Part shown: positions 1 through 60,657 of the stretch, piece by piece
Position numbering within the stretch: position 1 is the stretch's first letter
Layout of the letters: every line of letters begins with the position of its first letter
IMG/VR virus record: IMGVR_UViG_3300028895_000276
Location: 1-60,657 of that record
DNA: 60,657 nucleotides
Reading direction: 5' to 3' (one strand)
DNA from: a virus
Made by a program: the position numbers and the translations under genes
The notes under the pieces: generated by a model
Told to the model about the DNA's origin: nothing
Database searches by the model: none
What the model saw: only the letters and a program-made list of their open reading frames with translations

Positions 1-144
1 GAAAAGCTCTACCCACTCAGCGTCGACAAACTCGCGGTCGTAATGGTCGGAGAGATTCGAGACCACCGGGACCGAGCTTATGTCATAGGTCGCTAGCTCC
101 AACATCCAAATGTCGCCCGCCACCGCTATGTCTTGCGTAAGCGC
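1..144. repeat. Terminal direct repeat (circular overlap), left copy
   Basis: These 144 bases are identical to 60514-60657 at the other end. The repeat lies inside a coding sequence that reads continuously across the join, which is what a closed circular or circularly permuted assembly gives. The unique length is then 60,513 bp. A true short terminal repeat in the virion cannot be excluded from sequence alone. Confidence 0.95.
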
Positions 145-621
145 CCGCGCCGCGCCACCGTCGACGCCGGTCAGAATCGCAAGCCGACAGGAATGGGCCG
201 GGACACTGGACAGCCCGCCGTAGTCGGTCAGAGCCGTGGGGAACTCCAGGACCGCCGCGCCGTAGTCTGGCGTGCCATCGTAAGCGTTGTCCGTGTTGTT
301 CTGGACAAGCACCACCGTGTCGGTCCTGCTTGCCGCGGGCGTGCTGGGGGTGAAGTCCACATTCGACGTGCCGGATGGCGTGGTCGTGTCCTCGTTTAGG
401 AATCCGTGCCCGCGCACAAGCGCTCCACCAGCCGCAACGCGGATAGTCACGCCGCTCGGGTTCGTGACTTCCAAGGCGTCGTGGATTGCATAGAACACGC
501 CGTGGTCCGCCTCATTCCTCACTTGCAGATTCAGAAGCCTGGCCCACTGGTTAGCCGTGTAGCCGCCCGCGTCGGGATAGGTGATTTGCCGCCCTTGCTG
601 GGGTCTTGAGATTTGCGTCAT
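1..621 (-). CDS. Virion/baseplate-type protein, 5' part of the gene that spans the join
   Basis: The ATG at 621-619 follows a GTAGGAGAG ribosome site. The frame stays open to base 1 and continues at 60513 down to the stop at 60031, giving 367 residues on the circle. The N-terminus (MTQISRPQQGRQITYPDAGG, then an Asn-Gln-Trp-Ala-Arg-Leu-Leu segment and a run on tyrosine, 'FYAI' and 'GAL') resembles baseplate or receptor-binding virion proteins of siphophages that begin with a short helical segment and then a beta domain. The C-terminal half, in the other window piece, ends in a beta domain like those in the neighbouring gene at 631-1806. It lies between the Dit and Tal-like genes, so a tail-tip role is likely. 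Exact function is unknown. Confidence 0.7.
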   Translation of the reverse strand, partial: MTQISRPQQGRQITYPDAGGYTANQWARLLNLQVRNEADHGVFYAIHDALEVTNPSGVTIRVAAGGALVRGHGFLNEDTTTPSGTSNVDFTPSTPAASRTDTVVLVQNNTDNAYDGTPDYGAAVLEFPTALTDYGGLSSVPAHSCRLAILTGVDGGAARALTQDIAVAGDIWMLELATYDISSVPVVSNLSDHYDREFVDAEWVELF

Positions 622-630
622 TTCGCTCTC

Positions 631-1806
631 CTACGGTGCTAGCTCGTACTCAACAACAAAGCCCAGGACGTGAACCGGGCCAGCGATTGTGTCAGCCGGG
701 TCGGTAGCGTCTCTTCCGAACTCCAACGTCAGAACGTCGCCGGGTAGCTGGTCAGCGTAAGCGAAGAGCCCGTCGTATTCGGGGGAACCGACAGAGACCA
801 TGAGCGGTGCCACCGAGAAAGGTTCGGTAGTATCACCGCCGCCAGTCGCCGTCCATCCTCTAGCCGGCAACCTAAACCACGCAGCTTTCGACGTCCAGAA
901 TAGTTCGCCGGATTCGTCGACAGATTCGACCACCGCCCGGACGCTTACGCCGTTTCCCCAGTCTACAGGAAGAACAGCGTCGCCCATAGCTACCGCCCAT
1001 GCGTTGTCAGGAAGCTCGACCACCGAGCGCCCTTGCGCCGTACCCGACCACCAGCGACTCTCGCCATACGTGGTCGCCTGAATCTCACCGCCCGTTGTCT
1101 TGTTGAGTCCGACGTCAGCCGGAATCCACAGCGTCTTGTTGCCGTTGGCTACTTCGACAGAGACCGCCGCGACGGAGTCCGCGGTCGTGTACTTGACCAC
1201 GAAGCCCAGAACGTGAACCGGACCAGCGATTGTATCCGCCGCGCCGGTCGCGTCTCTCATAACTTCAAGCGAAAGGGAATAGCCGGGCGCCAGAGGAAGC
1301 GCCGCAATCCGCGTTGTCGGTCCGGTCTCTTGCCGTTGCCACTTGTACACAAAATCCGTGAGCATCGCCGGGCTTGAACTTCCGCCGGTAGGACCCGTCA
1401 GAGAAGCCCAGGCCGTCTTGACCAGAACCTCGGACGTCCCCAACTCTTCCTCGTTCTCTGTGATAACGTTGACAGAGACAGCCCCGCCGAAGTCCTCAGG
1501 TAAAATGACGTGCCCGACAGCAATGGACAGCGCCCCATCAGGCAACGAAACGACGGGGTAACCCGCCGCAATGTTTGCCCGGTAGGTACTGAATCCGTGA
1601 GGAATCGCCCAGAGCTGCCGGTCTCCTGTCAAGTTGTAGCCAGCCGTAGCAGGTACGTACAGACTCTTAATGCCATCCACAGAGACCGCTCTGACTTCAC
1701 CGGGCGGAAGCCGTCGCGCCGCACTTGCGCCGGAATCCATACCCAAGACAACAAGAACCAAAACCGTAGCAAGTATTCCACTTACGAATCTAAGCCATTT
1801 AGACAC
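631..1806 (-). CDS. Tandem-repeat beta-domain protein with N-terminal hydrophobic leader
   Basis: The chosen start is the GTG at 1806, 6 bases after an AGGAGGCGAC ribosome site and 8 bases after the Dit stop; the frame opens further upstream but lacks a site there. This gives 391 residues. The product begins MSKWLRF followed by a hydrophobic stretch of about 18 residues ending in ASAA, like a signal peptide or membrane anchor. The rest is two copies of a domain of about 180 residues, each ending in the shared string DTIAGPVHVLGFVV. Position between Dit and the baseplate-type gene argues for a tail-tip or surface-exposed protein. The leader is unusual for a virion protein. Confidence 0.7.
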   Translation of the reverse strand: MSKWLRFVSGILATVLVLVVLGMDSGASAARRLPPGEVRAVSVDGIKSLYVPATAGYNLTGDRQLWAIPHGFSTYRANIAAGYPVVSLPDGALSIAVGHVILPEDFGGAVSVNVITENEEELGTSEVLVKTAWASLTGPTGGSSSPAMLTDFVYKWQRQETGPTTRIAALPLAPGYSLSLEVMRDATGAADTIAGPVHVLGFVVKYTTADSVAAVSVEVANGNKTLWIPADVGLNKTTGGEIQATTYGESRWWSGTAQGRSVVELPDNAWAVAMGDAVLPVDWGNGVSVRAVVESVDESGELFWTSKAAWFRLPARGWTATGGGDTTEPFSVAPLMVSVGSPEYDGLFAYADQLPGDVLTLEFGRDATDPADTIAGPVHVLGFVVEYELAP

Positions 1807-1814
1807 GTCGCCTC

Positions 1815-3032
1815 CTAGATTGTCCCGTACCGATTCCGCCAAGTCAGGTTGACGGCGCTCGTTGGCGCCGCTCCTGAGAATTCTACCGTGAGCGTGTTAA
1901 CACGGTCATTAGCTGCATCTTGTGAAATGATGAACCCGGAAACGTCGCCGGTTAGGTACATGAAGAGGTCATCGCCCGCCGCGTTCGTCGCCGTTAGGTT
2001 CAAGGTGTCAATGGTCACCACCTCGCCAGCGCCCACCGCGTAGTTGAAGCTGATTTGCGACGCCAGCGGGTTGTTCTTGATGAGGGTGTCTTCCGCTGGA
2101 CCCGTGATCGTAATAACAGGAACCGCACCCTCGTGTCCCCAGTAGGGAATGGCTATGTCATCGCTTACGAAACTGTCAGCGAAGAGCCACCGCTCGGTTC
2201 CCGGAGTCGCGCCAAACGCTGCTCCAGCGTCAGCCACCGCTACGCCAGACGAGCCATAGTCGAAGACCAGGTTCTCGAACTCGTTCGGAATCGCCCAGCT
2301 TTGGGACTGTTCCGCCCCGTACCAGAACGGATCGTTGGCCACGAACCGCAACACCTCGCTATAGCCATCTAGCGCCTGGTCACCACGATCGAACTGTGGC
2401 CCTAGCTCGCAAATACAATACAGATCGCGGTACGCCGGCTCCGTGCGAAACTCCCAGCCAATGCCGGTCTCGTCGTTGGTCATGTTGGTACCCAACGTCA
2501 CACGTCCATCGTGGTTAACCTCAGAGATCGCGTACGTACCGTCATCTGCAGCACTGCCCGATATCGTTAGCCGGCTGCCAGCACGCAACCCATAGTGAGC
2601 GAAGCGCGCCGTGATGCTCTGCACCTCGTCACTGCCGGCTGTCAGCACCAAGTCATGGCCGCGTACGACCATACCGCCGGCAAGCCACCTGCGGTAGATC
2701 AGCGGTGTGGGTTGGCTAGCAGCCGGGAAGAGCCTAGAAGGCCGCAGCAGATCCACCATATCCCATCTGACCTCTTGCTGCGCCAGGATACACCGTAGCT
2801 GCTCGACTATCACAACCTGGATGATACGGTTGTCATACCTGAAGTCTAGTAGCGTAGAGCCGTGCTGCAGCGGTCCGCGCTGTTCGATTATCCGGATAGG
2901 TGGCATCCCGAACCCGCTAGCAGACTGTAGCTGCGAGTGCGTCGCACCCAGCAGCGTCAGCAACGGATATTGGCGATAGGTACCATCTGGCATAGGTACG
3001 CGTATGAGGTCAGCTACGTCAAGATAGCTCAT
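1815..3032 (-). CDS. Distal tail protein (Dit-like)
   Basis: This 405-residue protein directly follows the tape measure gene; its ATG overlaps that stop. In siphophages this slot holds the Dit protein, which forms the hexameric ring joining tail tube and tip. Features that fit are the N-terminal region around RIIEQRGPLQHGSTLLDFRY, and the central RTEPAYRDLYCICELGPQFD followed by FVANDPFWYG, a segment typical of the Dit/phage-tail family ('NDPFWY'). The C-terminal part (LTWRNRYGTI at the end) looks like the galectin-like beta domain. Calling by context plus these segments is fairly safe; fine subfamily is not. Confidence 0.75.
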   Translation of the reverse strand: MSYLDVADLIRVPMPDGTYRQYPLLTLLGATHSQLQSASGFGMPPIRIIEQRGPLQHGSTLLDFRYDNRIIQVVIVEQLRCILAQQEVRWDMVDLLRPSRLFPAASQPTPLIYRRWLAGGMVVRGHDLVLTAGSDEVQSITARFAHYGLRAGSRLTISGSAADDGTYAISEVNHDGRVTLGTNMTNDETGIGWEFRTEPAYRDLYCICELGPQFDRGDQALDGYSEVLRFVANDPFWYGAEQSQSWAIPNEFENLVFDYGSSGVAVADAGAAFGATPGTERWLFADSFVSDDIAIPYWGHEGAVPVITITGPAEDTLIKNNPLASQISFNYAVGAGEVVTIDTLNLTATNAAGDDLFMYLTGDVSGFIISQDAANDRVNTLTVEFSGAAPTSAVNLTWRNRYGTI

Positions 3033-5719
3033 GCCGCTATCGCTCCTTTAGCTTCCATAGCGCTGAATTCTAAAGCCAGCCCACCAGGACGTAGCATACT
3101 CTGCGCCACTAGTGTGTACTGCGGACTGTAAGTCGTGTTGTTCTCGATCACGCTGCTACCCTGTCCGGGCATCGTGTACTGCCCACCGGTGTTAGAACCA
3201 GCCATCCCCGGTAGTACCATCTGTGGCTGTATCACCATCCTGTCCATATCCTTGGCGAAGTCAGCCCACGCTGTGTGGATAGGCAACGGTGACCCCGGTG
3301 TTGCCCAGTCTGGTAAGTCAGGTATCTTGATCTTGAAGCTAAACACCTTACCAGTGATCCAATTCCAGAAACCCTTGACCGCTGCGACTAGCTGATCCCA
3401 GTTCTCCTTCACTGGTGCGATGGCCGTTTCGATGCTGGTCATGGCCGATTCCCATATCAGACGGAACGCCTCGACCGCGTTCTGTAGCCGGACCTCTAGC
3501 CAGTCCTTGATTACCGCCCATATCGGCTCGATGATCTTCCAGGCTGCCTGGAAATCAGCCTTCATCTTGTTCCAGTCATCTTTCCACTTATTCATCAAGA
3601 GATCGATCCACGGCATCAAGTTATCGTTGATCCAACGTCCGATCTCTGCCCATAGGGTCTCGATGAAGTACCACGCGTTGCTAGTAGCTAGCTCGATGTC
3701 TGCCCAGATCTCTGTCCACTTGTTCCACAGATCCTCGACCGTAGGTATGAGCTTGCCTGTCACCCACTCGCTTAGGGTAGTCCAGATGTTCTCGATGGTA
3801 GCCCACGCATTCTCTAGTGCTGATTGAATAGCAGGCCATGCGGTATTTACCCAAAAGTCCTTGAGCGTAGCGAGTGCTGCGGGCACGTTCTCCTGCAGCC
3901 ACGTCCATACCTGTTCCAGTACTGGACGCGCTGTGCCGTCCCAAAACGCCGTGAGTGCCGAAGCTATACCGAGGAAATCCTCTTCCCATAGCTTACGTAG
4001 ACTGGCTACCACTGCGATAGCTAGGCCGATAGCCGCTACCACCGCCGCGATGGGCGCTAGGAACGACACCACAGCCGGCACTACCACGCCCAGTATGACA
4101 CCAGCTAGGACCACCAACACATCCTGTAGCGCGATGTTGTCTACCACCCACGCTCGTACGGTCTCGATGAGCGGCAGCACGTTCTCCTGCAGCCAGATCA
4201 CCGCTTCGACTATCGCGTACATGATGTCTGCTAGCCACTCCGGGAAGATGTCCTCCCACGGGTAGTCGATGCCGAACACGCCAGCTTGCATATCCTGGAA
4301 CAGCAATATCAGGCCGCCGATGATCTCTAGCACCGGCTGTGCGAACTCTGGCACGTGCGTTAGCCAGTCGTTCAGCAGATCACCGTCCTCTGATACCGCT
4401 AGCAGGTACTTAAGCACGCCACTTAAGCCCTCGCCTATGCTCTCGAAGATAGCTATCAGGGTAGGTCCGTGCGTCTCGACCATGCTAGCAACCCAGCCTA
4501 GCAGATCCGTCAGTACTGGCATCAGCGCCGTACCTATCTGGATCTTGATGGTCTCGACAGTGCCCTCGAATGCCTCCATCCGTCCTGCTAGCGTATCAGC
4601 CTTACGCGCCGCCTGCTCCTGTGTGGTGGCCGCTTCGGAGATCGCTTCCTCCATATCGCGCCACCCATCAGCACCAGCCTGTAGCAGCTTACCCATGCCG
4701 CGTTGACCTTGCTTCGTGAAGATGGTTGCCAACGCCGCGTCGCGCTCTGCAGCGCCCAGGTCGACGAACGCATCTTCGAACTCCTCCACGATGTTAACCA
4801 TGGGTTTCATCTGGCCGGTGACTGTGTCGCGTACCTCGATGCCGAGGTCAGCTAGCGCCTCCGCGCCGGCGTCTGTAGGTGCCTTCAGGCTGTCCAGTGC
4901 GTTTGCCACTGCTGTACCAGCGAAGGATCCTTCCATGCCCTGCATACTAAGGACTGCCAGCGCCGTGTTCATCTCTTCGATGGGGCGGTTGGCGCTCGAG
5001 AAAGACGTACTAGCCATCTGCCACGCGGCTGCCATCCCGGTAACGTCCGTCTTGGACGCATCCGCAGCCATCACCATGTTGTTGAGTGCGTCGTTCATGA
5101 ACTGCGCCTTGTCGGCGTCAGTATCTAGCTCACTCCCGAACGACGACAGCGCCACGGTAGCCAGACCGGATGCCGCAGCCATATCCAGCTCTGTGGCTGC
5201 TGCCATGTCGATAGAAGCACGCAGCGCACCGCCTAACTCAGCCGTGCCAGCTAGGTAGCCCTGCAGATCACCGAATACGAGGTTAGTGCTCAGACCAGAC
5301 TTATATAGCTCGATCAGCGATTCGGAAGCACCGGTGGCAGACACGCCTAGCAAGTCCGTGTCGCCACCCACCATGATAGCCGCATCGCGTAATGTGTCGA
5401 ACGACAAGCCGGTAGCGCTGGCCGCTATCTCCAGATCCGCCATCGAGGAGTCAAAGTCGATTGCCATGCCGACGCCCTCTTCGACGAAGTCGCCCATGGC
5501 CCTACCGGCACCGCGCACGGCGTTGACCGCCGAGTTAGCCGCGTTTACTAGAGTGTTACCTAGAGCAGTACCTAGTGTCGTGGACACGGTGCGCGACAAG
5601 AGGCTGCCGGTCTTGTCCAGACCCATCATCAGCTTGTCAGCACCACCCAGCGCCGACTTGAACTGTCCCCAGCCCTGAACTAGGAACTCGGTAACGAACT
5701 GCTCAGTCACTCCGGGCAT
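3029..5719 (-). CDS. Tail tape measure protein (TP901 type)
   Basis: With 896 residues this is the longest gene of the left arm. It sets tail length and is threaded through the tail tube. The N-terminal 350 residues are alanine/leucine-rich helices with the TP901-type pattern of small-residue helices (for example SFDTLRDAAIMVGGDTDLLG). Hydrophobic helices follow at about residues 530-580, and then repeated tryptophan-rich helical segments with the theme 'W..I...W..' through residue 790. At roughly 1.5 angstrom per residue the tail would be about 130 nm. The ATG at 5719 has a GGTGAGAT site. It follows the chaperone-like genes, as in other siphophages. Confidence 0.9.
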   Translation of the reverse strand: MPGVTEQFVTEFLVQGWGQFKSALGGADKLMMGLDKTGSLLSRTVSTTLGTALGNTLVNAANSAVNAVRGAGRAMGDFVEEGVGMAIDFDSSMADLEIAASATGLSFDTLRDAAIMVGGDTDLLGVSATGASESLIELYKSGLSTNLVFGDLQGYLAGTAELGGALRASIDMAAATELDMAAASGLATVALSSFGSELDTDADKAQFMNDALNNMVMAADASKTDVTGMAAAWQMASTSFSSANRPIEEMNTALAVLSMQGMEGSFAGTAVANALDSLKAPTDAGAEALADLGIEVRDTVTGQMKPMVNIVEEFEDAFVDLGAAERDAALATIFTKQGQRGMGKLLQAGADGWRDMEEAISEAATTQEQAARKADTLAGRMEAFEGTVETIKIQIGTALMPVLTDLLGWVASMVETHGPTLIAIFESIGEGLSGVLKYLLAVSEDGDLLNDWLTHVPEFAQPVLEIIGGLILLFQDMQAGVFGIDYPWEDIFPEWLADIMYAIVEAVIWLQENVLPLIETVRAWVVDNIALQDVLVVLAGVILGVVVPAVVSFLAPIAAVVAAIGLAIAVVASLRKLWEEDFLGIASALTAFWDGTARPVLEQVWTWLQENVPAALATLKDFWVNTAWPAIQSALENAWATIENIWTTLSEWVTGKLIPTVEDLWNKWTEIWADIELATSNAWYFIETLWAEIGRWINDNLMPWIDLLMNKWKDDWNKMKADFQAAWKIIEPIWAVIKDWLEVRLQNAVEAFRLIWESAMTSIETAIAPVKENWDQLVAAVKGFWNWITGKVFSFKIKIPDLPDWATPGSPLPIHTAWADFAKDMDRMVIQPQMVLPGMAGSNTGGQYTMPGQGSSVIENNTTYSPQYTLVAQSMLRPGGLALEFSAMEAKGAIAA

Positions 5720-5747
5720 ATCTCACCTGCCGATCTAGTCGGCGTGT

Positions 5748-6176
5748 CTAGTCCTCGTCTGCTGTGCTGGACATCGACATGATCGCCTTGCACAACTCCC
5801 ACGCTTCAGCTTCGTCTTCGACCACCTCGTGCAGCACCCACGCAGCCCGGACCGATCGCTGGTTCTCACTGCTCAGTCCCATTTCGACCAGCATCTCTGC
5901 CATCTCTTTAGGTGGGTCTGTTACGATGCCGTAGCCGAAGCAGTAGTTCATGATACCCATGACGGATCTGGTCTGTGACGACCTCAGACCGTTCTTGACG
6001 ATAGCAGCACGCACCTCGTCCTGCGAGTTGGCGTCTGCCAGATCCTTGTTGCCGGCGCTGAGCTTGATCATCAGCGATGTGAGCGGCAACGTGTTGACCT
6101 TCCTGCATACGATGGTCACGCCGCGTGCGGTGGTCACCTCTAGCGTGCCCGGTGCCTCTCCTGCCTTGGTTTGCAT
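5748..6176 (-). CDS. Probable tail assembly chaperone
   Basis: I start this at the ATG at 6176, which has an AAGGAGG site; the frame opens further upstream but into palindromic element D. The 142-residue product is acidic at the C-terminus (DEDEAEAWELCKA region, ending STADED) and has an internal helical core. It sits directly before the tape measure gene, where siphophages place the G/T chaperones that coat the tape measure. I see no heptanucleotide slippery site joining it to the upstream gene. The call is by position and general character. Confidence 0.5.
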   Translation of the reverse strand: MQTKAGEAPGTLEVTTARGVTIVCRKVNTLPLTSLMIKLSAGNKDLADANSQDEVRAAIVKNGLRSSQTRSVMGIMNYCFGYGIVTDPPKEMAEMLVEMGLSSENQRSVRAAWVLHEVVEDEAEAWELCKAIMSMSSTADED

Positions 6177-6194
6177 CCTACTGCCTCCTTGGTG

Positions 6195-6325
6195 ATGGTG
6201 GTCCTCGCTTCCGATGCCGTCCCGCTGCAACGGGAGATACTCTCCTTGCTCTTCGTGGTATCCTAAGCTATGTCAGGCCCTGTGTGAGCCGTCCCGTGCA
6301 AGGAAAATACCTTCCGTTAAAGCCG
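6195..6325 (-). repeat. Dispersed palindromic element, copy D
   Basis: One of five related intergenic elements of about 130 bp. On the minus strand it reads GGTATTTTCCTTGC (6311-6298), then the block ACGGGACGGC, a loop, then GCAAGGAGAGTATC (6249-6236) and CTCCCGTTGC. The two arms can pair as a long stem. It lies between the two chaperone-like tail genes, just upstream of the ribosome site of the second. See the matching copies at 14.9, 32.3, 38.0 and 49.6 kb. Confidence 0.85.
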
Positions 6326-7000
6326 ACGTCTACCGCCACGACCTTTATTGCTAGCCTCCCTGTCTGCCAACCACTTGATCTTGGCTAGAATCGCGTACTG
6401 TGCTACCACCTCGCTCTGCTCCGGTCCCGTCAGGCTGCAGAACTCCTGCCACGATAGATGCTGCTCGGTGGCCGCTAGACGTGCCTGCAAGACTGCGGAC
6501 ATCCGTGCGTCGCCACCGGTGATGCGGTACTGCTCTAGCGGTATGCCCTTCCACCTAGCGTCGAATGCTGCGTACGCCTCATCTAGACCTCGTTCTGTCA
6601 CGGTGCTTAGGTACAGGGTCTCTTCGACGACAGACACTAGGTCATCGCGTGACCCTAGTGCTATGTTCTGCAAGTACTCTATGGTGCTGTCCGTCGAGAT
6701 CCCGAGGTCATGCATCTCCAGCACCCGAGGATCCCGCCGCCAGTCAGCCGGCTCCACTATCAGCACCGAGTGTGCTAAGATGTTCAACTGCTCTAAGGCC
6801 ATCGAGACCCGGTATTCCTGCATAGCCGCCTGGTAGTCAGGATCATCTAGTACCGGCACCTCTTCCACGCCGCCGCCCAGCACGACCACCTCGCGTACCG
6901 GTGGCTGTGGCGCCGGCTGCGATACAGAGTATCTGTCGATCACGCGCCGGTCTATGCGCACGATTTCCAGCACTACGCCGGCGGACGTTATGTAGCGCAC
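6317..7000 (-). CDS. Probable tail assembly chaperone / minor tail protein
   Basis: This 227-residue protein starts at GTG 7000 with only a weak ribosome site. The N-terminus is a short beta-rich part with a proline linker (QPAPQPPVREVVVLGGG). The C-terminus, LSWQEFCSLTGPEQSEVVAQ then a helix with KIKWLAD, resembles the C-terminal region of tail chaperone T-type proteins ('W.EF..L..E.QS.VVA.Y'). It ends in a very basic tail (GRGGRRRL). It lies between the tail tube region and the tape measure, as a chaperone should. Function is inferred from this position and the C-terminal pattern. Confidence 0.5.
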   Translation of the reverse strand: MRYITSAGVVLEIVRIDRRVIDRYSVSQPAPQPPVREVVVLGGGVEEVPVLDDPDYQAAMQEYRVSMALEQLNILAHSVLIVEPADWRRDPRVLEMHDLGISTDSTIEYLQNIALGSRDDLVSVVEETLYLSTVTERGLDEAYAAFDARWKGIPLEQYRITGGDARMSAVLQARLAATEQHLSWQEFCSLTGPEQSEVVAQYAILAKIKWLADREASNKGRGGRRRL

Positions 7001-7012
7001 TCAGCACCAGTA

Positions 7013-7056
7013 TGACGGCAAGGCACAGAACCTAAGCCCTGTGCCTAGTACCGTCA
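7013..7056 (-). terminator. Hairpin after the tail tube/propeller gene
   Basis: TGACGG (7013) and AGGCACAG (7021-7028) pair with CTGTGCCT (7039-7046) and CCGTCA (7051-7056), giving a stem with one internal loop in the 68-base gap after the stop at 7069. There is no clear U-run on the minus strand, so it may be a partial terminator or a processing or stability hairpin that lowers downstream expression relative to the tail tube gene. Confidence 0.5.
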
Positions 7057-7068
7057 CGCTATGCTGCA

Positions 7069-8076
7069 CTACGAAATCACCGCGACGAAGCCGGTGTTGG
7101 CTCCATCCCCTCCAACAACGAGTGCGCGGTTGTTGTCGCAGCACACCACATCAGCCGGAGCATAGTCGGTGGTTAGAGCGTCGAAGCCAGTCTCCGCTAC
7201 CCACTGCCCCGTACCCCACCCAGTATTGCGATAGACCTTGTGCTGCGCTGGGAGTCCGTCACCGGTAGCCACGACGTAGGTAACCCCAGCCTTGTCGATG
7301 CTGCCGCAAGGACATGACGAGATCGCCGTGATCGCTGGCGAAGAATCGAGGTCGGGCAACTCTGCTTGCTGCGTCCAGGTCTCGCCGCCGTCTGTGGTCT
7401 GCCACAACTCGCCGTCATCGTTGCCGACCAGCACGTCGTTCTCACCGACGATCTCGATAGCGGTCAACGCGTCTGTGGCACTCGGTCCGGTCAGAGCAAA
7501 CCACGAGTAGCCGCCGTTCGTGCTCTTGATGATCGCGTTGCTCGCGCCGATCGCGTAGACCACGCTCGGGTTGCGTCGGCAGATCTTGACCTTGGTGAGG
7601 TTCTGTGCTGTGGCGCTGCCGCTCTCCACCTCTGTGTAGGTCTGTCCGTAGTCCGTGGACAACCATACTCGCCCGGTGCCACCAACGATAATGCACAAGG
7701 ACGGATGGACGCAGTCGCCGGCGTACGGTTCGTACGTTGCCATGGACGTAGCACCAGCAACGTAGGAGACAGAGCTACCCTTGTCGCCGGACACTGCCAG
7801 CGGTAGCGTCTCACCGCCGTTGATAACGGTCAGGAAATCGCCCACGCCGAAAACGTCCGAAGGATCCTCTGTGGTCCACGAGGTCAGGCCGATGCCGGAC
7901 CATTGCGAGAAGATGCCACCCTTCTCATTGACGTAGAGCCACGGTGAACCCTCGTTGCCAAGGACTGACACGATCGCAAACGCGCACTCCTCAGCTTCGG
8001 CGCAGCCCTTAGCACAGCCCTCGCCGTTGAGCGAGACTGCCGCTGCGATAGAGACATCTTGTGTGATCTCAGCCAT
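7069..8076 (-). CDS. Asp-box beta-propeller virion protein
   Basis: The start is the ATG at 8076 (MAEITQDVSIAAAV), 2 bases after the stop of the upstream gene. The frame extends further up but into that gene. The 335-residue product carries repeated Asp-box (BNR) motifs, S/T-x-D/N-x-G-x-T/S-W-like: STDYGQTYTEV near residue 140, STNGGYSWF near 180 and TTDGGETWTQ near 230. These sit on blades of a beta-propeller as in sialidases and sortilins; no catalytic sialidase Arg triad is evident. The N-terminal 60 residues are cysteine-rich. It immediately follows the gene at 8079 and is in the major tail protein slot, so it may be a tail tube protein with a propeller decoration, or half of a split one. 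Confidence 0.65.
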   Translation of the reverse strand: MAEITQDVSIAAAVSLNGEGCAKGCAEAEECAFAIVSVLGNEGSPWLYVNEKGGIFSQWSGIGLTSWTTEDPSDVFGVGDFLTVINGGETLPLAVSGDKGSSVSYVAGATSMATYEPYAGDCVHPSLCIIVGGTGRVWLSTDYGQTYTEVESGSATAQNLTKVKICRRNPSVVYAIGASNAIIKSTNGGYSWFALTGPSATDALTAIEIVGENDVLVGNDDGELWQTTDGGETWTQQAELPDLDSSPAITAISSCPCGSIDKAGVTYVVATGDGLPAQHKVYRNTGWGTGQWVAETGFDALTTDYAPADVVCCDNNRALVVGGDGANTGFVAVIS

Positions 8077-8078
8077 CT

Positions 8079-8567
8079 TTACGTACCTCCGCCGAAGGTT
8101 GATACAGCCATCGCCACGCGCCTGATCGTGCACTGACTGACGGCAGACCACGGCAAGCTGGTAACCAGCTCCTCTTCATCCTCAGACATCGAGGAGCCGC
8201 CCTTGTCGACGGTGTCTGCGTTGCCCATCACTGCACGAACGATCTTGTCCCATGAGTTGAACGCGCCTAGGTCGCGGCACGCGTGCCTGCGGTCGATGTC
8301 CCACAAGCACGTCTCCAGGTCATCACCGATACCAGCCGAAACCGATTCCTTGACGGTGAGCGTCGTGGTCACGAGACCGGGTGTGCCCTTGGTCGTGCCA
8401 GTCACCTGCAGGCCGCCATTCGGACCCTGACAGAACGTCGGATTCGTGCTACCCTTCTCCTCGACGATCCTGTCGATTGCGGCACAGCGCCCAGCCCACT
8501 GAAAAGGCTCCAGACCGTAGCTGCGCCGCGCCCATACGGTGTTCTGAGTAGTCGTAACGACATCCAT
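8079..8567 (-). CDS. Probable tail tube (major tail) protein or its N-terminal half
   Basis: The ATG at 8567 has a GGAGGG site 6 bases upstream; the longer frame does not. The 162 residues begin MDVVTTTQNTVWARRSYGLE, with WARRSYGLEPFQW at the front, and carry a beta-rich segment (GGLQVTGTTKGTPGLVTTTL). It ends at 8079, 2 bases before the Asp-box gene. The pair occupies the major tail protein position between neck and chaperone genes. The tight spacing suggests that the two products act together, perhaps as two parts of a tube subunit. Placement rather than a recognised domain supports the call. Confidence 0.5.
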   Translation of the reverse strand: MDVVTTTQNTVWARRSYGLEPFQWAGRCAAIDRIVEEKGSTNPTFCQGPNGGLQVTGTTKGTPGLVTTTLTVKESVSAGIGDDLETCLWDIDRRHACRDLGAFNSWDKIVRAVMGNADTVDKGGSSMSEDEEELVTSLPWSAVSQCTIRRVAMAVSTFGGGT

Positions 8568-8581
8568 GCTAAACCCTCCTG

Positions 8582-9121
8582 TTATCCTCTGTCCATCTTG
8601 CGGACTGCCCTGCGCCACGCGTTCTCGGTCTCCCTAGAGTAGTACCGCTTGTGCAGGTTAGCAACCACCTGTGGCCACTCCCTAGGAGCGGTACCAGGAT
8701 GGTCTATTACCACCGGTCCACGAAACGTACCGTTGGCAACCGTACCAGGACCGCCAAACCACGTGCCTCCAGGACCGGTCTTGGCCATGTACGAACCCTT
8801 ACCACCCCAGTTGAAACTGAGATGTGGTGCGTTCTTAGCCTGGATAGGGTGCGGATCAGTGCCTTGGACGTTCCACCACCATATCTGCTTGACCTCGTCC
8901 GATCCTACAGGGTACACGTACAGTCTGAACCCGTCAACCGAAGCAACAAACCTGCCACGGAACGATGGCTTGTTAGTCCAGTTGGCGACGATCCTGTCGA
9001 ACGCCGATACAAACTCAGGCTTGACCCTGTCGTTATGTACGCGTTCCATCTCATCAAGGACCAGCGGGTACCTGCCAAACTTGCGCCTCCCACGGTGAAG
9101 CCGCATAGCTACATTGGCCAT
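8582..9121 (-). CDS. Neck / head-tail connector protein
   Basis: The ATG at 9121 overlaps the end of the upstream neck gene. The 179-residue product begins with a basic helix (MANVAMRLHRGRRKFGRYPL) and an LDEMERVHNDRVKPEFVSAF helix, and then has a glycine/tryptophan-rich beta region. In siphophages the HK97 gp10-like connector or tail completion protein sits here, between adaptor and tail tube. I recognise the position and helix-then-beta layout but not a diagnostic motif. Confidence 0.5.
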   Translation of the reverse strand: MANVAMRLHRGRRKFGRYPLVLDEMERVHNDRVKPEFVSAFDRIVANWTNKPSFRGRFVASVDGFRLYVYPVGSDEVKQIWWWNVQGTDPHPIQAKNAPHLSFNWGGKGSYMAKTGPGGTWFGGPGTVANGTFRGPVVIDHPGTAPREWPQVVANLHKRYYSRETENAWRRAVRKMDRG

Positions 9122-10191
9122 TACAGCACCGCCGACCTATAGAGCTGCATACCCGGCGCCTTGGCGAAGTTGTACGCCGCCCATGCGCCTTCCTCAGGTC
9201 CGAATAGCGAGATGCCACGGTTTGGTCTCCCTAGCGAGTCCACCACGACCATTCGGTCCCTCTCCCACATCCGGTTCGCTGCGTCACACCCGCACGGCTC
9301 TGACGGCATCTTGGCATGCGCTAGCCTGATGATGGCGTCTTGCGCCTGTCTGCCCCACGAGGTGAGGTAACCATTCTCATCAGCATACTCTCTGCCGGCG
9401 TAGTAGTTTAGCCGTGCCTTGTACAACCGCCCACACGCGGTGATGCAGTCAGCCCTCACCAGCACGCTACCTATCAAAGGCTTGCGCACGTAAATGCACG
9501 CATCCTGTGTGGTCTCGGTGCACGATGTCCTGGTCTGGCACTGCTGGAACACCAGCTCTGCCGGGTTGTTGTCCACGTTGTAGACGCGCACCACATCAGC
9601 GGTAGCCGAGAAGTTGTTCACGTCGTCGTAGGCGATGCCGGCTGTGCTGTTATCCACCAACTCAGGCTTGACCATCCTGCAGCGCGGTATACTGATCGTC
9701 ATTGCGCCACCCGAGATCGTGATAGCTGATGGTATGATCTCGATGTCGCTGCCAGGGTGATATACCTTGATCTCTCGAGGATCCGTGACCGTGGTAGCGA
9801 ACGGACCAACCGTGGCCGGGTCATCCACATGAGAGACAGCCTGCCCAGCAGTGATCGTAGTTACCGTGCGCACGCCGCCGCTGATCACGTATCCCCAGTC
9901 AGCGATGATTGGCCACTCGTAGTCGTGCTCTTCGTCCGTCTGCCAGCGTCGCCCGATCGTGTAGTTGAGGACCTCTTCGATCTCGTACTGAGCCTCTGCC
10001 AGGTAGTACTGTATCCAGTCTCTCTGGTCCTTGGTCCATATAGTACGGCAGTCGGCACTAGGTACGCAGTCAGCGTTTCCAACCACGCCGAACATCGAAC
10101 ACTCGCACACCTGCACGTGTCGTGCATAGGCAGCTAGCGAGACTATGCTAGTCTCTGGTACCTGTAGCGTCTGCTCTGGTACAATGGCCAT
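9121..10191 (-). CDS. Head-tail adaptor-like neck protein, cysteine-rich
   Basis: A 356-residue protein starting at ATG 10191 behind TATAGGAGAC. The N-terminal part contains a cysteine pair (VCECSMFG), then IWTKDQRDWIQYYLAEAQYE and ...EEVLNYTIGRRW, a helical segment like that of gp6-type head-tail adaptors, which start with a helix bundle. The C-terminal half is another helix region (YYAGREYADENGYLTSWGRQ, AHAKMPSEPCGC). At least ten cysteines are present, high for a virion protein. It stands between capsid-side genes and the connector gene, which agrees with a neck role. Confidence 0.5.
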   Translation of the reverse strand: MAIVPEQTLQVPETSIVSLAAYARHVQVCECSMFGVVGNADCVPSADCRTIWTKDQRDWIQYYLAEAQYEIEEVLNYTIGRRWQTDEEHDYEWPIIADWGYVISGGVRTVTTITAGQAVSHVDDPATVGPFATTVTDPREIKVYHPGSDIEIIPSAITISGGAMTISIPRCRMVKPELVDNSTAGIAYDDVNNFSATADVVRVYNVDNNPAELVFQQCQTRTSCTETTQDACIYVRKPLIGSVLVRADCITACGRLYKARLNYYAGREYADENGYLTSWGRQAQDAIIRLAHAKMPSEPCGCDAANRMWERDRMVVVDSLGRPNRGISLFGPEEGAWAAYNFAKAPGMQLYRSAVL

Positions 10192-10225
10192 GCTTGTCTC
10201 CTATAGCCCCAGCGCAATTCGGCGC

Positions 10226-10804
10226 CTAAAGGGAAAACCACCGCAGAGCAACGTAAGACCTCGTCATGGTGTACCGCCCATCATCCACGGACTCCAGAAT
10301 AACGCTCGCCGGTCGCCCAGCGTCAGAGCTTGTCACGCACGCGCAGATGGTCTCCACTCCGTCAGACTCACCGCTCAACTCTACACCTAGCCAGTCCGGG
10401 TAAAAAGCGACCATGTCGGGTAGCCACATTGCCGCGTTGGTCACCTCATACATTCCAGTTATTGCGATAACCTGACCGTAGGCATTGAAGCTGTTCCGGT
10501 CAGCCGTTAGCCGCATACCGCAAGAGGAACGCCAGAATGGGTTCGTGGCTTTCCCGGTGTGTGCCCATTGCATTTCGACCCGAATTCCGCCTGCTTGATG
10601 GTGCTGGTTAAAGACCATGTAGAGCCTTGCCGTAGCCGCTCCGGTCGGGTTGTTGACTTCGACCCAGGTCCCCTCAGCAATTGGATTGCTCCCGCCTTGA
10701 TCCGTAGACACATAGAAGCCGGAAGGGGGAGCGTCACACGGACAACTCACACTACTACCACCGCCGAACAAACCCGCCTGGTATGCCTTCAGTGCCGCTT
10801 TCAT
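10226..10804 (-). CDS. Virion surface protein, twin B (shares N-terminal 16 residues with the next gene)
   Basis: A 192-residue protein beginning MKAALKAYQAGLFGGG, identical to the first 16 residues of the adjacent gene at 10801-11610. The body (from SCPCDAPPSGFYVSTDQGGS on) is a beta-rich domain with hydrophobic strands, ending ALRWFSL. It overlaps the upstream gene by 4 bases. The shared leader looks like a docking peptide that fixes different outer domains to the same virion site. No enzymatic motif is seen. It lies between membrane/decoration genes and the neck genes. Confidence 0.6.
   Translation of the reverse strand: MKAALKAYQAGLFGGGSSVSCPCDAPPSGFYVSTDQGGSNPIAEGTWVEVNNPTGAATARLYMVFNQHHQAGGIRVEMQWAHTGKATNPFWRSSCGMRLTADRNSFNAYGQVIAITGMYEVTNAAMWLPDMVAFYPDWLGVELSGESDGVETICACVTSSDAGRPASVILESVDDGRYTMTRSYVALRWFSL
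10755..10804 (-). repeat. Direct repeat encoding the shared MKAALKAYQAGLFGGG leader, copy 1
   Basis: About 50 bases here are repeated nearly base for base at 11561-11610. They encode the first 16 residues of two adjacent virion genes. Identity at synonymous positions points to recent duplication or gene conversion, while the downstream parts are unrelated. Confidence 0.85.
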
Positions 10805-11610
10805 AGCGGTCCAGTTATGACCACTTGCCCGTGACCGCTTCTAACGCCGCCGGTAGTCGAGCCGTTTGCCACAGCGACCACCGGGAAGTTTCCCTCGGGT
10901 ATTGACACGACGCCGCCGATGTAGGAAGAGCCACCGCCGCCGTACTGGGCATTGCTCGTGTGACCGCCGAACCATCCACCACCGCCAGCCCCGCGAGCGA
11001 AGTCCGGGTACGAAGGCGGAATTCCCTGACCGTGGCCGAAAGAAAAGCCCGTGTCTTGTCCGCCTGGCCCGCCGCCTGTCTGATCCCCGCGATAGTACCC
11101 GCGTTCCCCAACAAGCCCGCCGCCGTATCCGCCATTGCTATTGAACACGCCAGGTTCAGCCGCGCCACCACCACCACCGCCGCCAACGACTACCCGGTCA
11201 TCGTATCCGGTGCCGCCGATCCGCACGTCGGACCCACCGCCGCCACCGCCGCCTACCCTATCGAACCGATTGATTACCCAGCCGCCGCCATTCCAGCCAC
11301 CGCGGGGGTCAACGGTCGAAACCGGGAAACCGCCCACGAAGACGTAGACGGTAGTGGGCGCCGCCAGTGAGACCTCGCCGGTAGCGTAGCCGCCAAGCCC
11401 GCCGGGCGAGCACTCTGTCGCGCCGTTCGTCCCGACGCCACCCTCAGCACCCCAACACTCGATCTTGAAGGTGCCAGCCGGTAGAAGCTGGGACTGAGAA
11501 GAGCCATCCAGCCCGTTCGTACCGTTGTACGTGAATGTATAGACCACGGACGGCACGCTACCACCGCCGCCGAACAAACCCGCCTGGTATGCCTTCAGTG
11601 CCGCTTTCAT
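10801..11610 (-). CDS. Glycine-rich virion surface protein, twin A
   Basis: A 269-residue protein that begins with the same MKAALKAYQAGLFGGG leader as its neighbour. The body starts with a beta strand (VVYTFTYNGTNGLDGSSQSQ) and then a long glycine-rich region with runs of five to seven glycines, patterns of the kind found in the glycine-rich domain of ALK-like receptors and many phage adhesins ('FKIECWGAEGG', 'YVFVGG'). Such proteins act as adhesins or spike/fibre tips. No catalytic motif is seen. ATG 11610 has a weak site; translation may be coupled to the preceding gene. Confidence 0.6.
   Translation of the reverse strand: MKAALKAYQAGLFGGGGSVPSVVYTFTYNGTNGLDGSSQSQLLPAGTFKIECWGAEGGVGTNGATECSPGGLGGYATGEVSLAAPTTVYVFVGGFPVSTVDPRGGWNGGGWVINRFDRVGGGGGGGSDVRIGGTGYDDRVVVGGGGGGGAAEPGVFNSNGGYGGGLVGERGYYRGDQTGGGPGGQDTGFSFGHGQGIPPSYPDFARGAGGGGWFGGHTSNAQYGGGGSSYIGGVVSIPEGNFPVVAVANGSTTGGVRSGHGQVVITGPL
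11561..11610 (-). repeat. Direct repeat encoding the shared leader, copy 2
   Basis: Partner of the repeat at 10755-10804; see there. The match runs from the start codon to the end of the glycine triplet and stops where the two proteins diverge. Confidence 0.85.
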
Positions 11611-11943
11611 CTAGCCCGCCGTGTAGCTGATCCAGTCATCCTCGGTGCCGTTTAGATGGCACTGGGACAGGTCAAGCGCCATCAGTAGTCGGGTCTCGCC
11701 AGCCGGAACCACGAGCCCGTTGCCGGTCCCGTCGACCTCGTTGGTAACCTGGCCGTTTCCGACCGTCACCGCTCCAGCGTTATCCGCGTCAGCCGTGACG
11801 AAGACGCACGCCTGAGGAAGTCGCCGCCGCACTGTTGAAAACTGGATAGGGATCCCAGTAGTCGCAACCATAACCTGCCCTGTCAGGGGTGGGTCGTTTG
11901 GGGTCTCTGTTTCTGACAGTCTCACCGGTTCACTTGTTGGCAT
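11611..11943 (-). CDS. Small beta-rich virion protein
   Basis: A 110-residue protein at ATG 11943 behind an AGGAGAAG site. It begins MPTSEPVRLSETETPNDPP, then has a beta region with ...IPIQFSTVRRRLPQACVFVT. The layout, a disordered start followed by a compact beta sandwich, is common among small phage decoration and surface proteins that precede fibre-like genes. It directly precedes the glycine-rich gene. I do not recognise a family. Confidence 0.5.
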   Translation of the reverse strand: MPTSEPVRLSETETPNDPPLTGQVMVATTGIPIQFSTVRRRLPQACVFVTADADNAGAVTVGNGQVTNEVDGTGNGLVVPAGETRLLMALDLSQCHLNGTEDDWISYTAG

Positions 11944-11958
11944 CGTTCTTCTCCTATA

Positions 11959-12336
11959 CTAACCACTCGCCACCGGGGGACGCCCTAGCGCCTCGGTGAC
12001 CTCTACCCGCAAATCGTCAGGTGGCATGCGACCTAGCTCAGCCGCCCAGCCCATGAGAACTTCCCAGGTCCTACGGAGCAACCGCAGCACTGTCCGAAGC
12101 TGTTCGCACAGGTCCGCGTTCTGTCTCTCGATCTTCTCCACGCGACCTTCAAGCTTAATCCGCGCTTCCCGTTCATGTGCTAAGTCAATTCGCAAGTTCT
12201 TGACAAGCTCTCCAGCCGCCGCGCTTATGGACTCGCTCGCGTCCGCGTCGTTCTTTCTTATACCCGCAAAGACGCCTATCAAGCCCACCGCGCTACCGGC
12301 AAGGCCTACCAGAAGAGTTACCAGCCAGTCAGGCAT
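11959..12336 (-). CDS. Membrane-anchored coiled-coil protein
   Basis: The 125-residue product has one N-terminal membrane segment (residues 4-26, WLVTLLVGLAGSAVGLIGVF) and then a helical region of about 55 residues rich in charged residues (RIDLAHEREARIKLEGRVEK) that forms a coiled coil. That shape is shared by inner-membrane spanins and some holin-like proteins. It overlaps the upstream membrane gene by 8 bases, so the two, with the next one, could be a lysis or membrane cluster. No outer-spanin partner was identified. Confidence 0.5.
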   Translation of the reverse strand: MPDWLVTLLVGLAGSAVGLIGVFAGIRKNDADASESISAAAGELVKNLRIDLAHEREARIKLEGRVEKIERQNADLCEQLRTVLRLLRRTWEVLMGWAAELGRMPPDDLRVEVTEALGRPPVASG

Positions 12337-12661
12337 GGGCCGTACCGCTTCGTTTATTCAACTCATGCCTCACAACTTCGACGCCCAAAAAGAGCATCAT
12401 CAAGACGCCGTGGACCCGGATACCCTGAGACCACAAGACCCTGAAGGGATGAGGAATCAGCGCCAACAAAGCCACGAAAGTGTAGATCAGAACGTGAGCA
12501 ACCCACACAAGTGGACCCGTCGACCAGGTCGCATGTCCTTTTAGCATCAGCACGCGAATCCAGACAATGAGCGCCGGGATAGCACACGCCAGAATGAGAA
12601 GCCGCTCGTGTCGTGTGTTGATCGCCACGTCACAGAAAAGGCATGCTAGCTCATTTTCCAT
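12329..12661 (-). CDS. Small integral membrane protein
   Basis: A 110-residue protein with about three hydrophobic segments (near residues 21-39, 48-68 and 82-100). It starts at ATG 12661 behind GTAGGAGAGG. A Cys-x-x-Cys pair lies in the first 12 residues (ACLFCD). It sits in a run of three membrane protein genes and could be a holin or part of the membrane cluster. There is no sequence-specific evidence for either. Confidence 0.5.
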   Translation of the reverse strand: MENELACLFCDVAINTRHERLLILACAIPALIVWIRVLMLKGHATWSTGPLVWVAHVLIYTFVALLALIPHPFRVLWSQGIRVHGVLMMLFLGVEVVRHELNKRSGTAHA

Positions 12662-12673
12662 CGCCCTCTCCTA

Positions 12674-13006
12674 CTATGCGTCGTGATCTCCTCGAACAAC
12701 GGTCTCCAGTAAAGACTGCCCTCCGGCAATGCTACCAGACAGCAGCACCCACTGCATGACGCCCAGCCGCAAACCAGCCACGATGACAGCGGCTGCGAAC
12801 ATCGACATCCACACTCCCACGCAGTAGGGACACCCTAACAGATCCTGCAGCGTATTCCATAGCCGCGCCGGCTTTCTGTCGTACATCAGCATCGAAGACG
12901 GCAAAGACCGCAGCCACACGAACACCTCGAACGGTCCGTCATCGAACACGATCATCTCCGCGCCACGGTAGGCGAATAGCACGCCAATCAACATCCACTG
13001 TAGCAC
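12674..13006 (-). CDS. DUF1360-like membrane protein
   Basis: The likely start is the GTG at 13006, just after the upstream stop and behind AGAGGCTA; the frame is open further upstream inside the preceding gene. The 110 residues hold two or three membrane segments and the segment LLGCPYCVGVWMS, the CPYCVG(V/I)W core that marks DUF1360 phage/bacillus membrane proteins. The function of that family is unknown. It begins the small membrane gene set after the glycosyltransferase. Confidence 0.65.
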   Translation of the reverse strand: MLQWMLIGVLFAYRGAEMIVFDDGPFEVFVWLRSLPSSMLMYDRKPARLWNTLQDLLGCPYCVGVWMSMFAAAVIVAGLRLGVMQWVLLSGSIAGGQSLLETVVRGDHDA

Positions 13007-13010
13007 TGTG

Positions 13011-13541
13011 CTAGCCTCTAGCCTTGACAACAGCCTGCACATCGCGCTTGATGATCTTGCCATCCCTGCCCGTACCCGTCACCTCTGCTAGGTCCACGCC
13101 ACTGACCTCTGCGAACGAGGCCGCAGCGGGTGACACGTTGTATTCGACAGGCTCAACGGGAGTCGGCGCCGGCGCAACGACCTTCTCTTTCTGCGGCTCC
13201 TCGCTCGGTGTCGGTTCGGGTGATTTAACCACACTCTCTTCTGGCTGCGGCTGGACTGCCGGCAACGCTGCCCTCTCGAATTCGACCATCCCTGTGAGCC
13301 ATTCGGCGTCCACCGGGTCAGCCCAAAACATCATGTTGCGCTGGTTGCGCCCATACTTGTAGCGTTGGCCAGTTGGACCGTTGATAGTCTGGTTGCCGAT
13401 GTTGGCGCCCAGGTACTTGACCAACACGCTGCCGTCATCTCTAGACGCAGCTAGCGCCGCTACTGCAGGACTGGACCTAGTCCCAGTCTTGCTAACCACC
13501 ACCCGAGGTGTCGTCTTTCGCCTACCACCACAACAAGCCAT
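13011..13541 (-). CDS. Possible separately translated capsid-accessory protein (internal start)
   Basis: Within the long frame above, the ATG at 13541 has an AAGGGGAG ribosome site 6 bases upstream, far stronger than expected by chance. Translation there gives 176 residues: a basic start (MACCGGRRKTT), a conserved-looking segment GPTGQRYKYGRNQRNMMFWA, a Pro/Glu linker and an E3-binding-like domain. A codon TCG nine bases upstream of the site would be a TAG stop with one base change. This suggests two ancestral genes now fused in frame, with the second still able to start by itself. Confidence 0.5.
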   Translation of the reverse strand: MACCGGRRKTTPRVVVSKTGTRSSPAVAALAASRDDGSVLVKYLGANIGNQTINGPTGQRYKYGRNQRNMMFWADPVDAEWLTGMVEFERAALPAVQPQPEESVVKSPEPTPSEEPQKEKVVAPAPTPVEPVEYNVSPAAASFAEVSGVDLAEVTGTGRDGKIIKRDVQAVVKARG

Positions 13542-14840
13542 CGGTAACTCCCCTTTCGAGTAAACAGCACTGTGGATCCGCGCCACCTTGTGCAAGAAAT
13601 AGGACCGAGGACGAGGTACCCGTTGCGTGCGTCCTTGCCCCTCGCGCCTATAGCAATAGTGCGCCTCCCGCAGATGTACTCCACAGTACCCGTGCAACCC
13701 TAGGTTGATGTTGAACTCCCAGTCCTCTCGCCCGTTGTCCATCCTGTTAGAATAGCCACCGGTTTCCAACCATGCAATACGCGGAAACATGATACCCTTA
13801 TGCATACAGTTACGGTCTAACAGTTCATCAAACACGTACTCTGGCATGACCTTACGCTGTCGTGCTCCGTTCCTGCCGTGGTAGACGATGTCGTCGTAGA
13901 CCACGCTGTGTGGGTTTGCTAGCTGCAACTCGTACATGCGCTCTAGCCGCCGAGGTGCCATCCAGTCATCGCCATCCAGGACCGTGCAGAACCTGCCCTT
14001 GGCTATGCTCAGGCCGGCGTTAGCCGCCGAACTCGCGCCACCGTTGCGCTGCCGTACGTAGTGAATCGCCTTCCACGGGTCGTGTAGTCTCTGCCCGACT
14101 ATGGGCGTATTGTCCATGCTGCCGTCGTCCACTATAATGATCTCGGTAGCCTGGAACGTCTGGTCTAGCACCGAAGTCACAGCCTGCTCTAGATAGCGCC
14201 CATAGTTGTAGCACGTTATGATCACGCTGATCTCTGGTGGCGTCTTGATCAACCACCGTCTAGCTGCCCTGTCGCCACCAACATCCTCTATAGCCTGTCT
14301 GATACTGGTGCCGTAGGTCTTCGGTCTCTTATGCTTGAAGTAGCCACGCACGTCCAGCGGCTGCACCCGGAACCCGCTGCGGCACGCCCGCAGTTGATAC
14401 TCGCACGTGGCACCCCATAGTGGATAGAGGTCTCCGTTGAAGCCGCCTATAGCGTTCAGCAGGTCACGACGCACGAACATGAACGTTCCCTGTACATAGC
14501 CGTTAGGCCAGCCAGGGTGTTTCATAACGCCGTCACCGATGATCGCATAGCTCTGTCTCTCTGCTAGCGCACGCTGCCATCCGTTCAGCAACTCGCCGTC
14601 CTGGTTCAGCACCAGCACGTCCGTGTCACACTCAGCGAACCCACGGTTGCAGCCGCCCGAGAAGTAGCCGCGCTCATGCTGCTTGATCACGCGCACGTTA
14701 GGCCATCTGGATACGTCTGGTGGCGCACTGCCGTAATCGTTGATGACCAGGGTGGGGATATCCGCCGGCACGGTGTCCAGAAGAGCCGGCAACGTTGCGT
14801 GACCGTGCCAGAACGGGATGACTACAGTTAGGTTGTCCAA
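13011..14840 (-). CDS. Double glycosyltransferase joined in frame to a capsid-accessory-like C-terminus
   Basis: I start it at the TTG at 14840, behind GGAGGG; no ATG with a site exists and the frame opens into element E. The 609-residue product has two family-2 transferase domains. The first has LTVVIPFWHGHATLPALL and an LVINDYG region, with an LNQDGEL aspartate. The second begins SVIITCYNYGRYLEQAV, has IIIVDDGSMDN and LDGDDWM, the nucleotide- and metal-binding motifs. From about residue 434 the protein changes: MACCGGRRKTTPRVVV, then YLGANIGNQTINGPTGQRYK, a proline-rich linker and a C-terminal E3-binding-like domain (VSPAAASFAEVSG then GTGRDGKIIKRDV). In related phages the latter looks like a separate small gene next to the capsid gene. 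The gene follows major capsid, so the transferase may modify the virion or host surface. Confidence 0.75.
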   Translation of the reverse strand: MDNLTVVIPFWHGHATLPALLDTVPADIPTLVINDYGSAPPDVSRWPNVRVIKQHERGYFSGGCNRGFAECDTDVLVLNQDGELLNGWQRALAERQSYAIIGDGVMKHPGWPNGYVQGTFMFVRRDLLNAIGGFNGDLYPLWGATCEYQLRACRSGFRVQPLDVRGYFKHKRPKTYGTSIRQAIEDVGGDRAARRWLIKTPPEISVIITCYNYGRYLEQAVTSVLDQTFQATEIIIVDDGSMDNTPIVGQRLHDPWKAIHYVRQRNGGASSAANAGLSIAKGRFCTVLDGDDWMAPRRLERMYELQLANPHSVVYDDIVYHGRNGARQRKVMPEYVFDELLDRNCMHKGIMFPRIAWLETGGYSNRMDNGREDWEFNINLGLHGYCGVHLREAHYCYRREGQGRTQRVPRPRSYFLHKVARIHSAVYSKGELPMACCGGRRKTTPRVVVSKTGTRSSPAVAALAASRDDGSVLVKYLGANIGNQTINGPTGQRYKYGRNQRNMMFWADPVDAEWLTGMVEFERAALPAVQPQPEESVVKSPEPTPSEEPQKEKVVAPAPTPVEPVEYNVSPAAASFAEVSGVDLAEVTGTGRDGKIIKRDVQAVVKARG

Positions 14841-14859
14841 CAAACCCTCCGCTTTAACC

Positions 14860-14940
14860 GAAGGTACTTTCCTTGCACGTGACGGCATTCAGTGCTATGC
14901 TGGCCGCTATGTGTGCCGTCCTGTGCAAGGAAAATGCCTC
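14860..14940 (-). repeat. Dispersed palindromic element, copy E
   Basis: The most symmetric copy. On the plus strand GGTACTTTCCTTGC (14863-14876) with ACGTGACGGC pairs with GCCGTCCTGTGCAAGG and AAAATGCC (14915-14938), making a stem of about 24 bp with few mismatches. Each arm carries the CCTTGCAC-GGACGGC block of copies C and D. Flanking CTCCCGTTGC (14938-14947) is also shared. It lies between the major capsid hairpin and the glycosyltransferase start. Confidence 0.85.
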
Positions 14941-14973
14941 CCGTTGCGTCCCGTGATGCTTCCGATGCAAGAC

Positions 14974-15010
14974 CACCGTGGGGAGAGTGGTATTAGCCCT
15001 CCCCACGGTG
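14974..15010 (-). terminator. Strong hairpin after the major capsid gene
   Basis: CACCGTGGGGAG (14974-14985) is perfectly complementary to CTCCCCACGGTG (14999-15010), a 12-bp GC-rich stem with a 13-base loop, about 42 bases after the capsid stop at 15053. This fits a terminator or a 3' stabilising hairpin that keeps capsid mRNA high. No run of U follows, so efficiency as a terminator is uncertain. Confidence 0.7.
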
Positions 15011-15052
15011 CAGAGCGCTGTCATCCACGCCAGGACGACAGCTAGTGTCTCA

Positions 15053-16375
15053 TTACGGGCAGACCGCTGCGTCGAAGCTGGTCTCGGGGTAGAAGCTGGT
15101 CTCAGCCGGGTCTGGCGACAGCGGGTCAACCGCGCTGCGGCAGACAACGTCCTGGAACCGGATCTGCGCCCAAGGAGCCGCACAGAACAGACGCGGGTGA
15201 TGCCACAGCTTGAGCTTGTAGCACTCGTTGTCTGTGTCGTATTTGCCCAGCAACCTGCCGTTGTCCAGTGTGAAGTAGTCGCCCACGTTGGCGCCGGTGA
15301 CGTTGGGTGCGAAGTTGGACAGAGCCGTGTTAGCGCTGAGCATCTCGCCTTCGAGAATGCGTCGCCCGCCGATGCTGCCGGTCAGGAAGTACATGTCGAA
15401 ACGCGTCGGTCCGTTGATCGTCTCCCAGTCGTAGGCCATCAGCGGAATGGTGATACCGTCCAGCGTGATGTAGCCATGACCGTACAGGTTCGCCGGGTTC
15501 GTGGCCGAGATGAGGTTATCGCGGAACATCCGCGCCTCGTAGGTCTGCAGGTTGACCTCGCTGTACTGCTGGCCCGCGCAAACACTCCAGCATGTGTAGA
15601 AGTCCAGCAGACACTCAGCCGCGAAAGTCGGCAACAGGATGATCATGTCGCCCAGCGCCGGCAACGAACCGCCGAGGATGGGTGACCAGGACAGCCGCTG
15701 GCGAATGCGTCGGAAGATCGCCTGTAGCACGTCGATGATGTCGAACGTCGCGTCGATGCCGTCGCCGTTGACGGTGATACCAGCACCACCGGTCATCGGG
15801 TTGTCATTCCAGTCCACCACCCATGCGTTGAGCGGTGCACCGTGCCCGGTAGAGATCCACTGTTGCAAGCCGTCGAACTGACCGCCGACTGCGTCGTTGC
15901 CGGTGATCACCAGCCGGCGCATGTCGTCCATGATCTGGTCGGTCGTGAACAGCATATCCCACTCCTGCTCGCTGTCAACGGGTGAACCGTCGAGACGATA
16001 GCGAGGAGAGGTCTTGCAGTAGTACTTGGGCTTCATGATCTCGCGGGTCGGACCGGCACGCGTGATACGCCCGAAGTCCTCGACTGAGATGCTGCGTGTC
16101 CCGAACTCCCAGGAGTTAGGATCGGCACACGGGTCACTCTGATAGCCGGCGCTATCGCCGCTGCTGTCTGGCCGGCGGAAGGTGATGAACTCGAGAGTGC
16201 GCTTGCACTCTTCCGTCACCTGGAAGTTGAGCCAGTCCAGGAACCCCATGGTCCCACGGTACGTGAGGCTCAGGATCTCGTCGGCGCACTGATCGAAGTA
16301 GTTGCAGCACCCGAAGGGTGTCGCACTCGTCGACAGGGTGAGCCGCTGCTGGATCGGAAGTCGGTTCTGGTTCAT
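15053..16375 (-). CDS. Probable major capsid protein
   Basis: A 440-residue protein, ATG 16375 with AGGAGG site. It lies directly after the prohead protease/scaffold gene and is followed by a strong hairpin, the standard place of the major capsid gene. The sequence shows a helical start (TYRGTMGFLDWLNFQVTEEC), an arginine-rich middle and a beta-rich C-terminal half, without enzyme motifs. The family is not one I recognise by motif, so HK97 fold is inferred from context only. About ten cysteines are present, more than usual for a capsid protein. Confidence 0.7.
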   Translation of the reverse strand: MNQNRLPIQQRLTLSTSATPFGCCNYFDQCADEILSLTYRGTMGFLDWLNFQVTEECKRTLEFITFRRPDSSGDSAGYQSDPCADPNSWEFGTRSISVEDFGRITRAGPTREIMKPKYYCKTSPRYRLDGSPVDSEQEWDMLFTTDQIMDDMRRLVITGNDAVGGQFDGLQQWISTGHGAPLNAWVVDWNDNPMTGGAGITVNGDGIDATFDIIDVLQAIFRRIRQRLSWSPILGGSLPALGDMIILLPTFAAECLLDFYTCWSVCAGQQYSEVNLQTYEARMFRDNLISATNPANLYGHGYITLDGITIPLMAYDWETINGPTRFDMYFLTGSIGGRRILEGEMLSANTALSNFAPNVTGANVGDYFTLDNGRLLGKYDTDNECYKLKLWHHPRLFCAAPWAQIRFQDVVCRSAVDPLSPDPAETSFYPETSFDAAVCP

Positions 16376-16422
16376 GATGCTTCGTCCTCCTAGATGGTCC
16401 TACATATGAGAGACTGCCGCCG

Positions 16423-18081
16423 CTACGGCTGCAGGCCCTTCTCCTTGAGCCGCTCCGCGACAATCTCGGTGGTCGGCTTCTCATCGCCAGTGTCCTCCGT
16501 CTCACGCGTAGTGCGCGGACGAACGACCTTCAGCGGTCGAGGCTCTGGCAGATCAGACCGCCACGCTCGCTGCCGCTCCTGCTCCGTATCCTCCAGCGCC
16601 TCGATCCTGCTCGCGATGTCCGGCAGCATCTCCGCGATGGCAACGACTGCAGAGTGCAGGTCGCTGATCTCGGACCTCAACTGTACGATGAAGTCAACGT
16701 CTTCGGTCTCGCCGGTGTCGTCCGTGGTTTCGACATCCTGCTCGACGTCAACGTCGGTGTCCTCGTCAGTCTCGGTGCTCTCTACGGTGTCGGCATCCCT
16801 CGCGATGAGGCCATCGCTGGCCACACGCTCATTGATGTCGTCCACCTGTCCCTCAAGTGCCGCCATCTGCTCAGCACCCAAGAGCCGCTCCAGTGCTTCA
16901 CGTGCTTGCTGGTTCATGTCATCACTCCTAGTGTTCATGCTGGTGAACCACGCCGCAGCGCGGTCTCGCGGCAGTAGAGCGATACGCTCAAGCGTGCCCT
17001 CTTCCCATACCGGAAACTCCACGCCGTCGCCGCAGTCAACAAACGATGGAACGGCTGTAGGCTTGTACTGAATACTCGCACCCCAGTAATCAGGCTCCCG
17101 TTCCAACCCATCAGCCGCAGCACGCCCAATGTCCGTGTCATCGAACAGGCCGCTGGCAATCAGGACATAACCATCCTGGATGACCGTGTCTACGGTACCC
17201 AGGAACAGATGCTCGTGGTAGAAATCCAACCGCACCGGATCCTCCTCAGCATCCCGGCTGTTAAACCGCTCCACGAAGCTACCGAACAACGAGGTGCTAT
17301 CCACCTCGCCGCTGCGATTAAGGACAGCCGTGCAGACCACGCCGCCCCAGCGGACACGCCCATCGTCCTGTCGGAATATGGACAGACCGCGCTGAACCGG
17401 TACGTGCTCAACCTGCACGTGCACCCACTCCCCGATATCGACCTCCTCGCCGCTCATGGTGATGCTAGCTCTGTAGAGCTTGCCCTCGCGACTGCCGATA
17501 GCGTAGAACTCGCCGCTGCTATCAGTATATAGGTCGTGCAACCAGATCTCCTCGCCGTACTCCGCGCCGGCGTTCTGTGCCCACATAGCATACTGCACCA
17601 TCTCTACCACTTGGCCGATGCTGTAGGCACGTTCGGTCTCGGGTGGCGACTCGCCGGCTGCCTCGTACACGCTGTCCGGTGCAGTCTCGTCCATCTGCTC
17701 GTAGGCCGAGATCAGCTTGCCGGCTGCCTCGCGTACGGCAGCTTCCCAGGTATCTTCTGGAACGTCATCCGGACGAACGACAGCACTGATGCCCCGTCCG
17801 CCGGCTGCGGCATAGACAGCTTTGTCCACGTACACGCCATCGCTATCGCCTGGTCGGCGCACAGGTAGCATGCAGTGAGACTGTGTCCACTCGGAAGGAT
17901 CGTCACGCCCGGCTGCCGCGTTGACGTTGATGAGGCTTGCTCCGCAGTACTGTTCGGTGCTCTCGTAGTTGGACGCTGCGCCGTCCCACTCGTCCACTTC
18001 CACTACCTCACGCTGCTGGGGATGCAGCATCGAGGCCACTAGCTCTGTTAGCCCTCGCTTGATGTTGTTCCACGCTGTCAC
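16423..18081 (-). CDS. Prohead protease with C-terminal scaffold region
   Basis: Starts at GTG 18081 behind GAGGAGGC. Of 552 residues, the middle (about 255-360) resembles the HK97 prohead protease: SLFGSFVERFNSRDAEEDPV, then the histidine in LDFYHEHLFLG, and the serine in DYWGASIQYKP, the expected His and Ser of the catalytic set. The N-terminal 250 residues carry an extra domain. After residue 390 the protein becomes acidic and helical (DADTVESTETDEDTDVDVEQ), like a scaffold, ending in a basic tail. This fusion of protease and scaffold is common in phages. It lies just before the major capsid gene. Confidence 0.7.
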   Translation of the reverse strand: MTAWNNIKRGLTELVASMLHPQQREVVEVDEWDGAASNYESTEQYCGASLINVNAAAGRDDPSEWTQSHCMLPVRRPGDSDGVYVDKAVYAAAGGRGISAVVRPDDVPEDTWEAAVREAAGKLISAYEQMDETAPDSVYEAAGESPPETERAYSIGQVVEMVQYAMWAQNAGAEYGEEIWLHDLYTDSSGEFYAIGSREGKLYRASITMSGEEVDIGEWVHVQVEHVPVQRGLSIFRQDDGRVRWGGVVCTAVLNRSGEVDSTSLFGSFVERFNSRDAEEDPVRLDFYHEHLFLGTVDTVIQDGYVLIASGLFDDTDIGRAAADGLEREPDYWGASIQYKPTAVPSFVDCGDGVEFPVWEEGTLERIALLPRDRAAAWFTSMNTRSDDMNQQAREALERLLGAEQMAALEGQVDDINERVASDGLIARDADTVESTETDEDTDVDVEQDVETTDDTGETEDVDFIVQLRSEISDLHSAVVAIAEMLPDIASRIEALEDTEQERQRAWRSDLPEPRPLKVVRPRTTRETEDTGDEKPTTEIVAERLKEKGLQP

Positions 18082-18101
18082 TGGTAAGCCTCCTCACACA
18101 A

Positions 18102-18133
18102 GAGACCACGCAGATTGTCGGCTGCGTGGTCTC
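18102..18133 (-). promoter_or_regulatory. Leader hairpin between the capsid-operon promoter and the protease start
   Basis: GAGACCACGCAG (18102-18113) pairs perfectly with CTGCGTGGTCTC (18122-18133), a 12-bp stem with an 8-base loop. It lies between the minus-strand promoter at 18201-18173 and the GTG at 18081. It could terminate upstream transcripts, act as a leader hairpin or protect the 5' end of the capsid-operon mRNA. Confidence 0.6.
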
Positions 18134-18172
18134 GCTGGACTCGCCGTGATATTGGATACCTCGTGTACACCA

Positions 18173-18201
18173 ATTATACCACAGCTTGCGCTTCGTGTCA
18201 A
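18173..18201 (-). promoter_or_regulatory. Consensus sigma70 promoter for the head operon
   Basis: On the minus strand: TTGACA (18201-18196), 17 bases, then TATAAT (18178-18173), with TG-like context GTGG before the -10. This matches the full sigma70 consensus. It lies in the 135-base gap upstream of the prohead protease and major capsid genes, so it should drive high capsid expression. Confidence 0.85.
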
Positions 18202-18216
18202 GTATGTGTACATCGC

Positions 18217-18438
18217 TCAACGCTCCGCGTCTTCTATCGCCAACTTAAACTCATCCCACGGAATGTAGTAGTCTGGATCACCTCGTCTGCGCACCTGCCG
18301 GCAGTTCAACGGCAGTCTGATGTGTACCATAGGACCGGATGCTGTACCTATCACTCGAAACAGCACGGTGCCCCTGTCATCGCCAACGCGGACGAATCCG
18401 TCGTCGTCCCTGACTACTTGATCGAGACTTCGTGCCAT
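18217..18438 (-). CDS. Small hypothetical protein
   Basis: A 73-residue protein, ATG 18438 overlapping the end of the second sulfotransferase. It starts MARSLDQVVRDDDGFVRVGD and is mostly beta strand by sequence character, with a basic centre (LNCRQVRRRGDPDYYIPWDE). No family was recognised. The start overlap suggests it is co-translated with the sulfotransferases and belongs to the transcript that ends before the capsid promoter. Confidence 0.5.
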   Translation of the reverse strand: MARSLDQVVRDDDGFVRVGDDRGTVLFRVIGTASGPMVHIRLPLNCRQVRRRGDPDYYIPWDEFKLAIEDAER

Positions 18439-19289
18439 CGTCTGTAGTCCTGCCAGCAGCCGTGTATAATCATCGTCTCCTGCTCTTTGTTCAAGTCCTC
18501 GCAGTACCGATCGATATGTGCTTGCTCCGTATCCACGATAGACGCCATCTGTACCCGCTCTTCATGCGTGCGCTGCTCTAGCCCTAGAGCCTCGTACAGC
18601 TTGAATATCTGAGCGTCAGGTTCGCCAACTAACCGCTCTAACTCCATGACCGCGTAGTTGTCCTCGTCAACCAGCAGCCTCTGGTCCCACGCCTGCTTCA
18701 TCCGCTCGTGATACCACCACGGGAAGTCGCCATACCTGATCGGTCCCCACTTGCGCGGTACCACCGATGCTGCCACGTCACGCGGGTCACGGATAACGTG
18801 CACGAACTTGGCGTCGGGTAGGGACATCTGCAGGAACGATGCCCAACCCACACACGCCGGCTCCTTGATGACGATGTCCGTCTTGCCTACGTGTGGACAG
18901 ATCATGCCGAATGCCCGCCGCATGAAGAACCGCGCATACTCGTACCTAGTACGGGTGCTGGTAGCTGCCATGTAGTCTAGGTGGCGCCAGGTCTCCGGTG
19001 TGTAGATCTGGTCTGCCCGATCCCACACGCCGAACCGCTTCAGGTTGTTTAGCATCGTGCAGTTGTAGCGTTCCAGCAGATTAGCTATAAACTCCTCTCT
19101 GTCGATGTCGTTCCTGTACGCGTAGTCTGCCAGTCCCCCAGGACCAAACAGCCACTTAGGTTCATAGAACACCGCGAACCTGCCGTCACGTTGCAGGATC
19201 TGCCCCAGCAGCGTCGTGCCACTGCGTCCAGTGCCTCCCACGAAGATAATCACTCTCGCCTCCGTACTCGACCCATCATACTCATGCAC
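18414..19289 (-). CDS. Sulfotransferase, second of a pair
   Basis: A 291-residue cytosolic-type sulfotransferase. It would transfer sulfate from PAPS to a hydroxyl or amine on a sugar, lipid or protein. The 5'-phosphosulfate loop is VGGTGRSGTTLLGQIL near residue 20, and the 3'-phosphate motif is VHVIRDPRDVAASV near residue 165 (R..P...S pattern). Both are intact. It overlaps the other sulfotransferase gene by about 40 bases in a different frame. Two such genes embedded in the head module between head morphogenesis and protease genes are unusual; the target is unknown. Confidence 0.8.
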   Translation of the reverse strand: MHEYDGSSTEARVIIFVGGTGRSGTTLLGQILQRDGRFAVFYEPKWLFGPGGLADYAYRNDIDREEFIANLLERYNCTMLNNLKRFGVWDRADQIYTPETWRHLDYMAATSTRTRYEYARFFMRRAFGMICPHVGKTDIVIKEPACVGWASFLQMSLPDAKFVHVIRDPRDVAASVVPRKWGPIRYGDFPWWYHERMKQAWDQRLLVDEDNYAVMELERLVGEPDAQIFKLYEALGLEQRTHEERVQMASIVDTEQAHIDRYCEDLNKEQETMIIHGCWQDYRRWHEVSIK

Positions 19290-19909
19290 CTGTCTCGTCT
19301 GCCAATCCAGTCAGCCAGCATAACCACCGCAGAGTAGGTGTCGCCCTGCGTCAGCTCTCTGTAGTGCAACGGCAGATGTGGTCGCTGTTGCAGCTTCAGA
19401 AAGTCGTGGATGCTCTGGTAGTAGTCGGCGTATAGCCTAGCCCACTGCACCTCGCTGTGGCGCCTGTTGTTTCTCCTGATCAGGCTCTCGATGACGCTGG
19501 TCTCGTCCCTGTACGTGATCACATAGCGCGGTATGCAGTGTTCCTCTCTCAGGATCCTGTCCCACGCGAAGCACGTCAGACTGGTCCTAGGATCCTTGAA
19601 GCCCCACTCGTCGTGTACGCTCCTCTCTCGGATAGCCTGCACCATTATATCGTGCAGCAACTCCGTAGCATCAGATAGCGCCGCTATAGACGGTACTTTA
19701 GCCCAGCTACCACCGGCAGTCTTTAGCAGTGCTCTGTTGACGGTGGACATGCCGGTGTCTTCGAAATACCCGTACGGTTGATGGGTATCGCGCCGGCTGC
19801 GGTCCTCCTCGCTGCACATCGGCAACCCAGCGGCATCCAGCATTGAAGCTGCCAGCGAAGTGCCCGTTCTATGCATCCCCAGCACCACATAGACGACCGG
19901 ACGTTTCAT
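19250..19909 (-). CDS. Sulfotransferase-family protein, first of a pair
   Basis: I choose the ATG at 19909 because it has GGGAGGAG seven bases upstream. The 219-residue product opens MKRPVVYVVLGMHRTGTSLA, whose GMHRTGTS is the 5'-phosphosulfate loop of sulfotransferases, followed by LDAAGLPM. A second region with EWGFKDPRTSLTCFAWDRI and RYVITYRDETSVIESLIRR fits the 3'-phosphate-binding helix ('YRD...V..SL'). The family includes sulfotransferases acting on carbohydrates. It lies right after the head morphogenesis gene. Its pair at 18414-19289 is only distantly similar, so this is not a simple recent duplication. Confidence 0.75.
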   Translation of the reverse strand: MKRPVVYVVLGMHRTGTSLAASMLDAAGLPMCSEEDRSRRDTHQPYGYFEDTGMSTVNRALLKTAGGSWAKVPSIAALSDATELLHDIMVQAIRERSVHDEWGFKDPRTSLTCFAWDRILREEHCIPRYVITYRDETSVIESLIRRNNRRHSEVQWARLYADYYQSIHDFLKLQQRPHLPLHYRELTQGDTYSAVVMLADWIGRRDRCMSMMGRVRRRE

Positions 19910-20556
19910 ACGTCGCTCCTCCCACGGTAGTCCAGATAGCACTGACAATTAGTCAGACACACGGTCTCGCCGCTGCCAGGGATAGCCGGTCTACCGCTGC
20001 TAGGCGATATAAACTCTTCGTCGATGCTCTTCCAACCCTCGCCGCTGAGGTCCTCACAGTCTGGGCAGTTCTCCGCAGCAGCGTTCATCACCCATCGATG
20101 CTCGGAATATCCACGCGACTGGCTCGCAGCCAGCAGCCCACGCTCATATGCCTCGCGGCTCGAGTTGGCATACATACGTGCTCTCGCACGGATCTGGCCC
20201 TCTGTAAGATCACCGGCTGCTACCTCGCCGTAGAAGCCGTCTAGATAGCGGTACTGGTCTGCTATGCTGCCGCCGATGCTGCCCCAGTCAGATTGCGTCA
20301 TCTGGTCGGTGCCACCACGCCCCACCAGGTATTGAGCGATGTACTGGTCCTTGATCTCCGTGCGCATCGCTGCGTGCCAGTCATCCGGACTGATGCTGTT
20401 GGTAGAGACCATATCCGCTAGGACGCCCATAACGTCACCGCCGGCAGAGATCGCCGTGTCGATCTCCGTCCGCACCTCAGCGTATGTAACTAGCCTGCCG
20501 GTCTCGATGTTGCGGTACCCGGTCCCTCTGAGCCTTGGATCGTATGTAAACGGCAT
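19906..20556 (-). CDS. Head morphogenesis protein (Mu F / SPP1 gp7-like)
   Basis: A 216-residue protein, ATG 20556 behind GACTAGGAG. It follows the portal gene, where this family sits. The C-terminal half has the hallmark cysteine pattern: RWVMNAAAENCPDCEDLSGE, a proline-rich turn and then GETVCLTNCQCYLDYRG, a zinc-like Cys set. The N-terminal half is helical. The protein joins portal and capsid during head assembly and may be ejected with DNA. It is shorter than the Mu F homologues and appears to be the C-terminal part of that family. Confidence 0.75.
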   Translation of the reverse strand: MPFTYDPRLRGTGYRNIETGRLVTYAEVRTEIDTAISAGGDVMGVLADMVSTNSISPDDWHAAMRTEIKDQYIAQYLVGRGGTDQMTQSDWGSIGGSIADQYRYLDGFYGEVAAGDLTEGQIRARARMYANSSREAYERGLLAASQSRGYSEHRWVMNAAAENCPDCEDLSGEGWKSIDEEFISPSSGRPAIPGSGETVCLTNCQCYLDYRGRSDV

Positions 20557-20565
20557 ACGCTACTC

Positions 20566-22248
20566 CTAGTCGCTCTCGTCCACGGTCTCCGCGTCTGGCA
20601 GACCCTGCCATTCGTCGTCGTGCCGCTGGTCCCACTTCTGTATAGACCGCTGCACATCGGCGCCGGTGATGATCACCTCCTCATTCTCGAACAACACCTC
20701 GTCTGGCTCGTACGTCTTACGCTGTTTCGGCACGCTGTAGTACGTTCGAGGTGTCAGAGCCTGTGCGCCGCTGTTCCACAGGGTGCGGATCTGATACCCG
20801 CTCCTCCAGTGCCAAGATAACCGCACGATGGGTTCGTCGCGGAACGTGTCACACGCTCGCAGTATGGCCGGCTGCGACAACATCCGCTCCATCTCGGTAT
20901 CCGTCGAGGTCACGTCCTCTTCGGTGATAGTCCACTCCTCCGGTATGAAGCCCTTCTCAGCATACAGGATGCGCCGCTGCTCTGACGACAGGGTAGGTGC
21001 GTCCATGTTCGACGCCGGCGCCGCCATAGCGTTGACCGCTTCGGCATAGGCTTTGATAGCTTCGTACTCTGCAGCCTCTCCCGCTTCATCGCGCTGCTCG
21101 AACTCGAACAGCAGGGTAGGCGGCAGCTCGCGCTGCAGATTATCCTGGAACGACAGCGCCCAGTCTAGGCCACCCTTCCCAGATGCTTTGATTGCCTGAA
21201 TCTCTGACTCACGCCCGGTGCCTAGGCTGCCACCCGAGACTGGCCAGAACTCTCGAGGATCGTAGCCGAAGACCAGTGCATACCCGTACATGAGCATGTT
21301 GGTCCACGACTCCATGTCGAAGTTATGCGGTAACTGGGACAGCGACACCAGCTTGGCATCTACGTCGCCCTCCATGCCCGAGAAGAAGATAGAGAGACCA
21401 GCGAAGAACTCACGCTCCTTGGCTGTGAGCAGCTCTTTGTTGGTCTGCATGGCGGTCTCCCAGTCGGTTTCGCTGATACCCTTCATCAGCAGCAGCCCCT
21501 TGGGCATCAGGCTGAACAACATCTCGCGGTCGTGCCTGAAGATAGCCACCATCAGCACAGCAAACTGTAGCGCACGCATCACAGCACAGTACCCGAGGTC
21601 GTGGAACTGGTCCTGGATGGACGGCAGAGAGGACGTGCGGAAATAGTCCTCCGGTGACCATACCTGCCTCTTATCCGTGCTAGGGAAGTACTCTAGCGGT
21701 GCGTTAGCATCGCCAGTCAGCCGGCAGCGCGTAGGATCCGCGTGATATAGTGCGCCCATAGGACCCTGGTCACCTAGCCTGCCGATCTCGGTGACACAAC
21801 CCATGTTAGTGGTCCAGTACGATTCCGACTGCTTAGACGCGAAGATACGCCAGCCGGCGCCGTTCTCTACATTACGCAGAACACGCGTGAACCGGGACAC
21901 CTGATTGCGCCCCCCGGTGAGCGTCCACCCTCTGTTCTTGTCGATACTTACCACGTTGGATACCACACCAGACAAAAGCGACTCCGTACGCCAGAAGTCG
22001 CTTAGCCACTTGTCCAGGGTACGGCTGTCCTCCGAATAGTTGGGTATCGTGAGTAGGCTATCCTTTGACCACGCATTACGTAACTGCGTCCACGCGAACC
22101 GTGCAGCAGTCGCACTGTCCGTGAACCTTGGCTGCTGGCTGTCCGCATCTGCCCGCTGGATAGACGCGTTGCTTAGCGTCGTGTTATTCTCTCGCAACTC
22201 TGCCTTGGCAACCTTGATCACCGCCGCAGCGTCTCGTTGTTCATCCAT
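20566..22248 (-). CDS. Portal protein
   Basis: A 560-residue protein, ATG 22248 with GAGGTGAGG. It lies between terminase and head morphogenesis genes. The dodecameric portal is the DNA gate of the head. Sequence signs are the opening helix after ...TTLSNASIQRADADSQQPRF, the SLLSGVVSNVVSIDKNRGWT segment (typical 'v.Gi' strand of portals), a DPREFWPVSGGSLGTGRESE stretch and a long C-terminal helix with acid clusters. It has the usual length for siphophage portals (450-600). No truncation is apparent. Confidence 0.8.
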   Translation of the reverse strand: MDEQRDAAAVIKVAKAELRENNTTLSNASIQRADADSQQPRFTDSATAARFAWTQLRNAWSKDSLLTIPNYSEDSRTLDKWLSDFWRTESLLSGVVSNVVSIDKNRGWTLTGGRNQVSRFTRVLRNVENGAGWRIFASKQSESYWTTNMGCVTEIGRLGDQGPMGALYHADPTRCRLTGDANAPLEYFPSTDKRQVWSPEDYFRTSSLPSIQDQFHDLGYCAVMRALQFAVLMVAIFRHDREMLFSLMPKGLLLMKGISETDWETAMQTNKELLTAKEREFFAGLSIFFSGMEGDVDAKLVSLSQLPHNFDMESWTNMLMYGYALVFGYDPREFWPVSGGSLGTGRESEIQAIKASGKGGLDWALSFQDNLQRELPPTLLFEFEQRDEAGEAAEYEAIKAYAEAVNAMAAPASNMDAPTLSSEQRRILYAEKGFIPEEWTITEEDVTSTDTEMERMLSQPAILRACDTFRDEPIVRLSWHWRSGYQIRTLWNSGAQALTPRTYYSVPKQRKTYEPDEVLFENEEVIITGADVQRSIQKWDQRHDDEWQGLPDAETVDESD

Positions 22249-22269
22249 TCCTCACCTCGCTGTCAGTCA

Positions 22270-23619
22270 TCATGTTCCTCGACCGCCGCCGCCTCTCGTA
22301 GCCATCAGGTAACAGAGCGCCCCAGCAACTATGCTGTCTGGCGGATGGCCGCTTCCAAATAGGTCGTCGGTCTTGACGTATTCATGCTCTCCCCGCATCC
22401 ACTCGATGTTTGGACAGACGATGGCGTCGTCCTCGATCGCTGCTACATAGTTGGAAAAAATGCTCTTGCGCCGTGCCCCTGTCAGCAACACACCGTGGCC
22501 CGGTGACTTGGAATAGTCGTGCACCACACTGCCGATGCCGGTCTTGTCGTGCGCATTCTTACCCCTGTAACGCTGGCAACGCTTGTCATAACGTCCAACC
22601 ATCTTAGGCCACTGCTCGCGCCGGCGTCTCTCGAATGCCACCACACGATAAGGGTACACATCCACGCGCATCGTTAGGATAACGGTCCAGTCATTTTCTT
22701 TCGCCCAGTCCGCACCGGTAACGTACCGTGCGCCTTTCTCCGGTGCTTCGAACTCCAGGTATCTGCCGGCTGCCCCAGCAAACGTACCGAGACCGGCGTC
22801 GAACATCGCCCGCACGTTGTCCGTGATGATAGCGCGTCCCTCTGCGACTGGCTCTTGTAGGTCGTACTCGATCTCCCACATAGCCTGCGTGACCTCGCTG
22901 CGTTTGGCCGCCACCTCGCTCGGTAGCAGCCACCCACCCGCGGCACTGGTCTCCTGCCAGCCCCATTCATGGATGCTCCAGTCCCTATCCCTAGCCCTCT
23001 TAAGGATCTCCGTCATGGTCTTGTCAGGATAGTGATGGGTGCTACTCGCCACCGTCTGTGCAGGTATTAAAACTGCACCATCCTGAACCTTGGACATCGT
23101 CTGCCCCATCGCGGCATCGAACAGCGGCAGCGCCATCTCGTCCACCTCATCCAGTCTCAGCCGCTGCGGGTGCGGACCACGGATGCTCTTTGACGATGCT
23201 AGCAACGCCTGGATCGTGTTACCGTGCCTGAACCGCGAGATGGTCGTCAGCGGCTCTCCGTTCCACATGTGCCGTGGGCAGTTACGGCTCAGGAAGAAGT
23301 CCTCGCTTACATAGTCCTGCACGTTCTTCGACTGCGCGCCACTACCACCGAGGATCTTGACATCAGCACCCAGGGTCAATGCTTCGGTCAGTCCCAACAG
23401 TGCCAACAGAAAGCTCTTACCACCGAAGCCGCGAGACGCCTTCCATACGCTTACCCGGCTGCGTGCGAAGTAGGCATCCGAGAACGCTCTCCATGGTGTC
23501 GAGTGTCCTGGTACTACCACCCTGTCCGGTATCTTAGCACCGAACGCTATGTGAACGAATTTACGTAGTGTCTGCTCCGTGCGGATAGGTAGCGTGAACT
23601 CGTGCATATTCGCCGGCAC
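22270..23619 (-). CDS. terL: Terminase large subunit
   Basis: A 449-residue packaging motor. The ATPase half shows the Walker A variant SVWKASRGFGGKSFLLALLG near residue 55 and the Walker B-type LRLDEVDEMALP near 155. The nuclease half shows the first acidic motif YVTGADWAKENDWTVI near residue 295 and KTGIGSVVHDYSK near 365, as in the RNase H-like domain. The start ATG at 23619 overlaps the TerS stop. TerL cuts concatemers and drives DNA into the portal. The gene order TerS-TerL-portal is standard. Confidence 0.85.
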   Translation of the reverse strand: MPANMHEFTLPIRTEQTLRKFVHIAFGAKIPDRVVVPGHSTPWRAFSDAYFARSRVSVWKASRGFGGKSFLLALLGLTEALTLGADVKILGGSGAQSKNVQDYVSEDFFLSRNCPRHMWNGEPLTTISRFRHGNTIQALLASSKSIRGPHPQRLRLDEVDEMALPLFDAAMGQTMSKVQDGAVLIPAQTVASSTHHYPDKTMTEILKRARDRDWSIHEWGWQETSAAGGWLLPSEVAAKRSEVTQAMWEIEYDLQEPVAEGRAIITDNVRAMFDAGLGTFAGAAGRYLEFEAPEKGARYVTGADWAKENDWTVILTMRVDVYPYRVVAFERRRREQWPKMVGRYDKRCQRYRGKNAHDKTGIGSVVHDYSKSPGHGVLLTGARRKSIFSNYVAAIEDDAIVCPNIEWMRGEHEYVKTDDLFGSGHPPDSIVAGALCYLMATRGGGGRGT

Positions 23620-24140
23620 TACAGACTCCCGATGTCGTCGTCCTCGTCATCGTACTCGCCATCTTCAGTTACGACGAGGTCAGGATCGTCCACGTGCTCG
23701 AACACCCTAAGCACCATGCCATCATACGGCATATCGCCGTCCGGTGTAGTCGGTGCTATCTTGTCCGGTGCATTCAAGCCTACCAGCTTGGACCGCCGCT
23801 CTGAGATCTTGAGCGCCTTCTCGATGGCTTGCAGGTTGCCATCCAGCACCTCTGGCCAGATAGCACGCAGCATCTCATCCAGCCGATCACACTCCATGCG
23901 GACGAGTTTCCTAGCGTCCAGGTACGTCTGCCTGCCTTGCCGGTCAAGCTCGCGCTTTACATCGCGGTACGCGTAGATAGCGTCCCAGTGCTTAGGCAGC
24001 TTTTCGACGCCGAAGTGCTCTACTGCCATCTCCGCTATCTCGCGGTACTTGTACCCCGCTATGCGCTTCGACAGCACGAACGCTCGACGGATCCTCGCAG
24101 CCACGAAGACTGGGCGTGTCTCGTTGGTTGTTTTACCCAT
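23619..24140 (-). CDS. terS: Terminase small subunit
   Basis: A 173-residue protein just before terL and overlapping it. It begins MGKTTNETRPVFVAARIRRA, then has AGYKYREIAEMAVEHFGVEK, a likely helix-turn-helix that binds the packaging site, and ends in an acidic tail (GEYDDEDDDIGSL) that could contact TerL. The central helices fit an oligomerising domain. It is the length of many small terminases. Identification is from layout plus position. Confidence 0.65.
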   Translation of the reverse strand: MGKTTNETRPVFVAARIRRAFVLSKRIAGYKYREIAEMAVEHFGVEKLPKHWDAIYAYRDVKRELDRQGRQTYLDARKLVRMECDRLDEMLRAIWPEVLDGNLQAIEKALKISERRSKLVGLNAPDKIAPTTPDGDMPYDGMVLRVFEHVDDPDLVVTEDGEYDDEDDDIGSL

Positions 24141-24180
24141 AGATCATCCTATTTTACCACGGATCTCCTAGATACAGACA

Positions 24181-24217
24181 GTCCGCAGAGCGGTAACTAG
24201 GGAACCGCTCTGCGGAC
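24181..24217 (-). terminator. Perfect 14-bp hairpin upstream of terS
   Basis: GTCCGCAGAGCGGT (24181-24194) pairs perfectly with ACCGCTCTGCGGAC (24204-24217), loop of 9 bases, in the 115-base gap between the membrane gene stop (24256) and the terS start (24140). No strong U-run follows on either strand. It may terminate the short transcript from 24.8 kb or act as a leader hairpin for terS. A packaging-site role is also possible. Confidence 0.6.
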
Positions 24218-24255
24218 CGCGTGAAGTGGGGAACCATCCCCCTGTTCATTTGGCC

Positions 24256-24726
24256 CTAGGCCAAGAACACTAACGCCAGCACAACTGCCGCAATGCTGAG
24301 AACCACGATGACGGCTGCCACGATGAGTGCAGTCTTCTCGTCACCGCTCAGTACTGTCTCCTCCTCCTCACCGAGGATCGCAGCGCCAGCCACCTCTGCA
24401 TTTCGGGTCTCTTTGATAGCAGCGACTCGCGCCGTCTCTGGAGTGATAGCATGCGTAGCCTGGTTGCTTACCACCGCTGCAACCAACATCAGGAACAAGC
24501 CCTTCAGCTCTTCCTGACTGCAGGCCACACCGGTAAGACCGAGACACCCGCCAACGAAGAGGATAGCCACCGCGCCGACCAGCAGCGCCAGCATGAACAC
24601 CTGCCTGATGGTCACGCGCAGCCTGCCGTACCAGTCGCTGAACGCCGGCACATACTTCATGAGCAGCGACAGCAACACACCGGCAAGAACACCGATCTCC
24701 TGAGAGGACGAAACCGAAGTAATCAT
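24256..24726 (-). CDS. Integral membrane protein, holin-like size
   Basis: A 156-residue protein, ATG 24726 behind AGGAGACG. About four hydrophobic segments: near residues 10-26, 42-64, 74-92 and 132-155, with an acidic linker (GEEEETVLSGDEKTAL) between the last two. It has its own promoter at 24794-24766 and a downstream hairpin, so it forms a small transcription unit. It lies next to terS. Holins often look like this, but nothing in the sequence proves that role. Confidence 0.55.
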   Translation of the reverse strand: MITSVSSSQEIGVLAGVLLSLLMKYVPAFSDWYGRLRVTIRQVFMLALLVGAVAILFVGGCLGLTGVACSQEELKGLFLMLVAAVVSNQATHAITPETARVAAIKETRNAEVAGAAILGEEEETVLSGDEKTALIVAAVIVVLSIAAVVLALVFLA

Positions 24727-24765
24727 CGAACGTCTCCTATCCTTGATTGAGGAACGTACACTACA

Positions 24766-24794
24766 ATTAAAGCACAGCTAGTGCTCTCTGTCAA
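24766..24794 (-). promoter_or_regulatory. Sigma70 promoter for the membrane gene and terminase side
   Basis: On the minus strand: TTGACA (24794-24789), 17 bases, TTTAAT (24771-24766). It overlaps the last codons of the upstream winged-helix gene and lies 40 bases before the ATG at 24726. It has the same -10 as the early promoters, so the same host polymerase would read it. Confidence 0.75.
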
Positions 24795-25633
24795 TCCTCC
24801 TGGTCGTATGGCAGCACTCGATACATGGTGTCGCGTAGGCACTCGCCGGTGACTCTCTCAACCACGCCGTCCTTCTCCAGCGTCCTCATGGCGCGTCTGA
24901 CATATGCCTTGTCGAACCCGAACCACTGCTGCAAAGGCCACGACACGTTGACTATGCGGCACGGCTTACCATCACCGATTAGCACAGCCAGCACCAACTC
25001 GGTGAGCGTGTGCACGTAGTTCAACTGTGCGTAGGGATGCTCTAGCGTCTTGCACGGTCTGCGCCACAGCACGTTCCACACCTCGTGTGCCGTCACCGTA
25101 TCGATGTCCTCCCTGCCCCACAGATAGGTCCTGCCGAAGATAGGGTAGTCAACTGCCTCAGGCTGCAGATCAGCGGTATCGAACACGGATGCTAGCAGCG
25201 CTGCACTCATCCGCTTACCGAGGAACCCGTGCCCGCGTAGCACGTCCGCGCCATCGCCACGCACCGGTACCCGGATCTCGTAGTTGCCGCGAGGGTTGGT
25301 GTCTCTGGTAAACAGCTTCTGCATGACCAACGTGTTGATCGCCCGGTGCGCCAGGTTCGATTCGTTAGGCGTGTCGTACTCTAGGGTGTGCTCCGATAGA
25401 CGACTCGTCCCGTTCAGCAACTTGGCTATGGCGTACACGTACGTGCGCCACAGCGCTATGCCCCTCGCCCCACCGCCGAACACCTGGTCGATGCTCCTGG
25501 TGGCTACGGTGGCCAGATCCAGCAACATAGTCTTGCGCATCGCGCTTATTGCCTGTGCCATCGCTACGTTCACTCCTGTCGTGTCTGCTTCCAGTCTCAC
25601 CCGTACATCATCAAGACCCATCGCTGTCGCCAT
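24791..25633 (-). CDS. Winged-helix protein, possible replication or regulatory protein
   Basis: A 280-residue protein, ATG 25633 behind GGAGGGAGAT, overlapping the prim-pol stop. The N-terminal half is helical (AMAQAISAMRKTMLLDLATV). The C-terminal 60 residues (WPLQQWFGFDKAYVRRAMRT, LEKDGVVERVTGECL) form a likely winged helix that binds DNA. Its neighbour is the prim-pol gene on the same transcript, so a role in replication initiation or in controlling the divergent early promoters is plausible. I do not recognise the family. Confidence 0.55.
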   Translation of the reverse strand: MATAMGLDDVRVRLEADTTGVNVAMAQAISAMRKTMLLDLATVATRSIDQVFGGGARGIALWRTYVYAIAKLLNGTSRLSEHTLEYDTPNESNLAHRAINTLVMQKLFTRDTNPRGNYEIRVPVRGDGADVLRGHGFLGKRMSAALLASVFDTADLQPEAVDYPIFGRTYLWGREDIDTVTAHEVWNVLWRRPCKTLEHPYAQLNYVHTLTELVLAVLIGDGKPCRIVNVSWPLQQWFGFDKAYVRRAMRTLEKDGVVERVTGECLRDTMYRVLPYDQED

Positions 25634-27254
25634 ATCTCCCTCCGTGTGCTTTGATCGCCTGCGACATAGTCTCGTGCACGTGCCGGCGTGCCTCGCTATC
25701 GCGCTTCCCTGACACGCCGAACCAGTCCGACAAGACCGTTATCACCTCGTCCACGTCCGCAGACCCTACCCAGCGCCACCGGGTGTACCGACCATTCCCA
25801 GCACACTCCACGGCTCCGGTCTCACGCAGACGCGCTAGATACCTCTTAAACGTCGCCCTACCGACCACCTCCTCACCCATCGTAGCTAGCAACTCCGATA
25901 CGCTGCCCCACTCGCCGGCTTGCGATAGCATCGCCGTCAGCACTCGGATGCCAGCCTTCCCCATCCCAGTGCTATAGACCAGATCGCTACGCTGCAGCTC
26001 TCCCAGGATATTGCGATTAAATGAACCCGTCCGTGGATGAGCCGAGAACGCACCGTCTCTTTCGGCTCTTTCGGAATCATCTTTTTCTGTTAAGTCTTTG
26101 AAAGAAAATGATTCTGCGTGAGCCGAAAGAAGGGTATCGACGGACAGCCTATACTCCCTGGACGTAACCATAGAACCTGCCTTGCTGGTCTCCAGGATGC
26201 CGGCGTCTAGTAGTCGCTGCACTGCGGACCATGCGCCCTTGTAGCTGCTGCCTATGTTCTCAGCTATCTGCCTAAGAGACTGACTGCGGCACAAACCGTT
26301 ACCGCTGAGACGATAGTCAGTAATGTCACCGGTCAGCAGCGCGATGAATGCAGCCTGCGAGTTGCGCCTCGCCACCGCACCCCAGCCGCCGAGGTGTGCC
26401 CAATCGATCAGGGACGCAGCAGCAGTGATCTCGTCTAGCCTTTCAGCTATTTCAACTCCGTTATGTTCGAGGAACCCGGCTGCGCCCTCGTACGTGCGCA
26501 TCAACCACGCATCCGCATCCGCAGCCGGCAGCGCCGCGTAGTGCCCATATCCGCCGTCTTGCCGCAGCAGCCTGCCAATATCGTCCAGCGGAACGCCGGT
26601 ACTGCAGAGACTGCAGACTATGCTGGCATCCGAAGCACTCGCGCCACCGCTGGTGGTCAGCCTGTATGCCGGATCCCCACGCAGCATCGTGTCTGCCCGT
26701 AGGCTTATGTACCAGGATGGTGCCGGCTGCAGACCAGGGAACACCCGCTGCACGTCGGCAAACTCCAGCATCGGGACATTGCGATAGTCAAGCATCGAGG
26801 ACCACATGTACTCTCTGCCCTCTGGATGCAAGCTAGGCGGTAGCAGCGCCGCCACCCCTCGCCCGAGGAACTCGAGGTCTTGCACGTCTGCCGAGTTGGA
26901 CGTAGCCGGCGCCGTGTCCAAACGCAGCATCGCTTTCACGCCGCCCGCGTGTGCACCCGTGCTTCCACTCACTATCTCTGGCAGCACGTCGAACCCGAGG
27001 TGGCACAACCGGCGCCATAGCTCGTCGCTAGCGGATGGGGAATCGGCATCGAACACCAACAGGTTGCCGCTGGCAGACCCGCACGCCACAGCCACATTGC
27101 TGTCGTCCGCGAAGACAGCCGGCAGCAGTGACGCCGGCATCGCTCTACCTAGCAGAGGTCGCGTGTGCACGCTGGGTCGCTTAGCACCCTTGAGGAACGG
27201 GATGGGACTGTAGCCGGCAGCTAACAGATCAGCCGCCGCTCGAAGACTGCTCAT
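25611..27254 (-). CDS. Prim-pol N-terminal domain protein with winged-helix C-terminus
   Basis: I choose the ATG at 27254 (AGGGGAG seven bases upstream); the longer frame covers the promoter. The 547-residue product opens like bifunctional DNA primase-polymerases: LLAAGYSPIPFLKGAKRPS, NVAVACGSASGNLLVFDADS with the DxD metal pair near residue 69, STGAHAGG for the nucleotide-binding histidine, and FLGRGVAALLPPSLHPEGRE (R..GG..v.PPS pattern). The rest holds winged-helix segments (for example SLRQIAENIGSSYKGAWSAV). It may prime or start DNA synthesis. It is transcribed from its own minus-strand promoter, away from the plus-strand replication genes. Confidence 0.7.
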   Translation of the reverse strand: MSSLRAAADLLAAGYSPIPFLKGAKRPSVHTRPLLGRAMPASLLPAVFADDSNVAVACGSASGNLLVFDADSPSASDELWRRLCHLGFDVLPEIVSGSTGAHAGGVKAMLRLDTAPATSNSADVQDLEFLGRGVAALLPPSLHPEGREYMWSSMLDYRNVPMLEFADVQRVFPGLQPAPSWYISLRADTMLRGDPAYRLTTSGGASASDASIVCSLCSTGVPLDDIGRLLRQDGGYGHYAALPAADADAWLMRTYEGAAGFLEHNGVEIAERLDEITAAASLIDWAHLGGWGAVARRNSQAAFIALLTGDITDYRLSGNGLCRSQSLRQIAENIGSSYKGAWSAVQRLLDAGILETSKAGSMVTSREYRLSVDTLLSAHAESFSFKDLTEKDDSERAERDGAFSAHPRTGSFNRNILGELQRSDLVYSTGMGKAGIRVLTAMLSQAGEWGSVSELLATMGEEVVGRATFKRYLARLRETGAVECAGNGRYTRWRWVGSADVDEVITVLSDWFGVSGKRDSEARRHVHETMSQAIKAHGGRYGDSDGS

Positions 27255-27291
27255 AGGCATCTCCCCTGGTACGCGTGGGTGTGGTCCTTTT

Positions 27292-27320
27292 ATTAAACCA
27301 CACGATGGCGCCGAGGTCAA
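27292..27320 (-). promoter_or_regulatory. Promoter for the prim-pol operon
   Basis: On the minus strand: TTGACC (27320-27315), 17 bases, then TGTGGTTTAAT with TTTAAT at 27297-27292. The TGTGG before the -10 is the same as in the plus-strand early promoters. It faces away from them, so the two arms are transcribed divergently from 27.3-27.5 kb. An ATGACA half-site lies at 27361-27366. Confidence 0.75.
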
Positions 27321-27368
27321 GTACCTGACAAACGACAAGGATACCTATCATATGCCGCACATGACATA

Positions 27369-27471
27369 GAACGCCTGTCCTACAGTACCGAAGTCATGTC
27401 ATGCCTAATACATGACATGTGTCATGTCTTGCCAGAAAATACTTGACAAAGAGGCCAAGGTGTGGTTTAAT
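27369..27471 (+). promoter_or_regulatory. Early promoter/operator module 1
   Basis: Three parts: an upstream box GAACGCCTGTCCTACAGTAC, the palindrome ACATGACATGTGTCATGT (27410-27427), and the promoter TTGACA (27443-27448), 17 bases, TTTAAT (27466-27471). Nearly the same module recurs at about 29.0, 30.0 and 34.1 kb. The palindrome is placed just upstream of the -35, so a dimeric protein binding there could activate, or block polymerase. Confidence 0.85.
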
Positions 27472-27516
27472 GGGGGTAGATCAGAGGACGCAGACAGAGA
27501 GACCAGGAGAGACAAG

Positions 27517-27783
27517 ATGACACGCAGAGACGAGAGCACGATCAAGGCCGAGACCGCCAAGCAAGAGAGCAAGCTGGCAGCCATCCGCGCAGAGATCGCC
27601 CGCATCGAGGCCGGCGCCATCCAGAACTGGACCGAGGACCTCAACGACTACGCGAACACCGTATACAACGAGGAGTGGCACATCGAGTGCATGCTCCACA
27701 CGCTGGACATGGAGTTGGAAACACTGGACTGGACAGCCGCCGAATGGGCAACCTACAGCCTCGTGCAGCGCAACATCGACTAG
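27517..27783 (+). CDS. Small helical early protein
   Basis: First gene of the plus-strand arm, ATG 27517 after AGGAGAGAC, 45 bases downstream of the -10 of module 1. The 88-residue product is highly charged and helical (KAETAKQESKLAAIRAEIAR, then acidic LNDYANTVYNEEW), probably partly coiled coil. It has no recognised family. Small charged proteins of this type are typical host-takeover or early regulatory proteins. Confidence 0.6.
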   Translation: MTRRDESTIKAETAKQESKLAAIRAEIARIEAGAIQNWTEDLNDYANTVYNEEWHIECMLHTLDMELETLDWTAAEWATYSLVQRNID

Positions 27784-27808
27784 CAGACACCCACATAGGA
27801 GAGACGAG

Positions 27809-28174
27809 ATGACGACAGAGACCGAAGCCAAGACCCTCAAGACCGAAGCAGACCGCGACGACGCGTACCTGATGCAGGTAGCCGACACCATCCTAAGGCA
27901 GATGGGTGGCGCCGGCAAGCTCAAGGCAATGATCAACGCCCGCAGCTTCATCGCCCTCGATGGCGAAGGTGGACTCAAGTTCCGATTCAGCGGATGCCGC
28001 AAGGCTAACACGTGCGTGATCACCCACGACAGCACCTACGACGTTTACACGTTCAGGCTCTACAAGCTGCATCGCGATTACACGTCTGAGCTGGTATACG
28101 ACCTCTACAGCGTCTACGCAGACATGCTGGTGTGGACATTCGAACGCGAGACCGGGTTGGATCTGAGCCTTTAG
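27809..28174 (+). CDS. Hypothetical early protein (GGLKFRF segment)
   Basis: A 121-residue protein, ATG 27809 behind ATAGGAGAG. The central segment LKAMINARSFIALDGEGGLK then FRFSGCRKANTCVI and a TYDVYTFRL strand look conserved-type, and I have the impression of the same pattern ('GGL.F.F...RK.N...I') in many phage early proteins of unknown role. There are no catalytic residues that I can name. It is co-transcribed with the first early gene. Confidence 0.6.
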   Translation: MTTETEAKTLKTEADRDDAYLMQVADTILRQMGGAGKLKAMINARSFIALDGEGGLKFRFSGCRKANTCVITHDSTYDVYTFRLYKLHRDYTSELVYDLYSVYADMLVWTFERETGLDLSL

Positions 28175-28197
28175 ATCAGCAGACAGGGAGAGACGAC

Positions 28198-28650
28198 ATG
28201 ACACGCACACTGATATACGCAGTAGCCGAGCAGGAAGACACATTCACCCGGATAGTCACCAACGAATCATTCGCCGTGATCAAGCGCGAGGTAGACATCT
28301 GCAACGAGCGGCTGGGACACAAGAAGTACTGCGTGGTAGCCTGGCTGCACTCGGAAGAGTTCGAGTGCCCGATGTACGTTGGCGAAACCTGGCGTGAGCT
28401 TGACCCGCTGAAGGTGCTAGGCGGTCCGAAGGCGATGGACCTCGAGCAGAAACTGGCACCCGGCGCCGGCATCGTGGCTGCAGCGTTCGAATACGCGGAC
28501 AACTACAGCGCGCAGTATGGACCGCTGGACGACGAGACCTACGTGGCCATCTTTAACACGCACTTCAAGTGGCTGATGCAGAAGCTGGCCAACAACAGCC
28601 CGACCACCGACGAGATCGTCGCGTGGCGCCACGATCCAGCACGACGCTAA
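28198..28650 (+). CDS. Hypothetical early protein
   Basis: A 150-residue protein. The ATG at 28198 is behind GGGAGAGACGAC; an earlier in-frame ATG lies inside the previous gene. It starts MTRTLIYAVAEQEDTFTRIV and contains alternating strands and helices (VAWLHSEEFECPMYVGETWR). No family was recognised. Last gene of the first early transcript before the promoter at 28663. Confidence 0.55.
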   Translation: MTRTLIYAVAEQEDTFTRIVTNESFAVIKREVDICNERLGHKKYCVVAWLHSEEFECPMYVGETWRELDPLKVLGGPKAMDLEQKLAPGAGIVAAAFEYADNYSAQYGPLDDETYVAIFNTHFKWLMQKLANNSPTTDEIVAWRHDPARR

Positions 28651-28662
28651 CAGACATATACC

Positions 28663-28691
28663 TTGACACGGTGGCCAGCTTGTGGTTTAAT
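28663..28691 (+). promoter_or_regulatory. Early promoter without operator
   Basis: TTGACA (28663-28668), 17 bases, TTTAAT (28686-28691), again with TGTGG before the -10. The ATGACA-TGTCAT palindrome and upstream box of the other modules are missing, so this promoter would escape any control acting through them. Confidence 0.8.
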
Positions 28692-28733
28692 AGAAGTAAG
28701 CTGGCCACCACCAGCCAGCATAAGGAGGACGAG

Positions 28734-28925
28734 ATGTGCGCCGAATTGGTAAAGATCGAGTCCAGGCAGGGATCCTGCACCGTGCAGACGGTACCTGATG
28801 GTCGAGGATTCAGGACCACCGTAACCAAGGCAGGGTCACCCGTCACGTGCGTAGCCGGCGTCTGTCGCACCAGCAGAGAAGCCCACCGGCAGCACCGCGA
28901 GACCGTGAAGAGCGTCAAGCGCTAG
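28734..28925 (+). CDS. Small hypothetical early protein
   Basis: A 63-residue basic protein, ATG 28734 after AAGGAGGACGAG, 43 bases after the -10 of its own promoter. It begins MCAELVKIESRQGSCTVQTV and ends with a basic tail (HRQHRETVKSVKR). It contains a Cys-rich middle (VTCVAGVC). The lone gene behind a promoter without operator is noteworthy. Unknown function. Confidence 0.55.
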   Translation: MCAELVKIESRQGSCTVQTVPDGRGFRTTVTKAGSPVTCVAGVCRTSREAHRQHRETVKSVKR

Positions 28926-28936
28926 CGGCAGCGCCT

Positions 28937-28976
28937 GACCACCGAGAGGAGCCTACCCCAGGCTCCTCTCATCTGT
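28937..28976 (+). terminator. Possible hairpin after the 28734 gene
   Basis: GAGAGGAGCCT at about 28945-28955 can pair with AGGCTCCTCTC at about 28960-28970, an 11-bp stem in the gap before module 2. It follows the stop at 28925 and is followed by TGTTCC rather than a long U-run. A terminator for the single-gene transcript is the simplest reading. Confidence 0.6.
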
Positions 28977-28997
28977 TCCAGGGTGCCCGAGACATAG

Positions 28998-29087
28998 AAC
29001 GCCCGTCCTACATGACCACGGTACTATATGACACCTGTCATGTCTTGCCCGGAAATACTTGACAAAGAGGCCAAGGTGTGGTTTAAT
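28998..29087 (+). promoter_or_regulatory. Early promoter/operator module 2
   Basis: Upstream box GAACGCCCGTCCTACATGAC, palindrome ATGACACCTGTCAT (29028-29041), then TTGACA (29059-29064), 17 bases and TTTAAT (29082-29087). Downstream bases through the ribosome site of the next gene are also repeated in modules 3 and 4, so the whole block of about 130 bp is copied. Confidence 0.85.
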
Positions 29088-29132
29088 GGGGGTAGATCAG
29101 AGGACACCAGCCAGCAGACAGGGAGAGACGAG

Positions 29133-29345
29133 ATGACAGACACGACACGGAAGCTCCTCAAGAACACGAATCGGGTAGTGGTCCTGGTCCAGGGTGGAGA
29201 CGCCATCGCCAAGGGCAAGCTCCGCAAGAGCCGTCGCGAATTCGGCAAGTGGGACGTGCTGGACACGCTGGATCGCCCCCGCATCGTCAGCTTCGGCAAC
29301 ATGGACGTGACCGACGTGATCAGCGGCATCATCACCATCAGCTAG
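29133..29345 (+). CDS. Small basic early protein
   Basis: A 70-residue protein, ATG 29133 after GGGAGAGACGAG. It begins MTDTTRKLLKNTNRVVVLVQ, then has a basic helix (KGKLRKSRREFGKW) and a C-terminal strand-rich part. A nucleic-acid-binding role is possible from charge alone. Not recognised. First of three genes behind module 2. Confidence 0.55.
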   Translation: MTDTTRKLLKNTNRVVVLVQGGDAIAKGKLRKSRREFGKWDVLDTLDRPRIVSFGNMDVTDVISGIITIS

Positions 29346-29353
29346 GAGACGAG

Positions 29354-29659
29354 ATGACAACCTACAGCGCCTACCGGTGGGACTGCAACACCCGCACCCT
29401 CTCGCATCACGAAGAGCTGGACAGCCTGGACGAGGTCAACGAGTGGATGGCCCGCACCCGCCACACGCACGTGATCGTGATGCGCTACAACTACCCGAGC
29501 GACACGCCCAAGGTGTTGTACGCGTTCGAGGTCGAGCTGGCTGAGTACCTGGTTTACAAGGTCACCGACTGGGACCTCAACGGGCAGACTGGCGAATTCG
29601 AGATCGTCGCATCCGAACTCATCCGCGACGACACGCGCAACTGGCGCAAGGAGGCTTGA
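29354..29659 (+). CDS. Hypothetical early protein
   Basis: A 101-residue protein, ATG 29354 behind AGGAGACGAG. It starts MTTYSAYRWDCNTRTLSHHE and has strands interrupted by an acidic helix (LDSLDEVNEWMARTRHTHV). No recognised family. It ends 2 bases before the next gene starts. Confidence 0.5.
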   Translation: MTTYSAYRWDCNTRTLSHHEELDSLDEVNEWMARTRHTHVIVMRYNYPSDTPKVLYAFEVELAEYLVYKVTDWDLNGQTGEFEIVASELIRDDTRNWRKEA

Positions 29660-29660
29660 C

Positions 29661-29954
29661 ATGACAGACCGCGAGCTAGCCAAGAGGCTGCACATCGGCA
29701 CCAACACCAAGCTGGCATACCCAGCGTGGCGACGCACCGAGCAGATGCTCAACGTCGAGGTGCAGATCTGCATGGCGTCTCGCGGTATCGAGTGGGCAAT
29801 CAGCACCGGCAGGCTGCCGGCAGCAGTCGAGATGTGGCTGCTGGGTCTCAGCGCCTACCAGCAGATCAAGGTGCTCAATCACATCATCACCACCGGCTGC
29901 ACGATGAACGACACGCCACGCGCACTGATCGCCCACCACGAGCGTGAAGCATAG
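29661..29954 (+). CDS. Hypothetical early protein
   Basis: A 97-residue protein, ATG 29661 behind CAAGGAGGCTTGAC. It is helical, beginning MTDRELAKRLHIGTNTKLAY with a possible helix-turn-helix (ELAKRLHIGTNTKLAYPAWR), so DNA binding is conceivable. The C-terminus is His-rich (HHEREA). Its stop is followed at once by module 3. Confidence 0.5.
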   Translation: MTDRELAKRLHIGTNTKLAYPAWRRTEQMLNVEVQICMASRGIEWAISTGRLPAAVEMWLLGLSAYQQIKVLNHIITTGCTMNDTPRALIAHHEREA

Positions 29955-30044
29955 AACACCCGTCCTACATGACCACGGTACTATATGACAGGTGTCATGT
30001 CTTGGCCGGAAATACTTGACAAAGAGGCCAAGGTGTGGTTTAAT
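29954..30044 (+). promoter_or_regulatory. Early promoter/operator module 3
   Basis: Upstream box GAACACCCGTCCTACATGAC, palindrome ATGACAGGTGTCAT (29985-29998), TTGACA (30016-30021), 17 bases, TTTAAT (30039-30044). It is almost identical to module 2 through the next start codon, implying a recent duplication of the control block. Confidence 0.85.
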
Positions 30045-30089
30045 AGGGGTAGATCAGAGGACACCAGCCAGCAGACAGGGAGAGACGAG

Positions 30090-30299
30090 ATGACAATCAA
30101 GCTAGTGAGGATCGGCAAGAGCAGCGGAATCGACTACAGGGTCACGACAGACGGCGAGTACTTCGGGTGGCAGGTTGACATGCCCAACGGCATCCGCGAG
30201 ATGCTGCCCATCTTCAAGTATCAGAGCGTGGCCCAGCACAGCGCGCAGCGCGTCGCACGCGAGGTCGCCACCGCCATCCGCACCGGGAAGGACTACTAG
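30090..30299 (+). CDS. Small early protein
   Basis: A 69-residue protein, ATG 30090 after GGGAGAGACGAG. It begins MTIKLVRIGKSSGIDYRVTT and is basic with mixed strands and a C-terminal helix (SAQRVAREVATAIRTGK). No recognised family. Same leader arrangement as the gene at 29133, although the proteins differ. Confidence 0.5.
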   Translation: MTIKLVRIGKSSGIDYRVTTDGEYFGWQVDMPNGIREMLPIFKYQSVAQHSAQRVAREVATAIRTGKDY

Positions 30300-30301
30300 A
30301 G

Positions 30302-30532
30302 ATGGCGAACACAGAGTGGATCGAGCGCGAGATCGACAAGGTGCTGCGCGAAATGGCCGAGATTAAGACCAAGCTATCCGAGGCCGAGGTACTGCTGCAA
30401 GCACGCGTCGCGGACGATGAAGACACCAGCCTGCTGGAGGACTACATCGACCGGCTGTTCGATGCAGAGTGGAAAGCCGGCACCCGACTGATGAATCTGA
30501 GATTCCGACTGGCAGACGCGCAACGCCCCTAG
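30302..30532 (+). CDS. Small coiled-coil early protein
   Basis: A 76-residue all-helical protein starting 2 bases after the previous stop. The helices (IEREIDKVLREMAEIKTKLS and DYIDRLFDAEWKAGTRLMNL) have heptad-like spacing, so it probably forms a coiled-coil dimer. Function unknown. Confidence 0.5.
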   Translation: MANTEWIEREIDKVLREMAEIKTKLSEAEVLLQARVADDEDTSLLEDYIDRLFDAEWKAGTRLMNLRFRLADAQRP

Positions 30533-30555
30533 ACACACACAAGGAGACAGACGAG

Positions 30556-30855
30556 ATGACAGACACCGACGCCACCATCAACACCCTGCAGGCAGCCTCA
30601 ACGCCGGCACGCCCGGACATCAGCCTGGAGACAGCCATCGAGATGAGCCGCTTCTATGCCAAGATGGGATTCGCCGTGCAAGAGCAGCTTGACAGCCTCA
30701 TCGAGATGGGTGTGGACGAAGCCTTCGAGTGTGGCCACATCAGCACCAGCGGACTGCAGGATATCATGGACTACCTGGCATCCCTTCGGACCATCTGCAG
30801 CGAGTCCGACTACCTGTTCGAGGAGGTGGAGACCTGGCTAGCCGAGAACGCCTGA
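30556..30855 (+). CDS. Hypothetical acidic early protein
   Basis: A 99-residue protein, ATG 30556 behind AAGGAGACAGACGAG. Acidic and helical (DSLIEMGVDEAFECGHISTS). No recognised family. The end overlaps a weak -10-like TTTAAT at 30861. Confidence 0.5.
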   Translation: MTDTDATINTLQAASTPARPDISLETAIEMSRFYAKMGFAVQEQLDSLIEMGVDEAFECGHISTSGLQDIMDYLASLRTICSESDYLFEEVETWLAENA

Positions 30856-30860
30856 TCTAG

Positions 30861-30866
30861 TTTAAT
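30861..30866 (+). promoter_or_regulatory. Weak -10-like site before the membrane gene
   Basis: TTTAAT with no convincing -35 at the right distance. It matches the -10 used elsewhere on this arm and stands in the 54-base gap before the GTG at 30910. It may be a weak promoter. Confidence 0.3.
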
Positions 30867-30909
30867 CACACGACCGCCACCATTCAACCAGTCACAAGGA
30901 GACAGACCC

Positions 30910-31131
30910 GTGGGTGAGACATACGCCAGAACCATTCGTCAGAAGCGCCGAACACTGTTCTTCATCGTCTTCACCGTGTGCACGCTGCTGGGCATCGCAG
31001 CCTGGCACACCACCAACGCCATCGCTCAGGGAGTGAAGCCCGACGCCGCCATCATTCAAGGCGCCTTCGGTTTCCTGATCACGCTGATCATCACCACCCG
31101 CATCATGCGCGGATTCTGGAAGAGCCTATGA
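30910..31131 (+). CDS. Small membrane protein
   Basis: A 73-residue protein starting at GTG 30910 (AAGGAGACAGACCC site). Two hydrophobic segments near residues 15-31 and 50-66 with a short linker (TTNAIAQGVKPDAAI). The basic N-terminus would stay inside the cell. Its stop overlaps the start of the zinc-ribbon gene. Role unknown. Confidence 0.55.
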   Translation: MGETYARTIRQKRRTLFFIVFTVCTLLGIAAWHTTNAIAQGVKPDAAIIQGAFGFLITLIITTRIMRGFWKSL

Positions 31132-31499
31132 CAGACCACACTCGCGTGGTCAAGCGTGCGCCGTGCAAGGTGTGCGGAATGCCCACCATCAGCGCACTGG
31201 GGATCTGCCGAGCTTGTCAGCACACGTGCCCGAGGTGCGGTGGCCGTAAGGGTCGCCACAGCGAGGTCTGCGTCACCTGCAAGCACGAGGACGAGTTCGG
31301 CACCCGCCTGACCGCAGCCGGCACCGAGCGTCTACCTACGATGGTAGCCAAGAAGCCGTGCAGCGTCTGCGGCAAACCAACCGGAAGCCCTACCGGCACG
31401 TGCCTTAAGTGCCGCAAGATCTGCCCCACGTGCGGTGGCCCGAAGCACCACCGCTCTAAGGAATGCGCCACGTGCGCACTAACCCACCACCAGCAGTAG
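31128..31499 (+). CDS. Multiple zinc-ribbon protein
   Basis: A 123-residue protein whose ATG overlaps the previous TGA. It contains repeated Cys pairs: CKVCGMPT, CRACQHTCPRCGG, CVTCKH, then CSVCGKPT, CLKCRKICPTCGG and CATC. This gives two tandem copies of a treble of Cys-x-x-Cys motifs, expected to bind zinc. Such proteins usually bind nucleic acid or protein. The internal duplication is clear. Function unknown. Confidence 0.65.
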   Translation: MTDHTRVVKRAPCKVCGMPTISALGICRACQHTCPRCGGRKGRHSEVCVTCKHEDEFGTRLTAAGTERLPTMVAKKPCSVCGKPTGSPTGTCLKCRKICPTCGGPKHHRSKECATCALTHHQQ

Positions 31500-31527
31500 T
31501 ACCTATCACACAGGGAGACATACCACG

Positions 31528-32262
31528 ATGACTATCGCAACCGAGATTCGCCGCCGTCCTGGAGGAGAAGTCGCCAACCGCCCGCTGCACTTCATCTGGA
31601 TCGCAGACTGCTCAGGGTCGATGATGGGTTCGAAGATGTCCAGCTTGAACACCGCCATCCGCGAAGCCCTACCCCACATGGAGAAGGTCGCAGACGAGAA
31701 CCCCAACGCCGCTGTCCTGGTACGCGCCATCGCGTTTGCAGATATCGCCCGTTGGCACGTGTCCCAGCCGACGCCGCTGGACGAATTCAAGTGGGAGGAC
31801 CTCACGTACGGTGGTTTGACCGCTATGGGTGACGCCTTCGATCTGCTGGCCGGCGCACTCGATGTAGAGAGGATGGGTAGTCGCGCACTGCCGCCGGTGC
31901 TGGTCCTGCTCAGCGATGGCCAACCCAGCGACGAGTGGAAAGGCAGTCTCGAGCGGTTGCTGTGCGAGCCGTGGGCAGTCAAAGCCGTGCGCCTGGCTAT
32001 CGCCATCGGTGACGACGCCGACCACGCACCGCTGGAAGCGTTCATCGACAACCCCGAGATCAACGTGCTGCAAGCCAACAACCCAGAGACCCTGGTGCGC
32101 TACATCCGCTGGGTGAGCACCGCCGTGCTGCAATCAGCCAGCGCGCCGGCTGTCAGCGGTGATGACAAGGATGGTCCGACCACCACAGCCGGCGTAGCTA
32201 TGGCCAGCGTGCCTATCCCCACCGCAGCCGGCAGCCCTATCGACGCAGCGGATCCCTGGTAG
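31528..32262 (+). CDS. VWA-domain protein
   Basis: A 244-residue protein with a von Willebrand factor A domain. The metal-ion site is complete: D27-x-S-x-S in IADCSGSMMG, the threonine in DLTYGGLTAMGDAF near 95, and the aspartate in VLLSDGQPSDEW near 132. This resembles the TerY-type VWA proteins that act with partner ATPases. The C-terminus is a Pro/Ala/Gly-rich tail. No MoxR-type ATPase was seen in the window, so the partner may be of host origin or the 486-residue protein at 35251. Confidence 0.75.
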   Translation: MTIATEIRRRPGGEVANRPLHFIWIADCSGSMMGSKMSSLNTAIREALPHMEKVADENPNAAVLVRAIAFADIARWHVSQPTPLDEFKWEDLTYGGLTAMGDAFDLLAGALDVERMGSRALPPVLVLLSDGQPSDEWKGSLERLLCEPWAVKAVRLAIAIGDDADHAPLEAFIDNPEINVLQANNPETLVRYIRWVSTAVLQSASAPAVSGDDKDGPTTTAGVAMASVPIPTAAGSPIDAADPW

Positions 32263-32274
32263 TAGCCACGAGAC

Positions 32275-32396
32275 GCCACGGAAGGCATCTCCCTTGCACG
32301 GAAGCGCACGCATACCCACGAACACACCCTCGATGCGACGGAGAGCAAGGGAGATACCACGGAGAGCAACGGAGACACATTCGGATCCTAGAGGAG
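32275..32396 (+). repeat. Dispersed palindromic element, copy A
   Basis: GGCATCTCCCTTGC (32284-32297) pairs with GCAAGGGAGATACC (32345-32358) with one mismatch. The 3' block GCAACGGAGACACATTCGGA matches copies B and C. The stretch CACACCCTCGATGCGACGGA in the loop region is shared with copy B. It fills the 141-base gap between the VWA gene and the next membrane gene. Confidence 0.85.
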
Positions 32397-32403
32397 GACA
32401 CCC

Positions 32404-32625
32404 ATGAGCATAACCAGACTGTTGCTGAGCCTACTGGCTATATCGTCCATCGCTACCGGCGCCGTTCTGCTGCTTACGCTACCAGATGCCGACTGCAGCA
32501 GCGGTGATTGTCTGCCGGCGCCGACCATCGTAGAGAGGCAGGCTTTCTACGCGATAGTCTGCATGGCGGTGGCGCAGGTACTGCTACTGATATGCAGCAT
32601 CCTGAGAGGACAAGAGCCACGATGA
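32404..32625 (+). CDS. Small membrane protein
   Basis: A 73-residue protein, ATG 32404 behind AGAGGAGGACACCC. Two membrane segments (residues 4-26 and 47-66) flank a loop with Cys residues (PDADCSSGDCLPAP). The last codon overlaps the next ATG. It is the first gene after palindromic element A. Unknown role. Confidence 0.55.
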   Translation: MSITRLLLSLLAISSIATGAVLLLTLPDADCSSGDCLPAPTIVERQAFYAIVCMAVAQVLLLICSILRGQEPR

Positions 32626-32795
32626 CCGAACCCAACGGGCGTATCGTCTGGAGGTGGCCAATCTTCCGCACCCTATGCATAAACGACCACTGCGTGTGGG
32701 GCATCCCAGTACGTGTGGTGCAGCATCGCCGCTGGTCATATACCCACGGACGTCGCGTGTGGGTAACCGTACGATTCTACAGATCGAGGTGGTAG
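32622..32795 (+). CDS. Small basic protein
   Basis: A 57-residue protein beginning at the ATG that overlaps the previous stop. Rich in Trp, Arg and Val (MTEPNGRIVWRWPIFRTLC, RVWVTVRFYRSRW). It could bind nucleic acid or membrane. It depends on coupled translation. No family recognised. Confidence 0.45.
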   Translation: MTEPNGRIVWRWPIFRTLCINDHCVWGIPVRVVQHRRWSYTHGRRVWVTVRFYRSRW

Positions 32796-32797
32796 AG

Positions 32798-32989
32798 ATG
32801 AATACAGACTACGACAACATGAGTGATGAGCAGTTCCTAGCAGCCGCCGTGAACTCCGAGGATCGCACCGCGTTTCTGGAAGCCCTCACCCCGGAGCAGC
32901 TTGATCGGATGACGGCGCTGATCGCCAAGAGATTCGCGAGTTTCAACAAGCTGGTATCCGCTATCGTGGCGCCGCTACTGGAAGAGTGA
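32798..32989 (+). CDS. Small helical protein
   Basis: A 63-residue helical protein starting at ATG 32798 (GGTGGTAGAG). Begins MNTDYDNMSDEQFLAAAVNS. The stop overlaps the ATG of the TOPRIM gene. Function unknown. Confidence 0.5.
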   Translation: MNTDYDNMSDEQFLAAAVNSEDRTAFLEALTPEQLDRMTALIAKRFASFNKLVSAIVAPLLEE

Positions 32990-33870
32990 TGGCACGCATC
33001 CAGTACGAGACACACAAGTTCAAGCAGAGCACCCTAGCTACCATCGCACAGGCTAACAGCATTATCACAGAGTACCACCAGCAAGACCTCACCCTGACCC
33101 TACGGCAACTCTACTACCAGCTAGTGGCGCGTGGTCTGCTGGACAACAAGCAGAAGGAGTATAAGCGCCTGAGCGCCGTACTGGTCAAGGCACGCCGTGC
33201 CGGTCTGGTTGACTGGAACGCCATCGTAGACCGCACACGTGCTACGTACTCGCGCACGCGATGGGACAACCCGGCACAGATCCTGGTCGCCGCCGTGGAC
33301 AGCTACCACGAGGACTGGTGGACACAGCAGCCCTACCGTGTCGAGGTATGGATAGAGAAGGACGCGCTAGCCGGCGTCATTGCGCAGCCGTGCCACGACT
33401 ACGACGCCCCCTACTTCCCTTGTCGAGGATACGCGAGCGACAGCGAGATGTGGGTATCAGCGCAGCGTCTGCTGCGGCATCAGAAAGCTGGGCAGATGCC
33501 TATCATCCTGCACATGGGTGACCACGATCCTAGCGGCATCGACATGACACGCGACATCGAAGAGCGGCTGTGGATGTTCGGCGTCAAAGCTGATGTGAAG
33601 CGCATCGCCCTCAACATGGACCAGGTTCGACAGTACAACCCGCCACCCAACCCAGCCAAGGTATCTGATAGCCGCTATGCTACCTACGTCAGACATTACG
33701 GACATCAGAGCTGGGAGCTGGACGCCCTCGACCCGGCAACGCTGCGGACACTAATCGAGCAGGAGATATCCAGCTACGTCGAAGGCGACAGGTGGGTCGA
33801 TGCCAAGGAGCACGAAGAGAGCAACCGAGACCTCATTCGCCAAGCAGCCATCGACATACAGGAGGAGTAA
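32989..33870 (+). CDS. TOPRIM-domain protein
   Basis: A 293-residue protein, ATG overlapping the previous TGA. The middle has a Toprim-type pattern: VEVWIEKDALAGVI near residue 122 gives the first glutamate, PCRGYASDSEM the turn, and ILHMGDHDPSGIDMTRDIEE near 180 the D-x-D. The pattern is like Spo11/TopoVI-A-type Toprim domains. A basic N-terminal segment (TLRQLYYQLVARGLLDNKQK) could be winged helix. It may nick or bind DNA. Proteins of this layout occur in other phages but I know of no proven role. Confidence 0.65.
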   Translation: MARIQYETHKFKQSTLATIAQANSIITEYHQQDLTLTLRQLYYQLVARGLLDNKQKEYKRLSAVLVKARRAGLVDWNAIVDRTRATYSRTRWDNPAQILVAAVDSYHEDWWTQQPYRVEVWIEKDALAGVIAQPCHDYDAPYFPCRGYASDSEMWVSAQRLLRHQKAGQMPIILHMGDHDPSGIDMTRDIEERLWMFGVKADVKRIALNMDQVRQYNPPPNPAKVSDSRYATYVRHYGHQSWELDALDPATLRTLIEQEISSYVEGDRWVDAKEHEESNRDLIRQAAIDIQEE

Positions 33871-33872
33871 CC

Positions 33873-34031
33873 ATGGATTGCCTACCTACGCCCACGCCAG
33901 ATATGACTAGCGTCCTGGTAACCAAATTCGCCGGCAACGAAGACCTGCTGTTCTGGATACTGATGTCGTTCCTGATCATACTCATTCTGGTGGCACTGTC
34001 CGGACAACCTAACATTGCTAAGAGGTGGTAG
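33873..34031 (+). CDS. Small single-span membrane protein
   Basis: A 52-residue protein, ATG 33873 behind AGGAGGAGTAACC, a strong site. A hydrophobic segment (residues 27-44, FWILMSFLIILILVALSG) is followed by a short basic end. Its stop leads straight into module 4. Unknown role. Confidence 0.6.
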   Translation: MDCLPTPTPDMTSVLVTKFAGNEDLLFWILMSFLIILILVALSGQPNIAKRW

Positions 34032-34132
34032 AACGCCTGTCCTACAGTACCGAGGTCATGTATGCCGACAACATGACAGGTGTCATGTCTTGCCCGGAAA
34101 TACTTGACAAAGAGGCCAAGGTGTGGTTTAAT
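34030..34132 (+). promoter_or_regulatory. Early promoter/operator module 4
   Basis: Box GAACGCCTGTCCTACAGTAC, palindrome ACATGACAGGTGTCATGT (34071-34088), TTGACA (34104-34109), 17 bases, TTTAAT (34127-34132). Closest in its upstream box to module 1, and in its palindrome to module 3. Confidence 0.85.
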
Positions 34133-34178
34133 AGGGGTAGATCAGAGGACACCAGCCAGCAGACAGGAGACAGACGAG

Positions 34179-34652
34179 ATGACAGAGCAGAACGAGAGCA
34201 AGGTCGAGTACCACGTAGTGATCGAGGATGCGAAGGGTCACACAGACGGCATCGCCCACTTCATCTACAGCGACTGGGGATCAGCCAGCACCAAGGCGCA
34301 GCAGATGACAGCCTACCACCGCCAGACATACGCGGTACACGCGGTCCTGTTCAGCCCGCGCTACAACTTCCCGCAGCGGATCGGCAAGGTGAGCAAGCCC
34401 TACAACCCGCCCATGATCGCGAACAACCGCCCCAACGACCGCACGCTCAAGGCGATGGTAGTGAAGATCCTGCAGCAAGCTCTGATCGACGATGCAGTCA
34501 CGGTCGAGGACATCTACAACATCGGCGCCGAGCTTGATGACGACTACGACGCCGCAGTGGTCGAGGTGCAGGATTTGGCCGACCTACACGTGGCCGGCAG
34601 CGACAAGCTCAGCCAGATGGTCGAAGCTTACTGGACAGCCAGCGTCGAGTGA
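34179..34652 (+). CDS. Hypothetical early protein
   Basis: A 157-residue protein, ATG 34179 after AGGAGACAGACGAG. It starts MTEQNESKVEYHVVIEDAKG, has strands, then an acidic helix region (GAELDDDYDAAVVEVQDLAD). It is the only gene between modules 4 and 5. No family recognised. Confidence 0.55.
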   Translation: MTEQNESKVEYHVVIEDAKGHTDGIAHFIYSDWGSASTKAQQMTAYHRQTYAVHAVLFSPRYNFPQRIGKVSKPYNPPMIANNRPNDRTLKAMVVKILQQALIDDAVTVEDIYNIGAELDDDYDAAVVEVQDLADLHVAGSDKLSQMVEAYWTASVE

Positions 34653-34660
34653 AGCACCGC

Positions 34661-34726
34661 ATGACAGATGTCATGTCCAAGGCATGACATCTGTCACTAC
34701 CGCCCCACCGCCCGATGTGGTTTAAT
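34661..34726 (+). promoter_or_regulatory. Double operator with extended -10 promoter (module 5)
   Basis: Two palindromes in tandem, ATGACAGATGTCAT (34661-34674) and ATGACATCTGTCAC (34684-34697), then TGTGGTTTAAT (-10 at 34721-34726). The -35 position reads TACCGC, poor, so the promoter relies on its extended -10 and possibly on an activator at the operators. Confidence 0.7.
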
Positions 34727-34774
34727 TGGGATATAGCAGACACACACAGACCAGACGACCAACGAGGAGACGAG

Positions 34775-35212
34775 ATGAGCTACGGATACCAGACTGTCGA
34801 GATGCAGAGATTCTCCAAGTACCACGTGAAGCTGTTCCGGTTCGGGTACGTGATCGCCACGTGCAAGGACATGCCCGAAGCCAAGGTGGCCCGCCGCATT
34901 CACCGCCGGCTGCTGAAGGGTCTCAAGACCAACCACGAGTTCGACCCCCGCGAGGCATTCACCGGTGAGCGTGTCCGCGAGAGCGTAGCGTTCGAGATCC
35001 TGCACACCCTGCTGGATGACGGCATCGCCGCAGTGATGGCCGACCTCGACATCGTGACTGAGGACCACCACGAACGCGCCGTCGAGATCCTGAGCGAGTG
35101 CAAGATCACGGACGACAGCGTGATGGCAGTCACCGGCAAGCTGTCCGCAGAACTCGCCATCGGGATGCTGCAGGCATACTCGTACGTTGAAGGATTCTCC
35201 CGGACCGCGTAA
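34775..35212 (+). CDS. Hypothetical early protein
   Basis: A 145-residue protein, ATG 34775 behind GAGGAGACGAG. The opening strands (MSYGYQTVEMQRFSKYHVKL) are followed by a very basic helix (VARRIHRRLLKGLKTNHEF) and then an acidic helical half. The split charge suggests nucleic acid or protein binding. No recognised family. Confidence 0.5.
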   Translation: MSYGYQTVEMQRFSKYHVKLFRFGYVIATCKDMPEAKVARRIHRRLLKGLKTNHEFDPREAFTGERVRESVAFEILHTLLDDGIAAVMADLDIVTEDHHERAVEILSECKITDDSVMAVTGKLSAELAIGMLQAYSYVEGFSRTA

Positions 35213-35250
35213 TCAGACGACCACAGACCAGACGACAGGAGACAGATCAG

Positions 35251-36711
35251 ATGACCACACAAGCAGTCAGCATCGACCAATTCCTCGAAGAAGGCGTCCT
35301 GATCAGGGTATCGGTATTCGGTACCACGATGTTCAAAGAGCGCATCGGGTGGGCACAGTTGGGGGTAGACCCCAGTGACGTGGACAACCGCCGCGTGAAA
35401 CAGGCCCATCACATCCTCAGCCCCGAAGCCCACTCCATGCTGCACGTGTGGTCTGGCAAGATGCGTGGACTCGTCCGCGAGTACAGCGTGGACACCAGCG
35501 CCGTGGATGCTCTGATGGGTGGTCACTGGCACTGGGTGGCCAACGCATCACTGCCCGACTTTCAGGACGCGTGGGATCGACTGATGCTCAAGCGCGACGA
35601 CATCGTCATGCACATCATCACCCACCTGGACGAGTACCGCGAGGAAGCCCGCGACTACTGGCGCGAACAGGCAGCCGGCGCATGGGCAGCCATCCGATCA
35701 CGCATCGGTGGCGCCGCGTTCGCAGTCGAAGGACGCATCTTCGATGCCACCGAACAGCCCGAATTCATCCAGTACTGCGTGGACGCAGCCATCGCCCGAT
35801 TCCCCACCGAAGACAAGATCCGCAACGAGATTCACGCCGGTTATACCACCTTCGAGCCGTTCAGCAACGTCCAACGCGCCGAAGCCCGCGAGCAGGTAGC
35901 CCGCGCCGACCAGGCACAGAGCGAAGCCGCCATCAGCAGGATGCGCGCCGAGGATCTCGCGTTCACCAAGCAGACACGCCGGCAAGCCATCCGTCAGGCA
36001 CAGATAACCCGCGCACAGGCTCTGGTGTCCGCAGTTAAGGATCCGGTGCAGGAGTCGCTAGAGAAGGCACTCGCCACGGTGGCCGACGAGGTGCAGAACA
36101 TTACCGACAGCTACCAGCGCAACGGGTACCTGAACTGGACCCTGGTCGAGAAGGCCAAGAAGCTACGCAAGCTCTGGAGTATCCTAGGTGGCGATATGGC
36201 CGACCAGGATCGCATCAAGACCCTGCTGATCGACCTCGAACGCTTCATCGACGCATGCCCGGACCGCAAGTACTCGAAGGACGACGCACGCACTATCCTG
36301 GCCGCACTCGGTAGCATCGGCAGCGCCGTCGAGAAAGAAGCCGCCGATATCGCAGCCGGCATCCACAAGGCAGAGAAGGCAGCCGCCAGCGTACCGGACA
36401 ACGCCGACGAGATCCTGGCAGCCCTGATCACCGCAGTCACCAAAGCACCCGGCATCGAAGCCCACCACCGCCGGCTGAGGAACTGGATGAACGACCTCTC
36501 GCCGGACACCCAGCGCGCCAACAACCTGCTGGAGTTGTCAGTGCTGGAGCGCATCCCTGCAGACCTCGAGCGGTACCGCAAGACCTCGACGTTCCCCAAG
36601 ATGCTCTTCGTGAAGCAACTGGCCACCCGCATGGTAGCCAGCTACAGCATCGAGCCGGCAGTAGCCGAGTGGGTGGTCACCTGCTGGGACAAGGTTCTGG
36701 ACCAGCGCTAG
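35251..36711 (+). CDS. Large helical early protein, possibly partnered with the VWA protein
   Basis: A 486-residue protein, ATG 35251 behind AGGAGACAGATCAG. The N-terminal 160 residues resemble a DUF3150-like layout (SVFGTTMFKERIGWAQLGVD, SVDTSAVDALMGGHWHWVAN then REEARDYWREQ). The rest is long helices, partly coiled coil. Proteins of this kind often accompany VWA and MoxR-type ATPase genes in phages; here only the VWA partner is seen, 3 kb upstream. I am only moderately sure of the family. Confidence 0.5.
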   Translation: MTTQAVSIDQFLEEGVLIRVSVFGTTMFKERIGWAQLGVDPSDVDNRRVKQAHHILSPEAHSMLHVWSGKMRGLVREYSVDTSAVDALMGGHWHWVANASLPDFQDAWDRLMLKRDDIVMHIITHLDEYREEARDYWREQAAGAWAAIRSRIGGAAFAVEGRIFDATEQPEFIQYCVDAAIARFPTEDKIRNEIHAGYTTFEPFSNVQRAEAREQVARADQAQSEAAISRMRAEDLAFTKQTRRQAIRQAQITRAQALVSAVKDPVQESLEKALATVADEVQNITDSYQRNGYLNWTLVEKAKKLRKLWSILGGDMADQDRIKTLLIDLERFIDACPDRKYSKDDARTILAALGSIGSAVEKEAADIAAGIHKAEKAAASVPDNADEILAALITAVTKAPGIEAHHRRLRNWMNDLSPDTQRANNLLELSVLERIPADLERYRKTSTFPKMLFVKQLATRMVASYSIEPAVAEWVVTCWDKVLDQR

Positions 36712-36716
36712 CACGC

Positions 36717-36782
36717 ATGACGGGTGTCATCCGCACAGGGTGACACCCGTCACTAGCATTCATACGCAAGATGTGGTTTACT
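36717..36782 (+). promoter_or_regulatory. Operator pair with extended -10 promoter (module 6)
   Basis: ATGACGGGTGTCAT (36717-36730) and GTGACACCCGTCAC (36740-36753). The two also pair with each other over 11 bp (GACGGGTGTCA with TGACACCCGTC), so the RNA could form a hairpin ending the upstream transcript. TGTGGTTTACT with -10 at 36777-36782 follows; the -35 is weak. Confidence 0.65.
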
Positions 36783-36819
36783 GGAAAGACAGCCAACACC
36801 AACAGCAAAGGAGACCTAC

Positions 36820-37149
36820 ATGGCGTCAAAGATCACTATCACACGGATCGACTTCGTGACCACCGAAGAGATGGTGGTCGTGAACAAGGTCTACGAGGGC
36901 GTGTTGCGAGGTAATCGCGACATCGTCGTCGACACCAAGCAGCATCCCATAGCGAAGTTCGAAGGTATGCTGGACTGGTGTGAGAAGAACGGGTGGATCG
37001 TGCGCCGGTTCGAGCCGCGAGGTGCACGAGCGTGGAAGGGAAGCGAGCCACGCCCGGTGCGCACCAAGAAGGCTATCAAGAAGCTAGCGATGCGCCTGCA
37101 ACGAGATGGATTCGACAGCAACCGCTTCGACCTCAGGTATGATATGTGA
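36820..37149 (+). CDS. Small basic protein
   Basis: A 109-residue protein, ATG 36820 behind AAAGGAGACCTAC. Two halves: strand-rich MASKITITRIDFVTTEEMVV and basic (RPVRTKKAIKKLAMRLQRDG), so nucleic-acid binding is likely. It overlaps nothing. No recognised family. Confidence 0.5.
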   Translation: MASKITITRIDFVTTEEMVVVNKVYEGVLRGNRDIVVDTKQHPIAKFEGMLDWCEKNGWIVRRFEPRGARAWKGSEPRPVRTKKAIKKLAMRLQRDGFDSNRFDLRYDM

Positions 37150-37166
37150 AGCAGGAGACAGACGAG

Positions 37167-37934
37167 ATGAACCTCACAGACAAGCAGACCATCCAGCGAG
37201 TGCTGAAGGCACTAGGCGTCAAGGCCGAGACCATCAAGAGCGACCTCGACGTCGATCGCCTAAGCGAGTACGACGGATCTATCGAGGATGCCGTGCTTAT
37301 CCTCATCCACAACGCGGCAATCAGGCTGCAAGCCGACGTGCCCGAGAGCATCAAGACCCGCGCCACAGTCAGCAGCAACGTGCTAGGGTTCAATATCGAG
37401 GTCACCGGTAACAGCGTCATCGACATCAAGGACGGGTACTACACAGCCATTCGCGCTATCACGGATCTGCGGCAGGAAGGTTTCCACGAGTTGGCCATGC
37501 GCGACGGCACGCGGGCACAACCCACGTACAGCGCAGAGCCGCCACCTATGCCCGAGGACAACCCGCCGCCACCAGCCGGCAGCCCACCACCCGCAGCCGG
37601 CAGCCAGCCTACAGGCAGCCCACCACCAGCCGGCAACGGCAACCCACCGATCCAAGGACCCACCGACATCAAGCGAGGTGTAGCTCAACTGCACGAGATC
37701 GGCGTCGATTCCGATGGTAAGGTCAAGTTCAAGGTGGGTGGGTTCAAGTGGCCGTTCCAGGAGGGACGTGGCGCCGAGATGGCAGCGTCGCTGTTCGACA
37801 CCGATCTTGGCTGGAACGCTAATCACTTCAAGCCTGGCGCCCACTACGGACCCGAGATCTGTGGCCCGCTGCACGTAGAGTGGGAGAAGCCTGGCAAGTA
37901 CTACAACGTGATACGCGTCTTCAAGCAGATCTGA
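37167..37934 (+). CDS. Hypothetical protein with proline-rich linker
   Basis: A 255-residue protein, ATG 37167 behind AGGAGACAGACGAG. Domains: an N-terminal helical/beta part to about residue 118, a linker of repeats on PPPAGSPPPAAGSQPTGSPP (about 125-165), and a C-terminal domain (VKFKVGGFKWPFQEGRGAEM, then GWNANHFKPGAHYGPEICGP). The C-terminal domain lies just before SSB and may act in replication or recombination, but nothing proves it. Confidence 0.55.
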   Translation: MNLTDKQTIQRVLKALGVKAETIKSDLDVDRLSEYDGSIEDAVLILIHNAAIRLQADVPESIKTRATVSSNVLGFNIEVTGNSVIDIKDGYYTAIRAITDLRQEGFHELAMRDGTRAQPTYSAEPPPMPEDNPPPPAGSPPPAAGSQPTGSPPPAGNGNPPIQGPTDIKRGVAQLHEIGVDSDGKVKFKVGGFKWPFQEGRGAEMAASLFDTDLGWNANHFKPGAHYGPEICGPLHVEWEKPGKYYNVIRVFKQI

Positions 37935-38062
37935 CGCACTAGAAGGTACTCTCCTTGCACAGGACGGCACCAACAGGCCCTAACACACCCTCGATGCGAC
38001 GGAGAGCAAGGGAGATACCACGGAGAGCAACGGAGACCCATTCGGATTCAGAACTACCCTAC
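37935..38062 (+). repeat. Dispersed palindromic element, copy B
   Basis: GGTACTCTCCTTGC (37945-37958) with ACAGGACGGC, and the partner arm GCAAGGGAGATACC (38006-38019; pairs with one bulge). CAACGGAGACCCATTCGGAT follows as in copies A and C. It fills the gap before the SSB ribosome site. Confidence 0.85.
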
Positions 38063-38073
38063 AGGAGAGAGCG

Positions 38074-38514
38074 ATGCACGAGAGATGGCAGATTATCGGC
38101 AACCTTGGCGGAGACCCCGAGATGCGCTACACTGCAGACGGCACACCCGTCACCAACGTTAGCATAGCAGTGACACGACGCTGGAACGACCGCAACAGCG
38201 GCAACCGCCGCGAGCATACCACCTGGTACCGGGTGGCCGCGTGGAGCCGCAACGCTGAAGTGCTGGCCGAATACACGCACAAGGGAAGCCGCGTCTTCAT
38301 CGAAGGCGTGCCGGCAACCGACGAAAACGGCAACCCGCGCATCTGGACCGGGCAGGACGGGCAAGCACGCGCTAGCTATGAACTGACCGCGCAGAAGATC
38401 GTCCTGCTGGGTGACAGCGGTGGACAGCGCGACGCCGGCAACCAGCGGCAGGGTACCAGTCGCTATGCGGCACCAACCTCTGTGGCCGATAACGACGACG
38501 CCATCCCATTCTGA
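38074..38514 (+). CDS. ssb: Single-stranded DNA-binding protein
   Basis: A 146-residue SSB, ATG 38074 behind AGGAGAGAGCG. The OB fold shows MHERWQIIGNLGGDPEMRYT, the VTNVSIAVTRRW strand and WYRVAAWSRNAEV. The C-terminus is a short linker and the acidic tip DNDDAIPF, which in bacterial SSBs recruits replication and repair partners. Length is typical (about 150). It opens the core replication gene run (primase, helicase and polymerase follow). Confidence 0.92.
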   Translation: MHERWQIIGNLGGDPEMRYTADGTPVTNVSIAVTRRWNDRNSGNRREHTTWYRVAAWSRNAEVLAEYTHKGSRVFIEGVPATDENGNPRIWTGQDGQARASYELTAQKIVLLGDSGGQRDAGNQRQGTSRYAAPTSVADNDDAIPF

Positions 38515-38526
38515 GGAGGAGCAGCG

Positions 38527-38748
38527 ATGCGTAAACACACACGAACGGCAAAGCTAGTCGGAGTAGCCGTCATCGCGGCAGTCTTCCAAGGCATCATTAT
38601 CGGACAGAACCACGGGTGGCTTGCACAGGCCATGCTTATCGCGTGGGTGCTGGTATCGGTGATAGCTATCGACCTCAAGGACCGCCGCGATGCTGAGCTG
38701 GCCGAGTACGTGTACGACAGAGAGGACGAAGACGATGACACCGGTTAA
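38527..38748 (+). CDS. Small membrane protein
   Basis: A 73-residue protein, ATG 38527 behind GAGGAGGAGCAGCG. Two hydrophobic segments (residues 11-27 and 33-51) and an acidic tail (EYVYDREDEDDDTG). It overlaps the next gene. Unknown role. Confidence 0.55.
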   Translation: MRKHTRTAKLVGVAVIAAVFQGIIIGQNHGWLAQAMLIAWVLVSVIAIDLKDRRDAELAEYVYDREDEDDDTG

Positions 38749-39274
38749 ACTGCACGACACCTTGCATGCCGCCGTCTTCGACGAGACGAAGTTCTGGCGA
38801 CAAACACATTACGGCAGCCTAGCACACCTATGGGCAGCCCGCAGAGGACAGGCATTCAGTCTGTGCGGTGCACGCCGTAGCCGGCACGTAATCGAAAGCC
38901 AGATAGCACGACCGAACGCGAAGCGATGCGCCAAGTGCGAAGCGTACGCAGACGCCTACCGGCACAGTCTGCAGCCGCTGCAAGTCAGCTTCGGGTCGCA
39001 AGGATCCTTCACCGACGAACGGTGGATCATAGCAACCCACCTCTACCACGAACTAACCGAGGATATCGTGCAGAGCATCCTGGCACAAGTCACCAAGGAC
39101 CACGACAGACTGCCGGCAAGGGTCATCTGCAGTGACGGCAACAGATCAGCGGTGACCGCCGCCGTGCGCAGGTTCAACCGGATGGAACGCACCGTGGTCC
39201 TGAGCGAAGCAGACAGCGTATGCGAATCCGGTCATCTATGGATTAAACTGCAACACGGGAGGGTCTACTCATGA
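38735..39274 (+). CDS. Hypothetical protein
   Basis: A 179-residue protein, ATG 38735 inside the end of the previous gene. Notable segment: SLCGARRSRHVIESQIARPN then KRCAKCEAYADAY, a Cys/His set that might bind zinc. It overlaps the next start by 4 bases. No recognised family. Confidence 0.5.
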   Translation: MTPVKLHDTLHAAVFDETKFWRQTHYGSLAHLWAARRGQAFSLCGARRSRHVIESQIARPNAKRCAKCEAYADAYRHSLQPLQVSFGSQGSFTDERWIIATHLYHELTEDIVQSILAQVTKDHDRLPARVICSDGNRSAVTAAVRRFNRMERTVVLSEADSVCESGHLWIKLQHGRVYS

Positions 39275-39573
39275 CCAGACGTATCGTACGCGTGGACGAG
39301 ATATCAGGAGACAAGCGCGATGCCAGCGTAGTACGCCGCATCACCGTACCGTTTACGCCGGCTGAACTCGGTATCCTAGGCCGGGCAGCGGATGAAGCTG
39401 GCACCAACTTCAAACACCTCGTCAGATGCCTGGTGATCACAGGACTGCTGCAGCACTTCAGCGAGATAGCTAACCCGCTGCAGCACATCCTCACCGACGA
39501 GACTGACGATACCATCCACGAAAGTCTGCTACTGCCCGAGGTGGCTGATGGCAACCAGGATCTTGATGGGTAG
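39271..39573 (+). CDS. Small protein, possible DNA-binding
   Basis: A 100-residue protein whose ATG overlaps the previous TGA. Begins MTRRIVRVDEISGDKRDASV, then VRRITVPFTPAELGILGRAA with the strand-helix-helix look of ribbon-helix-helix proteins (TVPFTPAELGILGRAADEAG). It precedes primase. Uncertain. Confidence 0.5.
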   Translation: MTRRIVRVDEISGDKRDASVVRRITVPFTPAELGILGRAADEAGTNFKHLVRCLVITGLLQHFSEIANPLQHILTDETDDTIHESLLLPEVADGNQDLDG

Positions 39574-40468
39574 TGCAGCCCTAGCTGCAGCAGCAGCCGA
39601 GGCCCTGCACACCGTCCTCAACCAGAAGACCGAGAGCGAGTATGCAGGACCGTGCCCCAAGTGCGGAGGTGAGGACCGGTTCGTCGTCTTCACGGATGGC
39701 AAACCGCGCTACTGGTGCAGGCAATGCGGGTACCGTGGTTTCCTGGACGGTATTCTAGAGATGACAGACGAGGACCGCGCCGCATACCAGGCAGCATCAG
39801 AAGAGCAGCGCGCCGCCGAAGCAGCCGCACGCGTCAAAGCCGAAGCCAAGATGGCCGAGAGCAAGGACCATCTGCAGTACTACAGTGCACTGCTAGCCAG
39901 ACCCGAACACATAGCCTACTGGACCGGTGAGGGCATCACCATGGATAGCATCCACAGATTCCAACTAGGATGGTGCGCTCACTGCCCCACCGACAGCGAA
40001 GGACGGTCCTCGTACACAATACCGATGTGGCGCGAAGGGAAGCTGGTTAACATTCGTCACCGACTGGAGACCACCGCATCTGGAGACCGCTACCGCCCAC
40101 ACGCCAAGCACCTACCGCGCAAGCTGCTGTTCAACCACGACGAGGCATTCGGCGCCAGTACCGGTATCATCCTGGAAGGCGCCAAGAAAGCCATCGTGCT
40201 AGGGCAACTTGGCTATGCTACGGTAGCCATCTGCGGCAAAAGCAACTACGACGAGAGGACCCTGGCACCGATACGGCACTGGGATCCAGCTTACGTGATG
40301 CTTGACCCGGATGCTACCGACACCGCGCTAGACATAGCCCGCATGTTGCACGGCAGAGGCTACCTAGTCAAGACCATCGTGAAGCCTGACGACCTCATCG
40401 TGCAGGGACACGGCAGCGCCGCCGATGTGGCACTGCTGCTGAAGTACGCTAGGAGGATCACACCATGA
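39548..40468 (+). CDS. DnaG/T7-type primase (zinc ribbon plus TOPRIM)
   Basis: A 306-residue primase, ATG overlapping the previous gene. Zinc ribbon near residues 33-60: PCPKCGGEDRFVVFTDGKPR then YWCRQCGYRG. The TOPRIM part near 210-270 has IILEGAKKAIVLG for the first acidic residue and DPAYVMLDPDATDTALDIA for D-x-D. It makes RNA primers for lagging-strand synthesis with the helicase encoded next. It is a stand-alone primase, not fused to helicase as in T7 gp4. Confidence 0.85.
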   Translation: MATRILMGSAALAAAAAEALHTVLNQKTESEYAGPCPKCGGEDRFVVFTDGKPRYWCRQCGYRGFLDGILEMTDEDRAAYQAASEEQRAAEAAARVKAEAKMAESKDHLQYYSALLARPEHIAYWTGEGITMDSIHRFQLGWCAHCPTDSEGRSSYTIPMWREGKLVNIRHRLETTASGDRYRPHAKHLPRKLLFNHDEAFGASTGIILEGAKKAIVLGQLGYATVAICGKSNYDERTLAPIRHWDPAYVMLDPDATDTALDIARMLHGRGYLVKTIVKPDDLIVQGHGSAADVALLLKYARRITP

Positions 40469-40821
40469 ACAAGCAACTCAGCATGCTGCCACGCGTCAAG
40501 ACGCGCCAGCACGGACCGGGTGCACTGGATCCACACACGCCGCAGCAGAAGCGACTGTTTCAGGAGCTGCACCGCACCTACGCCGCGCTAGGACGACGAG
40601 CGCCTCGCCGGTTCGCAACCATCCAACAGGCAGAAGCCTACCAAACCGCCGCCGAGGAGCTAGGTGACGAATACAACGAGCTACTGCTCATGTCACTGCA
40701 AGCCGGCAGGACCAGCATGGCCGGCGTGTTGCGCTACCTGCAAGCGTGCGTTAGGTCGCGCAAAGAGACAGCCAGCGACGACAGCGAACCCAACGTCGTA
40801 AAGATGCCATGGACGGACTGA
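40465..40821 (+). CDS. Small helical protein between primase and helicase
   Basis: A 118-residue protein overlapping primase (ATG 40465) and the helicase start. The fold is helical (QQAEAYQTAAEELGDEYNEL, then LQAGRTSMAGVLRYLQACVR). Its place suggests a helicase-loading or helicase N-terminal-domain role, but the sequence gives no direct support. Confidence 0.55.
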   Translation: MNKQLSMLPRVKTRQHGPGALDPHTPQQKRLFQELHRTYAALGRRAPRRFATIQQAEAYQTAAEELGDEYNELLLMSLQAGRTSMAGVLRYLQACVRSRKETASDDSEPNVVKMPWTD

Positions 40822-41804
40822 CAGACGGGTCTCGCGGCATCGTCCACTCACCTGAGGACATCAGCCGCGCCACTACCGAATGGGCAAACCGCTGGACCGG
40901 TGACTACGGTCTAGGATTTGACTTCGGCGTGGACATCGTGGATCAGGATATGCTACCCTTCCGACCAGGCAGACAGACCATCGTCATAGCGCGTCCTGGC
41001 AATGGCAAGACCACGCTGCTGTGCTACATCACCACGCAGATCTGCAAGCAGCTAATAGAGCGACAGCAACCCAACAAGGCAGTCATCGCGTTCACGTGGG
41101 AGCAGTACGTCGAGGAGCTAGCAGCTACCATCGCTGCCACACCCGGTGCCATGCTGGGAGAGATCGAGCGTGGAGAAGCCAACCCTAACGCCATCACCGA
41201 GATGGGTATGCGCCTGCTGCGTCTGCCGCTCTGGATAGTAGGGTACAGCTACGAGCTACAGGACTACGTCATCACCTCGCTGGATGGCAAGAGCCACAAG
41301 CTACCCAAGCTAACACCAGACGCTATCACATCGGCTGTTGACTGGATATACAACGAGTATGGCGTCGAGCCGGCAGCATTCACCTACGACTACCTGCAGG
41401 AAATGACCATACCTGGAGACTTCGACAAACGGCAGCAGGTTGACTCTGCAGCACATACCACGAAAGAGATGGCGCTCAGGTACGAAGCACCCAGCATCGT
41501 AGCCGCACAGGCCAAGCGCGAGGTGGACGACTACAAGTTCAAGACGCCGATGCTGGGAGACTGCCAATGGTCGAGTGTGGGAGAGCAGGTCAGCGATACG
41601 GTACTAGGACTGTGGATGCCCTACATCGCGATGGGACAGGGAGAGCTAGACATCCACGGCACGCGCTATGAGGTCACGCCCAAGATGCTTGTCTGCCGCA
41701 TGAACAAACAGCGCGGAGGAATTCCCCGCGCCACGTGGGTGCTGGCCATCAACCATCGCCGGCTGAGCCTAAGCGAATATGTGGAAATAGAGGACCTCTA
41801 CTAG
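40809..41804 (+). CDS. DnaB-like replicative helicase
   Basis: A 331-residue RecA-type ATPase. The Walker A is TIVIARPGNGKTTLLCYITT near residue 62, Walker B region PAAFTYDYLQEMT near residue 190, and a C-terminal arginine-containing CRMNKQRGGIPRATW (L/R-finger region) near residue 298. It corresponds to the C-terminal domain of DnaB with no N-terminal domain, which could be the small protein just upstream. The replicative hexamer unwinds DNA ahead of the polymerase. Confidence 0.85.
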   Translation: MDGLTDGSRGIVHSPEDISRATTEWANRWTGDYGLGFDFGVDIVDQDMLPFRPGRQTIVIARPGNGKTTLLCYITTQICKQLIERQQPNKAVIAFTWEQYVEELAATIAATPGAMLGEIERGEANPNAITEMGMRLLRLPLWIVGYSYELQDYVITSLDGKSHKLPKLTPDAITSAVDWIYNEYGVEPAAFTYDYLQEMTIPGDFDKRQQVDSAAHTTKEMALRYEAPSIVAAQAKREVDDYKFKTPMLGDCQWSSVGEQVSDTVLGLWMPYIAMGQGELDIHGTRYEVTPKMLVCRMNKQRGGIPRATWVLAINHRRLSLSEYVEIEDLY

Positions 41805-41922
41805 ATGGATCTCGCACGCGTAAGGACTACCCCTACCCCAAGACGTATGGAGGATACATGTAACGTGCTTACCCCGGTAACACGGACGTATCCGCATTTT
41901 GGGGAAGTGGGGCAGGGGACTA

Positions 41923-41988
41923 ATGATAGGTGTCATGTACGACTAGGACGACCGCCACTTGACGCCTACGGACAGGGTGTGGTTTAAT
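41923..41988 (+). promoter_or_regulatory. Operator/promoter module 7, before the DNA polymerase
   Basis: ATGATAGGTGTCAT (41923-41936), then TTGACG (41959-41964), 18 bases, TTTAAT (41983-41988) with TGTGG. It lies in the 209-base gap between helicase and polymerase genes. The 60-residue open frame over this gap (41805-41987) covers the operator and is not counted as a gene. Confidence 0.75.
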
Positions 41989-42013
41989 AGTGCACAAGCA
42001 AGGAGGGACGACC

Positions 42014-43825
42014 ATGAGCTACTACGCCTTAAGCTTCGAACCCGGTGACGTAGAAGAGCCTCTGACAGCAGAGGACATCGCCGCGATAGCTGCATCAGAT
42101 ATGGTGGCTATCGACACGGAGACCACCGGGCTGGACTACGACAGCAGGATCCTTGGTATTAGCGTAGCGTGGCGCGTGCCCGGTGCTATGCACAGTGCCT
42201 ACCTGAACCTTAGTCACCCGCTGAGCCTGTTTTCAGCACGCATCGACGACGACATCGTCGCGGACGTGATGAGAGCGGTCTTTGAACCGGACCGACCGGT
42301 GGCTCTGCTAAACGCCGTCTTCGACATAGAGAAGCTGTCACGCTGGGGTCACCTGGAGCTGCCTATCGAATACCCGTACCTCTACGACGCACAGATCCTG
42401 GCGCGTTGGCTGATGTCCTTCGAGAAGTTCCAAGGCGTCAGCATGGAGAAGCTAGTTAGCCGGCGCCTAGGCGGCATGCCGCCGTGGATGAGCAGCATGA
42501 AGAAGATGAGGTCCAAGCTAGGGACGCTACCAGCGGAGAAGGTCAGCCCGTACGCCCGCGCCGACGCCGAGTTCACCTTGATGCTGGTCGAGGATCTGAT
42601 GCGCGAGGGTAGACTGCTCTACGACGACGAAGTCCTAGACACGATGCTGGAACGCGAGAGCCGGTTTTTGTGGTTACTCACCCGGATCCAGCGACACGGT
42701 ATCCTGCTGGACCTCGAAGAGATCCACGAGCGGTCCGTACGAATGACCGCAGACATGCAAGAGCTGCGAGCGTTCCTGAAGCAGAACGGCATTCACAACC
42801 CGGACAGCCGCGATAGCGTTCTCAAGGGTCTACCTATGCACATCGTGGCAGGACTACCGCAGACCGACAACGGCAACTACAAGATCGACAGTGCTGCCCT
42901 AGCCGGAAAAGGACCGGTGGCCGAGGCAGTATTGCGCTATCGCAGTTTAGGCAAGGCCGTTGGTACGTGGCTGGACGGTTTCCGCAGCAAGGTAGCCAGC
43001 GATGGCCGGCTGCATCCGCGATTCCGCGCTGCCGGCACGGTCTCTGGCCGGCTGTCCTGCAACGAGCCGAATTTGCAGGCTGTCCCACTAGCGGACCGTG
43101 GCGCCGCGTTCGGTAGCCTGATGGGTATATTCAAGGCAGCACCTGGATTCTCGCTGTTGGCTGCAGACTACGAGCAAGCCGAGCTTCGGACGTGCGCCGC
43201 GTATGCTAAGTCTACCGCTATGGCCAACGCATTCAAGAACGGAGAGGATATTCACTCGTTTGCTGCTAGTCTGATGTGGCCGGACTCGGAGATCAACTAC
43301 GAGCTACGGCAGCTAGGCAAACGTTGCAACTACTGCACCACCTACGGTGGCGGGTACCGTGCGCTGGCCGAGAACACTGGCATACCTGAGAGCGAAGCCA
43401 AGATCGTCATCAACACGTACCGTCGTGCCTTCCCTGAACTGGTAGCAGCACAGAATCGCGCCGGTGACGTATGGGAGCAGCGAGGGTACATCACGATGTG
43501 GAATGGCCGCCGGCACTACAAGTCACCTAACGACGGCAGCTACAAAGCCTTCAACCAGGTCATGCAGGGTGACGTAGCTGAGCTGGTCAAGGACGCTATG
43601 CTGAGTGTGGACGCCCGGTTCGCAGAGATGGGTGTTGGCAACATCGTGCTACAGATCCACGACAGCATCGAAGTCGAGGTACAGACCGACGCCGTCGAGG
43701 ACGTGAAAGCGATGATGCGTAAGGAGATGGTAGCCGCCGCACCGCTGCACATCATGAACCGCACTGAGCCGCCTATCACCATGGACGTTGGGTTCGAGAA
43801 CTGGTACCCCGAGGAGGACGAATGA
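42014..43825 (+). CDS. polA: Family A DNA polymerase with 3'-5' exonuclease (DpoZ candidate)
   Basis: ATG 42014 behind AAGGAGGGACGACC; 603 residues. Exonuclease motif VAIDTETTGLDYDSRILGIS near residue 35. Polymerase parts: TVSGRLSCNEPNLQAVP near 345, motif A LLAADYEQAELRTCAAYA near 385, motif B RCNYCTTYGGGYRALA near 437, motif C QIHDSIEVEV near 547. The usual Glu after HD in motif C is Ser here. It lies 1 kb upstream of purZ; family A polymerases beside purZ are known as DpoZ and prefer dZTP. The specificity cannot be read from sequence. No thumb insertion or fusion is seen. Confidence 0.88.
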   Translation: MSYYALSFEPGDVEEPLTAEDIAAIAASDMVAIDTETTGLDYDSRILGISVAWRVPGAMHSAYLNLSHPLSLFSARIDDDIVADVMRAVFEPDRPVALLNAVFDIEKLSRWGHLELPIEYPYLYDAQILARWLMSFEKFQGVSMEKLVSRRLGGMPPWMSSMKKMRSKLGTLPAEKVSPYARADAEFTLMLVEDLMREGRLLYDDEVLDTMLERESRFLWLLTRIQRHGILLDLEEIHERSVRMTADMQELRAFLKQNGIHNPDSRDSVLKGLPMHIVAGLPQTDNGNYKIDSAALAGKGPVAEAVLRYRSLGKAVGTWLDGFRSKVASDGRLHPRFRAAGTVSGRLSCNEPNLQAVPLADRGAAFGSLMGIFKAAPGFSLLAADYEQAELRTCAAYAKSTAMANAFKNGEDIHSFAASLMWPDSEINYELRQLGKRCNYCTTYGGGYRALAENTGIPESEAKIVINTYRRAFPELVAAQNRAGDVWEQRGYITMWNGRRHYKSPNDGSYKAFNQVMQGDVAELVKDAMLSVDARFAEMGVGNIVLQIHDSIEVEVQTDAVEDVKAMMRKEMVAAAPLHIMNRTEPPITMDVGFENWYPEEDE

Positions 43826-44448
43826 CCGAAGAGAAAGAGCCGTATCTGGACCACCCCAGCGCCACAGAGCAAGACGCTACCTGGAGGAACACATCCAGCG
43901 TGGATTGGCTGTCGCCACCCGAGGTGCTAGCAGCCGCCCGCAACGTCATGGGCAAGTTCGATCTCGATCCAGCCAGCAGCGAGAAGGCTAACCAGTTCGT
44001 GCGCGCCGAGGTATTCTTCGGACAGGACAACGGCACGGACGGTCTGCAGATGCCCTGGCGTGGCAGGGTCTGGTTGAATCCACCATACGGTAAGTACAAA
44101 CCGGGTGTCAGCCGTGCCGGCATGTGGGGCAAGAAGCTACTCGAGGAGTACATCGCAGGCAAGGTAATAGAAGCGTGCCTGTACGTCAAGACCGCCGTTG
44201 GCTATAAGTGGTTCGACAAACTACTGCAGCAGGCCGATGCCGTCTGTTTCCTGTGGGGTCTGCCCGAGCACCTGAACCTCGTAGACAACCGCTACGGGAA
44301 GTGCAAGATGGGCAGAGCAGTGATGTACTACGGGTCGCACCCTGCACAGTTCGTGCAGTGCTTTAGGCACCTAGGCTATTTCCGGTTCGACGCCGCCGAC
44401 CGCACGGATTACCACGTCCTACGCGCTGTTGGTATGGCCAAATTCTAA
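43822..44448 (+). CDS. Phage Dam-like N6-adenine methyltransferase
   Basis: A 208-residue protein whose ATG overlaps the polymerase stop. It fits the phage Dam family: SSVDWLSPPEVLAAARNVMG, FDLDPASSEKANQF (the D-x-A-type SAM site), and the catalytic NPPYG in RVWLNPPYGKYKPG near residue 90. It would methylate the N6 amino group of adenine in a target site. In a genome with 2-aminoadenine the base still has an N6 amino group, so activity remains possible; the protein might instead act on host DNA. Confidence 0.7.
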   Translation: MTEEKEPYLDHPSATEQDATWRNTSSVDWLSPPEVLAAARNVMGKFDLDPASSEKANQFVRAEVFFGQDNGTDGLQMPWRGRVWLNPPYGKYKPGVSRAGMWGKKLLEEYIAGKVIEACLYVKTAVGYKWFDKLLQQADAVCFLWGLPEHLNLVDNRYGKCKMGRAVMYYGSHPAQFVQCFRHLGYFRFDAADRTDYHVLRAVGMAKF

Positions 44449-44462
44449 CGGAAGGAGACACC

Positions 44463-44786
44463 ATGAAGGACTCGTTGCAAGCGAAGGTCGGATCCGTGCT
44501 GTTCATGTTGGCGATGATTGGGTTGACCATCGGCGCCGCTGCCTACTTCGGCAATCTGCTGATCGAGGAGATAGTCAGCAACCGCGCCGAGACCATCCTG
44601 GCGAACGGTGAGCTGGCTATCGATGAAGCCATCGCCCGCAGCATCGACGCCGGCACAGCCGCTTCGATGGCAGACACCAGGCTAGCCACCGCTATGTCCT
44701 GGTACCCGTTCGTCATCGGAGTAACTGCCGTGTTCGCTGTCGTTTTCTACGTCCTACTGACAGCGCCGGCACGGAAGAACAGTTAA
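44463..44786 (+). CDS. Small membrane protein
   Basis: A 107-residue protein, ATG 44463 behind GGAAGGAGACACC. Two membrane segments (residues 10-31 and 78-100) around a helical loop. Lies between the methyltransferase and purZ. Unknown role. Confidence 0.55.
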   Translation: MKDSLQAKVGSVLFMLAMIGLTIGAAAYFGNLLIEEIVSNRAETILANGELAIDEAIARSIDAGTAASMADTRLATAMSWYPFVIGVTAVFAVVFYVLLTAPARKNS

Positions 44787-44798
44787 TAGTCATGTGTA

Positions 44799-44845
44799 GC
44801 TAGTGACACCTGACACTAGCACGGAGCAGCAAACTGGTGTTTAAT
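44799..44845 (+). promoter_or_regulatory. Palindrome and -10-like site before purZ (module 8)
   Basis: GCTAGTG (44799-44805) pairs with CACTAGC (44814-44820) around ACACCTGA, a diverged relative of the operator that also makes a hairpin. TGGTGTTTAAT with -10 at 44840-44845 follows, 30 bases before the purZ ATG. No clear -35. Confidence 0.55.
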
Positions 44846-44876
44846 AGGGTCACGTCACAACCCACAGGAGGAAGCG

Positions 44877-45974
44877 ATGTTACAGCAGGTATGGAGTATC
44901 GTTGGCGGTCAGGCCGGCAGCGAAGGCAAAGGCAAGGCAGCCGGGTATCTGGCAGCCGCTCTCAAGCCCGAGGTGGTAGCGTGCGCGTTCACCGCCAACG
45001 CTGGCCACACAGCGTATGACCGGGACGGCAACAAGATCGTCGTGCACACCATCCCGATTGGCGCGTTCTTCGGCGCAAAGCTGGTCGTCATCGGACCGGG
45101 TGCTGCCATCCGCACGTGGCGCCTGATCGAGGAGATGGAAGCGTTGCACCGCGTGAACCCGGACTGCAAGGTGCTGCTAGACGAGAACGTGGTACTCATC
45201 TCACCGGAGCAGGTAGCGTGGGAAGCCGAGACGATGAAGAAGATCTCGTCCACGTGCCAAGGCGTGGGACGCGCACAGGCCGACAGGCTACTGCGGCAGG
45301 GTCGCGCAGACACCGCTAGCAACCACGCACCCACCTTCATCGAAGGTCTCACAGTAGGCAGCGCCGCCGAGGTGTTGCAGGTGCGCTACGATTCCGGTGA
45401 CAAGATCCAGATCGAAGGTTGTCAAGGTATCGACATCGACCTACTACACGGGATCCAGTACCCGTACTGCACCAGCCGCAGCATCACCGCCGCAGCCGTG
45501 GCTAACGACTGTGGATTCCCTGCAACCCGCGTGGACAGCGTGGTCTCGGTGTTCCGCACCTACCCTATCCGCGTGGGCAACGTGGTTGAGGAAGGCAAGC
45601 AGGTTGGATGGAGCGGACCTATCCCACGGGACAGCGACGAGTTGACGTGGGACGAGATGACCAAGCTGGCCGGCAGCCCCGAGAGACTAGAGGAGCGAAC
45701 CACCGTCACCAAGAAGGTACGCCGCATCTTCACGTGGAGCCGGCAGCGCTACATCGTCTCGCAGTGGCTGAACAACGCCACGCACGCGTGGGTTAACTTC
45801 GGTGACTACCTCGACTGGAACATCCACGGCGTGTGCGGCAACACCACAGAGCTGCATAGCATCAGCAAGACCGCTGCGCAGTGGGTTGACACCGAGATCG
45901 GCATGTCACACCTGCTGGCACTCGGTACCGGTCCTGGCATGGATGACGTGATCGCGCATCCTAGACTGAGGTAG
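44877..45974 (+). CDS. purZ: PurZ, 2-aminoadenylosuccinate (dSMP) synthetase
   Basis: A 365-residue PurA-family protein, ATG 44877 behind AGGAGGAAGCG. PurA joins IMP and Asp; PurZ joins dGMP and Asp, giving the precursor of 2-amino-dAMP. The N-terminal loop reads GGQAGSEGKGK (residues 10-20), where PurA has GAQWGDEGKGK: the catalytic Asp is Ser15, the change that marks PurZ. The second catalytic residue stays (NAGHT, His44). The Asp-binding loop reads TTVTKKVRRIFTW, unlike the GRRRR of PurA. Length (PurA about 430) fits PurZ. Next genes encode PurB and a MazG-like protein. This is the first step of Z-DNA synthesis by known family biochemistry; activity here is inferred. Confidence 0.88.
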   Translation: MLQQVWSIVGGQAGSEGKGKAAGYLAAALKPEVVACAFTANAGHTAYDRDGNKIVVHTIPIGAFFGAKLVVIGPGAAIRTWRLIEEMEALHRVNPDCKVLLDENVVLISPEQVAWEAETMKKISSTCQGVGRAQADRLLRQGRADTASNHAPTFIEGLTVGSAAEVLQVRYDSGDKIQIEGCQGIDIDLLHGIQYPYCTSRSITAAAVANDCGFPATRVDSVVSVFRTYPIRVGNVVEEGKQVGWSGPIPRDSDELTWDEMTKLAGSPERLEERTTVTKKVRRIFTWSRQRYIVSQWLNNATHAWVNFGDYLDWNIHGVCGNTTELHSISKTAAQWVDTEIGMSHLLALGTGPGMDDVIAHPRLR

Positions 45975-45976
45975 CG

Positions 45977-47116
45977 ATGATCGAGCGCTACAACAACGCA
46001 GACATCGCTGGTATCTGGAGCACCACGAGCCAGTACCAGCGATGGCTGGACATCGAGAGGACTTGGATACGCTGCTTACTGGACATCGATCCACCGATGG
46101 TACCAGGAGAGGTGGTTATTCACGACATCCGCGTCAATACGTACGAGATCGAGCACTTCGAGACCGTGACACACCACGATGTGCGAGCATTCCTGATGTG
46201 GCTAGAGCGTGAGCTGCCGTCGCCGCTACGCAGATACCTACACCTAGGACTAACAAGCTCTGATGTCGTAGACACCGGCACAGCCCTAGCAGTGCGCGGT
46301 AGCGTGCGCGTGTTGGATGATATCTACAGCCGGCTGATACACTACCTGTACAAGAGTGCAGCCAGCGCGCCGCCGCTGCTACCATCCTACTCACACGGGC
46401 AGCCGGCACGCAGCATCTCGAGCGCCCACTTCTACCGGCGTCTAGAGATACCCATAGGTAGAGCGTTCTCAGAGGTGAGCGTATCGCAGCTGCCCATAGC
46501 CATCGGTGGTCCTACTGGCGAATGGTCAAGCTTACCACCAGGAGCCACGTCCACGCTGCTGCAAGCACGCTCATCTTTCAACGTCATCATGTCCACCCGC
46601 TACGGCGTAAAGAACGTAGCGCCGAGATCGCAGGCTCTGGACCGCTCTTACTACACGAAGCTAGCACAGGCACTCAGCAGGATGTCCAACGCACTGTCAC
46701 AGGCTGCCCTGCACCTGAGGTTCTACCACCTACGCGGTATGCTGCGGATAGGCGGTACAGCCTCATCATCAGCGATGCCGAACAAGAGCAACCCAGTACG
46801 CCTAGAGAAGGTGTGCGGCATGGCACGCGTAGCGCGAGGGTACGCTCTGATGGCCGGCTGCAACCAGGACACGTGGGAGCTACGCGACATCAGCAACTCG
46901 TCAGTAGAAAGGGTCTGGATGCCGGATCTGTTCCACACGGTGGCACACCAGGTTAGCACGCTCTGCAACGTGATCGCCAAGATGCAGTGGGTCGAGCCGG
47001 CAATCGACGCTGAGCTAGCAGCCTTCCCCAATGACCCATTCGGAAAGATGGTGGCGTTGCAAGCCACCGGGATGCACTACAACAAAGCATGGCGCACAGC
47101 CAAGGAGGACACATGA
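45977..47116 (+). CDS. purB: Adenylosuccinate lyase
   Basis: A 379-residue PurB, 2 bases after purZ. It splits fumarate from adenylosuccinate-type intermediates, here likely the 2-amino deoxy form made by PurZ. Signs: VTHHDVRAFLMWLERELP near residue 66 (His of the acid-base pair), LGLTSSDVVDTG near 92, and the signature SSSAMPNKSNPVRLEK near 263 with the catalytic serine. Slightly shorter than bacterial PurB (430-460). Most Z-phages use host PurB; having its own may make the pathway independent of host supply. Confidence 0.88.
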   Translation: MIERYNNADIAGIWSTTSQYQRWLDIERTWIRCLLDIDPPMVPGEVVIHDIRVNTYEIEHFETVTHHDVRAFLMWLERELPSPLRRYLHLGLTSSDVVDTGTALAVRGSVRVLDDIYSRLIHYLYKSAASAPPLLPSYSHGQPARSISSAHFYRRLEIPIGRAFSEVSVSQLPIAIGGPTGEWSSLPPGATSTLLQARSSFNVIMSTRYGVKNVAPRSQALDRSYYTKLAQALSRMSNALSQAALHLRFYHLRGMLRIGGTASSSAMPNKSNPVRLEKVCGMARVARGYALMAGCNQDTWELRDISNSSVERVWMPDLFHTVAHQVSTLCNVIAKMQWVEPAIDAELAAFPNDPFGKMVALQATGMHYNKAWRTAKEDT

Positions 47117-47601
47117 GCACTGACTACAGCCGGCTGGGAGTGGTACCTATTGCCGACGTCACACAGGACCACGTGCAAGGATACGCCCGCGAGATGACAC
47201 CCAGCGCCGGCATCGTTCCGCTACACGACATCGAGCGCGTCATCGCGAGTATGTTTCTCAAGGTCAGGGACGGCGCTATGGACCGGATGCCCGGTACCCT
47301 GTCATTGTACGATGACGCGATGGCTATAGCGCCTCGCGTGCCCGGTATCGCGGACAAGCAACACGCTTTGGCCGAGGTACGCGCACGCATCAAAGAGCGA
47401 GGCGAGCAGTACGGGTGTGCCGTCCTCAACCTGATGGGTACCTGGTACACTAGCTCAAACGTGGCTGCCAAGCTACTGCGCGTGTGGGATCACTGGACAC
47501 AGCACAAGATCCTACTGACCGACGAAGTGCTAGACATCGCTGGGTACTGCATCTTGAACATGGCGATACTCACCCACAGCATGGCCGAGGTCGGACAATG
47601 A
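47113..47601 (+). CDS. MazG-like nucleotide pyrophosphatase candidate (MazZ role)
   Basis: ATG 47113 overlaps the PurB stop; the frame opens a little earlier without a site. The 162 residues end in a helical segment RIKERGEQYGCAVLNLMGTW, then VAAKLLRVWDHW and TDEVLDIAGYCILNMAIL. The pattern 'R..eYG..l........a.KL.R......D...DIAGY' matches phage MazG-like proteins, whose acidic DE..D set binds Mg2+. In Z-phages MazZ hydrolyses dGTP to dGMP, the PurZ substrate. Position beside purZ and purB supports this, but the family match is mine by eye. Confidence 0.55.
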   Translation: MSTDYSRLGVVPIADVTQDHVQGYAREMTPSAGIVPLHDIERVIASMFLKVRDGAMDRMPGTLSLYDDAMAIAPRVPGIADKQHALAEVRARIKERGEQYGCAVLNLMGTWYTSSNVAAKLLRVWDHWTQHKILLTDEVLDIAGYCILNMAILTHSMAEVGQ

Positions 47602-48458
47602 ACAGCATCTACCTAGCCGGTCCTCTGGACTACGCCAACCTAGGCGACAAGGCAGCGTGGCGCGAACGGTTCGCAGCTCTGCTGGGTCAGCACTCTCCCA
47701 TGTCCGCACAGCTACCGCTGCTCTACGATCCTAGCAAGCCTTTCACCAACCCGCTGTCCAGCCCGGACACGCTGGTTTCCGTGAACATGGCCGCACTGGA
47801 AGCAAGCTCTATCGTGATAGCACTGGTTATCTCGACCGAGCCGTCGTGGGGCACACCCATCGAGATATGGGAAGCACGCCGGCAAGGCAAGCCCGTGCTG
47901 TTGTGGGTACCGAACGAGGACTGCCCGCCCTACCTCATCGCAGACACTGAACGGTATCTGACGCTGAACGCCATCGCCGCTAGGACCGCTGAGATGTTGT
48001 ACCAGGACGCAGATACCGACCTCGTCACCACGTCTCAAGACCTACTGTACGAGAACGGTGGTATCCAGTTCCCCAAGATCTCTGGTGATGTAGGGTATGA
48101 CGTCGAGGTGATGTCACAGACCAGGCTACTGCCGCACGCCATCACCAAGGTGCCATTGGGATTCAACGGTGAGCCACTACGCGTGAAGACACCGCGTGGT
48201 ACGTGGTTCTCGATGTTCCCACGCAGCAGCATGGTCGACAAGGGTCTAATGGTCGTGAAGACCGTCTGCGACGAAGGGTACACCGGTGATCTGTTCATGT
48301 TCGTGTACAACACCACCAACAAGCTGCTGATGCTGCTACCCGGACAGAGGATCGGGCAGATCGTGCTGTTCGATAGCGTCACGCCGCAGATGCGCCACGT
48401 GTCTACACTACCGCGCACCGCACGTGGCAGTAACGGTTTCGGCAGCACAGGGACGTGA
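47598..48458 (+). CDS. Deoxyribosyltransferase-like / dUTPase fusion
   Basis: ATG 47598 overlaps the previous TGA; 286 residues. N-terminal part (1-145) resembles nucleoside 2-deoxyribosyltransferases: MNSIYLAGPLDYANLGDKAA, then VSVNMAALEASSIVIALV, TEPSWGTPIEIWEARRQGKP with the catalytic-type Glu. The C-terminal part (about 158-286) is a dUTPase with its five motifs: SGDVGYDVEV, PRSSM, VCDEGYTGDLF, PGQRIGQIVL and RGSNGFGSTGT. dUTPase gives dUMP; the first domain could swap bases or recycle nucleotides. The fusion in a purine operon is unusual. The domain order is clear; activity of the first domain is uncertain. Confidence 0.75.
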   Translation: MNSIYLAGPLDYANLGDKAAWRERFAALLGQHSPMSAQLPLLYDPSKPFTNPLSSPDTLVSVNMAALEASSIVIALVISTEPSWGTPIEIWEARRQGKPVLLWVPNEDCPPYLIADTERYLTLNAIAARTAEMLYQDADTDLVTTSQDLLYENGGIQFPKISGDVGYDVEVMSQTRLLPHAITKVPLGFNGEPLRVKTPRGTWFSMFPRSSMVDKGLMVVKTVCDEGYTGDLFMFVYNTTNKLLMLLPGQRIGQIVLFDSVTPQMRHVSTLPRTARGSNGFGSTGT

Positions 48459-48898
48459 CCGTGAATAGGGACAGCCTACGCATCATCCGCACCACACCAA
48501 ACCCGAAAGACTACGCGTTGCACTGGTCAACCGCGTGGAACAGACACGTGAAACAGCGGTCAGTGATGCCAGAACCGATCTGCACCGACACCACCGGTGA
48601 GCTGGAGTTCGCCTACGCAGACCTCGACCGGCACTGGCGCTTCGACTGGTGTATACCCGAAGCCAAGGTCGCAGTAGAGGTGGACGGCGGCAAGATGATC
48701 GTACGCCGCACGCGTAGCGGCAAGGTCGTGCCAGTAGGCCGGCACATACAGGACGACGACGCGTGGAAGCTAAACAGCGCCGCGTCCCTAGGGTGGTTGG
48801 TATTCACCTTCACTCCGGCAATGCTGCGCAAAGACCCTGTCCGCTGCGTCGAGATGGTCGAGGAGACCGTGCTACAACGACTAGCGGGTTTGGTTTAA
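48455..48898 (+). CDS. Vsr/DUF559-like endonuclease-fold protein
   Basis: A 147-residue protein starting at GTG 48455 that overlaps the previous stop. It has an endonuclease-like pattern: RFDWCIPEAKVAVEVDGGKM (D...E-x-D type active site), RHIQDDDAWKLNSAASLGWL and VFTFTPAMLRKDP, with the D-then-E-x-D spaced like PD-(D/E)XK enzymes. It may cut mismatched or branched DNA or the host genome. Last gene of the nucleotide operon. Confidence 0.6.
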   Translation: MTVNRDSLRIIRTTPNPKDYALHWSTAWNRHVKQRSVMPEPICTDTTGELEFAYADLDRHWRFDWCIPEAKVAVEVDGGKMIVRRTRSGKVVPVGRHIQDDDAWKLNSAASLGWLVFTFTPAMLRKDPVRCVEMVEETVLQRLAGLV

Positions 48899-48899
48899 T
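48894..48899 (+). promoter_or_regulatory. -10-like site at the end of the endonuclease gene
   Basis: TGGTTTAAT with no good -35. It could be a weak promoter for the gene at 48974. Same -10 as elsewhere on the arm. Confidence 0.35.
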
Positions 48900-48973
48900 C
48901 ACACACAACCAACGGGAGCACGGGACTGCGGCAGACGCGGCAGCCCCGGCGCCCACCAACAAGGGAGAGACAC

Positions 48974-49372
48974 ATGAAGATCATTCTGGACATCACCACC
49001 ATACCGGTAGGCCGCAACGAGGATACAGACGAAGATCTGTTTGCTGTAGGCGTTGCCGTGGACATCCTGAGTTCTATCCTCGATGAGGACAACGAACTGC
49101 GACGAGCTATCGAGTACGGCACGGCAGCCGCCTTCTATCACACCCTCGTCTACGTCACCGAGAACATGGAACCCGCCGAACTATCCAGCATAATCGATGT
49201 GGCCACCACCGACGACGGATTCGACATCGTCACCGCTATCTCGCTACACACTACCAGCGCTATAGTCGGCGTCTTCAAACAGTTCTTGATCAACACGGGC
49301 AAGATGGCACCAAACAACGACGACACCGAAGAGTTGCTGGCCGAAGCACGCCGGCTGCTAGGAGCGGACTGA
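48974..49372 (+). CDS. Hypothetical protein
   Basis: A 132-residue protein, ATG 48974 behind AAGGGAGAGACAC. Mostly helical and acidic (LSSILDEDNELRRAIEYGTA). No recognised family. Overlaps the zinc-finger gene by one base. Confidence 0.5.
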   Translation: MKIILDITTIPVGRNEDTDEDLFAVGVAVDILSSILDEDNELRRAIEYGTAAAFYHTLVYVTENMEPAELSSIIDVATTDDGFDIVTAISLHTTSAIVGVFKQFLINTGKMAPNNDDTEELLAEARRLLGAD

Positions 49373-49548
49373 TGGCTACACGCAAACGATCACGCAGACA
49401 CCTATCCGTCATCTGCAGCGAGTGCGGCAGAGAGATCAACTGGTCGTCCGCAGAGCAGTGCAGCCTGTGCGGCACAACGCTCTGCAAGTCGTGCTGGACA
49501 CGCTCTGGACGCTGCACACCCTGTGACCGATCCTTCAGAGACTACTAA
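49372..49548 (+). CDS. Small zinc-finger protein
   Basis: A 58-residue protein starting at the ATG that overlaps the previous TGA. Basic start MATRKRSRRHLSVICSECGR, then pairs of cysteines: CSECG, CSLCG, CKSC and CTPC, giving a likely double zinc ribbon. It could bind nucleic acid. Last plus-strand gene but one. Confidence 0.6.
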   Translation: MATRKRSRRHLSVICSECGREINWSSAEQCSLCGTTLCKSCWTRSGRCTPCDRSFRDY

Positions 49549-49552
49549 ACGC

Positions 49553-49680
49553 ACGGGAAGGTATTCTCCTTGCACGGGACGGCGTCTATAGGGGCCGACA
49601 TAGCCCTAGGTACCACGAAGAGCAAGGAGACTATCTCCCGTTGCAACGGAGACCCATTCGGATTCAAAACCACCCCTGCA
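49553..49680 (+). repeat. Dispersed palindromic element, copy C
   Basis: GGTATTCTCCTTGC (49560-49573) with ACGGGACGGC, loop, partner GCAAGGAGACTATC (49622-49635), then CTCCCGTTGCAACGGAGACC and CATTCGGATTC. Shares the CTCCCGTTGC block with D and E and the CATTCGGATTC block with B. It lies before the final membrane gene. Confidence 0.85.
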
Positions 49681-49690
49681 GGAAGACATC

Positions 49691-49957
49691 ATGACGAACA
49701 AGATAATCTCAGGCATAGCCCTAGCAATGATCATCGTGGTCCTGTTCGTGTGGCTGGGTGGTATGCTCCGGGTGACAAACTGCTTCTGCTCCATGCTCAG
49801 CCAGTCCATGGGGCAGTACGACCGCCTAGGGTTCGCGTTCACCTACAGAGATGGCGTGATATCCGTCAATCGCGCCGAGGTGTGGATGCTACGTGCACAC
49901 TGTCAGTGCCAGATGCCGCTGCTACTCGGTCCTGACGAATGGAAGCTACCGTGGTAA
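49691..49957 (+). CDS. Small membrane protein
   Basis: An 88-residue protein, ATG 49691 behind GCAGGAAGACATC. One N-terminal membrane segment (residues 6-24), then a small domain with Cys-x-Cys pairs (NCFCSM, HCQCQM). It is the last plus-strand gene before the converging terminators. Unknown role. Confidence 0.55.
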   Translation: MTNKIISGIALAMIIVVLFVWLGGMLRVTNCFCSMLSQSMGQYDRLGFAFTYRDGVISVNRAEVWMLRAHCQCQMPLLLGPDEWKLPW

Positions 49958-50003
49958 CGTCGTAAGTAGATTACGCTAGAGCGGACGTATTCCTGGTAGA
50001 AGT

Positions 50004-50035
50004 GGAGCCGGTGGGGGAAGCAGCCCACCGGCTCC
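50004..50035. terminator. Bidirectional hairpin between converging arms
   Basis: GGAGCCGGTGGG (50004-50015) pairs perfectly with CCCACCGGCTCC (50024-50035), 12 bp and GC-rich, with an 8-base loop. It lies in the 153-base gap between the last plus gene (stop 49957) and the last minus gene (stop 50111), where a terminator is needed for both. Confidence 0.75.
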
Positions 50036-50054
50036 GTGCTACGGGGGAGACACC

Positions 50055-50080
50055 ACCGGGCAAAGGGTCAGATGCCCGGT
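50055..50080. terminator. Second hairpin in the convergent gap
   Basis: ACCGGGCA (50055-50062) pairs with TGCCCGGT (50073-50080), an 8-bp stem. With the first hairpin it probably isolates the two arms. Confidence 0.5.
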
Positions 50081-50110
50081 CTGGCCACCACCAGCCAGCG
50101 AAGTAAGGTA

Positions 50111-52585
50111 CTACACCCAGGCCGACGACTGAGCCAGCATCAACTGCAGGTTGCCGTCCGTGCCTGGTTCGCAGATCTCGAAGTCGTCCCAACCCCAATT
50201 GCCGTGGCAGAATATGGTCAGCATCGCGCACCGGTTCTGGTTATGTGCGTTCCACTCTGCTGTCAGATTGCGGAAGGTGGTCATCTGCTGCAGGTACTCG
50301 AGGAACGTACCGCACGACCGCCAACCCTTGCCGCTGTTGAAGTTCAATCCATCTGGAGCGTAAACGATGCCACCCTCACCCAATGCGTATCGTGGATAGA
50401 TGCCGTTGGCTGTGAACACGTCGTCCCAGCGACACCACCGTCCAGCGTGAATGTCCCAGTACTCGACCAGGTAGTTACGGTCTCGGTTGGCTGTCCAGTA
50501 CGCGTGGTATCCAACGAAACCGTCGTAGAGCATCGCTGCCCGCGCTGCCGGCAGCATGATCTCGACCTCAGTTTCGTGTGGGTTGCCCACCGCGCCGGTG
50601 AGACCAACTGCCTTGAGCGCCGCGCCATAGCGTGAGTAAACCGCCTCGTAGAAGCCCACGTCGTAGTCCACCACGCGCCGTAGCTCATCCGGTGAGAACG
50701 TAGGTATGCGTTCGTTGCGCGATTCAAGCCCGGTGTTAGGGCCGAGTGCCTCGATCACCTGCGTCTCGGTCATCCCAGTATTAGCCGCGTGCGCCTGAAT
50801 CTCTGTGCTGTAACGGTCCAACAGTACCACCGGGTCGTTCATCGCTGCGTCGTCGTTATCGGAGTAACGCCGCCAGACAACCACCGCTCGAGGATCAGAC
50901 ACCAGCCGGCGGCACTCCATCGCGAACCCGCAAGAGAAAACCTTCATGCCGTTCGGCGCCGCGCCGGTCCAGTAGTCAGGCCAGTTCTTACGCTGCTCGC
51001 CCGAATGCAGGCCGATCGTGTTGCTTGACCTAAGTGCGATAGTCGGAATGTCTGGTGGCTCCGGGTCTGGATCTGGATCCGGGTCGGTGTCGCCCTTGCG
51101 GACCATAGCGTCCACTAGCACCGGGTCGAGACCAAGCTCCTCTTTGAGCCACGCCACCGGGTCTACCCACCCGTCGTGCGTCAGATACTCGCGCTGCACG
51201 GGAGTAGAGGACACGCCGAAGTGCAAGTGATCGCCGCCGTCACCGCCGGTCCAGTCTGCGATGCCGCCGAGTGCCTGCCCCGAGTCCACGTGGCTACCTT
51301 CGACCAGACCAGAACGGGTGATGTGTGCATACTGCACCCACCAGTCACGACCGTTCACACGGTGCTTGACGACCATCATACCGATGCCGCCCCAATCGTC
51401 GGTCCAGTAGTGAACGTCGCCGGCAGAGACGGCAGTCACCGGATGGCCGCGTTCCACGTCACCCCATGGCGCGATATCCAAGTTGATGTCGATAGCCGGG
51501 TGCGCCGCTGAATAGTTCACGCTGTCTGGCACGTACCACGCTCTCGGTGGGTACTTGCTCATATCCAGCGGGAAACGAGGTACTGTGTACTCGTCACGGA
51601 ACATCAGCTCAACAATCGGGTAGTGGTCCGCATAGAACGCTGCTAGCGCGTCCTTGTCCCAGTCATCCGGGTGCACGCTAATAGCGATGACCGTGATGTC
51701 ATCGAGATCGCCCACGCCGGCATCGTCAGCACTGAATCCCCACTGCCAACCGTTGGCGTGCGCCTCTGGCAGCAATCGTCCCATCAGCTCGGACAGCTCC
51801 AGTGCGGTAATCTTCTCCCGAGGTGGCAACAGCAGCGTAGTCTTGGCATACTTCGTGCGTGGCAAACCACGACACTCACCGCCCTCTGGCGGATCTGGCG
51901 GGTCCGGCTCAGCCGGCACTGCGTCAACCTCGATCTCGTCCACGAAGTATGTGATGCCCGCCTGTGACGCGCTTTCCAGGTCGATGCAAAGCGTTGCCGC
52001 CCCTGTAACGTCTGCCTCGACGCTCAGAGCGTAGTACTCGTACTCCCGGTCCTCGATGTTCAGCTTGTACGTGTGCCAGGTACCGCCGCCAACGGCGCCG
52101 TCCGCGCCGACCAGGTATGCCCGCCATCTGCACGCTCCGAGTGAACCATCGCCCCACGGACCATCTGGTGGGTTGTATGGATGAAAGTGAGTGTTGACCG
52201 GTACTGCCACGTCTAGCGTGTCGCCTGGTTTAGCGCCGGTCTCCTCTGCCGGCAGTAGGATCTCCATCGTGAAGCTAAATGGGCTGTACGCGCTGAACAC
52301 CTTGAAACATGTATCACCGCCCAAGATCAACGCGTCAGACCCGCCCGGCTGCTGCTCCGGTGGCAAGTCAATCGTGCTGATGTGCCGCACCTCAGGGATA
52401 GTCTGCACGACCTCCATCACTGGCGGATCGTCACCAGGAAACACGCCGGTGCTCTTCAGCGGACTACCACTAGGTAAGGCCGAGATCAACCAGTCGTCAG
52501 GTTGCTGTGCCATTCGCCCAGGGTCGCCGTCGCTACCCCCTATCCAGATGTCTTTGTGTCCGTTCTCGAAACTCAGGTTTAGCAT
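50111..52585 (-). CDS. Virion-linked M23 peptidase with extra beta domain and C-terminal barrel-like domain
   Basis: ATG 52585 has GGAGGG 6 bases upstream; 824 residues. N-terminal 250 residues look like a carbohydrate-binding beta domain. Near residues 360-465 is an M23/LytM zinc endopeptidase: HPAIDINLDIAP (H-x3-D), and HLHFG (H-x-H) at the end, cutting peptide cross-bridges in peptidoglycan. A linker of DPDPDPDPEPPD follows, then a C-terminal domain from about 540 (NWPDYWTGAAPNGMKVFSCG onward, with GYHAYW and ALGEGGI) like a glycoside-hydrolase barrel. It closes the late operon beside tail fibres, so it may serve entry or lysis. Confidence 0.75.
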   Translation of the reverse strand: MLNLSFENGHKDIWIGGSDGDPGRMAQQPDDWLISALPSGSPLKSTGVFPGDDPPVMEVVQTIPEVRHISTIDLPPEQQPGGSDALILGGDTCFKVFSAYSPFSFTMEILLPAEETGAKPGDTLDVAVPVNTHFHPYNPPDGPWGDGSLGACRWRAYLVGADGAVGGGTWHTYKLNIEDREYEYYALSVEADVTGAATLCIDLESASQAGITYFVDEIEVDAVPAEPDPPDPPEGGECRGLPRTKYAKTTLLLPPREKITALELSELMGRLLPEAHANGWQWGFSADDAGVGDLDDITVIAISVHPDDWDKDALAAFYADHYPIVELMFRDEYTVPRFPLDMSKYPPRAWYVPDSVNYSAAHPAIDINLDIAPWGDVERGHPVTAVSAGDVHYWTDDWGGIGMMVVKHRVNGRDWWVQYAHITRSGLVEGSHVDSGQALGGIADWTGGDGGDHLHFGVSSTPVQREYLTHDGWVDPVAWLKEELGLDPVLVDAMVRKGDTDPDPDPDPEPPDIPTIALRSSNTIGLHSGEQRKNWPDYWTGAAPNGMKVFSCGFAMECRRLVSDPRAVVVWRRYSDNDDAAMNDPVVLLDRYSTEIQAHAANTGMTETQVIEALGPNTGLESRNERIPTFSPDELRRVVDYDVGFYEAVYSRYGAALKAVGLTGAVGNPHETEVEIMLPAARAAMLYDGFVGYHAYWTANRDRNYLVEYWDIHAGRWCRWDDVFTANGIYPRYALGEGGIVYAPDGLNFNSGKGWRSCGTFLEYLQQMTTFRNLTAEWNAHNQNRCAMLTIFCHGNWGWDDFEICEPGTDGNLQLMLAQSSAWV

Positions 52586-52917
52586 CAGATGCCCTCCAGC
52601 AACTCCCACACACGCCCGACGATCACCGGGCCGTAGAACATGCCGATTAACCGCTTAAGCAGCACCACGTCCTCAGCCGTCAGCACTGCCTCTTCGAAGT
52701 CCCCAATCGCTATCGCCAGCTTATAGCGCTTGAACTTCTCAACGCCATCCACCTGCTCAGTGCGGTAAGTAGCCGTCAGTGCCTGTACCAGCGCTGCCCC
52801 GATGGTTAGGTCCTCCTGCTCGGTGACGTGCCCGCAGACCTCGCACCTATCCTTGGTGGTTGCCCGGATAGGTACCCCGTTCAGGTCGATCAACAACATC
52901 TTCGTGTTCAGTTTCAT
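52585..52917 (-). CDS. Hypothetical virion-module protein
   Basis: ATG 52917 behind AAGGGGAGATAC; the longer frame lacks a site. 110 residues: a zinc-like CEVCGH pair near 25, then helical. Overlaps the peptidase start by one base. Similar small proteins with strand start and helical body sit near fibres in other siphophages, but the role is unknown. Confidence 0.5.
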   Translation of the reverse strand: MKLNTKMLLIDLNGVPIRATTKDRCEVCGHVTEQEDLTIGAALVQALTATYRTEQVDGVEKFKRYKLAIAIGDFEEAVLTAEDVVLLKRLIGMFYGPVIVGRVWELLEGI

Positions 52918-52942
52918 GTATCTCCCCTTTCCTACTCGCTGA

Positions 52943-55843
52943 TTATATCCAATAACCCCAACACCGCAGCACGGTGTCAAGCGTCAGGGTCCCGGTCGCG
53001 TAGACCGCAAACCAAACGTCGCCGTCCGTGCAAGGAACCGCGCAATGCTGGCCCGCCCACCGGTCGTTTGCTATGCCGTTAACCCAACACCGCGCCGCGT
53101 AGGTGTACGTCGAAGTCGGACCGATCTCGAAGCGTTCGCCGCCGGTAGCCGCCGCGCTCCCGCTGTCCTTAGCCGCCATTTCAAGAAGCAGCGCCTTAGC
53201 GTTTGACGGGATTGTGCTCGACCAGCTCGTATTCTCGATCTTTGTCGCGCTTGTGTCAGAATATGCCGTGACGTTGAAGCTTGCATTCGTTAGGGGAGTA
53301 GTCAGCGGATGAAAAGCGTAGACGTCGTAAGTAGAGCCACCCTTTACAGACTTAAGGTTGCCGTCGTAATAGATATCATCCGCGTCTGGATTCGTGCCAG
53401 TGCTCCCAACGTATAAGCCTCCACCAAACCGCCCGTCCGCGTCAACGACCAGGTTATCCGTGCCAGGGTCGGATGCACCACCAACGTGAACACCACCATC
53501 GAAGCGCCCATAGTCGGAGATATAAACCGCACCTGATACCGTGATACCATAGGTCGGGTCAATGGTCGCACCGTTAAACGCTCCTTGGCCATCCACGATC
53601 AGGTTGTCGGTGCCGGGGTCACTGGTCCCGCCAACGTGACAGCCGCCGATTAGCTGCGAATAGTCCTGTACGTAGAGGATCGCGGTACCAGGGTCGGCTG
53701 CACTGCCCACCGTAACGCCGCCGGCTGCATAGACGTAGTCATCAACCTGCAAGTAGCTCTGTACCCACCCATAGCCATCCACCCACAGGTTGTCCGTGCC
53801 AGGGTCTGAGTTGCCGCCAACATGGATACCGCCCATCGCTACCAGGTAGTCGGACACAAAGATCTGCCCGTTGACGTCGAGTTCATAGGTGAAGTCCACG
53901 GCTGTGTTGATCGCCAGCCTATCGAAGGTAGCACCGTTCTGGAAGTCTGGTGTGCCCGTGAACGTGTGATCGCCAGTCCACGCGAAATCGTACGACTCAT
54001 TGACGCTGATGTTCCGGTTGGCTGCTATCGTACCACCACCAGACAGACCAGTACTAGCCGTGATAGAGACAGTCGTGTGGTCGATATGGTCGTTGGCGTC
54101 GTAGTTCAGTAGCGCGTCGTGATCGATCGCCGCGTCATCAGTCTCGATGGTATCCGCGTTGACAGCGATACCGGTCCCGGCGCCCACGTTGAAAGTCCGG
54201 TTGGCCGCTATCGTACCACCACCCGTCAGGCCGGCGCCGGCTGTCAGATCGATGCTAGTGTGGTCGATGTGCTCGTTGGCCACGAAGCCTACCAAGCTAT
54301 CGTGATCAACCGTATCCGCGCCGCCGCTCTCGTGACTGGAAGCATGCGCCGCTACTCCGCTGCTGCCGGCATCGCCAACCACGGTGAGCTTGTCGTCGTG
54401 CGCGAACAGCAACACCCAATCGTCACCGCTGATGGGTAGGTCATTACCGGTCAAGACCGTAATGTTGCCCGTACCGTGCTTGATCGTGATGGTGTCGCCG
54501 GTATCTGCCTGGATTGCTACTAGTTGTCTGTCGATCGTGCCGTTGATCGTGTCGAGGTCGTCCGTAATGCCTGTTTCGGCTGCGATGATGTGCGTGTTCT
54601 GCGTGACTGTCACCGCGCCGGTGGCTATGGTCAAGGTGTCCGGAATCAGGGTAAACGCTAGCGGATCTGGTATATCATAGGCTGCGCCAGGGATGCCAGT
54701 TCTGGATACGTTGCTAGTACGCCAATCTACATAATCGTCGCCGGTATCCGTAGAGAGTATCCTAGCTTTCACGCTGTTGCCGTAAATGTCGCGTGTCTGG
54801 AAGATAACCGTGGCTATAGGCGTCATCTCTGGCGCCGGCAAGGATCCTAGCAGCAGGTTGGTGATCTCGACCTCTGCACCCGCCCTAGCTGCTGCCCGGT
54901 TGTCATACTCATTCTGTCCCATGATCGCTATCATGGGGTAGTCTACTTCAGTCGTGGCCCATACGTGGCACAACACCAAGTCAGCGTTGTCTACCTCGCT
55001 CTGCTGCCAGGTGGCGCCGGTCCACTCGTTCCAGTTGAGCCGCCCCAATGCCGTATTCAGCACCGAGAAGCCCGCTACCGTGGTCTTGCGCCAATCGCCG
55101 TTCGCGCCGCTGCGCCAGTAGACCGGCAGACCAGTCGTGCTGCCTACCGCGTTTAACGTTTCGTAGATGTCCTCGTCTGCAACGCCGCCGCTATCCGTGC
55201 CGAACTGCGCATGGGTATTGCTAGAGCCGTTGCCGTCCACGACCATCCCGGTAAGCCCCAGGCCGTTCAAGTAGGCCAGCCCTTGAGTGTAGTGCAAGTA
55301 TGCATGCGTGACACCGTCCATCGTCAGACCGTGCCGCTCCTCACCCACGTAAATGCCGTCGTTGTTGGTGGCATCCCAGTACAGGATGCAGATCAGCGCC
55401 CTCTCGCGGATCAGGATGTCGATGTCGCTGGCTCCGGGATTAACCCACTCGGTGAGCGTATCGCCGTTGTAGTGGATGAAGTGCAAACCCTCTACATCTG
55501 TCGTGTTGATCGAGTCAGCGCCGGTCTTGACGTACTCAACACCCTCGATGAAGTAGCTGAACGATGCGCCTGTAGGGGCAATCTCGAAGTAGCGCGCCGC
55601 ATCCGTAAACGTGAACGCCGAGTCATTACGGTTCGGGAACCCGGTTGGCTCATCGGTGACTGCCCCGATATTGATGTACCACAACCAGTCAGTGCCATCG
55701 AACCGCCCTAGCTCCTCTGTATCGGTAGCATAAGCCACGGCACCCTCGTCGCCGGCAACCAAAGTCAGCGCCTCGATAGCAGTCTTGGTGTCAGCAAAGA
55801 CCAGGCCGGGTAACGTGGTCGCCTTGTCCGCGTGTCTGCTCAT
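52943..55843 (-). CDS. Tail fibre/spike protein with repeated modules
   Basis: A 966-residue protein; ATG 55843 overlaps the upstream stop. The N-terminus (MSRHADKATTLPGLVFADTK) is followed by a beta-rich fibre with two GLTGGGTIAANR/GLSGGGTIAANR units near 560 and 615, then at about 690-850 four repeats of V-G-G-x-S-D-P-G-T-D-N-L type (HVGGNSDPGTDNLWVDG, TVGSAADPGTAILYVQ, HVGGTSDPGTDNLIVDG, HVGGASDPGTDNLVVD). Such runs form trimeric beta-structured shafts. The last 110 residues may be the receptor-binding tip. Confidence 0.75.
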   Translation of the reverse strand: MSRHADKATTLPGLVFADTKTAIEALTLVAGDEGAVAYATDTEELGRFDGTDWLWYINIGAVTDEPTGFPNRNDSAFTFTDAARYFEIAPTGASFSYFIEGVEYVKTGADSINTTDVEGLHFIHYNGDTLTEWVNPGASDIDILIRERALICILYWDATNNDGIYVGEERHGLTMDGVTHAYLHYTQGLAYLNGLGLTGMVVDGNGSSNTHAQFGTDSGGVADEDIYETLNAVGSTTGLPVYWRSGANGDWRKTTVAGFSVLNTALGRLNWNEWTGATWQQSEVDNADLVLCHVWATTEVDYPMIAIMGQNEYDNRAAARAGAEVEITNLLLGSLPAPEMTPIATVIFQTRDIYGNSVKARILSTDTGDDYVDWRTSNVSRTGIPGAAYDIPDPLAFTLIPDTLTIATGAVTVTQNTHIIAAETGITDDLDTINGTIDRQLVAIQADTGDTITIKHGTGNITVLTGNDLPISGDDWVLLFAHDDKLTVVGDAGSSGVAAHASSHESGGADTVDHDSLVGFVANEHIDHTSIDLTAGAGLTGGGTIAANRTFNVGAGTGIAVNADTIETDDAAIDHDALLNYDANDHIDHTTVSITASTGLSGGGTIAANRNISVNESYDFAWTGDHTFTGTPDFQNGATFDRLAINTAVDFTYELDVNGQIFVSDYLVAMGGIHVGGNSDPGTDNLWVDGYGWVQSYLQVDDYVYAAGGVTVGSAADPGTAILYVQDYSQLIGGCHVGGTSDPGTDNLIVDGQGAFNGATIDPTYGITVSGAVYISDYGRFDGGVHVGGASDPGTDNLVVDADGRFGGGLYVGSTGTNPDADDIYYDGNLKSVKGGSTYDVYAFHPLTTPLTNASFNVTAYSDTSATKIENTSWSSTIPSNAKALLLEMAAKDSGSAAATGGERFEIGPTSTYTYAARCWVNGIANDRWAGQHCAVPCTDGDVWFAVYATGTLTLDTVLRCWGYWI

Positions 55844-56733
55844 AGGTTATCTGCCCTCAGTAGTTCAACCGTTAGCCCTTGGCACGTGATCGTGTTGCCC
55901 ACCGCCGCCGCGCCCCACTCAGCCGTCACATCGACCGCAAGCGCCGCGGTCGTGTTCTCTACACTTAGCCCTACGTTCTCAGCCCGGTGCCGCGTGTCAT
56001 CGTCGTACTCGAAGAGACCACTGGCCACAACTGACCCTAGCGCCCCGGTCGTTCTGCAAACGATCAGGACCTCGAAGGTAAACCCCAGCGAAGAGATACC
56101 GCTCAGAAGCGTAACCGCGCCGGTACTGCAAACCTCAACCGCGCCCAGCTTGAACCGAACATTCAGGGTCGGGGTCCCCGTGTCGCTGAGGTACCCGAAA
56201 CCCTTAACCCTAACCACTGACCCAGCGACAAGAACACCAGCCGGAACCGAAGCCGTGCCAGCACCAGCCCCGACCAGGGTCGTCTCGGTCGTTGTGTTTA
56301 CTATGGTAACGTCTACGGTCTGAGAGAAAAGAAGCGCCGCCTCAGCCATTGGGGAACCGGTGACCCAGACAGACCCATTGCTAACCGGAACGGACCCAGC
56401 CACACCAGGAACCGGGACGTGATAAATAGGGGTACCGTCGTCTATGTCGTCAGCGTGAAGCCCAGGATGGTCTGAGACCTTCCAGGCAGAGCGGTCGCCG
56501 CGTGTCGGTGTGACGTCAGCCTCGCCGCCGTTACCATATGCCGTTGCGTGACTGTAGACGCCGCCAGAGCTGAGGACTACGACAGTAACCCCAGCCTGGG
56601 AAACTTGGACCTTCTTTTCAGAGTCGACGGGTTCGTTTACAACTGTGACGCCAGCCTGGGAAACGTCGACAAGGTACTCGGGTTCGTTTACGACTGTAAT
56701 CCCAGCCTGGGAAACTCGGTGAGTGTTTGCCAT
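55840..56733 (-). CDS. Minor tail/virion protein with triple VSQAG repeats
   Basis: A 297-residue protein, ATG 56733. The N-terminus has three copies of VSQAG(I/V)TVV at residues 7, 24 and 43, spaced by about 17. The rest is a beta domain with a collagen-free, threonine-rich core. The repeats may dock on the tail tip. No enzyme motif. It lies between two other fibre-like genes. Confidence 0.6.
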   Translation of the reverse strand: MANTHRVSQAGITVVNEPEYLVDVSQAGVTVVNEPVDSEKKVQVSQAGVTVVVLSSGGVYSHATAYGNGGEADVTPTRGDRSAWKVSDHPGLHADDIDDGTPIYHVPVPGVAGSVPVSNGSVWVTGSPMAEAALLFSQTVDVTIVNTTTETTLVGAGAGTASVPAGVLVAGSVVRVKGFGYLSDTGTPTLNVRFKLGAVEVCSTGAVTLLSGISSLGFTFEVLIVCRTTGALGSVVASGLFEYDDDTRHRAENVGLSVENTTAALAVDVTAEWGAAAVGNTITCQGLTVELLRADNL

Positions 56734-56745
56734 CGGTGCCCCTTG

Positions 56746-57744
56746 CTAGGCTATGCTTGCCTCGTAGCGCACCTTCAAAGCGTCTAGCGCTGCGTCGTCC
56801 CACTCACCGCCAGCCGGGTCTTGGTCGTCCATGTGGGTGTAGTAGTCCCAAGCCGTGGCAAGTGCATGCAGCTCTTGTGAGTCCGTGCCGCCAGAGTCCA
56901 CGCCAACGTATAACCCATCACCGTTAGCCGTGAGCGCCTGAGCCCGTACCCAGGACAGGACCGCCACCGGGGTGAGGGTCGGTTGTGTGAAGTCCTCCAG
57001 GTCTAGCTCGTCCGCGTCGCCGTCCGTGCTGGTTTCGTTGTAGTCGCTATCGCTTGCCGGTGTTTCGTCGACCATGGCGTAGTTGTCGGTCCCCGTACTT
57101 GGTGTGAAGTCATCCTGGCCCGTGTCCGCGTCGGGTCTCAGCTCTACACATCGCAAGTCTCCAAGGTAGCCCAGGTTGCCCCACACCATATCGTCAAAGT
57201 ACCATTCCCGGTAGGACGCGCCGCAGTATATCCGGAAGGAATCCACGCCCGTGGATGAACCCGGCAACGTGTCCCCGCTATAGTCAACGCACTGTTGTCC
57301 GTTTATCTTGATACCCAGAGCGCCGGAGTTGTCAGCGTGCATATACATTTGGACGTGGAAGAAGTCCGGAGTTGCGACAGCGACGCTACCGTCCGCGACC
57401 TTTACGCCGTTGACGTAGGCGTCCAGGGTTGACGCAGCCGTGTCCCACCTAGCCCCGACATACTCGCCGGTGTCCATTTGGTACTCGATGTAGAGCGGGC
57501 CGTATTGCATGCATGCGATGTTCTTTGGCTTGATCCACACAGACAAAGACGGGTAGACTTGCGTGCTTGGGAAATGCCAGCGTCCCCAACCGGAAGCCAG
57601 CCCGCCGATTATCAAACTACGGGAGCCGGTCTTAATATACGTAGCGTTCGTGTTGATGTCCGGGTCGCCGTGGCTGCCGTCGCGGTCCACCGCGGCGAGC
57701 CACTCGTTACCACACTCCCAGCTTCTAGCATCCAGAATTGCCAT
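56746..57744 (-). CDS. Lectin-like (LamG/concanavalin-type) virion protein
   Basis: A 332-residue protein, ATG 57744 behind CTAGGAGC. Beta-sandwich pattern resembling laminin G/concanavalin A domains: YPSLSVWIKPKNIACMQYGP, VGARWDTAASTLDAYVNGVK, FFHVQMYMHADNSGALGIKI and YFDDMVWGNLGYLG. Proteins of this kind bind surface sugars. The C-terminus is acidic. It is within the fibre cluster. Confidence 0.65.
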   Translation of the reverse strand: MAILDARSWECGNEWLAAVDRDGSHGDPDINTNATYIKTGSRSLIIGGLASGWGRWHFPSTQVYPSLSVWIKPKNIACMQYGPLYIEYQMDTGEYVGARWDTAASTLDAYVNGVKVADGSVAVATPDFFHVQMYMHADNSGALGIKINGQQCVDYSGDTLPGSSTGVDSFRIYCGASYREWYFDDMVWGNLGYLGDLRCVELRPDADTGQDDFTPSTGTDNYAMVDETPASDSDYNETSTDGDADELDLEDFTQPTLTPVAVLSWVRAQALTANGDGLYVGVDSGGTDSQELHALATAWDYYTHMDDQDPAGGEWDDAALDALKVRYEASIA

Positions 57745-57754
57745 GGTTTTGCTC

Positions 57755-58819
57755 CTAGCTTAACAAGACGTCGCCAGAACTACCGTAGACGTAGCAACCG
57801 ACCAGGCCGGGGTCCGTTATCGAAGTACCAACGGAAGAGTCTGCAGGTACCCGCACGCCGTACCCAGTCCCCGCGCCGTTTTGCGTTACCTTGATAATGC
57901 AATCGTAGAGGTAGACGGTAGAGGACGCCGCAACTTCCACGCCGTAATAAGTGCTTGTGTCGTTCTCGGATCGCTCGATGGTTAGATTCTCGATCCTGGT
58001 GTCGTCATTCATCGTGACTTCACCGTCTAGGATCGATCCGGTCCTGCTGTGACCACGCAGCACACCGTTAGCCAACGCCCAAGGCCCACCGCTGATGGTT
58101 ATATCCGGCAGAAGACAAACATCGCCGGCTGCCATAGCTGCCAACGCCGAGGTTAGGCCGCCATCAGTCGCTGCGTACTCTGCCACCGGTGAGCCGCCAC
58201 TATCATAGACAAGCACCGTGTCGCCGCCCAGCCCGACTGTATCGCCGCCGGTGACATCAATACCAGGACCCTCAAGGACCGCTGCCAGATACGGTAAGCC
58301 AGCAGGAATATCTGCAGCCACCAACGCTCTGAATGCTGGTTTGGCTGCCGGCGCCGAGGCCGGACCAGCCAGTACCGTGTTCTCAGTCTGTGTATCGAGG
58401 TCGAGTGCTTGTGTGCTGAGGTCGAGGATCGCTTGAATTTCAGCCGATGCTAGGGTGACTGCGTCGTGCACGGTGACGGTGTAGTCGCCGTTGGCGCCGC
58501 CGTCCACCGCCGATGCCCCGCCTGCCAGCACGAATCGCCGCTCATCCGTAAGCGTCCCATTAAGCGCCAGTGTTAGATATTGCGCGTCAACTGGTGCGCC
58601 GCCACCGCCACCGCCACCGCCGGTGCATTCCGTCCAGGCTGTACCCTCTACGCTGGACGTATTAGCATAGAGCCGTTGGTTGGTAACATCCCAACACAAC
58701 GAACTCTCGCGTGCGTTCAGCACACCATCGGGTGACCCAGCATACCACAACAGGATAGGTGTTTTGGCCAACAACGCTTGAATCTTGCGGATCCGTTCTG
58801 CTAGCCCAACCTCACCCAT
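57755..58819 (-). CDS. Tail fibre/spike with parallel beta-helix-like C-terminus
   Basis: A 354-residue protein, ATG overlapping the upstream stop. N-terminal helix and strand part with a run of eight glycines near residue 70. The C-terminal 120 residues (GGLTSALAAMAAGDVCLLPD, TRIENLTIERSENDTSTYYG, VEVAASSTVYLYDCIIKVTQ) look like the coils of right-handed beta-helices as in pectate-lyase-type tailspikes. No active-site set was identified. Confidence 0.6.
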   Translation of the reverse strand: MGEVGLAERIRKIQALLAKTPILLWYAGSPDGVLNARESSLCWDVTNQRLYANTSSVEGTAWTECTGGGGGGGGAPVDAQYLTLALNGTLTDERRFVLAGGASAVDGGANGDYTVTVHDAVTLASAEIQAILDLSTQALDLDTQTENTVLAGPASAPAAKPAFRALVAADIPAGLPYLAAVLEGPGIDVTGGDTVGLGGDTVLVYDSGGSPVAEYAATDGGLTSALAAMAAGDVCLLPDITISGGPWALANGVLRGHSRTGSILDGEVTMNDDTRIENLTIERSENDTSTYYGVEVAASSTVYLYDCIIKVTQNGAGTGYGVRVPADSSVGTSITDPGLVGCYVYGSSGDVLLS

Positions 58820-60029
58820 CGATGAAGTCTCCCATCTCTGGTGTCACCGTGACCACACCATCGTCTGCAGACGCCGAGACCCGTACAGCCGTCACTTTAC
58901 GATCAACCTGCCTACCGTATACGGTGTCTTCGGCAGTAACGAGGTCGCCAACTTGCCAGTGTACGCCGTAGCGGCTGGACAGAATCTGCTTAGTCTCTAC
59001 ATCTACCTCGACCTCTGGCCAGTTGTTGTATAGCTCTCCGCTAGCAATCGCGTTGAGTGCCGCCTGGTCTACCGCGTCGCGCTCCTCACGAATTATAACC
59101 TTGCGTGCCCAATCTGTCAAGGACGTTAGCGTGATATCGTAAGCCGTACCGCTCTTCTGCAACGGTCCTACACCCTGCCCGTGCACTATCACACCACTCA
59201 CAGACCCTAGGTACGAGATGCTGCTCTGCACGGATCCTACGTTCTGCATACGTGCCGAGAACAGCATAGGCCGGCGCACGCCGTTGCCAACACGCTTATC
59301 CAGACCCCAGTGTGGTGATCGCCACTGGAACTGCAGCAGCCTGTCGCCGGTTTGCACGACCATGTAGTCGCCAGGACCGGTGGTCACGTTGGCTATCTCC
59401 TGCAGCACATCGCCCAGCAGCTTGTACGAACGATCGCCGCTCCACGTACCACCCGTGCCACCGTCACTCTCTACACTCAAACCGGTGCGCACGCGACTGT
59501 ACCCGCCTGCGTCTAGGCCGGCTCCAGGACCGATGTTCTCGTTAACGTAGGCTTTGGCCACGGTCTCTGCAGCACCGGACTTCGAAGCGCCGCTGGTGCT
59601 CTCTGCGTAGTCGATGAACTCCGTGTACAGCACTTCGTTGTTGCCCCTGCCCCACACGCTAGAACTGTACACGCCATCTGCACCCTGGTTAAGCTTAGGC
59701 TGCGTCAGCACCATTCCTGAGAAGTCACGCCACCAGCCAGGACGCGCACTGTCCTTGCGGTAGGTCGGTAGCGACGCCAGGAACGCGTCGTACTCAGCAC
59801 CGCCGTAGAGGTCACGTAGCCAGAACTCCATAGTGTGGTAGGGTAGTACCTGCAGAACCCGCTCGTCATCGGCGTTAAACCCTATGTTCCAACTACCGGG
59901 TGTCCGCAGTCGCTTGTAGTAGCCGGCACGACGCATCCCACCGGGAGAGGTACCGCGTCGCCCTCTCCCAATGAACTCGTTGAGCTTCTCGCCCGCGTAG
60001 CCCCGGTGTACTACAAGTAGCTCGTGCAT
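58812..60029 (-). CDS. Tail-associated (Tal / baseplate hub) protein, Gp37-like
   Basis: A 405-residue protein, ATG 60029. Follows the baseplate-type gene on the circle. Resembles the siphovirus Gp37-like family: WNIGFNADDERVLQVLPYHT near 50, GDYMVVQTGDRLLQFQWRSP near 220, SYLGSVSGVIVHGQGVG near 280 and the C-terminal VGDLVTAEDTVYGRQVDRKV with the strand pattern of phage hub proteins. It forms the tail tip hub after Dit. No lytic domain is attached. Confidence 0.7.
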   Translation of the reverse strand: MHELLVVHRGYAGEKLNEFIGRGRRGTSPGGMRRAGYYKRLRTPGSWNIGFNADDERVLQVLPYHTMEFWLRDLYGGAEYDAFLASLPTYRKDSARPGWWRDFSGMVLTQPKLNQGADGVYSSSVWGRGNNEVLYTEFIDYAESTSGASKSGAAETVAKAYVNENIGPGAGLDAGGYSRVRTGLSVESDGGTGGTWSGDRSYKLLGDVLQEIANVTTGPGDYMVVQTGDRLLQFQWRSPHWGLDKRVGNGVRRPMLFSARMQNVGSVQSSISYLGSVSGVIVHGQGVGPLQKSGTAYDITLTSLTDWARKVIIREERDAVDQAALNAIASGELYNNWPEVEVDVETKQILSSRYGVHWQVGDLVTAEDTVYGRQVDRKVTAVRVSASADDGVVTVTPEMGDFIDG

Positions 60030-60030
60030 C

Positions 60031-60657
60031 CTACCGCTTCCAGCCCCAATACTTGAAGACCCAGCCCCAGATATACACCGCGGAACCGGTCAGAGTGTCA
60101 GAGCCCAAATCTGCATACCTTGCGAATTGGAATGTTAGGATGTCCCCGAGTTCTGGCGTTGACGTGTCAAGCGTAATGGGGAAGAACCTTTGGTACTTGC
60201 CGAAGTCCGCAGCACCACCCCATGCCTCTGTCCCCAGAGACCCGCCACCAGCTTGCGCCGAAGCAGTCGCCTCTTTCCACCTCACCACACCAGTGAATCC
60301 GTAAAGATCGCCGGTTGCCACCAATGCCCCAAGGTAACCACAAGACCAGGCCAGAGGGTCCGTGTCGTCAATGTAGTTTTGTGGGACGTGACAAACGCCC
60401 TCAACGAAATTCCGCACAGAGTCAGGACACACACCGACCGGGTCGCCTGCAGAATCCTCGCCTATGTATTGCGTTGTGGTGCTTGTGTACTCTTCGACAG
60501 CCGCAGCAGGCACGAAAAGCTCTACCCACTCAGCGTCGACAAACTCGCGGTCGTAATGGTCGGAGAGATTCGAGACCACCGGGACCGAGCTTATGTCATA
60601 GGTCGCTAGCTCCAACATCCAAATGTCGCCCGCCACCGCTATGTCTTGCGTAAGCGC
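60031..60657 (-). CDS. Virion/baseplate-type protein, 3' part of the join-spanning gene
   Basis: C-terminal part of the gene starting at 621. Frame enters at the right edge (60657) and ends at the stop 60031. In this part a beta domain ends YIWGWVFKYWGWKR, comparable to the HVLGFVVKY/HVLGFVVEY ends of the 631-1806 repeats. A GTG at 60636 is not the start; the frame is open through the circular join to 621. Confidence 0.75.
   Translation of the reverse strand, partial: ALTQDIAVAGDIWMLELATYDISSVPVVSNLSDHYDREFVDAEWVELFVPAAAVEEYTSTTTQYIGEDSAGDPVGVCPDSVRNFVEGVCHVPQNYIDDTDPLAWSCGYLGALVATGDLYGFTGVVRWKEATASAQAGGGSLGTEAWGGAADFGKYQRFFPITLDTSTPELGDILTFQFARYADLGSDTLTGSAVYIWGWVFKYWGWKR
60514..60657. repeat. 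Terminal direct repeat, right copy
   Basis: Exact copy of bases 1-144. Confidence 0.95.

What the first reader, a model, noticed from the sequence alone, without database searches (positions are those of the whole stretch)
42014..48458. A compact Z-nucleotide cassette: polymerase, purZ, purB, MazG-like, deoxyribosyltransferase/dUTPase
Between 42 and 48.5 kb the phage has a family A polymerase, PurZ, its own PurB, a MazG-like protein that could supply dGMP, and a dUTPase fusion, all overlapping or within a few bases except the promoter gap. Known Z-phages often rely on host PurB. No HD-domain DatZ was found, so dATP exclusion may depend on the polymerase or on an unrecognised gene.
Basis: partly seen in the sequence, partly recalled or inferred. 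Interest (0 to 1): 0.75.

Follow-up and report, generated by a model that had tools for sequence, protein, structure and literature searches.

The report
Phage kit for replacing adenine

Summary
The cassette is real. The genome is complete: a 144-bp terminal repeat closes it at 60,513 bp. No HD/DatZ, MazZ, DUF550 or DUF5664 was found. In described PurZ0 phages dATP and dGTP are removed by DutZ, and dAMP by DmtZ, fused in phage Wayne (PMC12884076). The window's fusion matches that enzyme: full-length hits go to Z-phage fusions, the DmtZ triad, Asp12 and Pro57 are kept, and its dUTPase domain groups with DutZ (97/96). So the 'missing' dATP excluder is very probably this gene. The MazG claim is not supported: no Pfam or NCBIfam match, wrong motif spacing. 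PurZ keeps the hallmark Ser, but trees put it outside both PurZ and PurZ0 (AU p 0.02, 0.01). The polymerase keeps the canonical Tyr and is below the DpoZ cut-offs. PurB occurs in 6 of 50 PurZ records and abuts purZ only here. New variant of a known kind: a third PurZ lineage using the DmtZ-DutZ strategy. No biochemistry was done; Z in the DNA is inferred.

The parts
42014..43825 (+). family A DNA polymerase with 3'-5' exonuclease; motif B KRCNYCTTYG (canonical Tyr kept)
   Evidence: PF00476, PF01612; below NCBIfam DpoZ cut-offs; motif table; tree
43822..44448 (+).
   Evidence: PF05869 E 4.6e-11, phrog_111, motif; only 1 of 50 PurZ records has it
44463..44786 (+). small ORF, 107 aa, hydrophobic segments, unknown
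   Evidence: ORF and coding score; no family
44787..44876 (+). 90-bp gap with TGTTTAATAGGG, the -10-type element shared with early-gene repeats, and a 7-bp inverted repeat GCTAGTG/CACTAGC
44877..45974 (+). PurZ, N6-succino-2-amino-dAMP synthetase; Ser15 in place of PurA Asp13
45977..47116 (+). PurB, adenylosuccinate lyase family, short C-terminus; SSAMPNKSN signature and conserved His
   Evidence: TIGR00928 E 3.2e-51, alignments
47113..47601 (+). 162-aa predicted all-helical protein, function unknown; weak phrog_1485 match
47598..48458 (+). DmtZ-DutZ type fusion: nucleoside deoxyribosyltransferase domain + dUTPase-fold domain; predicted dATP/dGTP to dNMP and dAMP to adenine
   Evidence: PF05014 + PF00692; hits; residues; tree
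48455..48898 (+). next gene in the operon, phrog_503, unknown
25614..27338 (-). Prim-Pol domain protein, a second possible DNA polymerase
   Evidence: PF09250 E 1.6e-13

Best explanation
The operon makes dZTP and clears dATP. [quoted passage not shown] Its N-terminal domain (DmtZ type) destroys dAMP (to adenine and deoxyribose phosphate), or moves the deoxyribose phosphate onto a free Z base. PurZ joins dGMP and aspartate to succino-dZMP, and the phage's own PurB releases dZMP. Host kinases raise dZMP to dZTP, and PolA and/or Prim-Pol incorporate it. Selectivity for Z would then come mainly from the nucleotide pool rather than from a DpoZ-type polymerase. Shown here: gene identities, catalytic residues, family placement, absence of DatZ/MazZ, complete genome. 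Inferred from homologues: every enzymatic step and the presence of Z in the DNA.
For: Ser15 at the PurA Asp13 position, as in all 92 PurZ rows. Best PDB match of PurZ is S-2L PurZ 7odx, E 3.5e-36. Full-length (98-100% coverage) matches of the fusion go to Z-phage proteins: all listed rows with at least 80% coverage are Arthrobacter (Wayne-type) or Hiyaa-type Streptomyces phages, with 107 such records in all. DmtZ Tyr6, Asp12, Pro57, Asn77 and Glu103 are all conserved (numbering of PMC12884076). dUTPase domain in the Z-phage clade against canonical dUTPases, 97/96, with RSS instead of RSG and DEGYTGDLF, nearly Hiyaa's DEGYTGELF. No DatZ/MazZ/DUF5664 in a closed genome. PurB abuts purZ and keeps its signature. 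A second contig carries the same stretch at 99.94% over 19 kb.
Against: Z cannot be seen in sequence. PurZ and PurB score below the NCBIfam cut-offs (220.8 of 300; 174.5 of 326). The DmtZ lid Trp124 is Tyr here. The fusion shares only 26-30% identity with the characterised homologues, and the dUTPase tree has 13 rows with long branches. A plain dUTPase role is not excluded. A Dam-like adenine methyltransferase in the operon fits poorly with complete loss of adenine.
Confidence: 0.7

Rival explanations
1. Partial substitution: the phage makes dZTP, but with a non-selective polymerase its DNA is a mixture of A and Z, and the Dam-like methyltransferase acts on the remaining adenines.
For: Canonical Tyr in motif B, below DpoZ cut-offs; Dam-like gene in the operon, absent from 49 other PurZ records; a Prim-Pol is also present.
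Against: DutZ and DmtZ homologues deplete dATP strongly in vitro (PMC12884076); S-2L reaches full substitution with a non-selective PrimPol plus DatZ (PMC8065100); Hiyaa also has Tyr.
Confidence: 0.2
2. One reading: the 47113 product hydrolyses dGTP to dGMP and the polymerase itself excludes dATP.
For: The gene sits between purB and the fusion, overlapping both by 4 bp; predicted all-helical; weak C-terminal match to phrog_1485.
Against: No Pfam/NCBIfam match; ExxE and ExxD 39 residues apart instead of 12-28; no profile match to MazZ, DUF550, DUF5664 or the Ghobes gp51 group; polymerase lacks the Phe and lies outside DpoZ-2.
Confidence: 0.1
3. Not a Z-DNA phage: PurZ serves some other nucleotide chemistry, like the chromosomal Ser-type PurZ homologues found next to DCD-like and kinase genes in bacteria and archaea, and the fusion is an ordinary dUTPase with a salvage domain.
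For: 279 GTDB contigs encode such homologues; the window's PurZ is a long branch outside both proven clades.
Against: The chromosomal bacterial/archaeal homologues sampled fall mostly in a separate 100/99 clade that also holds PurZ0 and excludes the window; co-occurrence with a DmtZ-DutZ fusion and purB in one operon.
Confidence: 0.1

Closest known systems
PurZ0 phages, Arthrobacter phage Wayne and Streptomyces phage Hiyaa (PMC12884076)
   Same: PurZ with Ser; DmtZ-DutZ in one protein downstream of purZ; no DatZ; PolA; Wayne also has a primase/polymerase; Hiyaa also has PurB and a Tyr-gate polymerase
   Different: Window PurZ is not in the PurZ0 clade (AU p 0.013); purB directly behind purZ; no DUF5664; Dam-like gene
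Gordonia phage Ghobes
   Same: PurZ, PurB, DmtZ, DutZ, PolA, no DatZ
   Different: DmtZ and DutZ are separate genes; purB is 7 kb away on the other strand; polymerase has Phe
PurZ/DatZ/MazZ Z-cluster of S-2L, phiVC8 and SH-Ab 15497 (PMC8342488)
   Same: PurZ followed by nucleotide-pool enzymes
   Different: DatZ and MazZ absent here; window PurZ excluded from this clade (AU p 0.021)
L117, contig binned as Bacteroidetes
   Same: PolA with Tyr, purZ, dutZ-type dUTPase, a DUF1599 gene and a PurB-family lyase in one stretch
   Different: No fusion with an NDT domain; PurZ in another clade

Membership tests
PurZ (2-amino adenylosuccinate synthetase) | Ser in place of the PurA catalytic Asp13 | tested here: met
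   Ser15
PurZ (2-amino adenylosuccinate synthetase) | NCBIfam NF038379 curated cut-off, 300 bits | tested here: not met
   220.8 bits
PurZ0 subgroup | falls in the PurZ0 clade | tested here: not met
   outside a 100/99-100 clade; AU p 0.013
PurZ sensu stricto subgroup (DatZ phages) | falls in that clade and has DatZ and MazZ | tested here: not met
   AU p 0.021; no DatZ/MazZ
PurZ (2-amino adenylosuccinate synthetase) | condenses dGMP and aspartate | not testable with these tools
   needs enzyme assay
DmtZ | NDT fold with Tyr/Asn/Glu triad, Asp12 and Pro57 | tested here: met
   PF05014 35.6 bits over cut-off 28.8; all five residues
DmtZ | Trp124 lid | tested here: not met
   Tyr in the window, as in Bps140; the role of Trp124 is itself only modelled in PMC12884076
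DutZ | groups with Z-phage dUTPases rather than canonical ones | tested here: met
   97/96 split, 13 rows, RSS and GYxGxLF motifs
DutZ | hydrolyses dATP and dGTP | not testable with these tools
   needs enzyme assay
DpoZ | NCBIfam DpoZ cut-offs (500 and 350 bits) | tested here: not met
   133.1 and 96.3 bits
DpoZ | Phe at the motif B Tyr position (PMC8599892) | tested here: not met
   Tyr; but Hiyaa also has Tyr
DpoZ | falls in DpoZ-1 or DpoZ-2 clade | tested here: inconclusive
   outside DpoZ-2; sister to DpoZ-1 at 90/71
DatZ | HD-domain dATP triphosphohydrolase gene | tested here: not met
MazG/MazZ (47113 product) | ExxE-12 to 28-ExxD metal site and family profile | tested here: not met
   gap 39; no Pfam/NCBIfam/MazZ profile match
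PurB | fumarase-superfamily signature SSxMPxKxN and conserved His | tested here: met
   SSAMPNKSN at residue 264, His67, His89 and His140 aligned; total score 174.5 is below the 326 cut-off

The most novel reading that the evidence does not exclude
A third, independent Z-DNA lineage in which an unselective Tyr-gate polymerase copies a pool purged of dATP by a DmtZ-DutZ fusion, purine conversion needs no host PurB, and the operon's Dam-like enzyme methylates 2-aminoadenine at N6 in the finished DNA, a base not known in phage DNA to my knowledge.
Probability: 0.1. Interest if true: 0.8.

Novelty: new variant of a known kind. Interest (0 to 1): 0.55.

Why it matters
The 2026 survey of isolate genomes (PMC12884076) ties DutZ and DmtZ to PurZ0 and DatZ/MazZ to PurZ, and links two DpoZ clades to them. 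This genome and its environmental relatives do not fit that division: DmtZ-DutZ-type enzymes occur with PurZ proteins outside both clades, and with a polymerase lacking the Phe shared by the previously compared DpoZ clades. It makes testable whether the nucleotide pool alone can set Z over A. It also offers a compact purZ-purB-dmtZ-dutZ set for making Z-DNA without a host lyase.

Tried and rejected
DatZ hidden elsewhere: three HD-type Pfam families, a 52-sequence DatZ profile and a small DatZ profile, all six frames, nothing. MazZ/DUF550/DUF5664 profiles: nothing. 47113 product against the Ghobes gp51/Cicada gp56/Hiyaa gp68 group by hhalign: probability 0.2%; against the L117 DUF1599 gene: nothing. 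AlphaFold of the 47113 product without alignment: pLDDT 50, Foldseek hits all chance level, not used. Close DNA relatives among phage records: none. IMG/VR searches with the 47113 and fusion proteins found only the same virus. phrog_1485 is absent from 11 known Z-phages, so that match gives no link. Sigma-70 scan found no promoter upstream of purZ, but the TGTTTAATNGGG element occurs 6 times against 0.3 expected.
Full report
What is there. The window is an IMG/VR virus record. Bases 1-144 are identical to 60514-60657, so although the record is classed linear it closes to 60,513 bp, and absence of a gene means something. A second contig matches 35929-54965 at 99.94%, so the cassette is not an assembly accident. 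The early-strand operon reads: polA 42014-43825, Dam-family methyltransferase 43822-44448, membrane-type ORF 44463-44786, a 90-bp gap, purZ 44877-45974, purB 45977-47116, unknown 47113-47601, NDT-dUTPase fusion 47598-48458, phrog_503 gene 48455-48898.

PurZ. Ser15 stands where PurA has its catalytic Asp, as in all 92 PurZ rows compared; the best solved match is S-2L PurZ. A tree of 83 rows and one of 53 rows, the latter with chromosomal homologues, put the window outside the DatZ-type PurZ clade and outside PurZ0. Forcing it into either is rejected with AU p 0.021 and 0.013. Its nearest partner is L023 (86/92, not firm). It is a long branch, so the exact position is unsure; only the exclusions carry weight.

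The missing dATP excluder. DatZ is absent by three HD-type families and by a profile of 52 DatZ sequences taken from related contigs. PMC12884076 shows that PurZ0 phages use another solution: DutZ takes dATP and dGTP to dAMP and dGMP, and DmtZ takes dAMP to adenine or moves its deoxyribose phosphate to free Z; in Wayne the two are one protein. The window's fusion matches such proteins end to end. All listed rows with at least 80% coverage in 50,697 phage records are Arthrobacter (Wayne-type) or Hiyaa-type Streptomyces phages, and 107 records reach that coverage. The triad Tyr, Asn, Glu and the specificity residues Asp12 and Pro57 are kept; the lid Trp is Tyr. The dUTPase domains of the window, Hiyaa, Wayne, Cicada, Ghobes, L117 and L023 separate from six canonical dUTPases at 97/96, and share RSS where the canonical ones have RSG.

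Polymerase. Score is far below both DpoZ cut-offs. In phiVC8-like and Wayne-like DpoZ the motif B Tyr is Phe (PMC8599892). The window keeps Tyr, and so do Hiyaa, L020, L023, L024, L049, L058 and L117, while the polymerases of the DatZ-type PurZ clade in the table and those of Ghobes, Wayne and Cicada have Phe. In a 32-row tree the window is outside the phiVC8-type clade and next to the PurZ0-type polymerases with weak support (90/71). A Prim-Pol is also present. S-2L shows that an unselective PrimPol suffices if dATP is removed (PMC8065100). Whether this polymerase prefers dZTP cannot be told from sequence.

PurB. Six of 50 PurZ records carry a PurB: the window, Ghobes, Hiyaa and the records of L022, L043 and L044. 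In the other five it lies several kilobases or more from purZ; only here does it abut purZ. The signature SSAMPNKSN and aligned histidines are present, but the C-terminal part is short, as in Ghobes. PMC12783734 describes the usual route as using the bacterial PurB.

The 47113 gene. No Pfam, NCBIfam or PDB match. PHROG match E 0.0085 to an unknown family not found in 11 known Z-phages. The MazG metal motif spacing is wrong (39 against 12-28; [quoted passage not shown] Its position in the operon suggests a role in the pathway; no mechanism is assigned.

Wider context. Environmental PurZ contigs outside the two named clades carry NDT-like genes (Bps140 with all five DmtZ residues; L020 with four of them), DutZ-type domains fused to a kinase (L023), and in the L117 contig pol-purZ-dut-DUF1599-lyase. 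The tidy pairing of PurZ0 with DutZ/DmtZ and PurZ with DatZ/MazZ therefore seems to reflect the isolates sampled.

Limits. No enzyme was assayed, and Z reads as A in sequence. The trees involve long branches and 26-37% identity. The Dam-like gene is a loose end: either some adenine remains, or it methylates Z, or it acts on host DNA.

Noticed in passing
L101, L104, L107, L152, L161, L162; L115, L141, L143, L176: Chromosomal contigs of bacteria and archaea carry Ser-type PurZ homologues in two recurring islands: RNase_H_2/helix-hairpin-helix protein (seen in L107, similar ORFs elsewhere) - PurZ - DCD/dUTPase-like, often with a P-loop kinase; and kinase-PurZ fusion followed by a DUF7002 protein. 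279 contigs matched; function unknown, a defence or nucleotide-modification role is possible.
   Followed up: partly
window 43822-44448: Dam-family methyltransferase inside a predicted Z-DNA operon; the only one in 50 PurZ records by PF05869.
   Followed up: partly
L023:9094-10098; also L020, L024, L032, L089: Nucleotide-kinase domain fused to a DutZ-type dUTPase directly behind purZ (L023); P-loop kinase-like genes beside purZ in related contigs; a candidate dZMP kinase.
   Followed up: no
L117:5940-11719: Contig binned as Bacteroidetes with pol(Tyr), HAD, purZ, dUTPase, DUF1599 gene, nuclease-like ORF and PurB-family lyase in a row.
   Followed up: partly
L005:1543-2019(-): Bacillus phage vB_BpsS-140 has an NDT gene with all DmtZ residues but annotated hypothetical, although its PurZ is not PurZ0.
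   Followed up: partly
window 27442-27478, 28662-28698, 29058-29094, 30015-30051, 34103-34139, 44838-44849: Repeated promoter-like element CTTGACA-N17-TTTAAT in the early region; the -10 half also precedes purZ.
   Followed up: partly
window 18417-19289 and 19253-19948 (-): Two adjacent Sulfotransfer_3 family genes among the structural-strand genes, unusual for a phage.
   Followed up: no
window 13014-14888 (-): Large protein with a family 2 glycosyltransferase domain and an e3-binding-like C-terminus.
   Followed up: no
window 1-144 and 60514-60657: Exact 144-bp direct terminal repeat: the record is a closed genome although classed linear.
   Followed up: yes

What the first reader, a model, noticed from the sequence alone, without database searches (positions are those of the whole stretch)
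44877..45974. PurA homologue carries the PurZ-type Ser in place of the catalytic Asp: probable Z-genome (2-aminoadenine) phage
The loop reads GGQAGSEGKGK where PurA enzymes have G-D-E-G-K-G-K; the Asp is Ser15. His44 in NAGHT remains. In described Z-phages (S-2L, phiVC8 and relatives) this change defines PurZ, which acts on dGMP. The Asp-binding loop also lacks the PurA arginine run. The window therefore likely belongs to a phage with A fully replaced by Z, which resists many restriction enzymes.
Basis: partly seen in the sequence, partly recalled or inferred. Interest (0 to 1): 0.9.

Follow-up and report, generated by a model that had tools for sequence, protein, structure and literature searches.

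The report
Phage making its own 2-aminoadenine nucleotides
This complete phage genome carries a back-to-back set of genes predicted to turn dGMP into 2-aminoadenine deoxynucleotides, including a lyase step that published Z-phage work assigns to the host, so its DNA probably contains 2-aminoadenine, although full replacement of adenine is not shown.

Summary
In detail: ORF 44877-45974 (365 aa) is a PurA-family enzyme with Ser15 in the P-loop (GGQAGSEGKGK) and His44. Trees place it, on a long branch, in the phage PurZ clade (100/97 and 100/98 support) and not with PurZ0 (AU p 0.012).

Ser alone is not diagnostic: 279 cellular genome loci matched a Ser P-loop PurZ pattern, and 78 of the 79 examined carry Ser. 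The context carries the case. PurZ is followed 2 nt later by a PurB-like adenylosuccinate lyase, an unknown gene, and a nucleoside-deoxyribosyltransferase/dUTPase fusion that keeps the four key residues of the Z-phage enzyme DmtZ. Published work gives the lyase step to the host.

The genome is a mix: a PurZ-clade synthetase with the accessory set of PurZ0 phages. Its nucleotide-donor residue is Asp310, as in GTP-using PurA/PurZ0, not the Asn/Gln of ATP-using PurZ. No DatZ, DUF550 or DUF5664 was found, although a 144-nt terminal repeat suggests the genome is complete. Its DNA polymerase keeps the Tyr that is Phe in characterised Z-selective polymerases.

A Z-nucleotide pathway is well supported. 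Complete replacement of A by Z is plausible but unproven.

The parts
44877..45974 (+). PurZ-clade adenylosuccinate-synthetase homologue (Ser15, His44, Thr275, Asp310, insertion after Val233)
45977..47116 (+). PurB-like adenylosuccinate lyase, 2 nt after purZ; HDV, TSSDVVDT, HGQ, SSAMPxKxNP and RDISxSSVER motifs kept
   Evidence: TIGR00928 E 3e-51; leave-window-out HMM E 5e-36; motif table and tree
47113..47601 (+). Small protein of unknown family (start at 47113, strong SD), overlapping PurB and DmtZ-DutZ by ATGA; MazG-like motifs only by eye
   Evidence: no significant match, low-confidence all-helical model
47598..48458 (+). DmtZ-DutZ-like fusion: nucleoside deoxyribosyltransferase-family domain (Y5, D11, N63, E89) + dUTPase-family domain
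41990..43825 (+). Family-A DNA polymerase with 3'-5' exonuclease; helix-O Tyr452 where DpoZ has Phe
43822..44448 (+). Dam-type N6-adenine methyltransferase homologue (NPPY motif), ATGA overlap with polymerase gene
   Evidence: PF05869 E 5e-11, phrog_111 E 1.5e-22
44463..44786 (+). Small predicted membrane protein between methyltransferase and purZ
   Evidence: hydrophobic stretches in the sequence
48455..48898 (+). phrog_503 family protein, last gene overlapping the operon (GTGA overlap)
1..144 (.). 144-nt exact direct terminal repeat, left copy (right copy 60514-60657): apparently complete genome

Best explanation
An operon that makes 2-aminoadenine (Z) deoxynucleotides for the phage genome. 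Inferred steps: PurZ joins dGMP and aspartate to give dSMP, probably using GTP because of Asp310. The adjacent phage PurB-like lyase releases fumarate to give dZMP, a step that other studied Z-phages leave to the host. Host kinases then make dZTP. The DutZ-like half of the fusion cuts dATP and dGTP to dAMP and dGMP, which lowers A and feeds PurZ. The DmtZ-like half breaks dAMP down to adenine, or moves its deoxyribose-phosphate to free Z. The phage polymerase inserts Z opposite T. What is shown here is the gene set, its tight operon layout, clade membership and conservation of the known catalytic residues. All activities, and Z in the virion DNA, are inferred.
For: The PurZ clade is supported with and without the insertion and diagnostic sites, and nearly all dGMP-pocket and phosphate-tail residues of S-2L PurZ are kept. 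PurB-like lyase 2 nt downstream with active-site motifs. The NDT domain has all four residues whose mutation hit DmtZ (Y6, D12, N77, E103 of Ghobes; PMC12884076). Best full-length hits of the fusion are DmtZ-DutZ proteins of PurZ0 phages. In the sampled loci, 45 of 47 DmtZ-type ORFs lie in loci with PurZ, and 25 of 74 viral PurB loci have a Ser-type PurZ within 10 kb, eight of them within about 100 nt or overlapping. ATGA overlaps couple PurB, the 47113 gene and DmtZ-DutZ.
Against: Missing DatZ, DUF550 and DUF5664. Polymerase without the DpoZ Phe, although Hiyaa-like phages with the same accessory set also have Tyr. Ser P-loop PurA homologues exist in cells without phage Z kits. PurB is divergent (28% identity at best; MPHKRNP is MPNKSNP, RTHG is YSHG). 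The branches leading to the window's proteins are long. A Dam-type methyltransferase nearby suggests adenine may still be present. The PurB scan used a query made from PurZ-phage lyases, which biases the co-occurrence count upward.
Confidence: 0.7

Rival explanations
1. The pathway makes Z nucleotides, but the genome is only partly substituted, or dZ serves another purpose (for example upsetting host nucleotide pools), so the phage is not a full Z-genome phage.
For: No DatZ, MazZ or DUF5664 in an apparently complete genome; polymerase lacks the DpoZ Phe; Dam-type methyltransferase in the same gene run.
Against: DmtZ-DutZ-type enzymes remove dATP/dAMP in PurZ0 phages (PMC12884076) and the fusion is present with all key residues; S-2L replaces A without a Z-selective polymerase (PMC8065100 abstract).
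Confidence: 0.17
2. Z is only a precursor: the base is modified further, for example N6-methylated by the nearby Dam-type enzyme, or a different aspartate-derived purine is made.
For: Methyltransferase gene overlaps the polymerase gene and lies one gene from purZ.
Against: Dam-type enzymes are common in phages; no paper found here ties one to Z. The adjacent PurB argues that the succinyl group is removed.
Confidence: 0.07
3. It is a diverged PurA/PurB pair that boosts AMP synthesis from IMP, an ordinary auxiliary metabolic pair. Such phage pairs exist: L328, L345 and L359 carry Asp-type PurA near PurB.
For: Asp-type purA-purB pairs occur in IMG/VR; Asp310 is PurA-like.
Against: Those PurA keep Asp in the P-loop and branch outside the Ser-type group; the window enzyme has Ser15, Thr275 and the PurZ insertion, lies in the PurZ clade, and is followed by DmtZ-DutZ.
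Confidence: 0.06

Closest known systems
PurZ of S-2L, phiVC8 and SH-Ab 15497 Z-phages
   Same: Ser P-loop, dGMP pocket residues, Thr loop, insertion after Val241 (S-2L, SH-Ab), N-F adenine-stacking pair, same clade
   Different: Asp310 where these have Gln/Asn; only about 32-37% identity; phage-encoded PurB next door; no DatZ/MazZ; polymerase not DpoZ-like at helix O
PurZ0 phages: Gordonia phages Ghobes and Archimedes, Streptomyces phage Hiyaa, Arthrobacter phage Wayne
   Same: DmtZ and DutZ (fused as in Wayne and Hiyaa); PurB-like gene in Ghobes, Archimedes and Hiyaa; Asp at the donor position; polymerase nearest this side (weak support)
   Different: Synthetase is in the PurZ clade, not PurZ0; PurB directly follows purZ rather than lying kilobases away; no DUF5664
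Uncultivated PurZ0 phages with purB next to purZ (e.g. L303, L333, L298, L299)
   Same: PurB and PurZ within 2-40 nt, with an NDT-dUTPase fusion nearby
   Different: Their synthetase is PurZ0-type without the insertion; in some the lyase is divergently transcribed, in L303 and L333 it precedes purZ
Bacillus phage vB_BpsS-140
   Same: PurZ-clade synthetase with GGQxGSEGKGK loop; separate DmtZ-like gene with all key residues; annotated dut
   Different: Asn at the donor position; no PurB found; genes not in one operon

Membership tests
PurZ (2-aminoadenylosuccinate synthetase, ATP-type) | Ser in place of catalytic Asp of PurA, His kept | tested here: met
   Ser15, His44
PurZ (2-aminoadenylosuccinate synthetase, ATP-type) | Falls in the phage PurZ clade | tested here: met
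   100/97, 99, 100/98 with insertion and diagnostic sites masked; long branch
PurZ (2-aminoadenylosuccinate synthetase, ATP-type) | Asn/Gln at the position that reads the donor base (S-2L Q308, phiVC8 N297) | tested here: not met
   Asp310, as in PurA and PurZ0
PurZ (2-aminoadenylosuccinate synthetase, ATP-type) | NCBIfam NF038379 curated cut-off (300 bits) | tested here: not met
   220.8 bits; matched, but below cut-off
PurZ (2-aminoadenylosuccinate synthetase, ATP-type) | Makes dSMP from dGMP | not testable with these tools
   needs enzyme assay
PurZ0 | Falls in the PurZ0 clade | tested here: not met
   AU test of window + PurZ0 as one clade p 0.012; PurZ0 monophyletic without it
PurZ0 | GTP-type donor pocket Asp | tested here: met
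   Asp310; GTP use itself not tested
PurB (adenylosuccinate lyase) | Active-site motifs of the family | tested here: met
   HDV, TSSD, HG, SSAMPxKxNP, RD..SSVER kept with substitutions around them
PurB (adenylosuccinate lyase) | NCBIfam TIGR00928 curated cut-off (326 bits) | tested here: not met
   174.5 bits, E 3e-51
DmtZ-DutZ | NDT domain with Tyr6, Asp12, Asn77, Glu103 fused to a dUTPase domain | tested here: met
   Y5, D11, N63, E89 in window; dUTPase motifs kept
DpoZ (Z-selective PolA) | Phe replacing the helix-O Tyr (F459 of phiVC8) | tested here: not met
   Tyr452
Z-genome phage of the S-2L/phiVC8 type | DatZ and MazZ/DUF550 present | tested here: not met
   no match with HMMs that find them in 47 and 41 of 80 PurZ loci
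Z-genome phage | Adenine replaced by 2-aminoadenine in virion DNA | not testable with these tools
   no virions or raw data

The most novel reading that the evidence does not exclude
A lineage of Z-phage near the base of the PurZ clade that carries out dGMP to dZMP entirely by itself, with a GTP-driven PurZ and its own PurB, excludes adenine by DmtZ-DutZ instead of DatZ, copies Z with a polymerase lacking the known Z-selectivity mark, and may methylate Z or residual A with its Dam-type enzyme.
Probability: 0.2. Interest if true: 0.7.

Novelty: new variant of a known kind. Interest (0 to 1): 0.55.

Why it matters
Recent papers state that Z-phages rely on the host lyase to turn dSMP into dZMP (PMC12884076, PMC12783734). 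This genome has a PurB-like gene 2 nt behind purZ, and the survey shows lyase genes near purZ are a recurrent part of the PurZ0-type cassette. It also breaks the reported split between PurZ phages (DatZ/MazZ) and PurZ0 phages (DutZ/DmtZ), and carries a donor residue of the older GTP-using type. That makes it a test case for how the Z pathway was assembled, and a compact cassette to try for making Z-DNA with less host help.

Tried and rejected
MazG/NMAD identity for the 47113-47601 gene: motifs look similar by eye to a helical domain found between purZ and dmtZ in PurZ0 phages, but HMM, profile-profile and structure searches gave nothing significant. A claim that the window is the only PurZ-clade phage with DmtZ was dropped after Bacillus phage vB_BpsS-140 showed a separate DmtZ-like gene. 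PurB adjacency is not unique: PurZ0 phages L303, L333, L298 and L299 have it too. Lack of the DpoZ Phe was considered as proof against Z-DNA and rejected as such, because Hiyaa-type phages with the full PurZ0 kit also have Tyr. Host inference failed: the terminase has no phage match and the one well-conserved gene (32986-33870) is shared by phages of many hosts. No tRNA or Rfam hits. Single-protein scans of IMG/VR found only one near-identical contig. Two structure jobs gave no useful fold match.

Full report
Observation. The ORF at 44877-45974 is real: 365 codons, ATG start, AGGAGG upstream. It matches the PurZ models (NCBIfam E 2e-65, below the curated cut-off; PHROG 1211 E 5e-59) and the S-2L PurZ structure best.

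Ser is not enough. A scan of genome contigs with the PurZ alignment found 279 cellular relatives matching a Ser-type P-loop pattern; of the 79 loci kept, all but one (truncated) show Ser. In the tree of a subset of 30 they branch outside the phage PurZ clade apart from two, and the 79 loci mostly lack Z-kit neighbours. The case therefore rests on the clade and on the neighbourhood.

Clade. In four trees the window protein falls in the phage PurZ clade (SH-aLRT 99; 100/97; 99; 100/98 with the insertion, Ser15 and Asp310 masked). Grouping it with PurZ0 is rejected (AU p 0.012). Its branch is long (about 1.4-1.65), so its place inside the clade is open. The highest identities are 36-37% (L020 and L024 from IMG/VR among them); Bacillus phage vB_BpsS-140 is the nearest named phage by path.

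Pocket. Aligned to S-2L PurZ (numbering from PMC8342488), the dGMP pocket residues are kept (Gly14, Ser15, Asn41, Ala42, Thr126, Gln183, Tyr197, Cys198, Thr199, Arg232, Val233), Ala13 and Ser124 being the differences; the PurZ insertion after Val233 is present and Thr275 is PurZ-type. The adenine-stacking Asn307-Phe308 is PurZ-type, but the specificity position (Gln308 in S-2L, Asn297 in phiVC8) is Asp310, as in PurA, PurZ0 and the cellular Ser-type enzymes. From established knowledge, this Asp (Asp333 of E. coli PurA) reads guanine, so GTP is the predicted donor. The statement that PurZ0 uses GTP is from my own knowledge (Tong et al. 2023, not held); PMC12884076 words the preferences the other way round in one sentence, against its own introduction, which gives ATP for PurZ. 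A minority of other PurZ-clade members have Asp here too, e.g. L026 and L046.

Operon. The order is polymerase, Dam-type methyltransferase, small membrane protein, PurZ, PurB-like lyase, unknown gene, NDT-dUTPase fusion, phrog_503 protein. PurB starts 2 nt after the purZ stop, and the next three junctions overlap by ATGA or GTGA. The PurB assignment survives a model built without the window (E 5e-36), and its catalytic motifs are kept with some neighbouring changes. The fusion's best full-length relatives are the DmtZ-DutZ proteins of PurZ0 phages. It keeps Tyr, Asp, Asn and Glu at the four positions shown essential or important in DmtZ (PMC12884076). In a dUTPase tree ordinary phage dUTPases form a supported clade (97) that excludes it, but the tree is short on columns.

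Survey. Of 80 PurZ loci related to the window, 47 have DatZ and 41 DUF550 within 10 kb, 1 has PurB and none has an NDT; whole-record search found PurB in 4 of 24 viral records. Starting from PurB, 25 of 74 viral loci have a Ser-type PurZ nearby and 4 an Asp-type PurA; in the window and eight of the Ser-type loci the two genes lie within about 100 nt or overlap. Starting from the fusion, almost every DmtZ-type ORF (45 of 47) lies in a locus with PurZ, nearly always of PurZ0 type. So PurZ0-PurB-DmtZ-DutZ is a recurrent cassette, and the window carries that accessory set with a PurZ-clade synthetase. The only other PurZ-clade phage with a DmtZ-like gene found is vB_BpsS-140, where it is separate.

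Completeness and gaps. A 144-nt exact direct terminal repeat suggests the genome is complete, so the lack of DatZ, DUF550 and DUF5664 is informative within the sensitivity of the models. The polymerase lies beside the PurZ0-phage polymerases with weak support (85) and keeps Tyr where both characterised DpoZ groups have Phe. Hiyaa-type phages also have Tyr, so this does not settle the matter.

Verdict. A phage-encoded route from dGMP to dZMP is the best reading. Known: gene identity, order, clade and residues. Inferred: every activity, GTP use, and Z in the DNA. Full replacement of adenine should be left open until virion nucleosides are measured.

Noticed in passing
L134:9995-12090, L121:5397-8517, L175:9398-11694, L178:8025-11023: Cellular Ser-type PurA homologues sit in two conserved cassettes: a short form (54 loci) beside a DCD-like protein (33) and an RNase H/AAA_18 kinase-like protein (31); a ~545-aa form (25 loci) fused to an AAA_18 kinase-like domain, followed by DUF7002 (24) and often an M78 peptidase/DarG-like protein (17). 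They look like unnamed nucleotide-modifying or defence systems.
   Followed up: partly
L299:8241-8837, L225:8903-9925, L004:10145-11875 and others (alignment A4): A conserved small helical domain (K-x-x-EYG...GKxxR...DDTxxDxGVY) recurs between purZ0 and dmtZ in PurZ0 phages; no Pfam family and no PDB fold match.
   Followed up: partly
L303, L333, L298, L299, L306, L309, L323, L327: Uncultivated PurZ0 phages with purB directly beside or overlapping purZ, in tandem or divergent.
   Followed up: yes
L008:2546-3019 (-): Bacillus phage vB_BpsS-140 gene annotated hypothetical is a DmtZ-like NDT with all five tested DmtZ residues.
   Followed up: partly
1-144 and 60514-60657: 144-nt exact direct terminal repeat, so the 60657-base record looks like a complete genome.
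   Followed up: yes
32272-32386, 37933-38047, 49549-49605: Long intergenic direct repeats ahead of plus-strand genes (one just before the SSB gene), possibly shared regulatory regions; another 174-nt family at 28993, 29950 and 34038.
   Followed up: no
25611-27338 (-), 39548-40468 (+): Two primase-like genes: a primase-like protein on the minus strand and a zinc-ribbon primase near DnaB on the plus strand.
   Followed up: no
32986-33870: Topoisomerase-like gene about 50% identical across phages of unrelated hosts (Pseudomonas, Listeria, Curtobacterium), unlike the rest of this highly divergent genome.
   Followed up: no
13011-14888 (-): Protein with a GtrB-like glycosyltransferase domain among the minus-strand genes.
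   Followed up: no
L006, L007 (IMGVR_UViG_3300017990_000040): A second, shorter IMG/VR contig is 99.94% identical to the window over at least 21 kb.
   Followed up: yes
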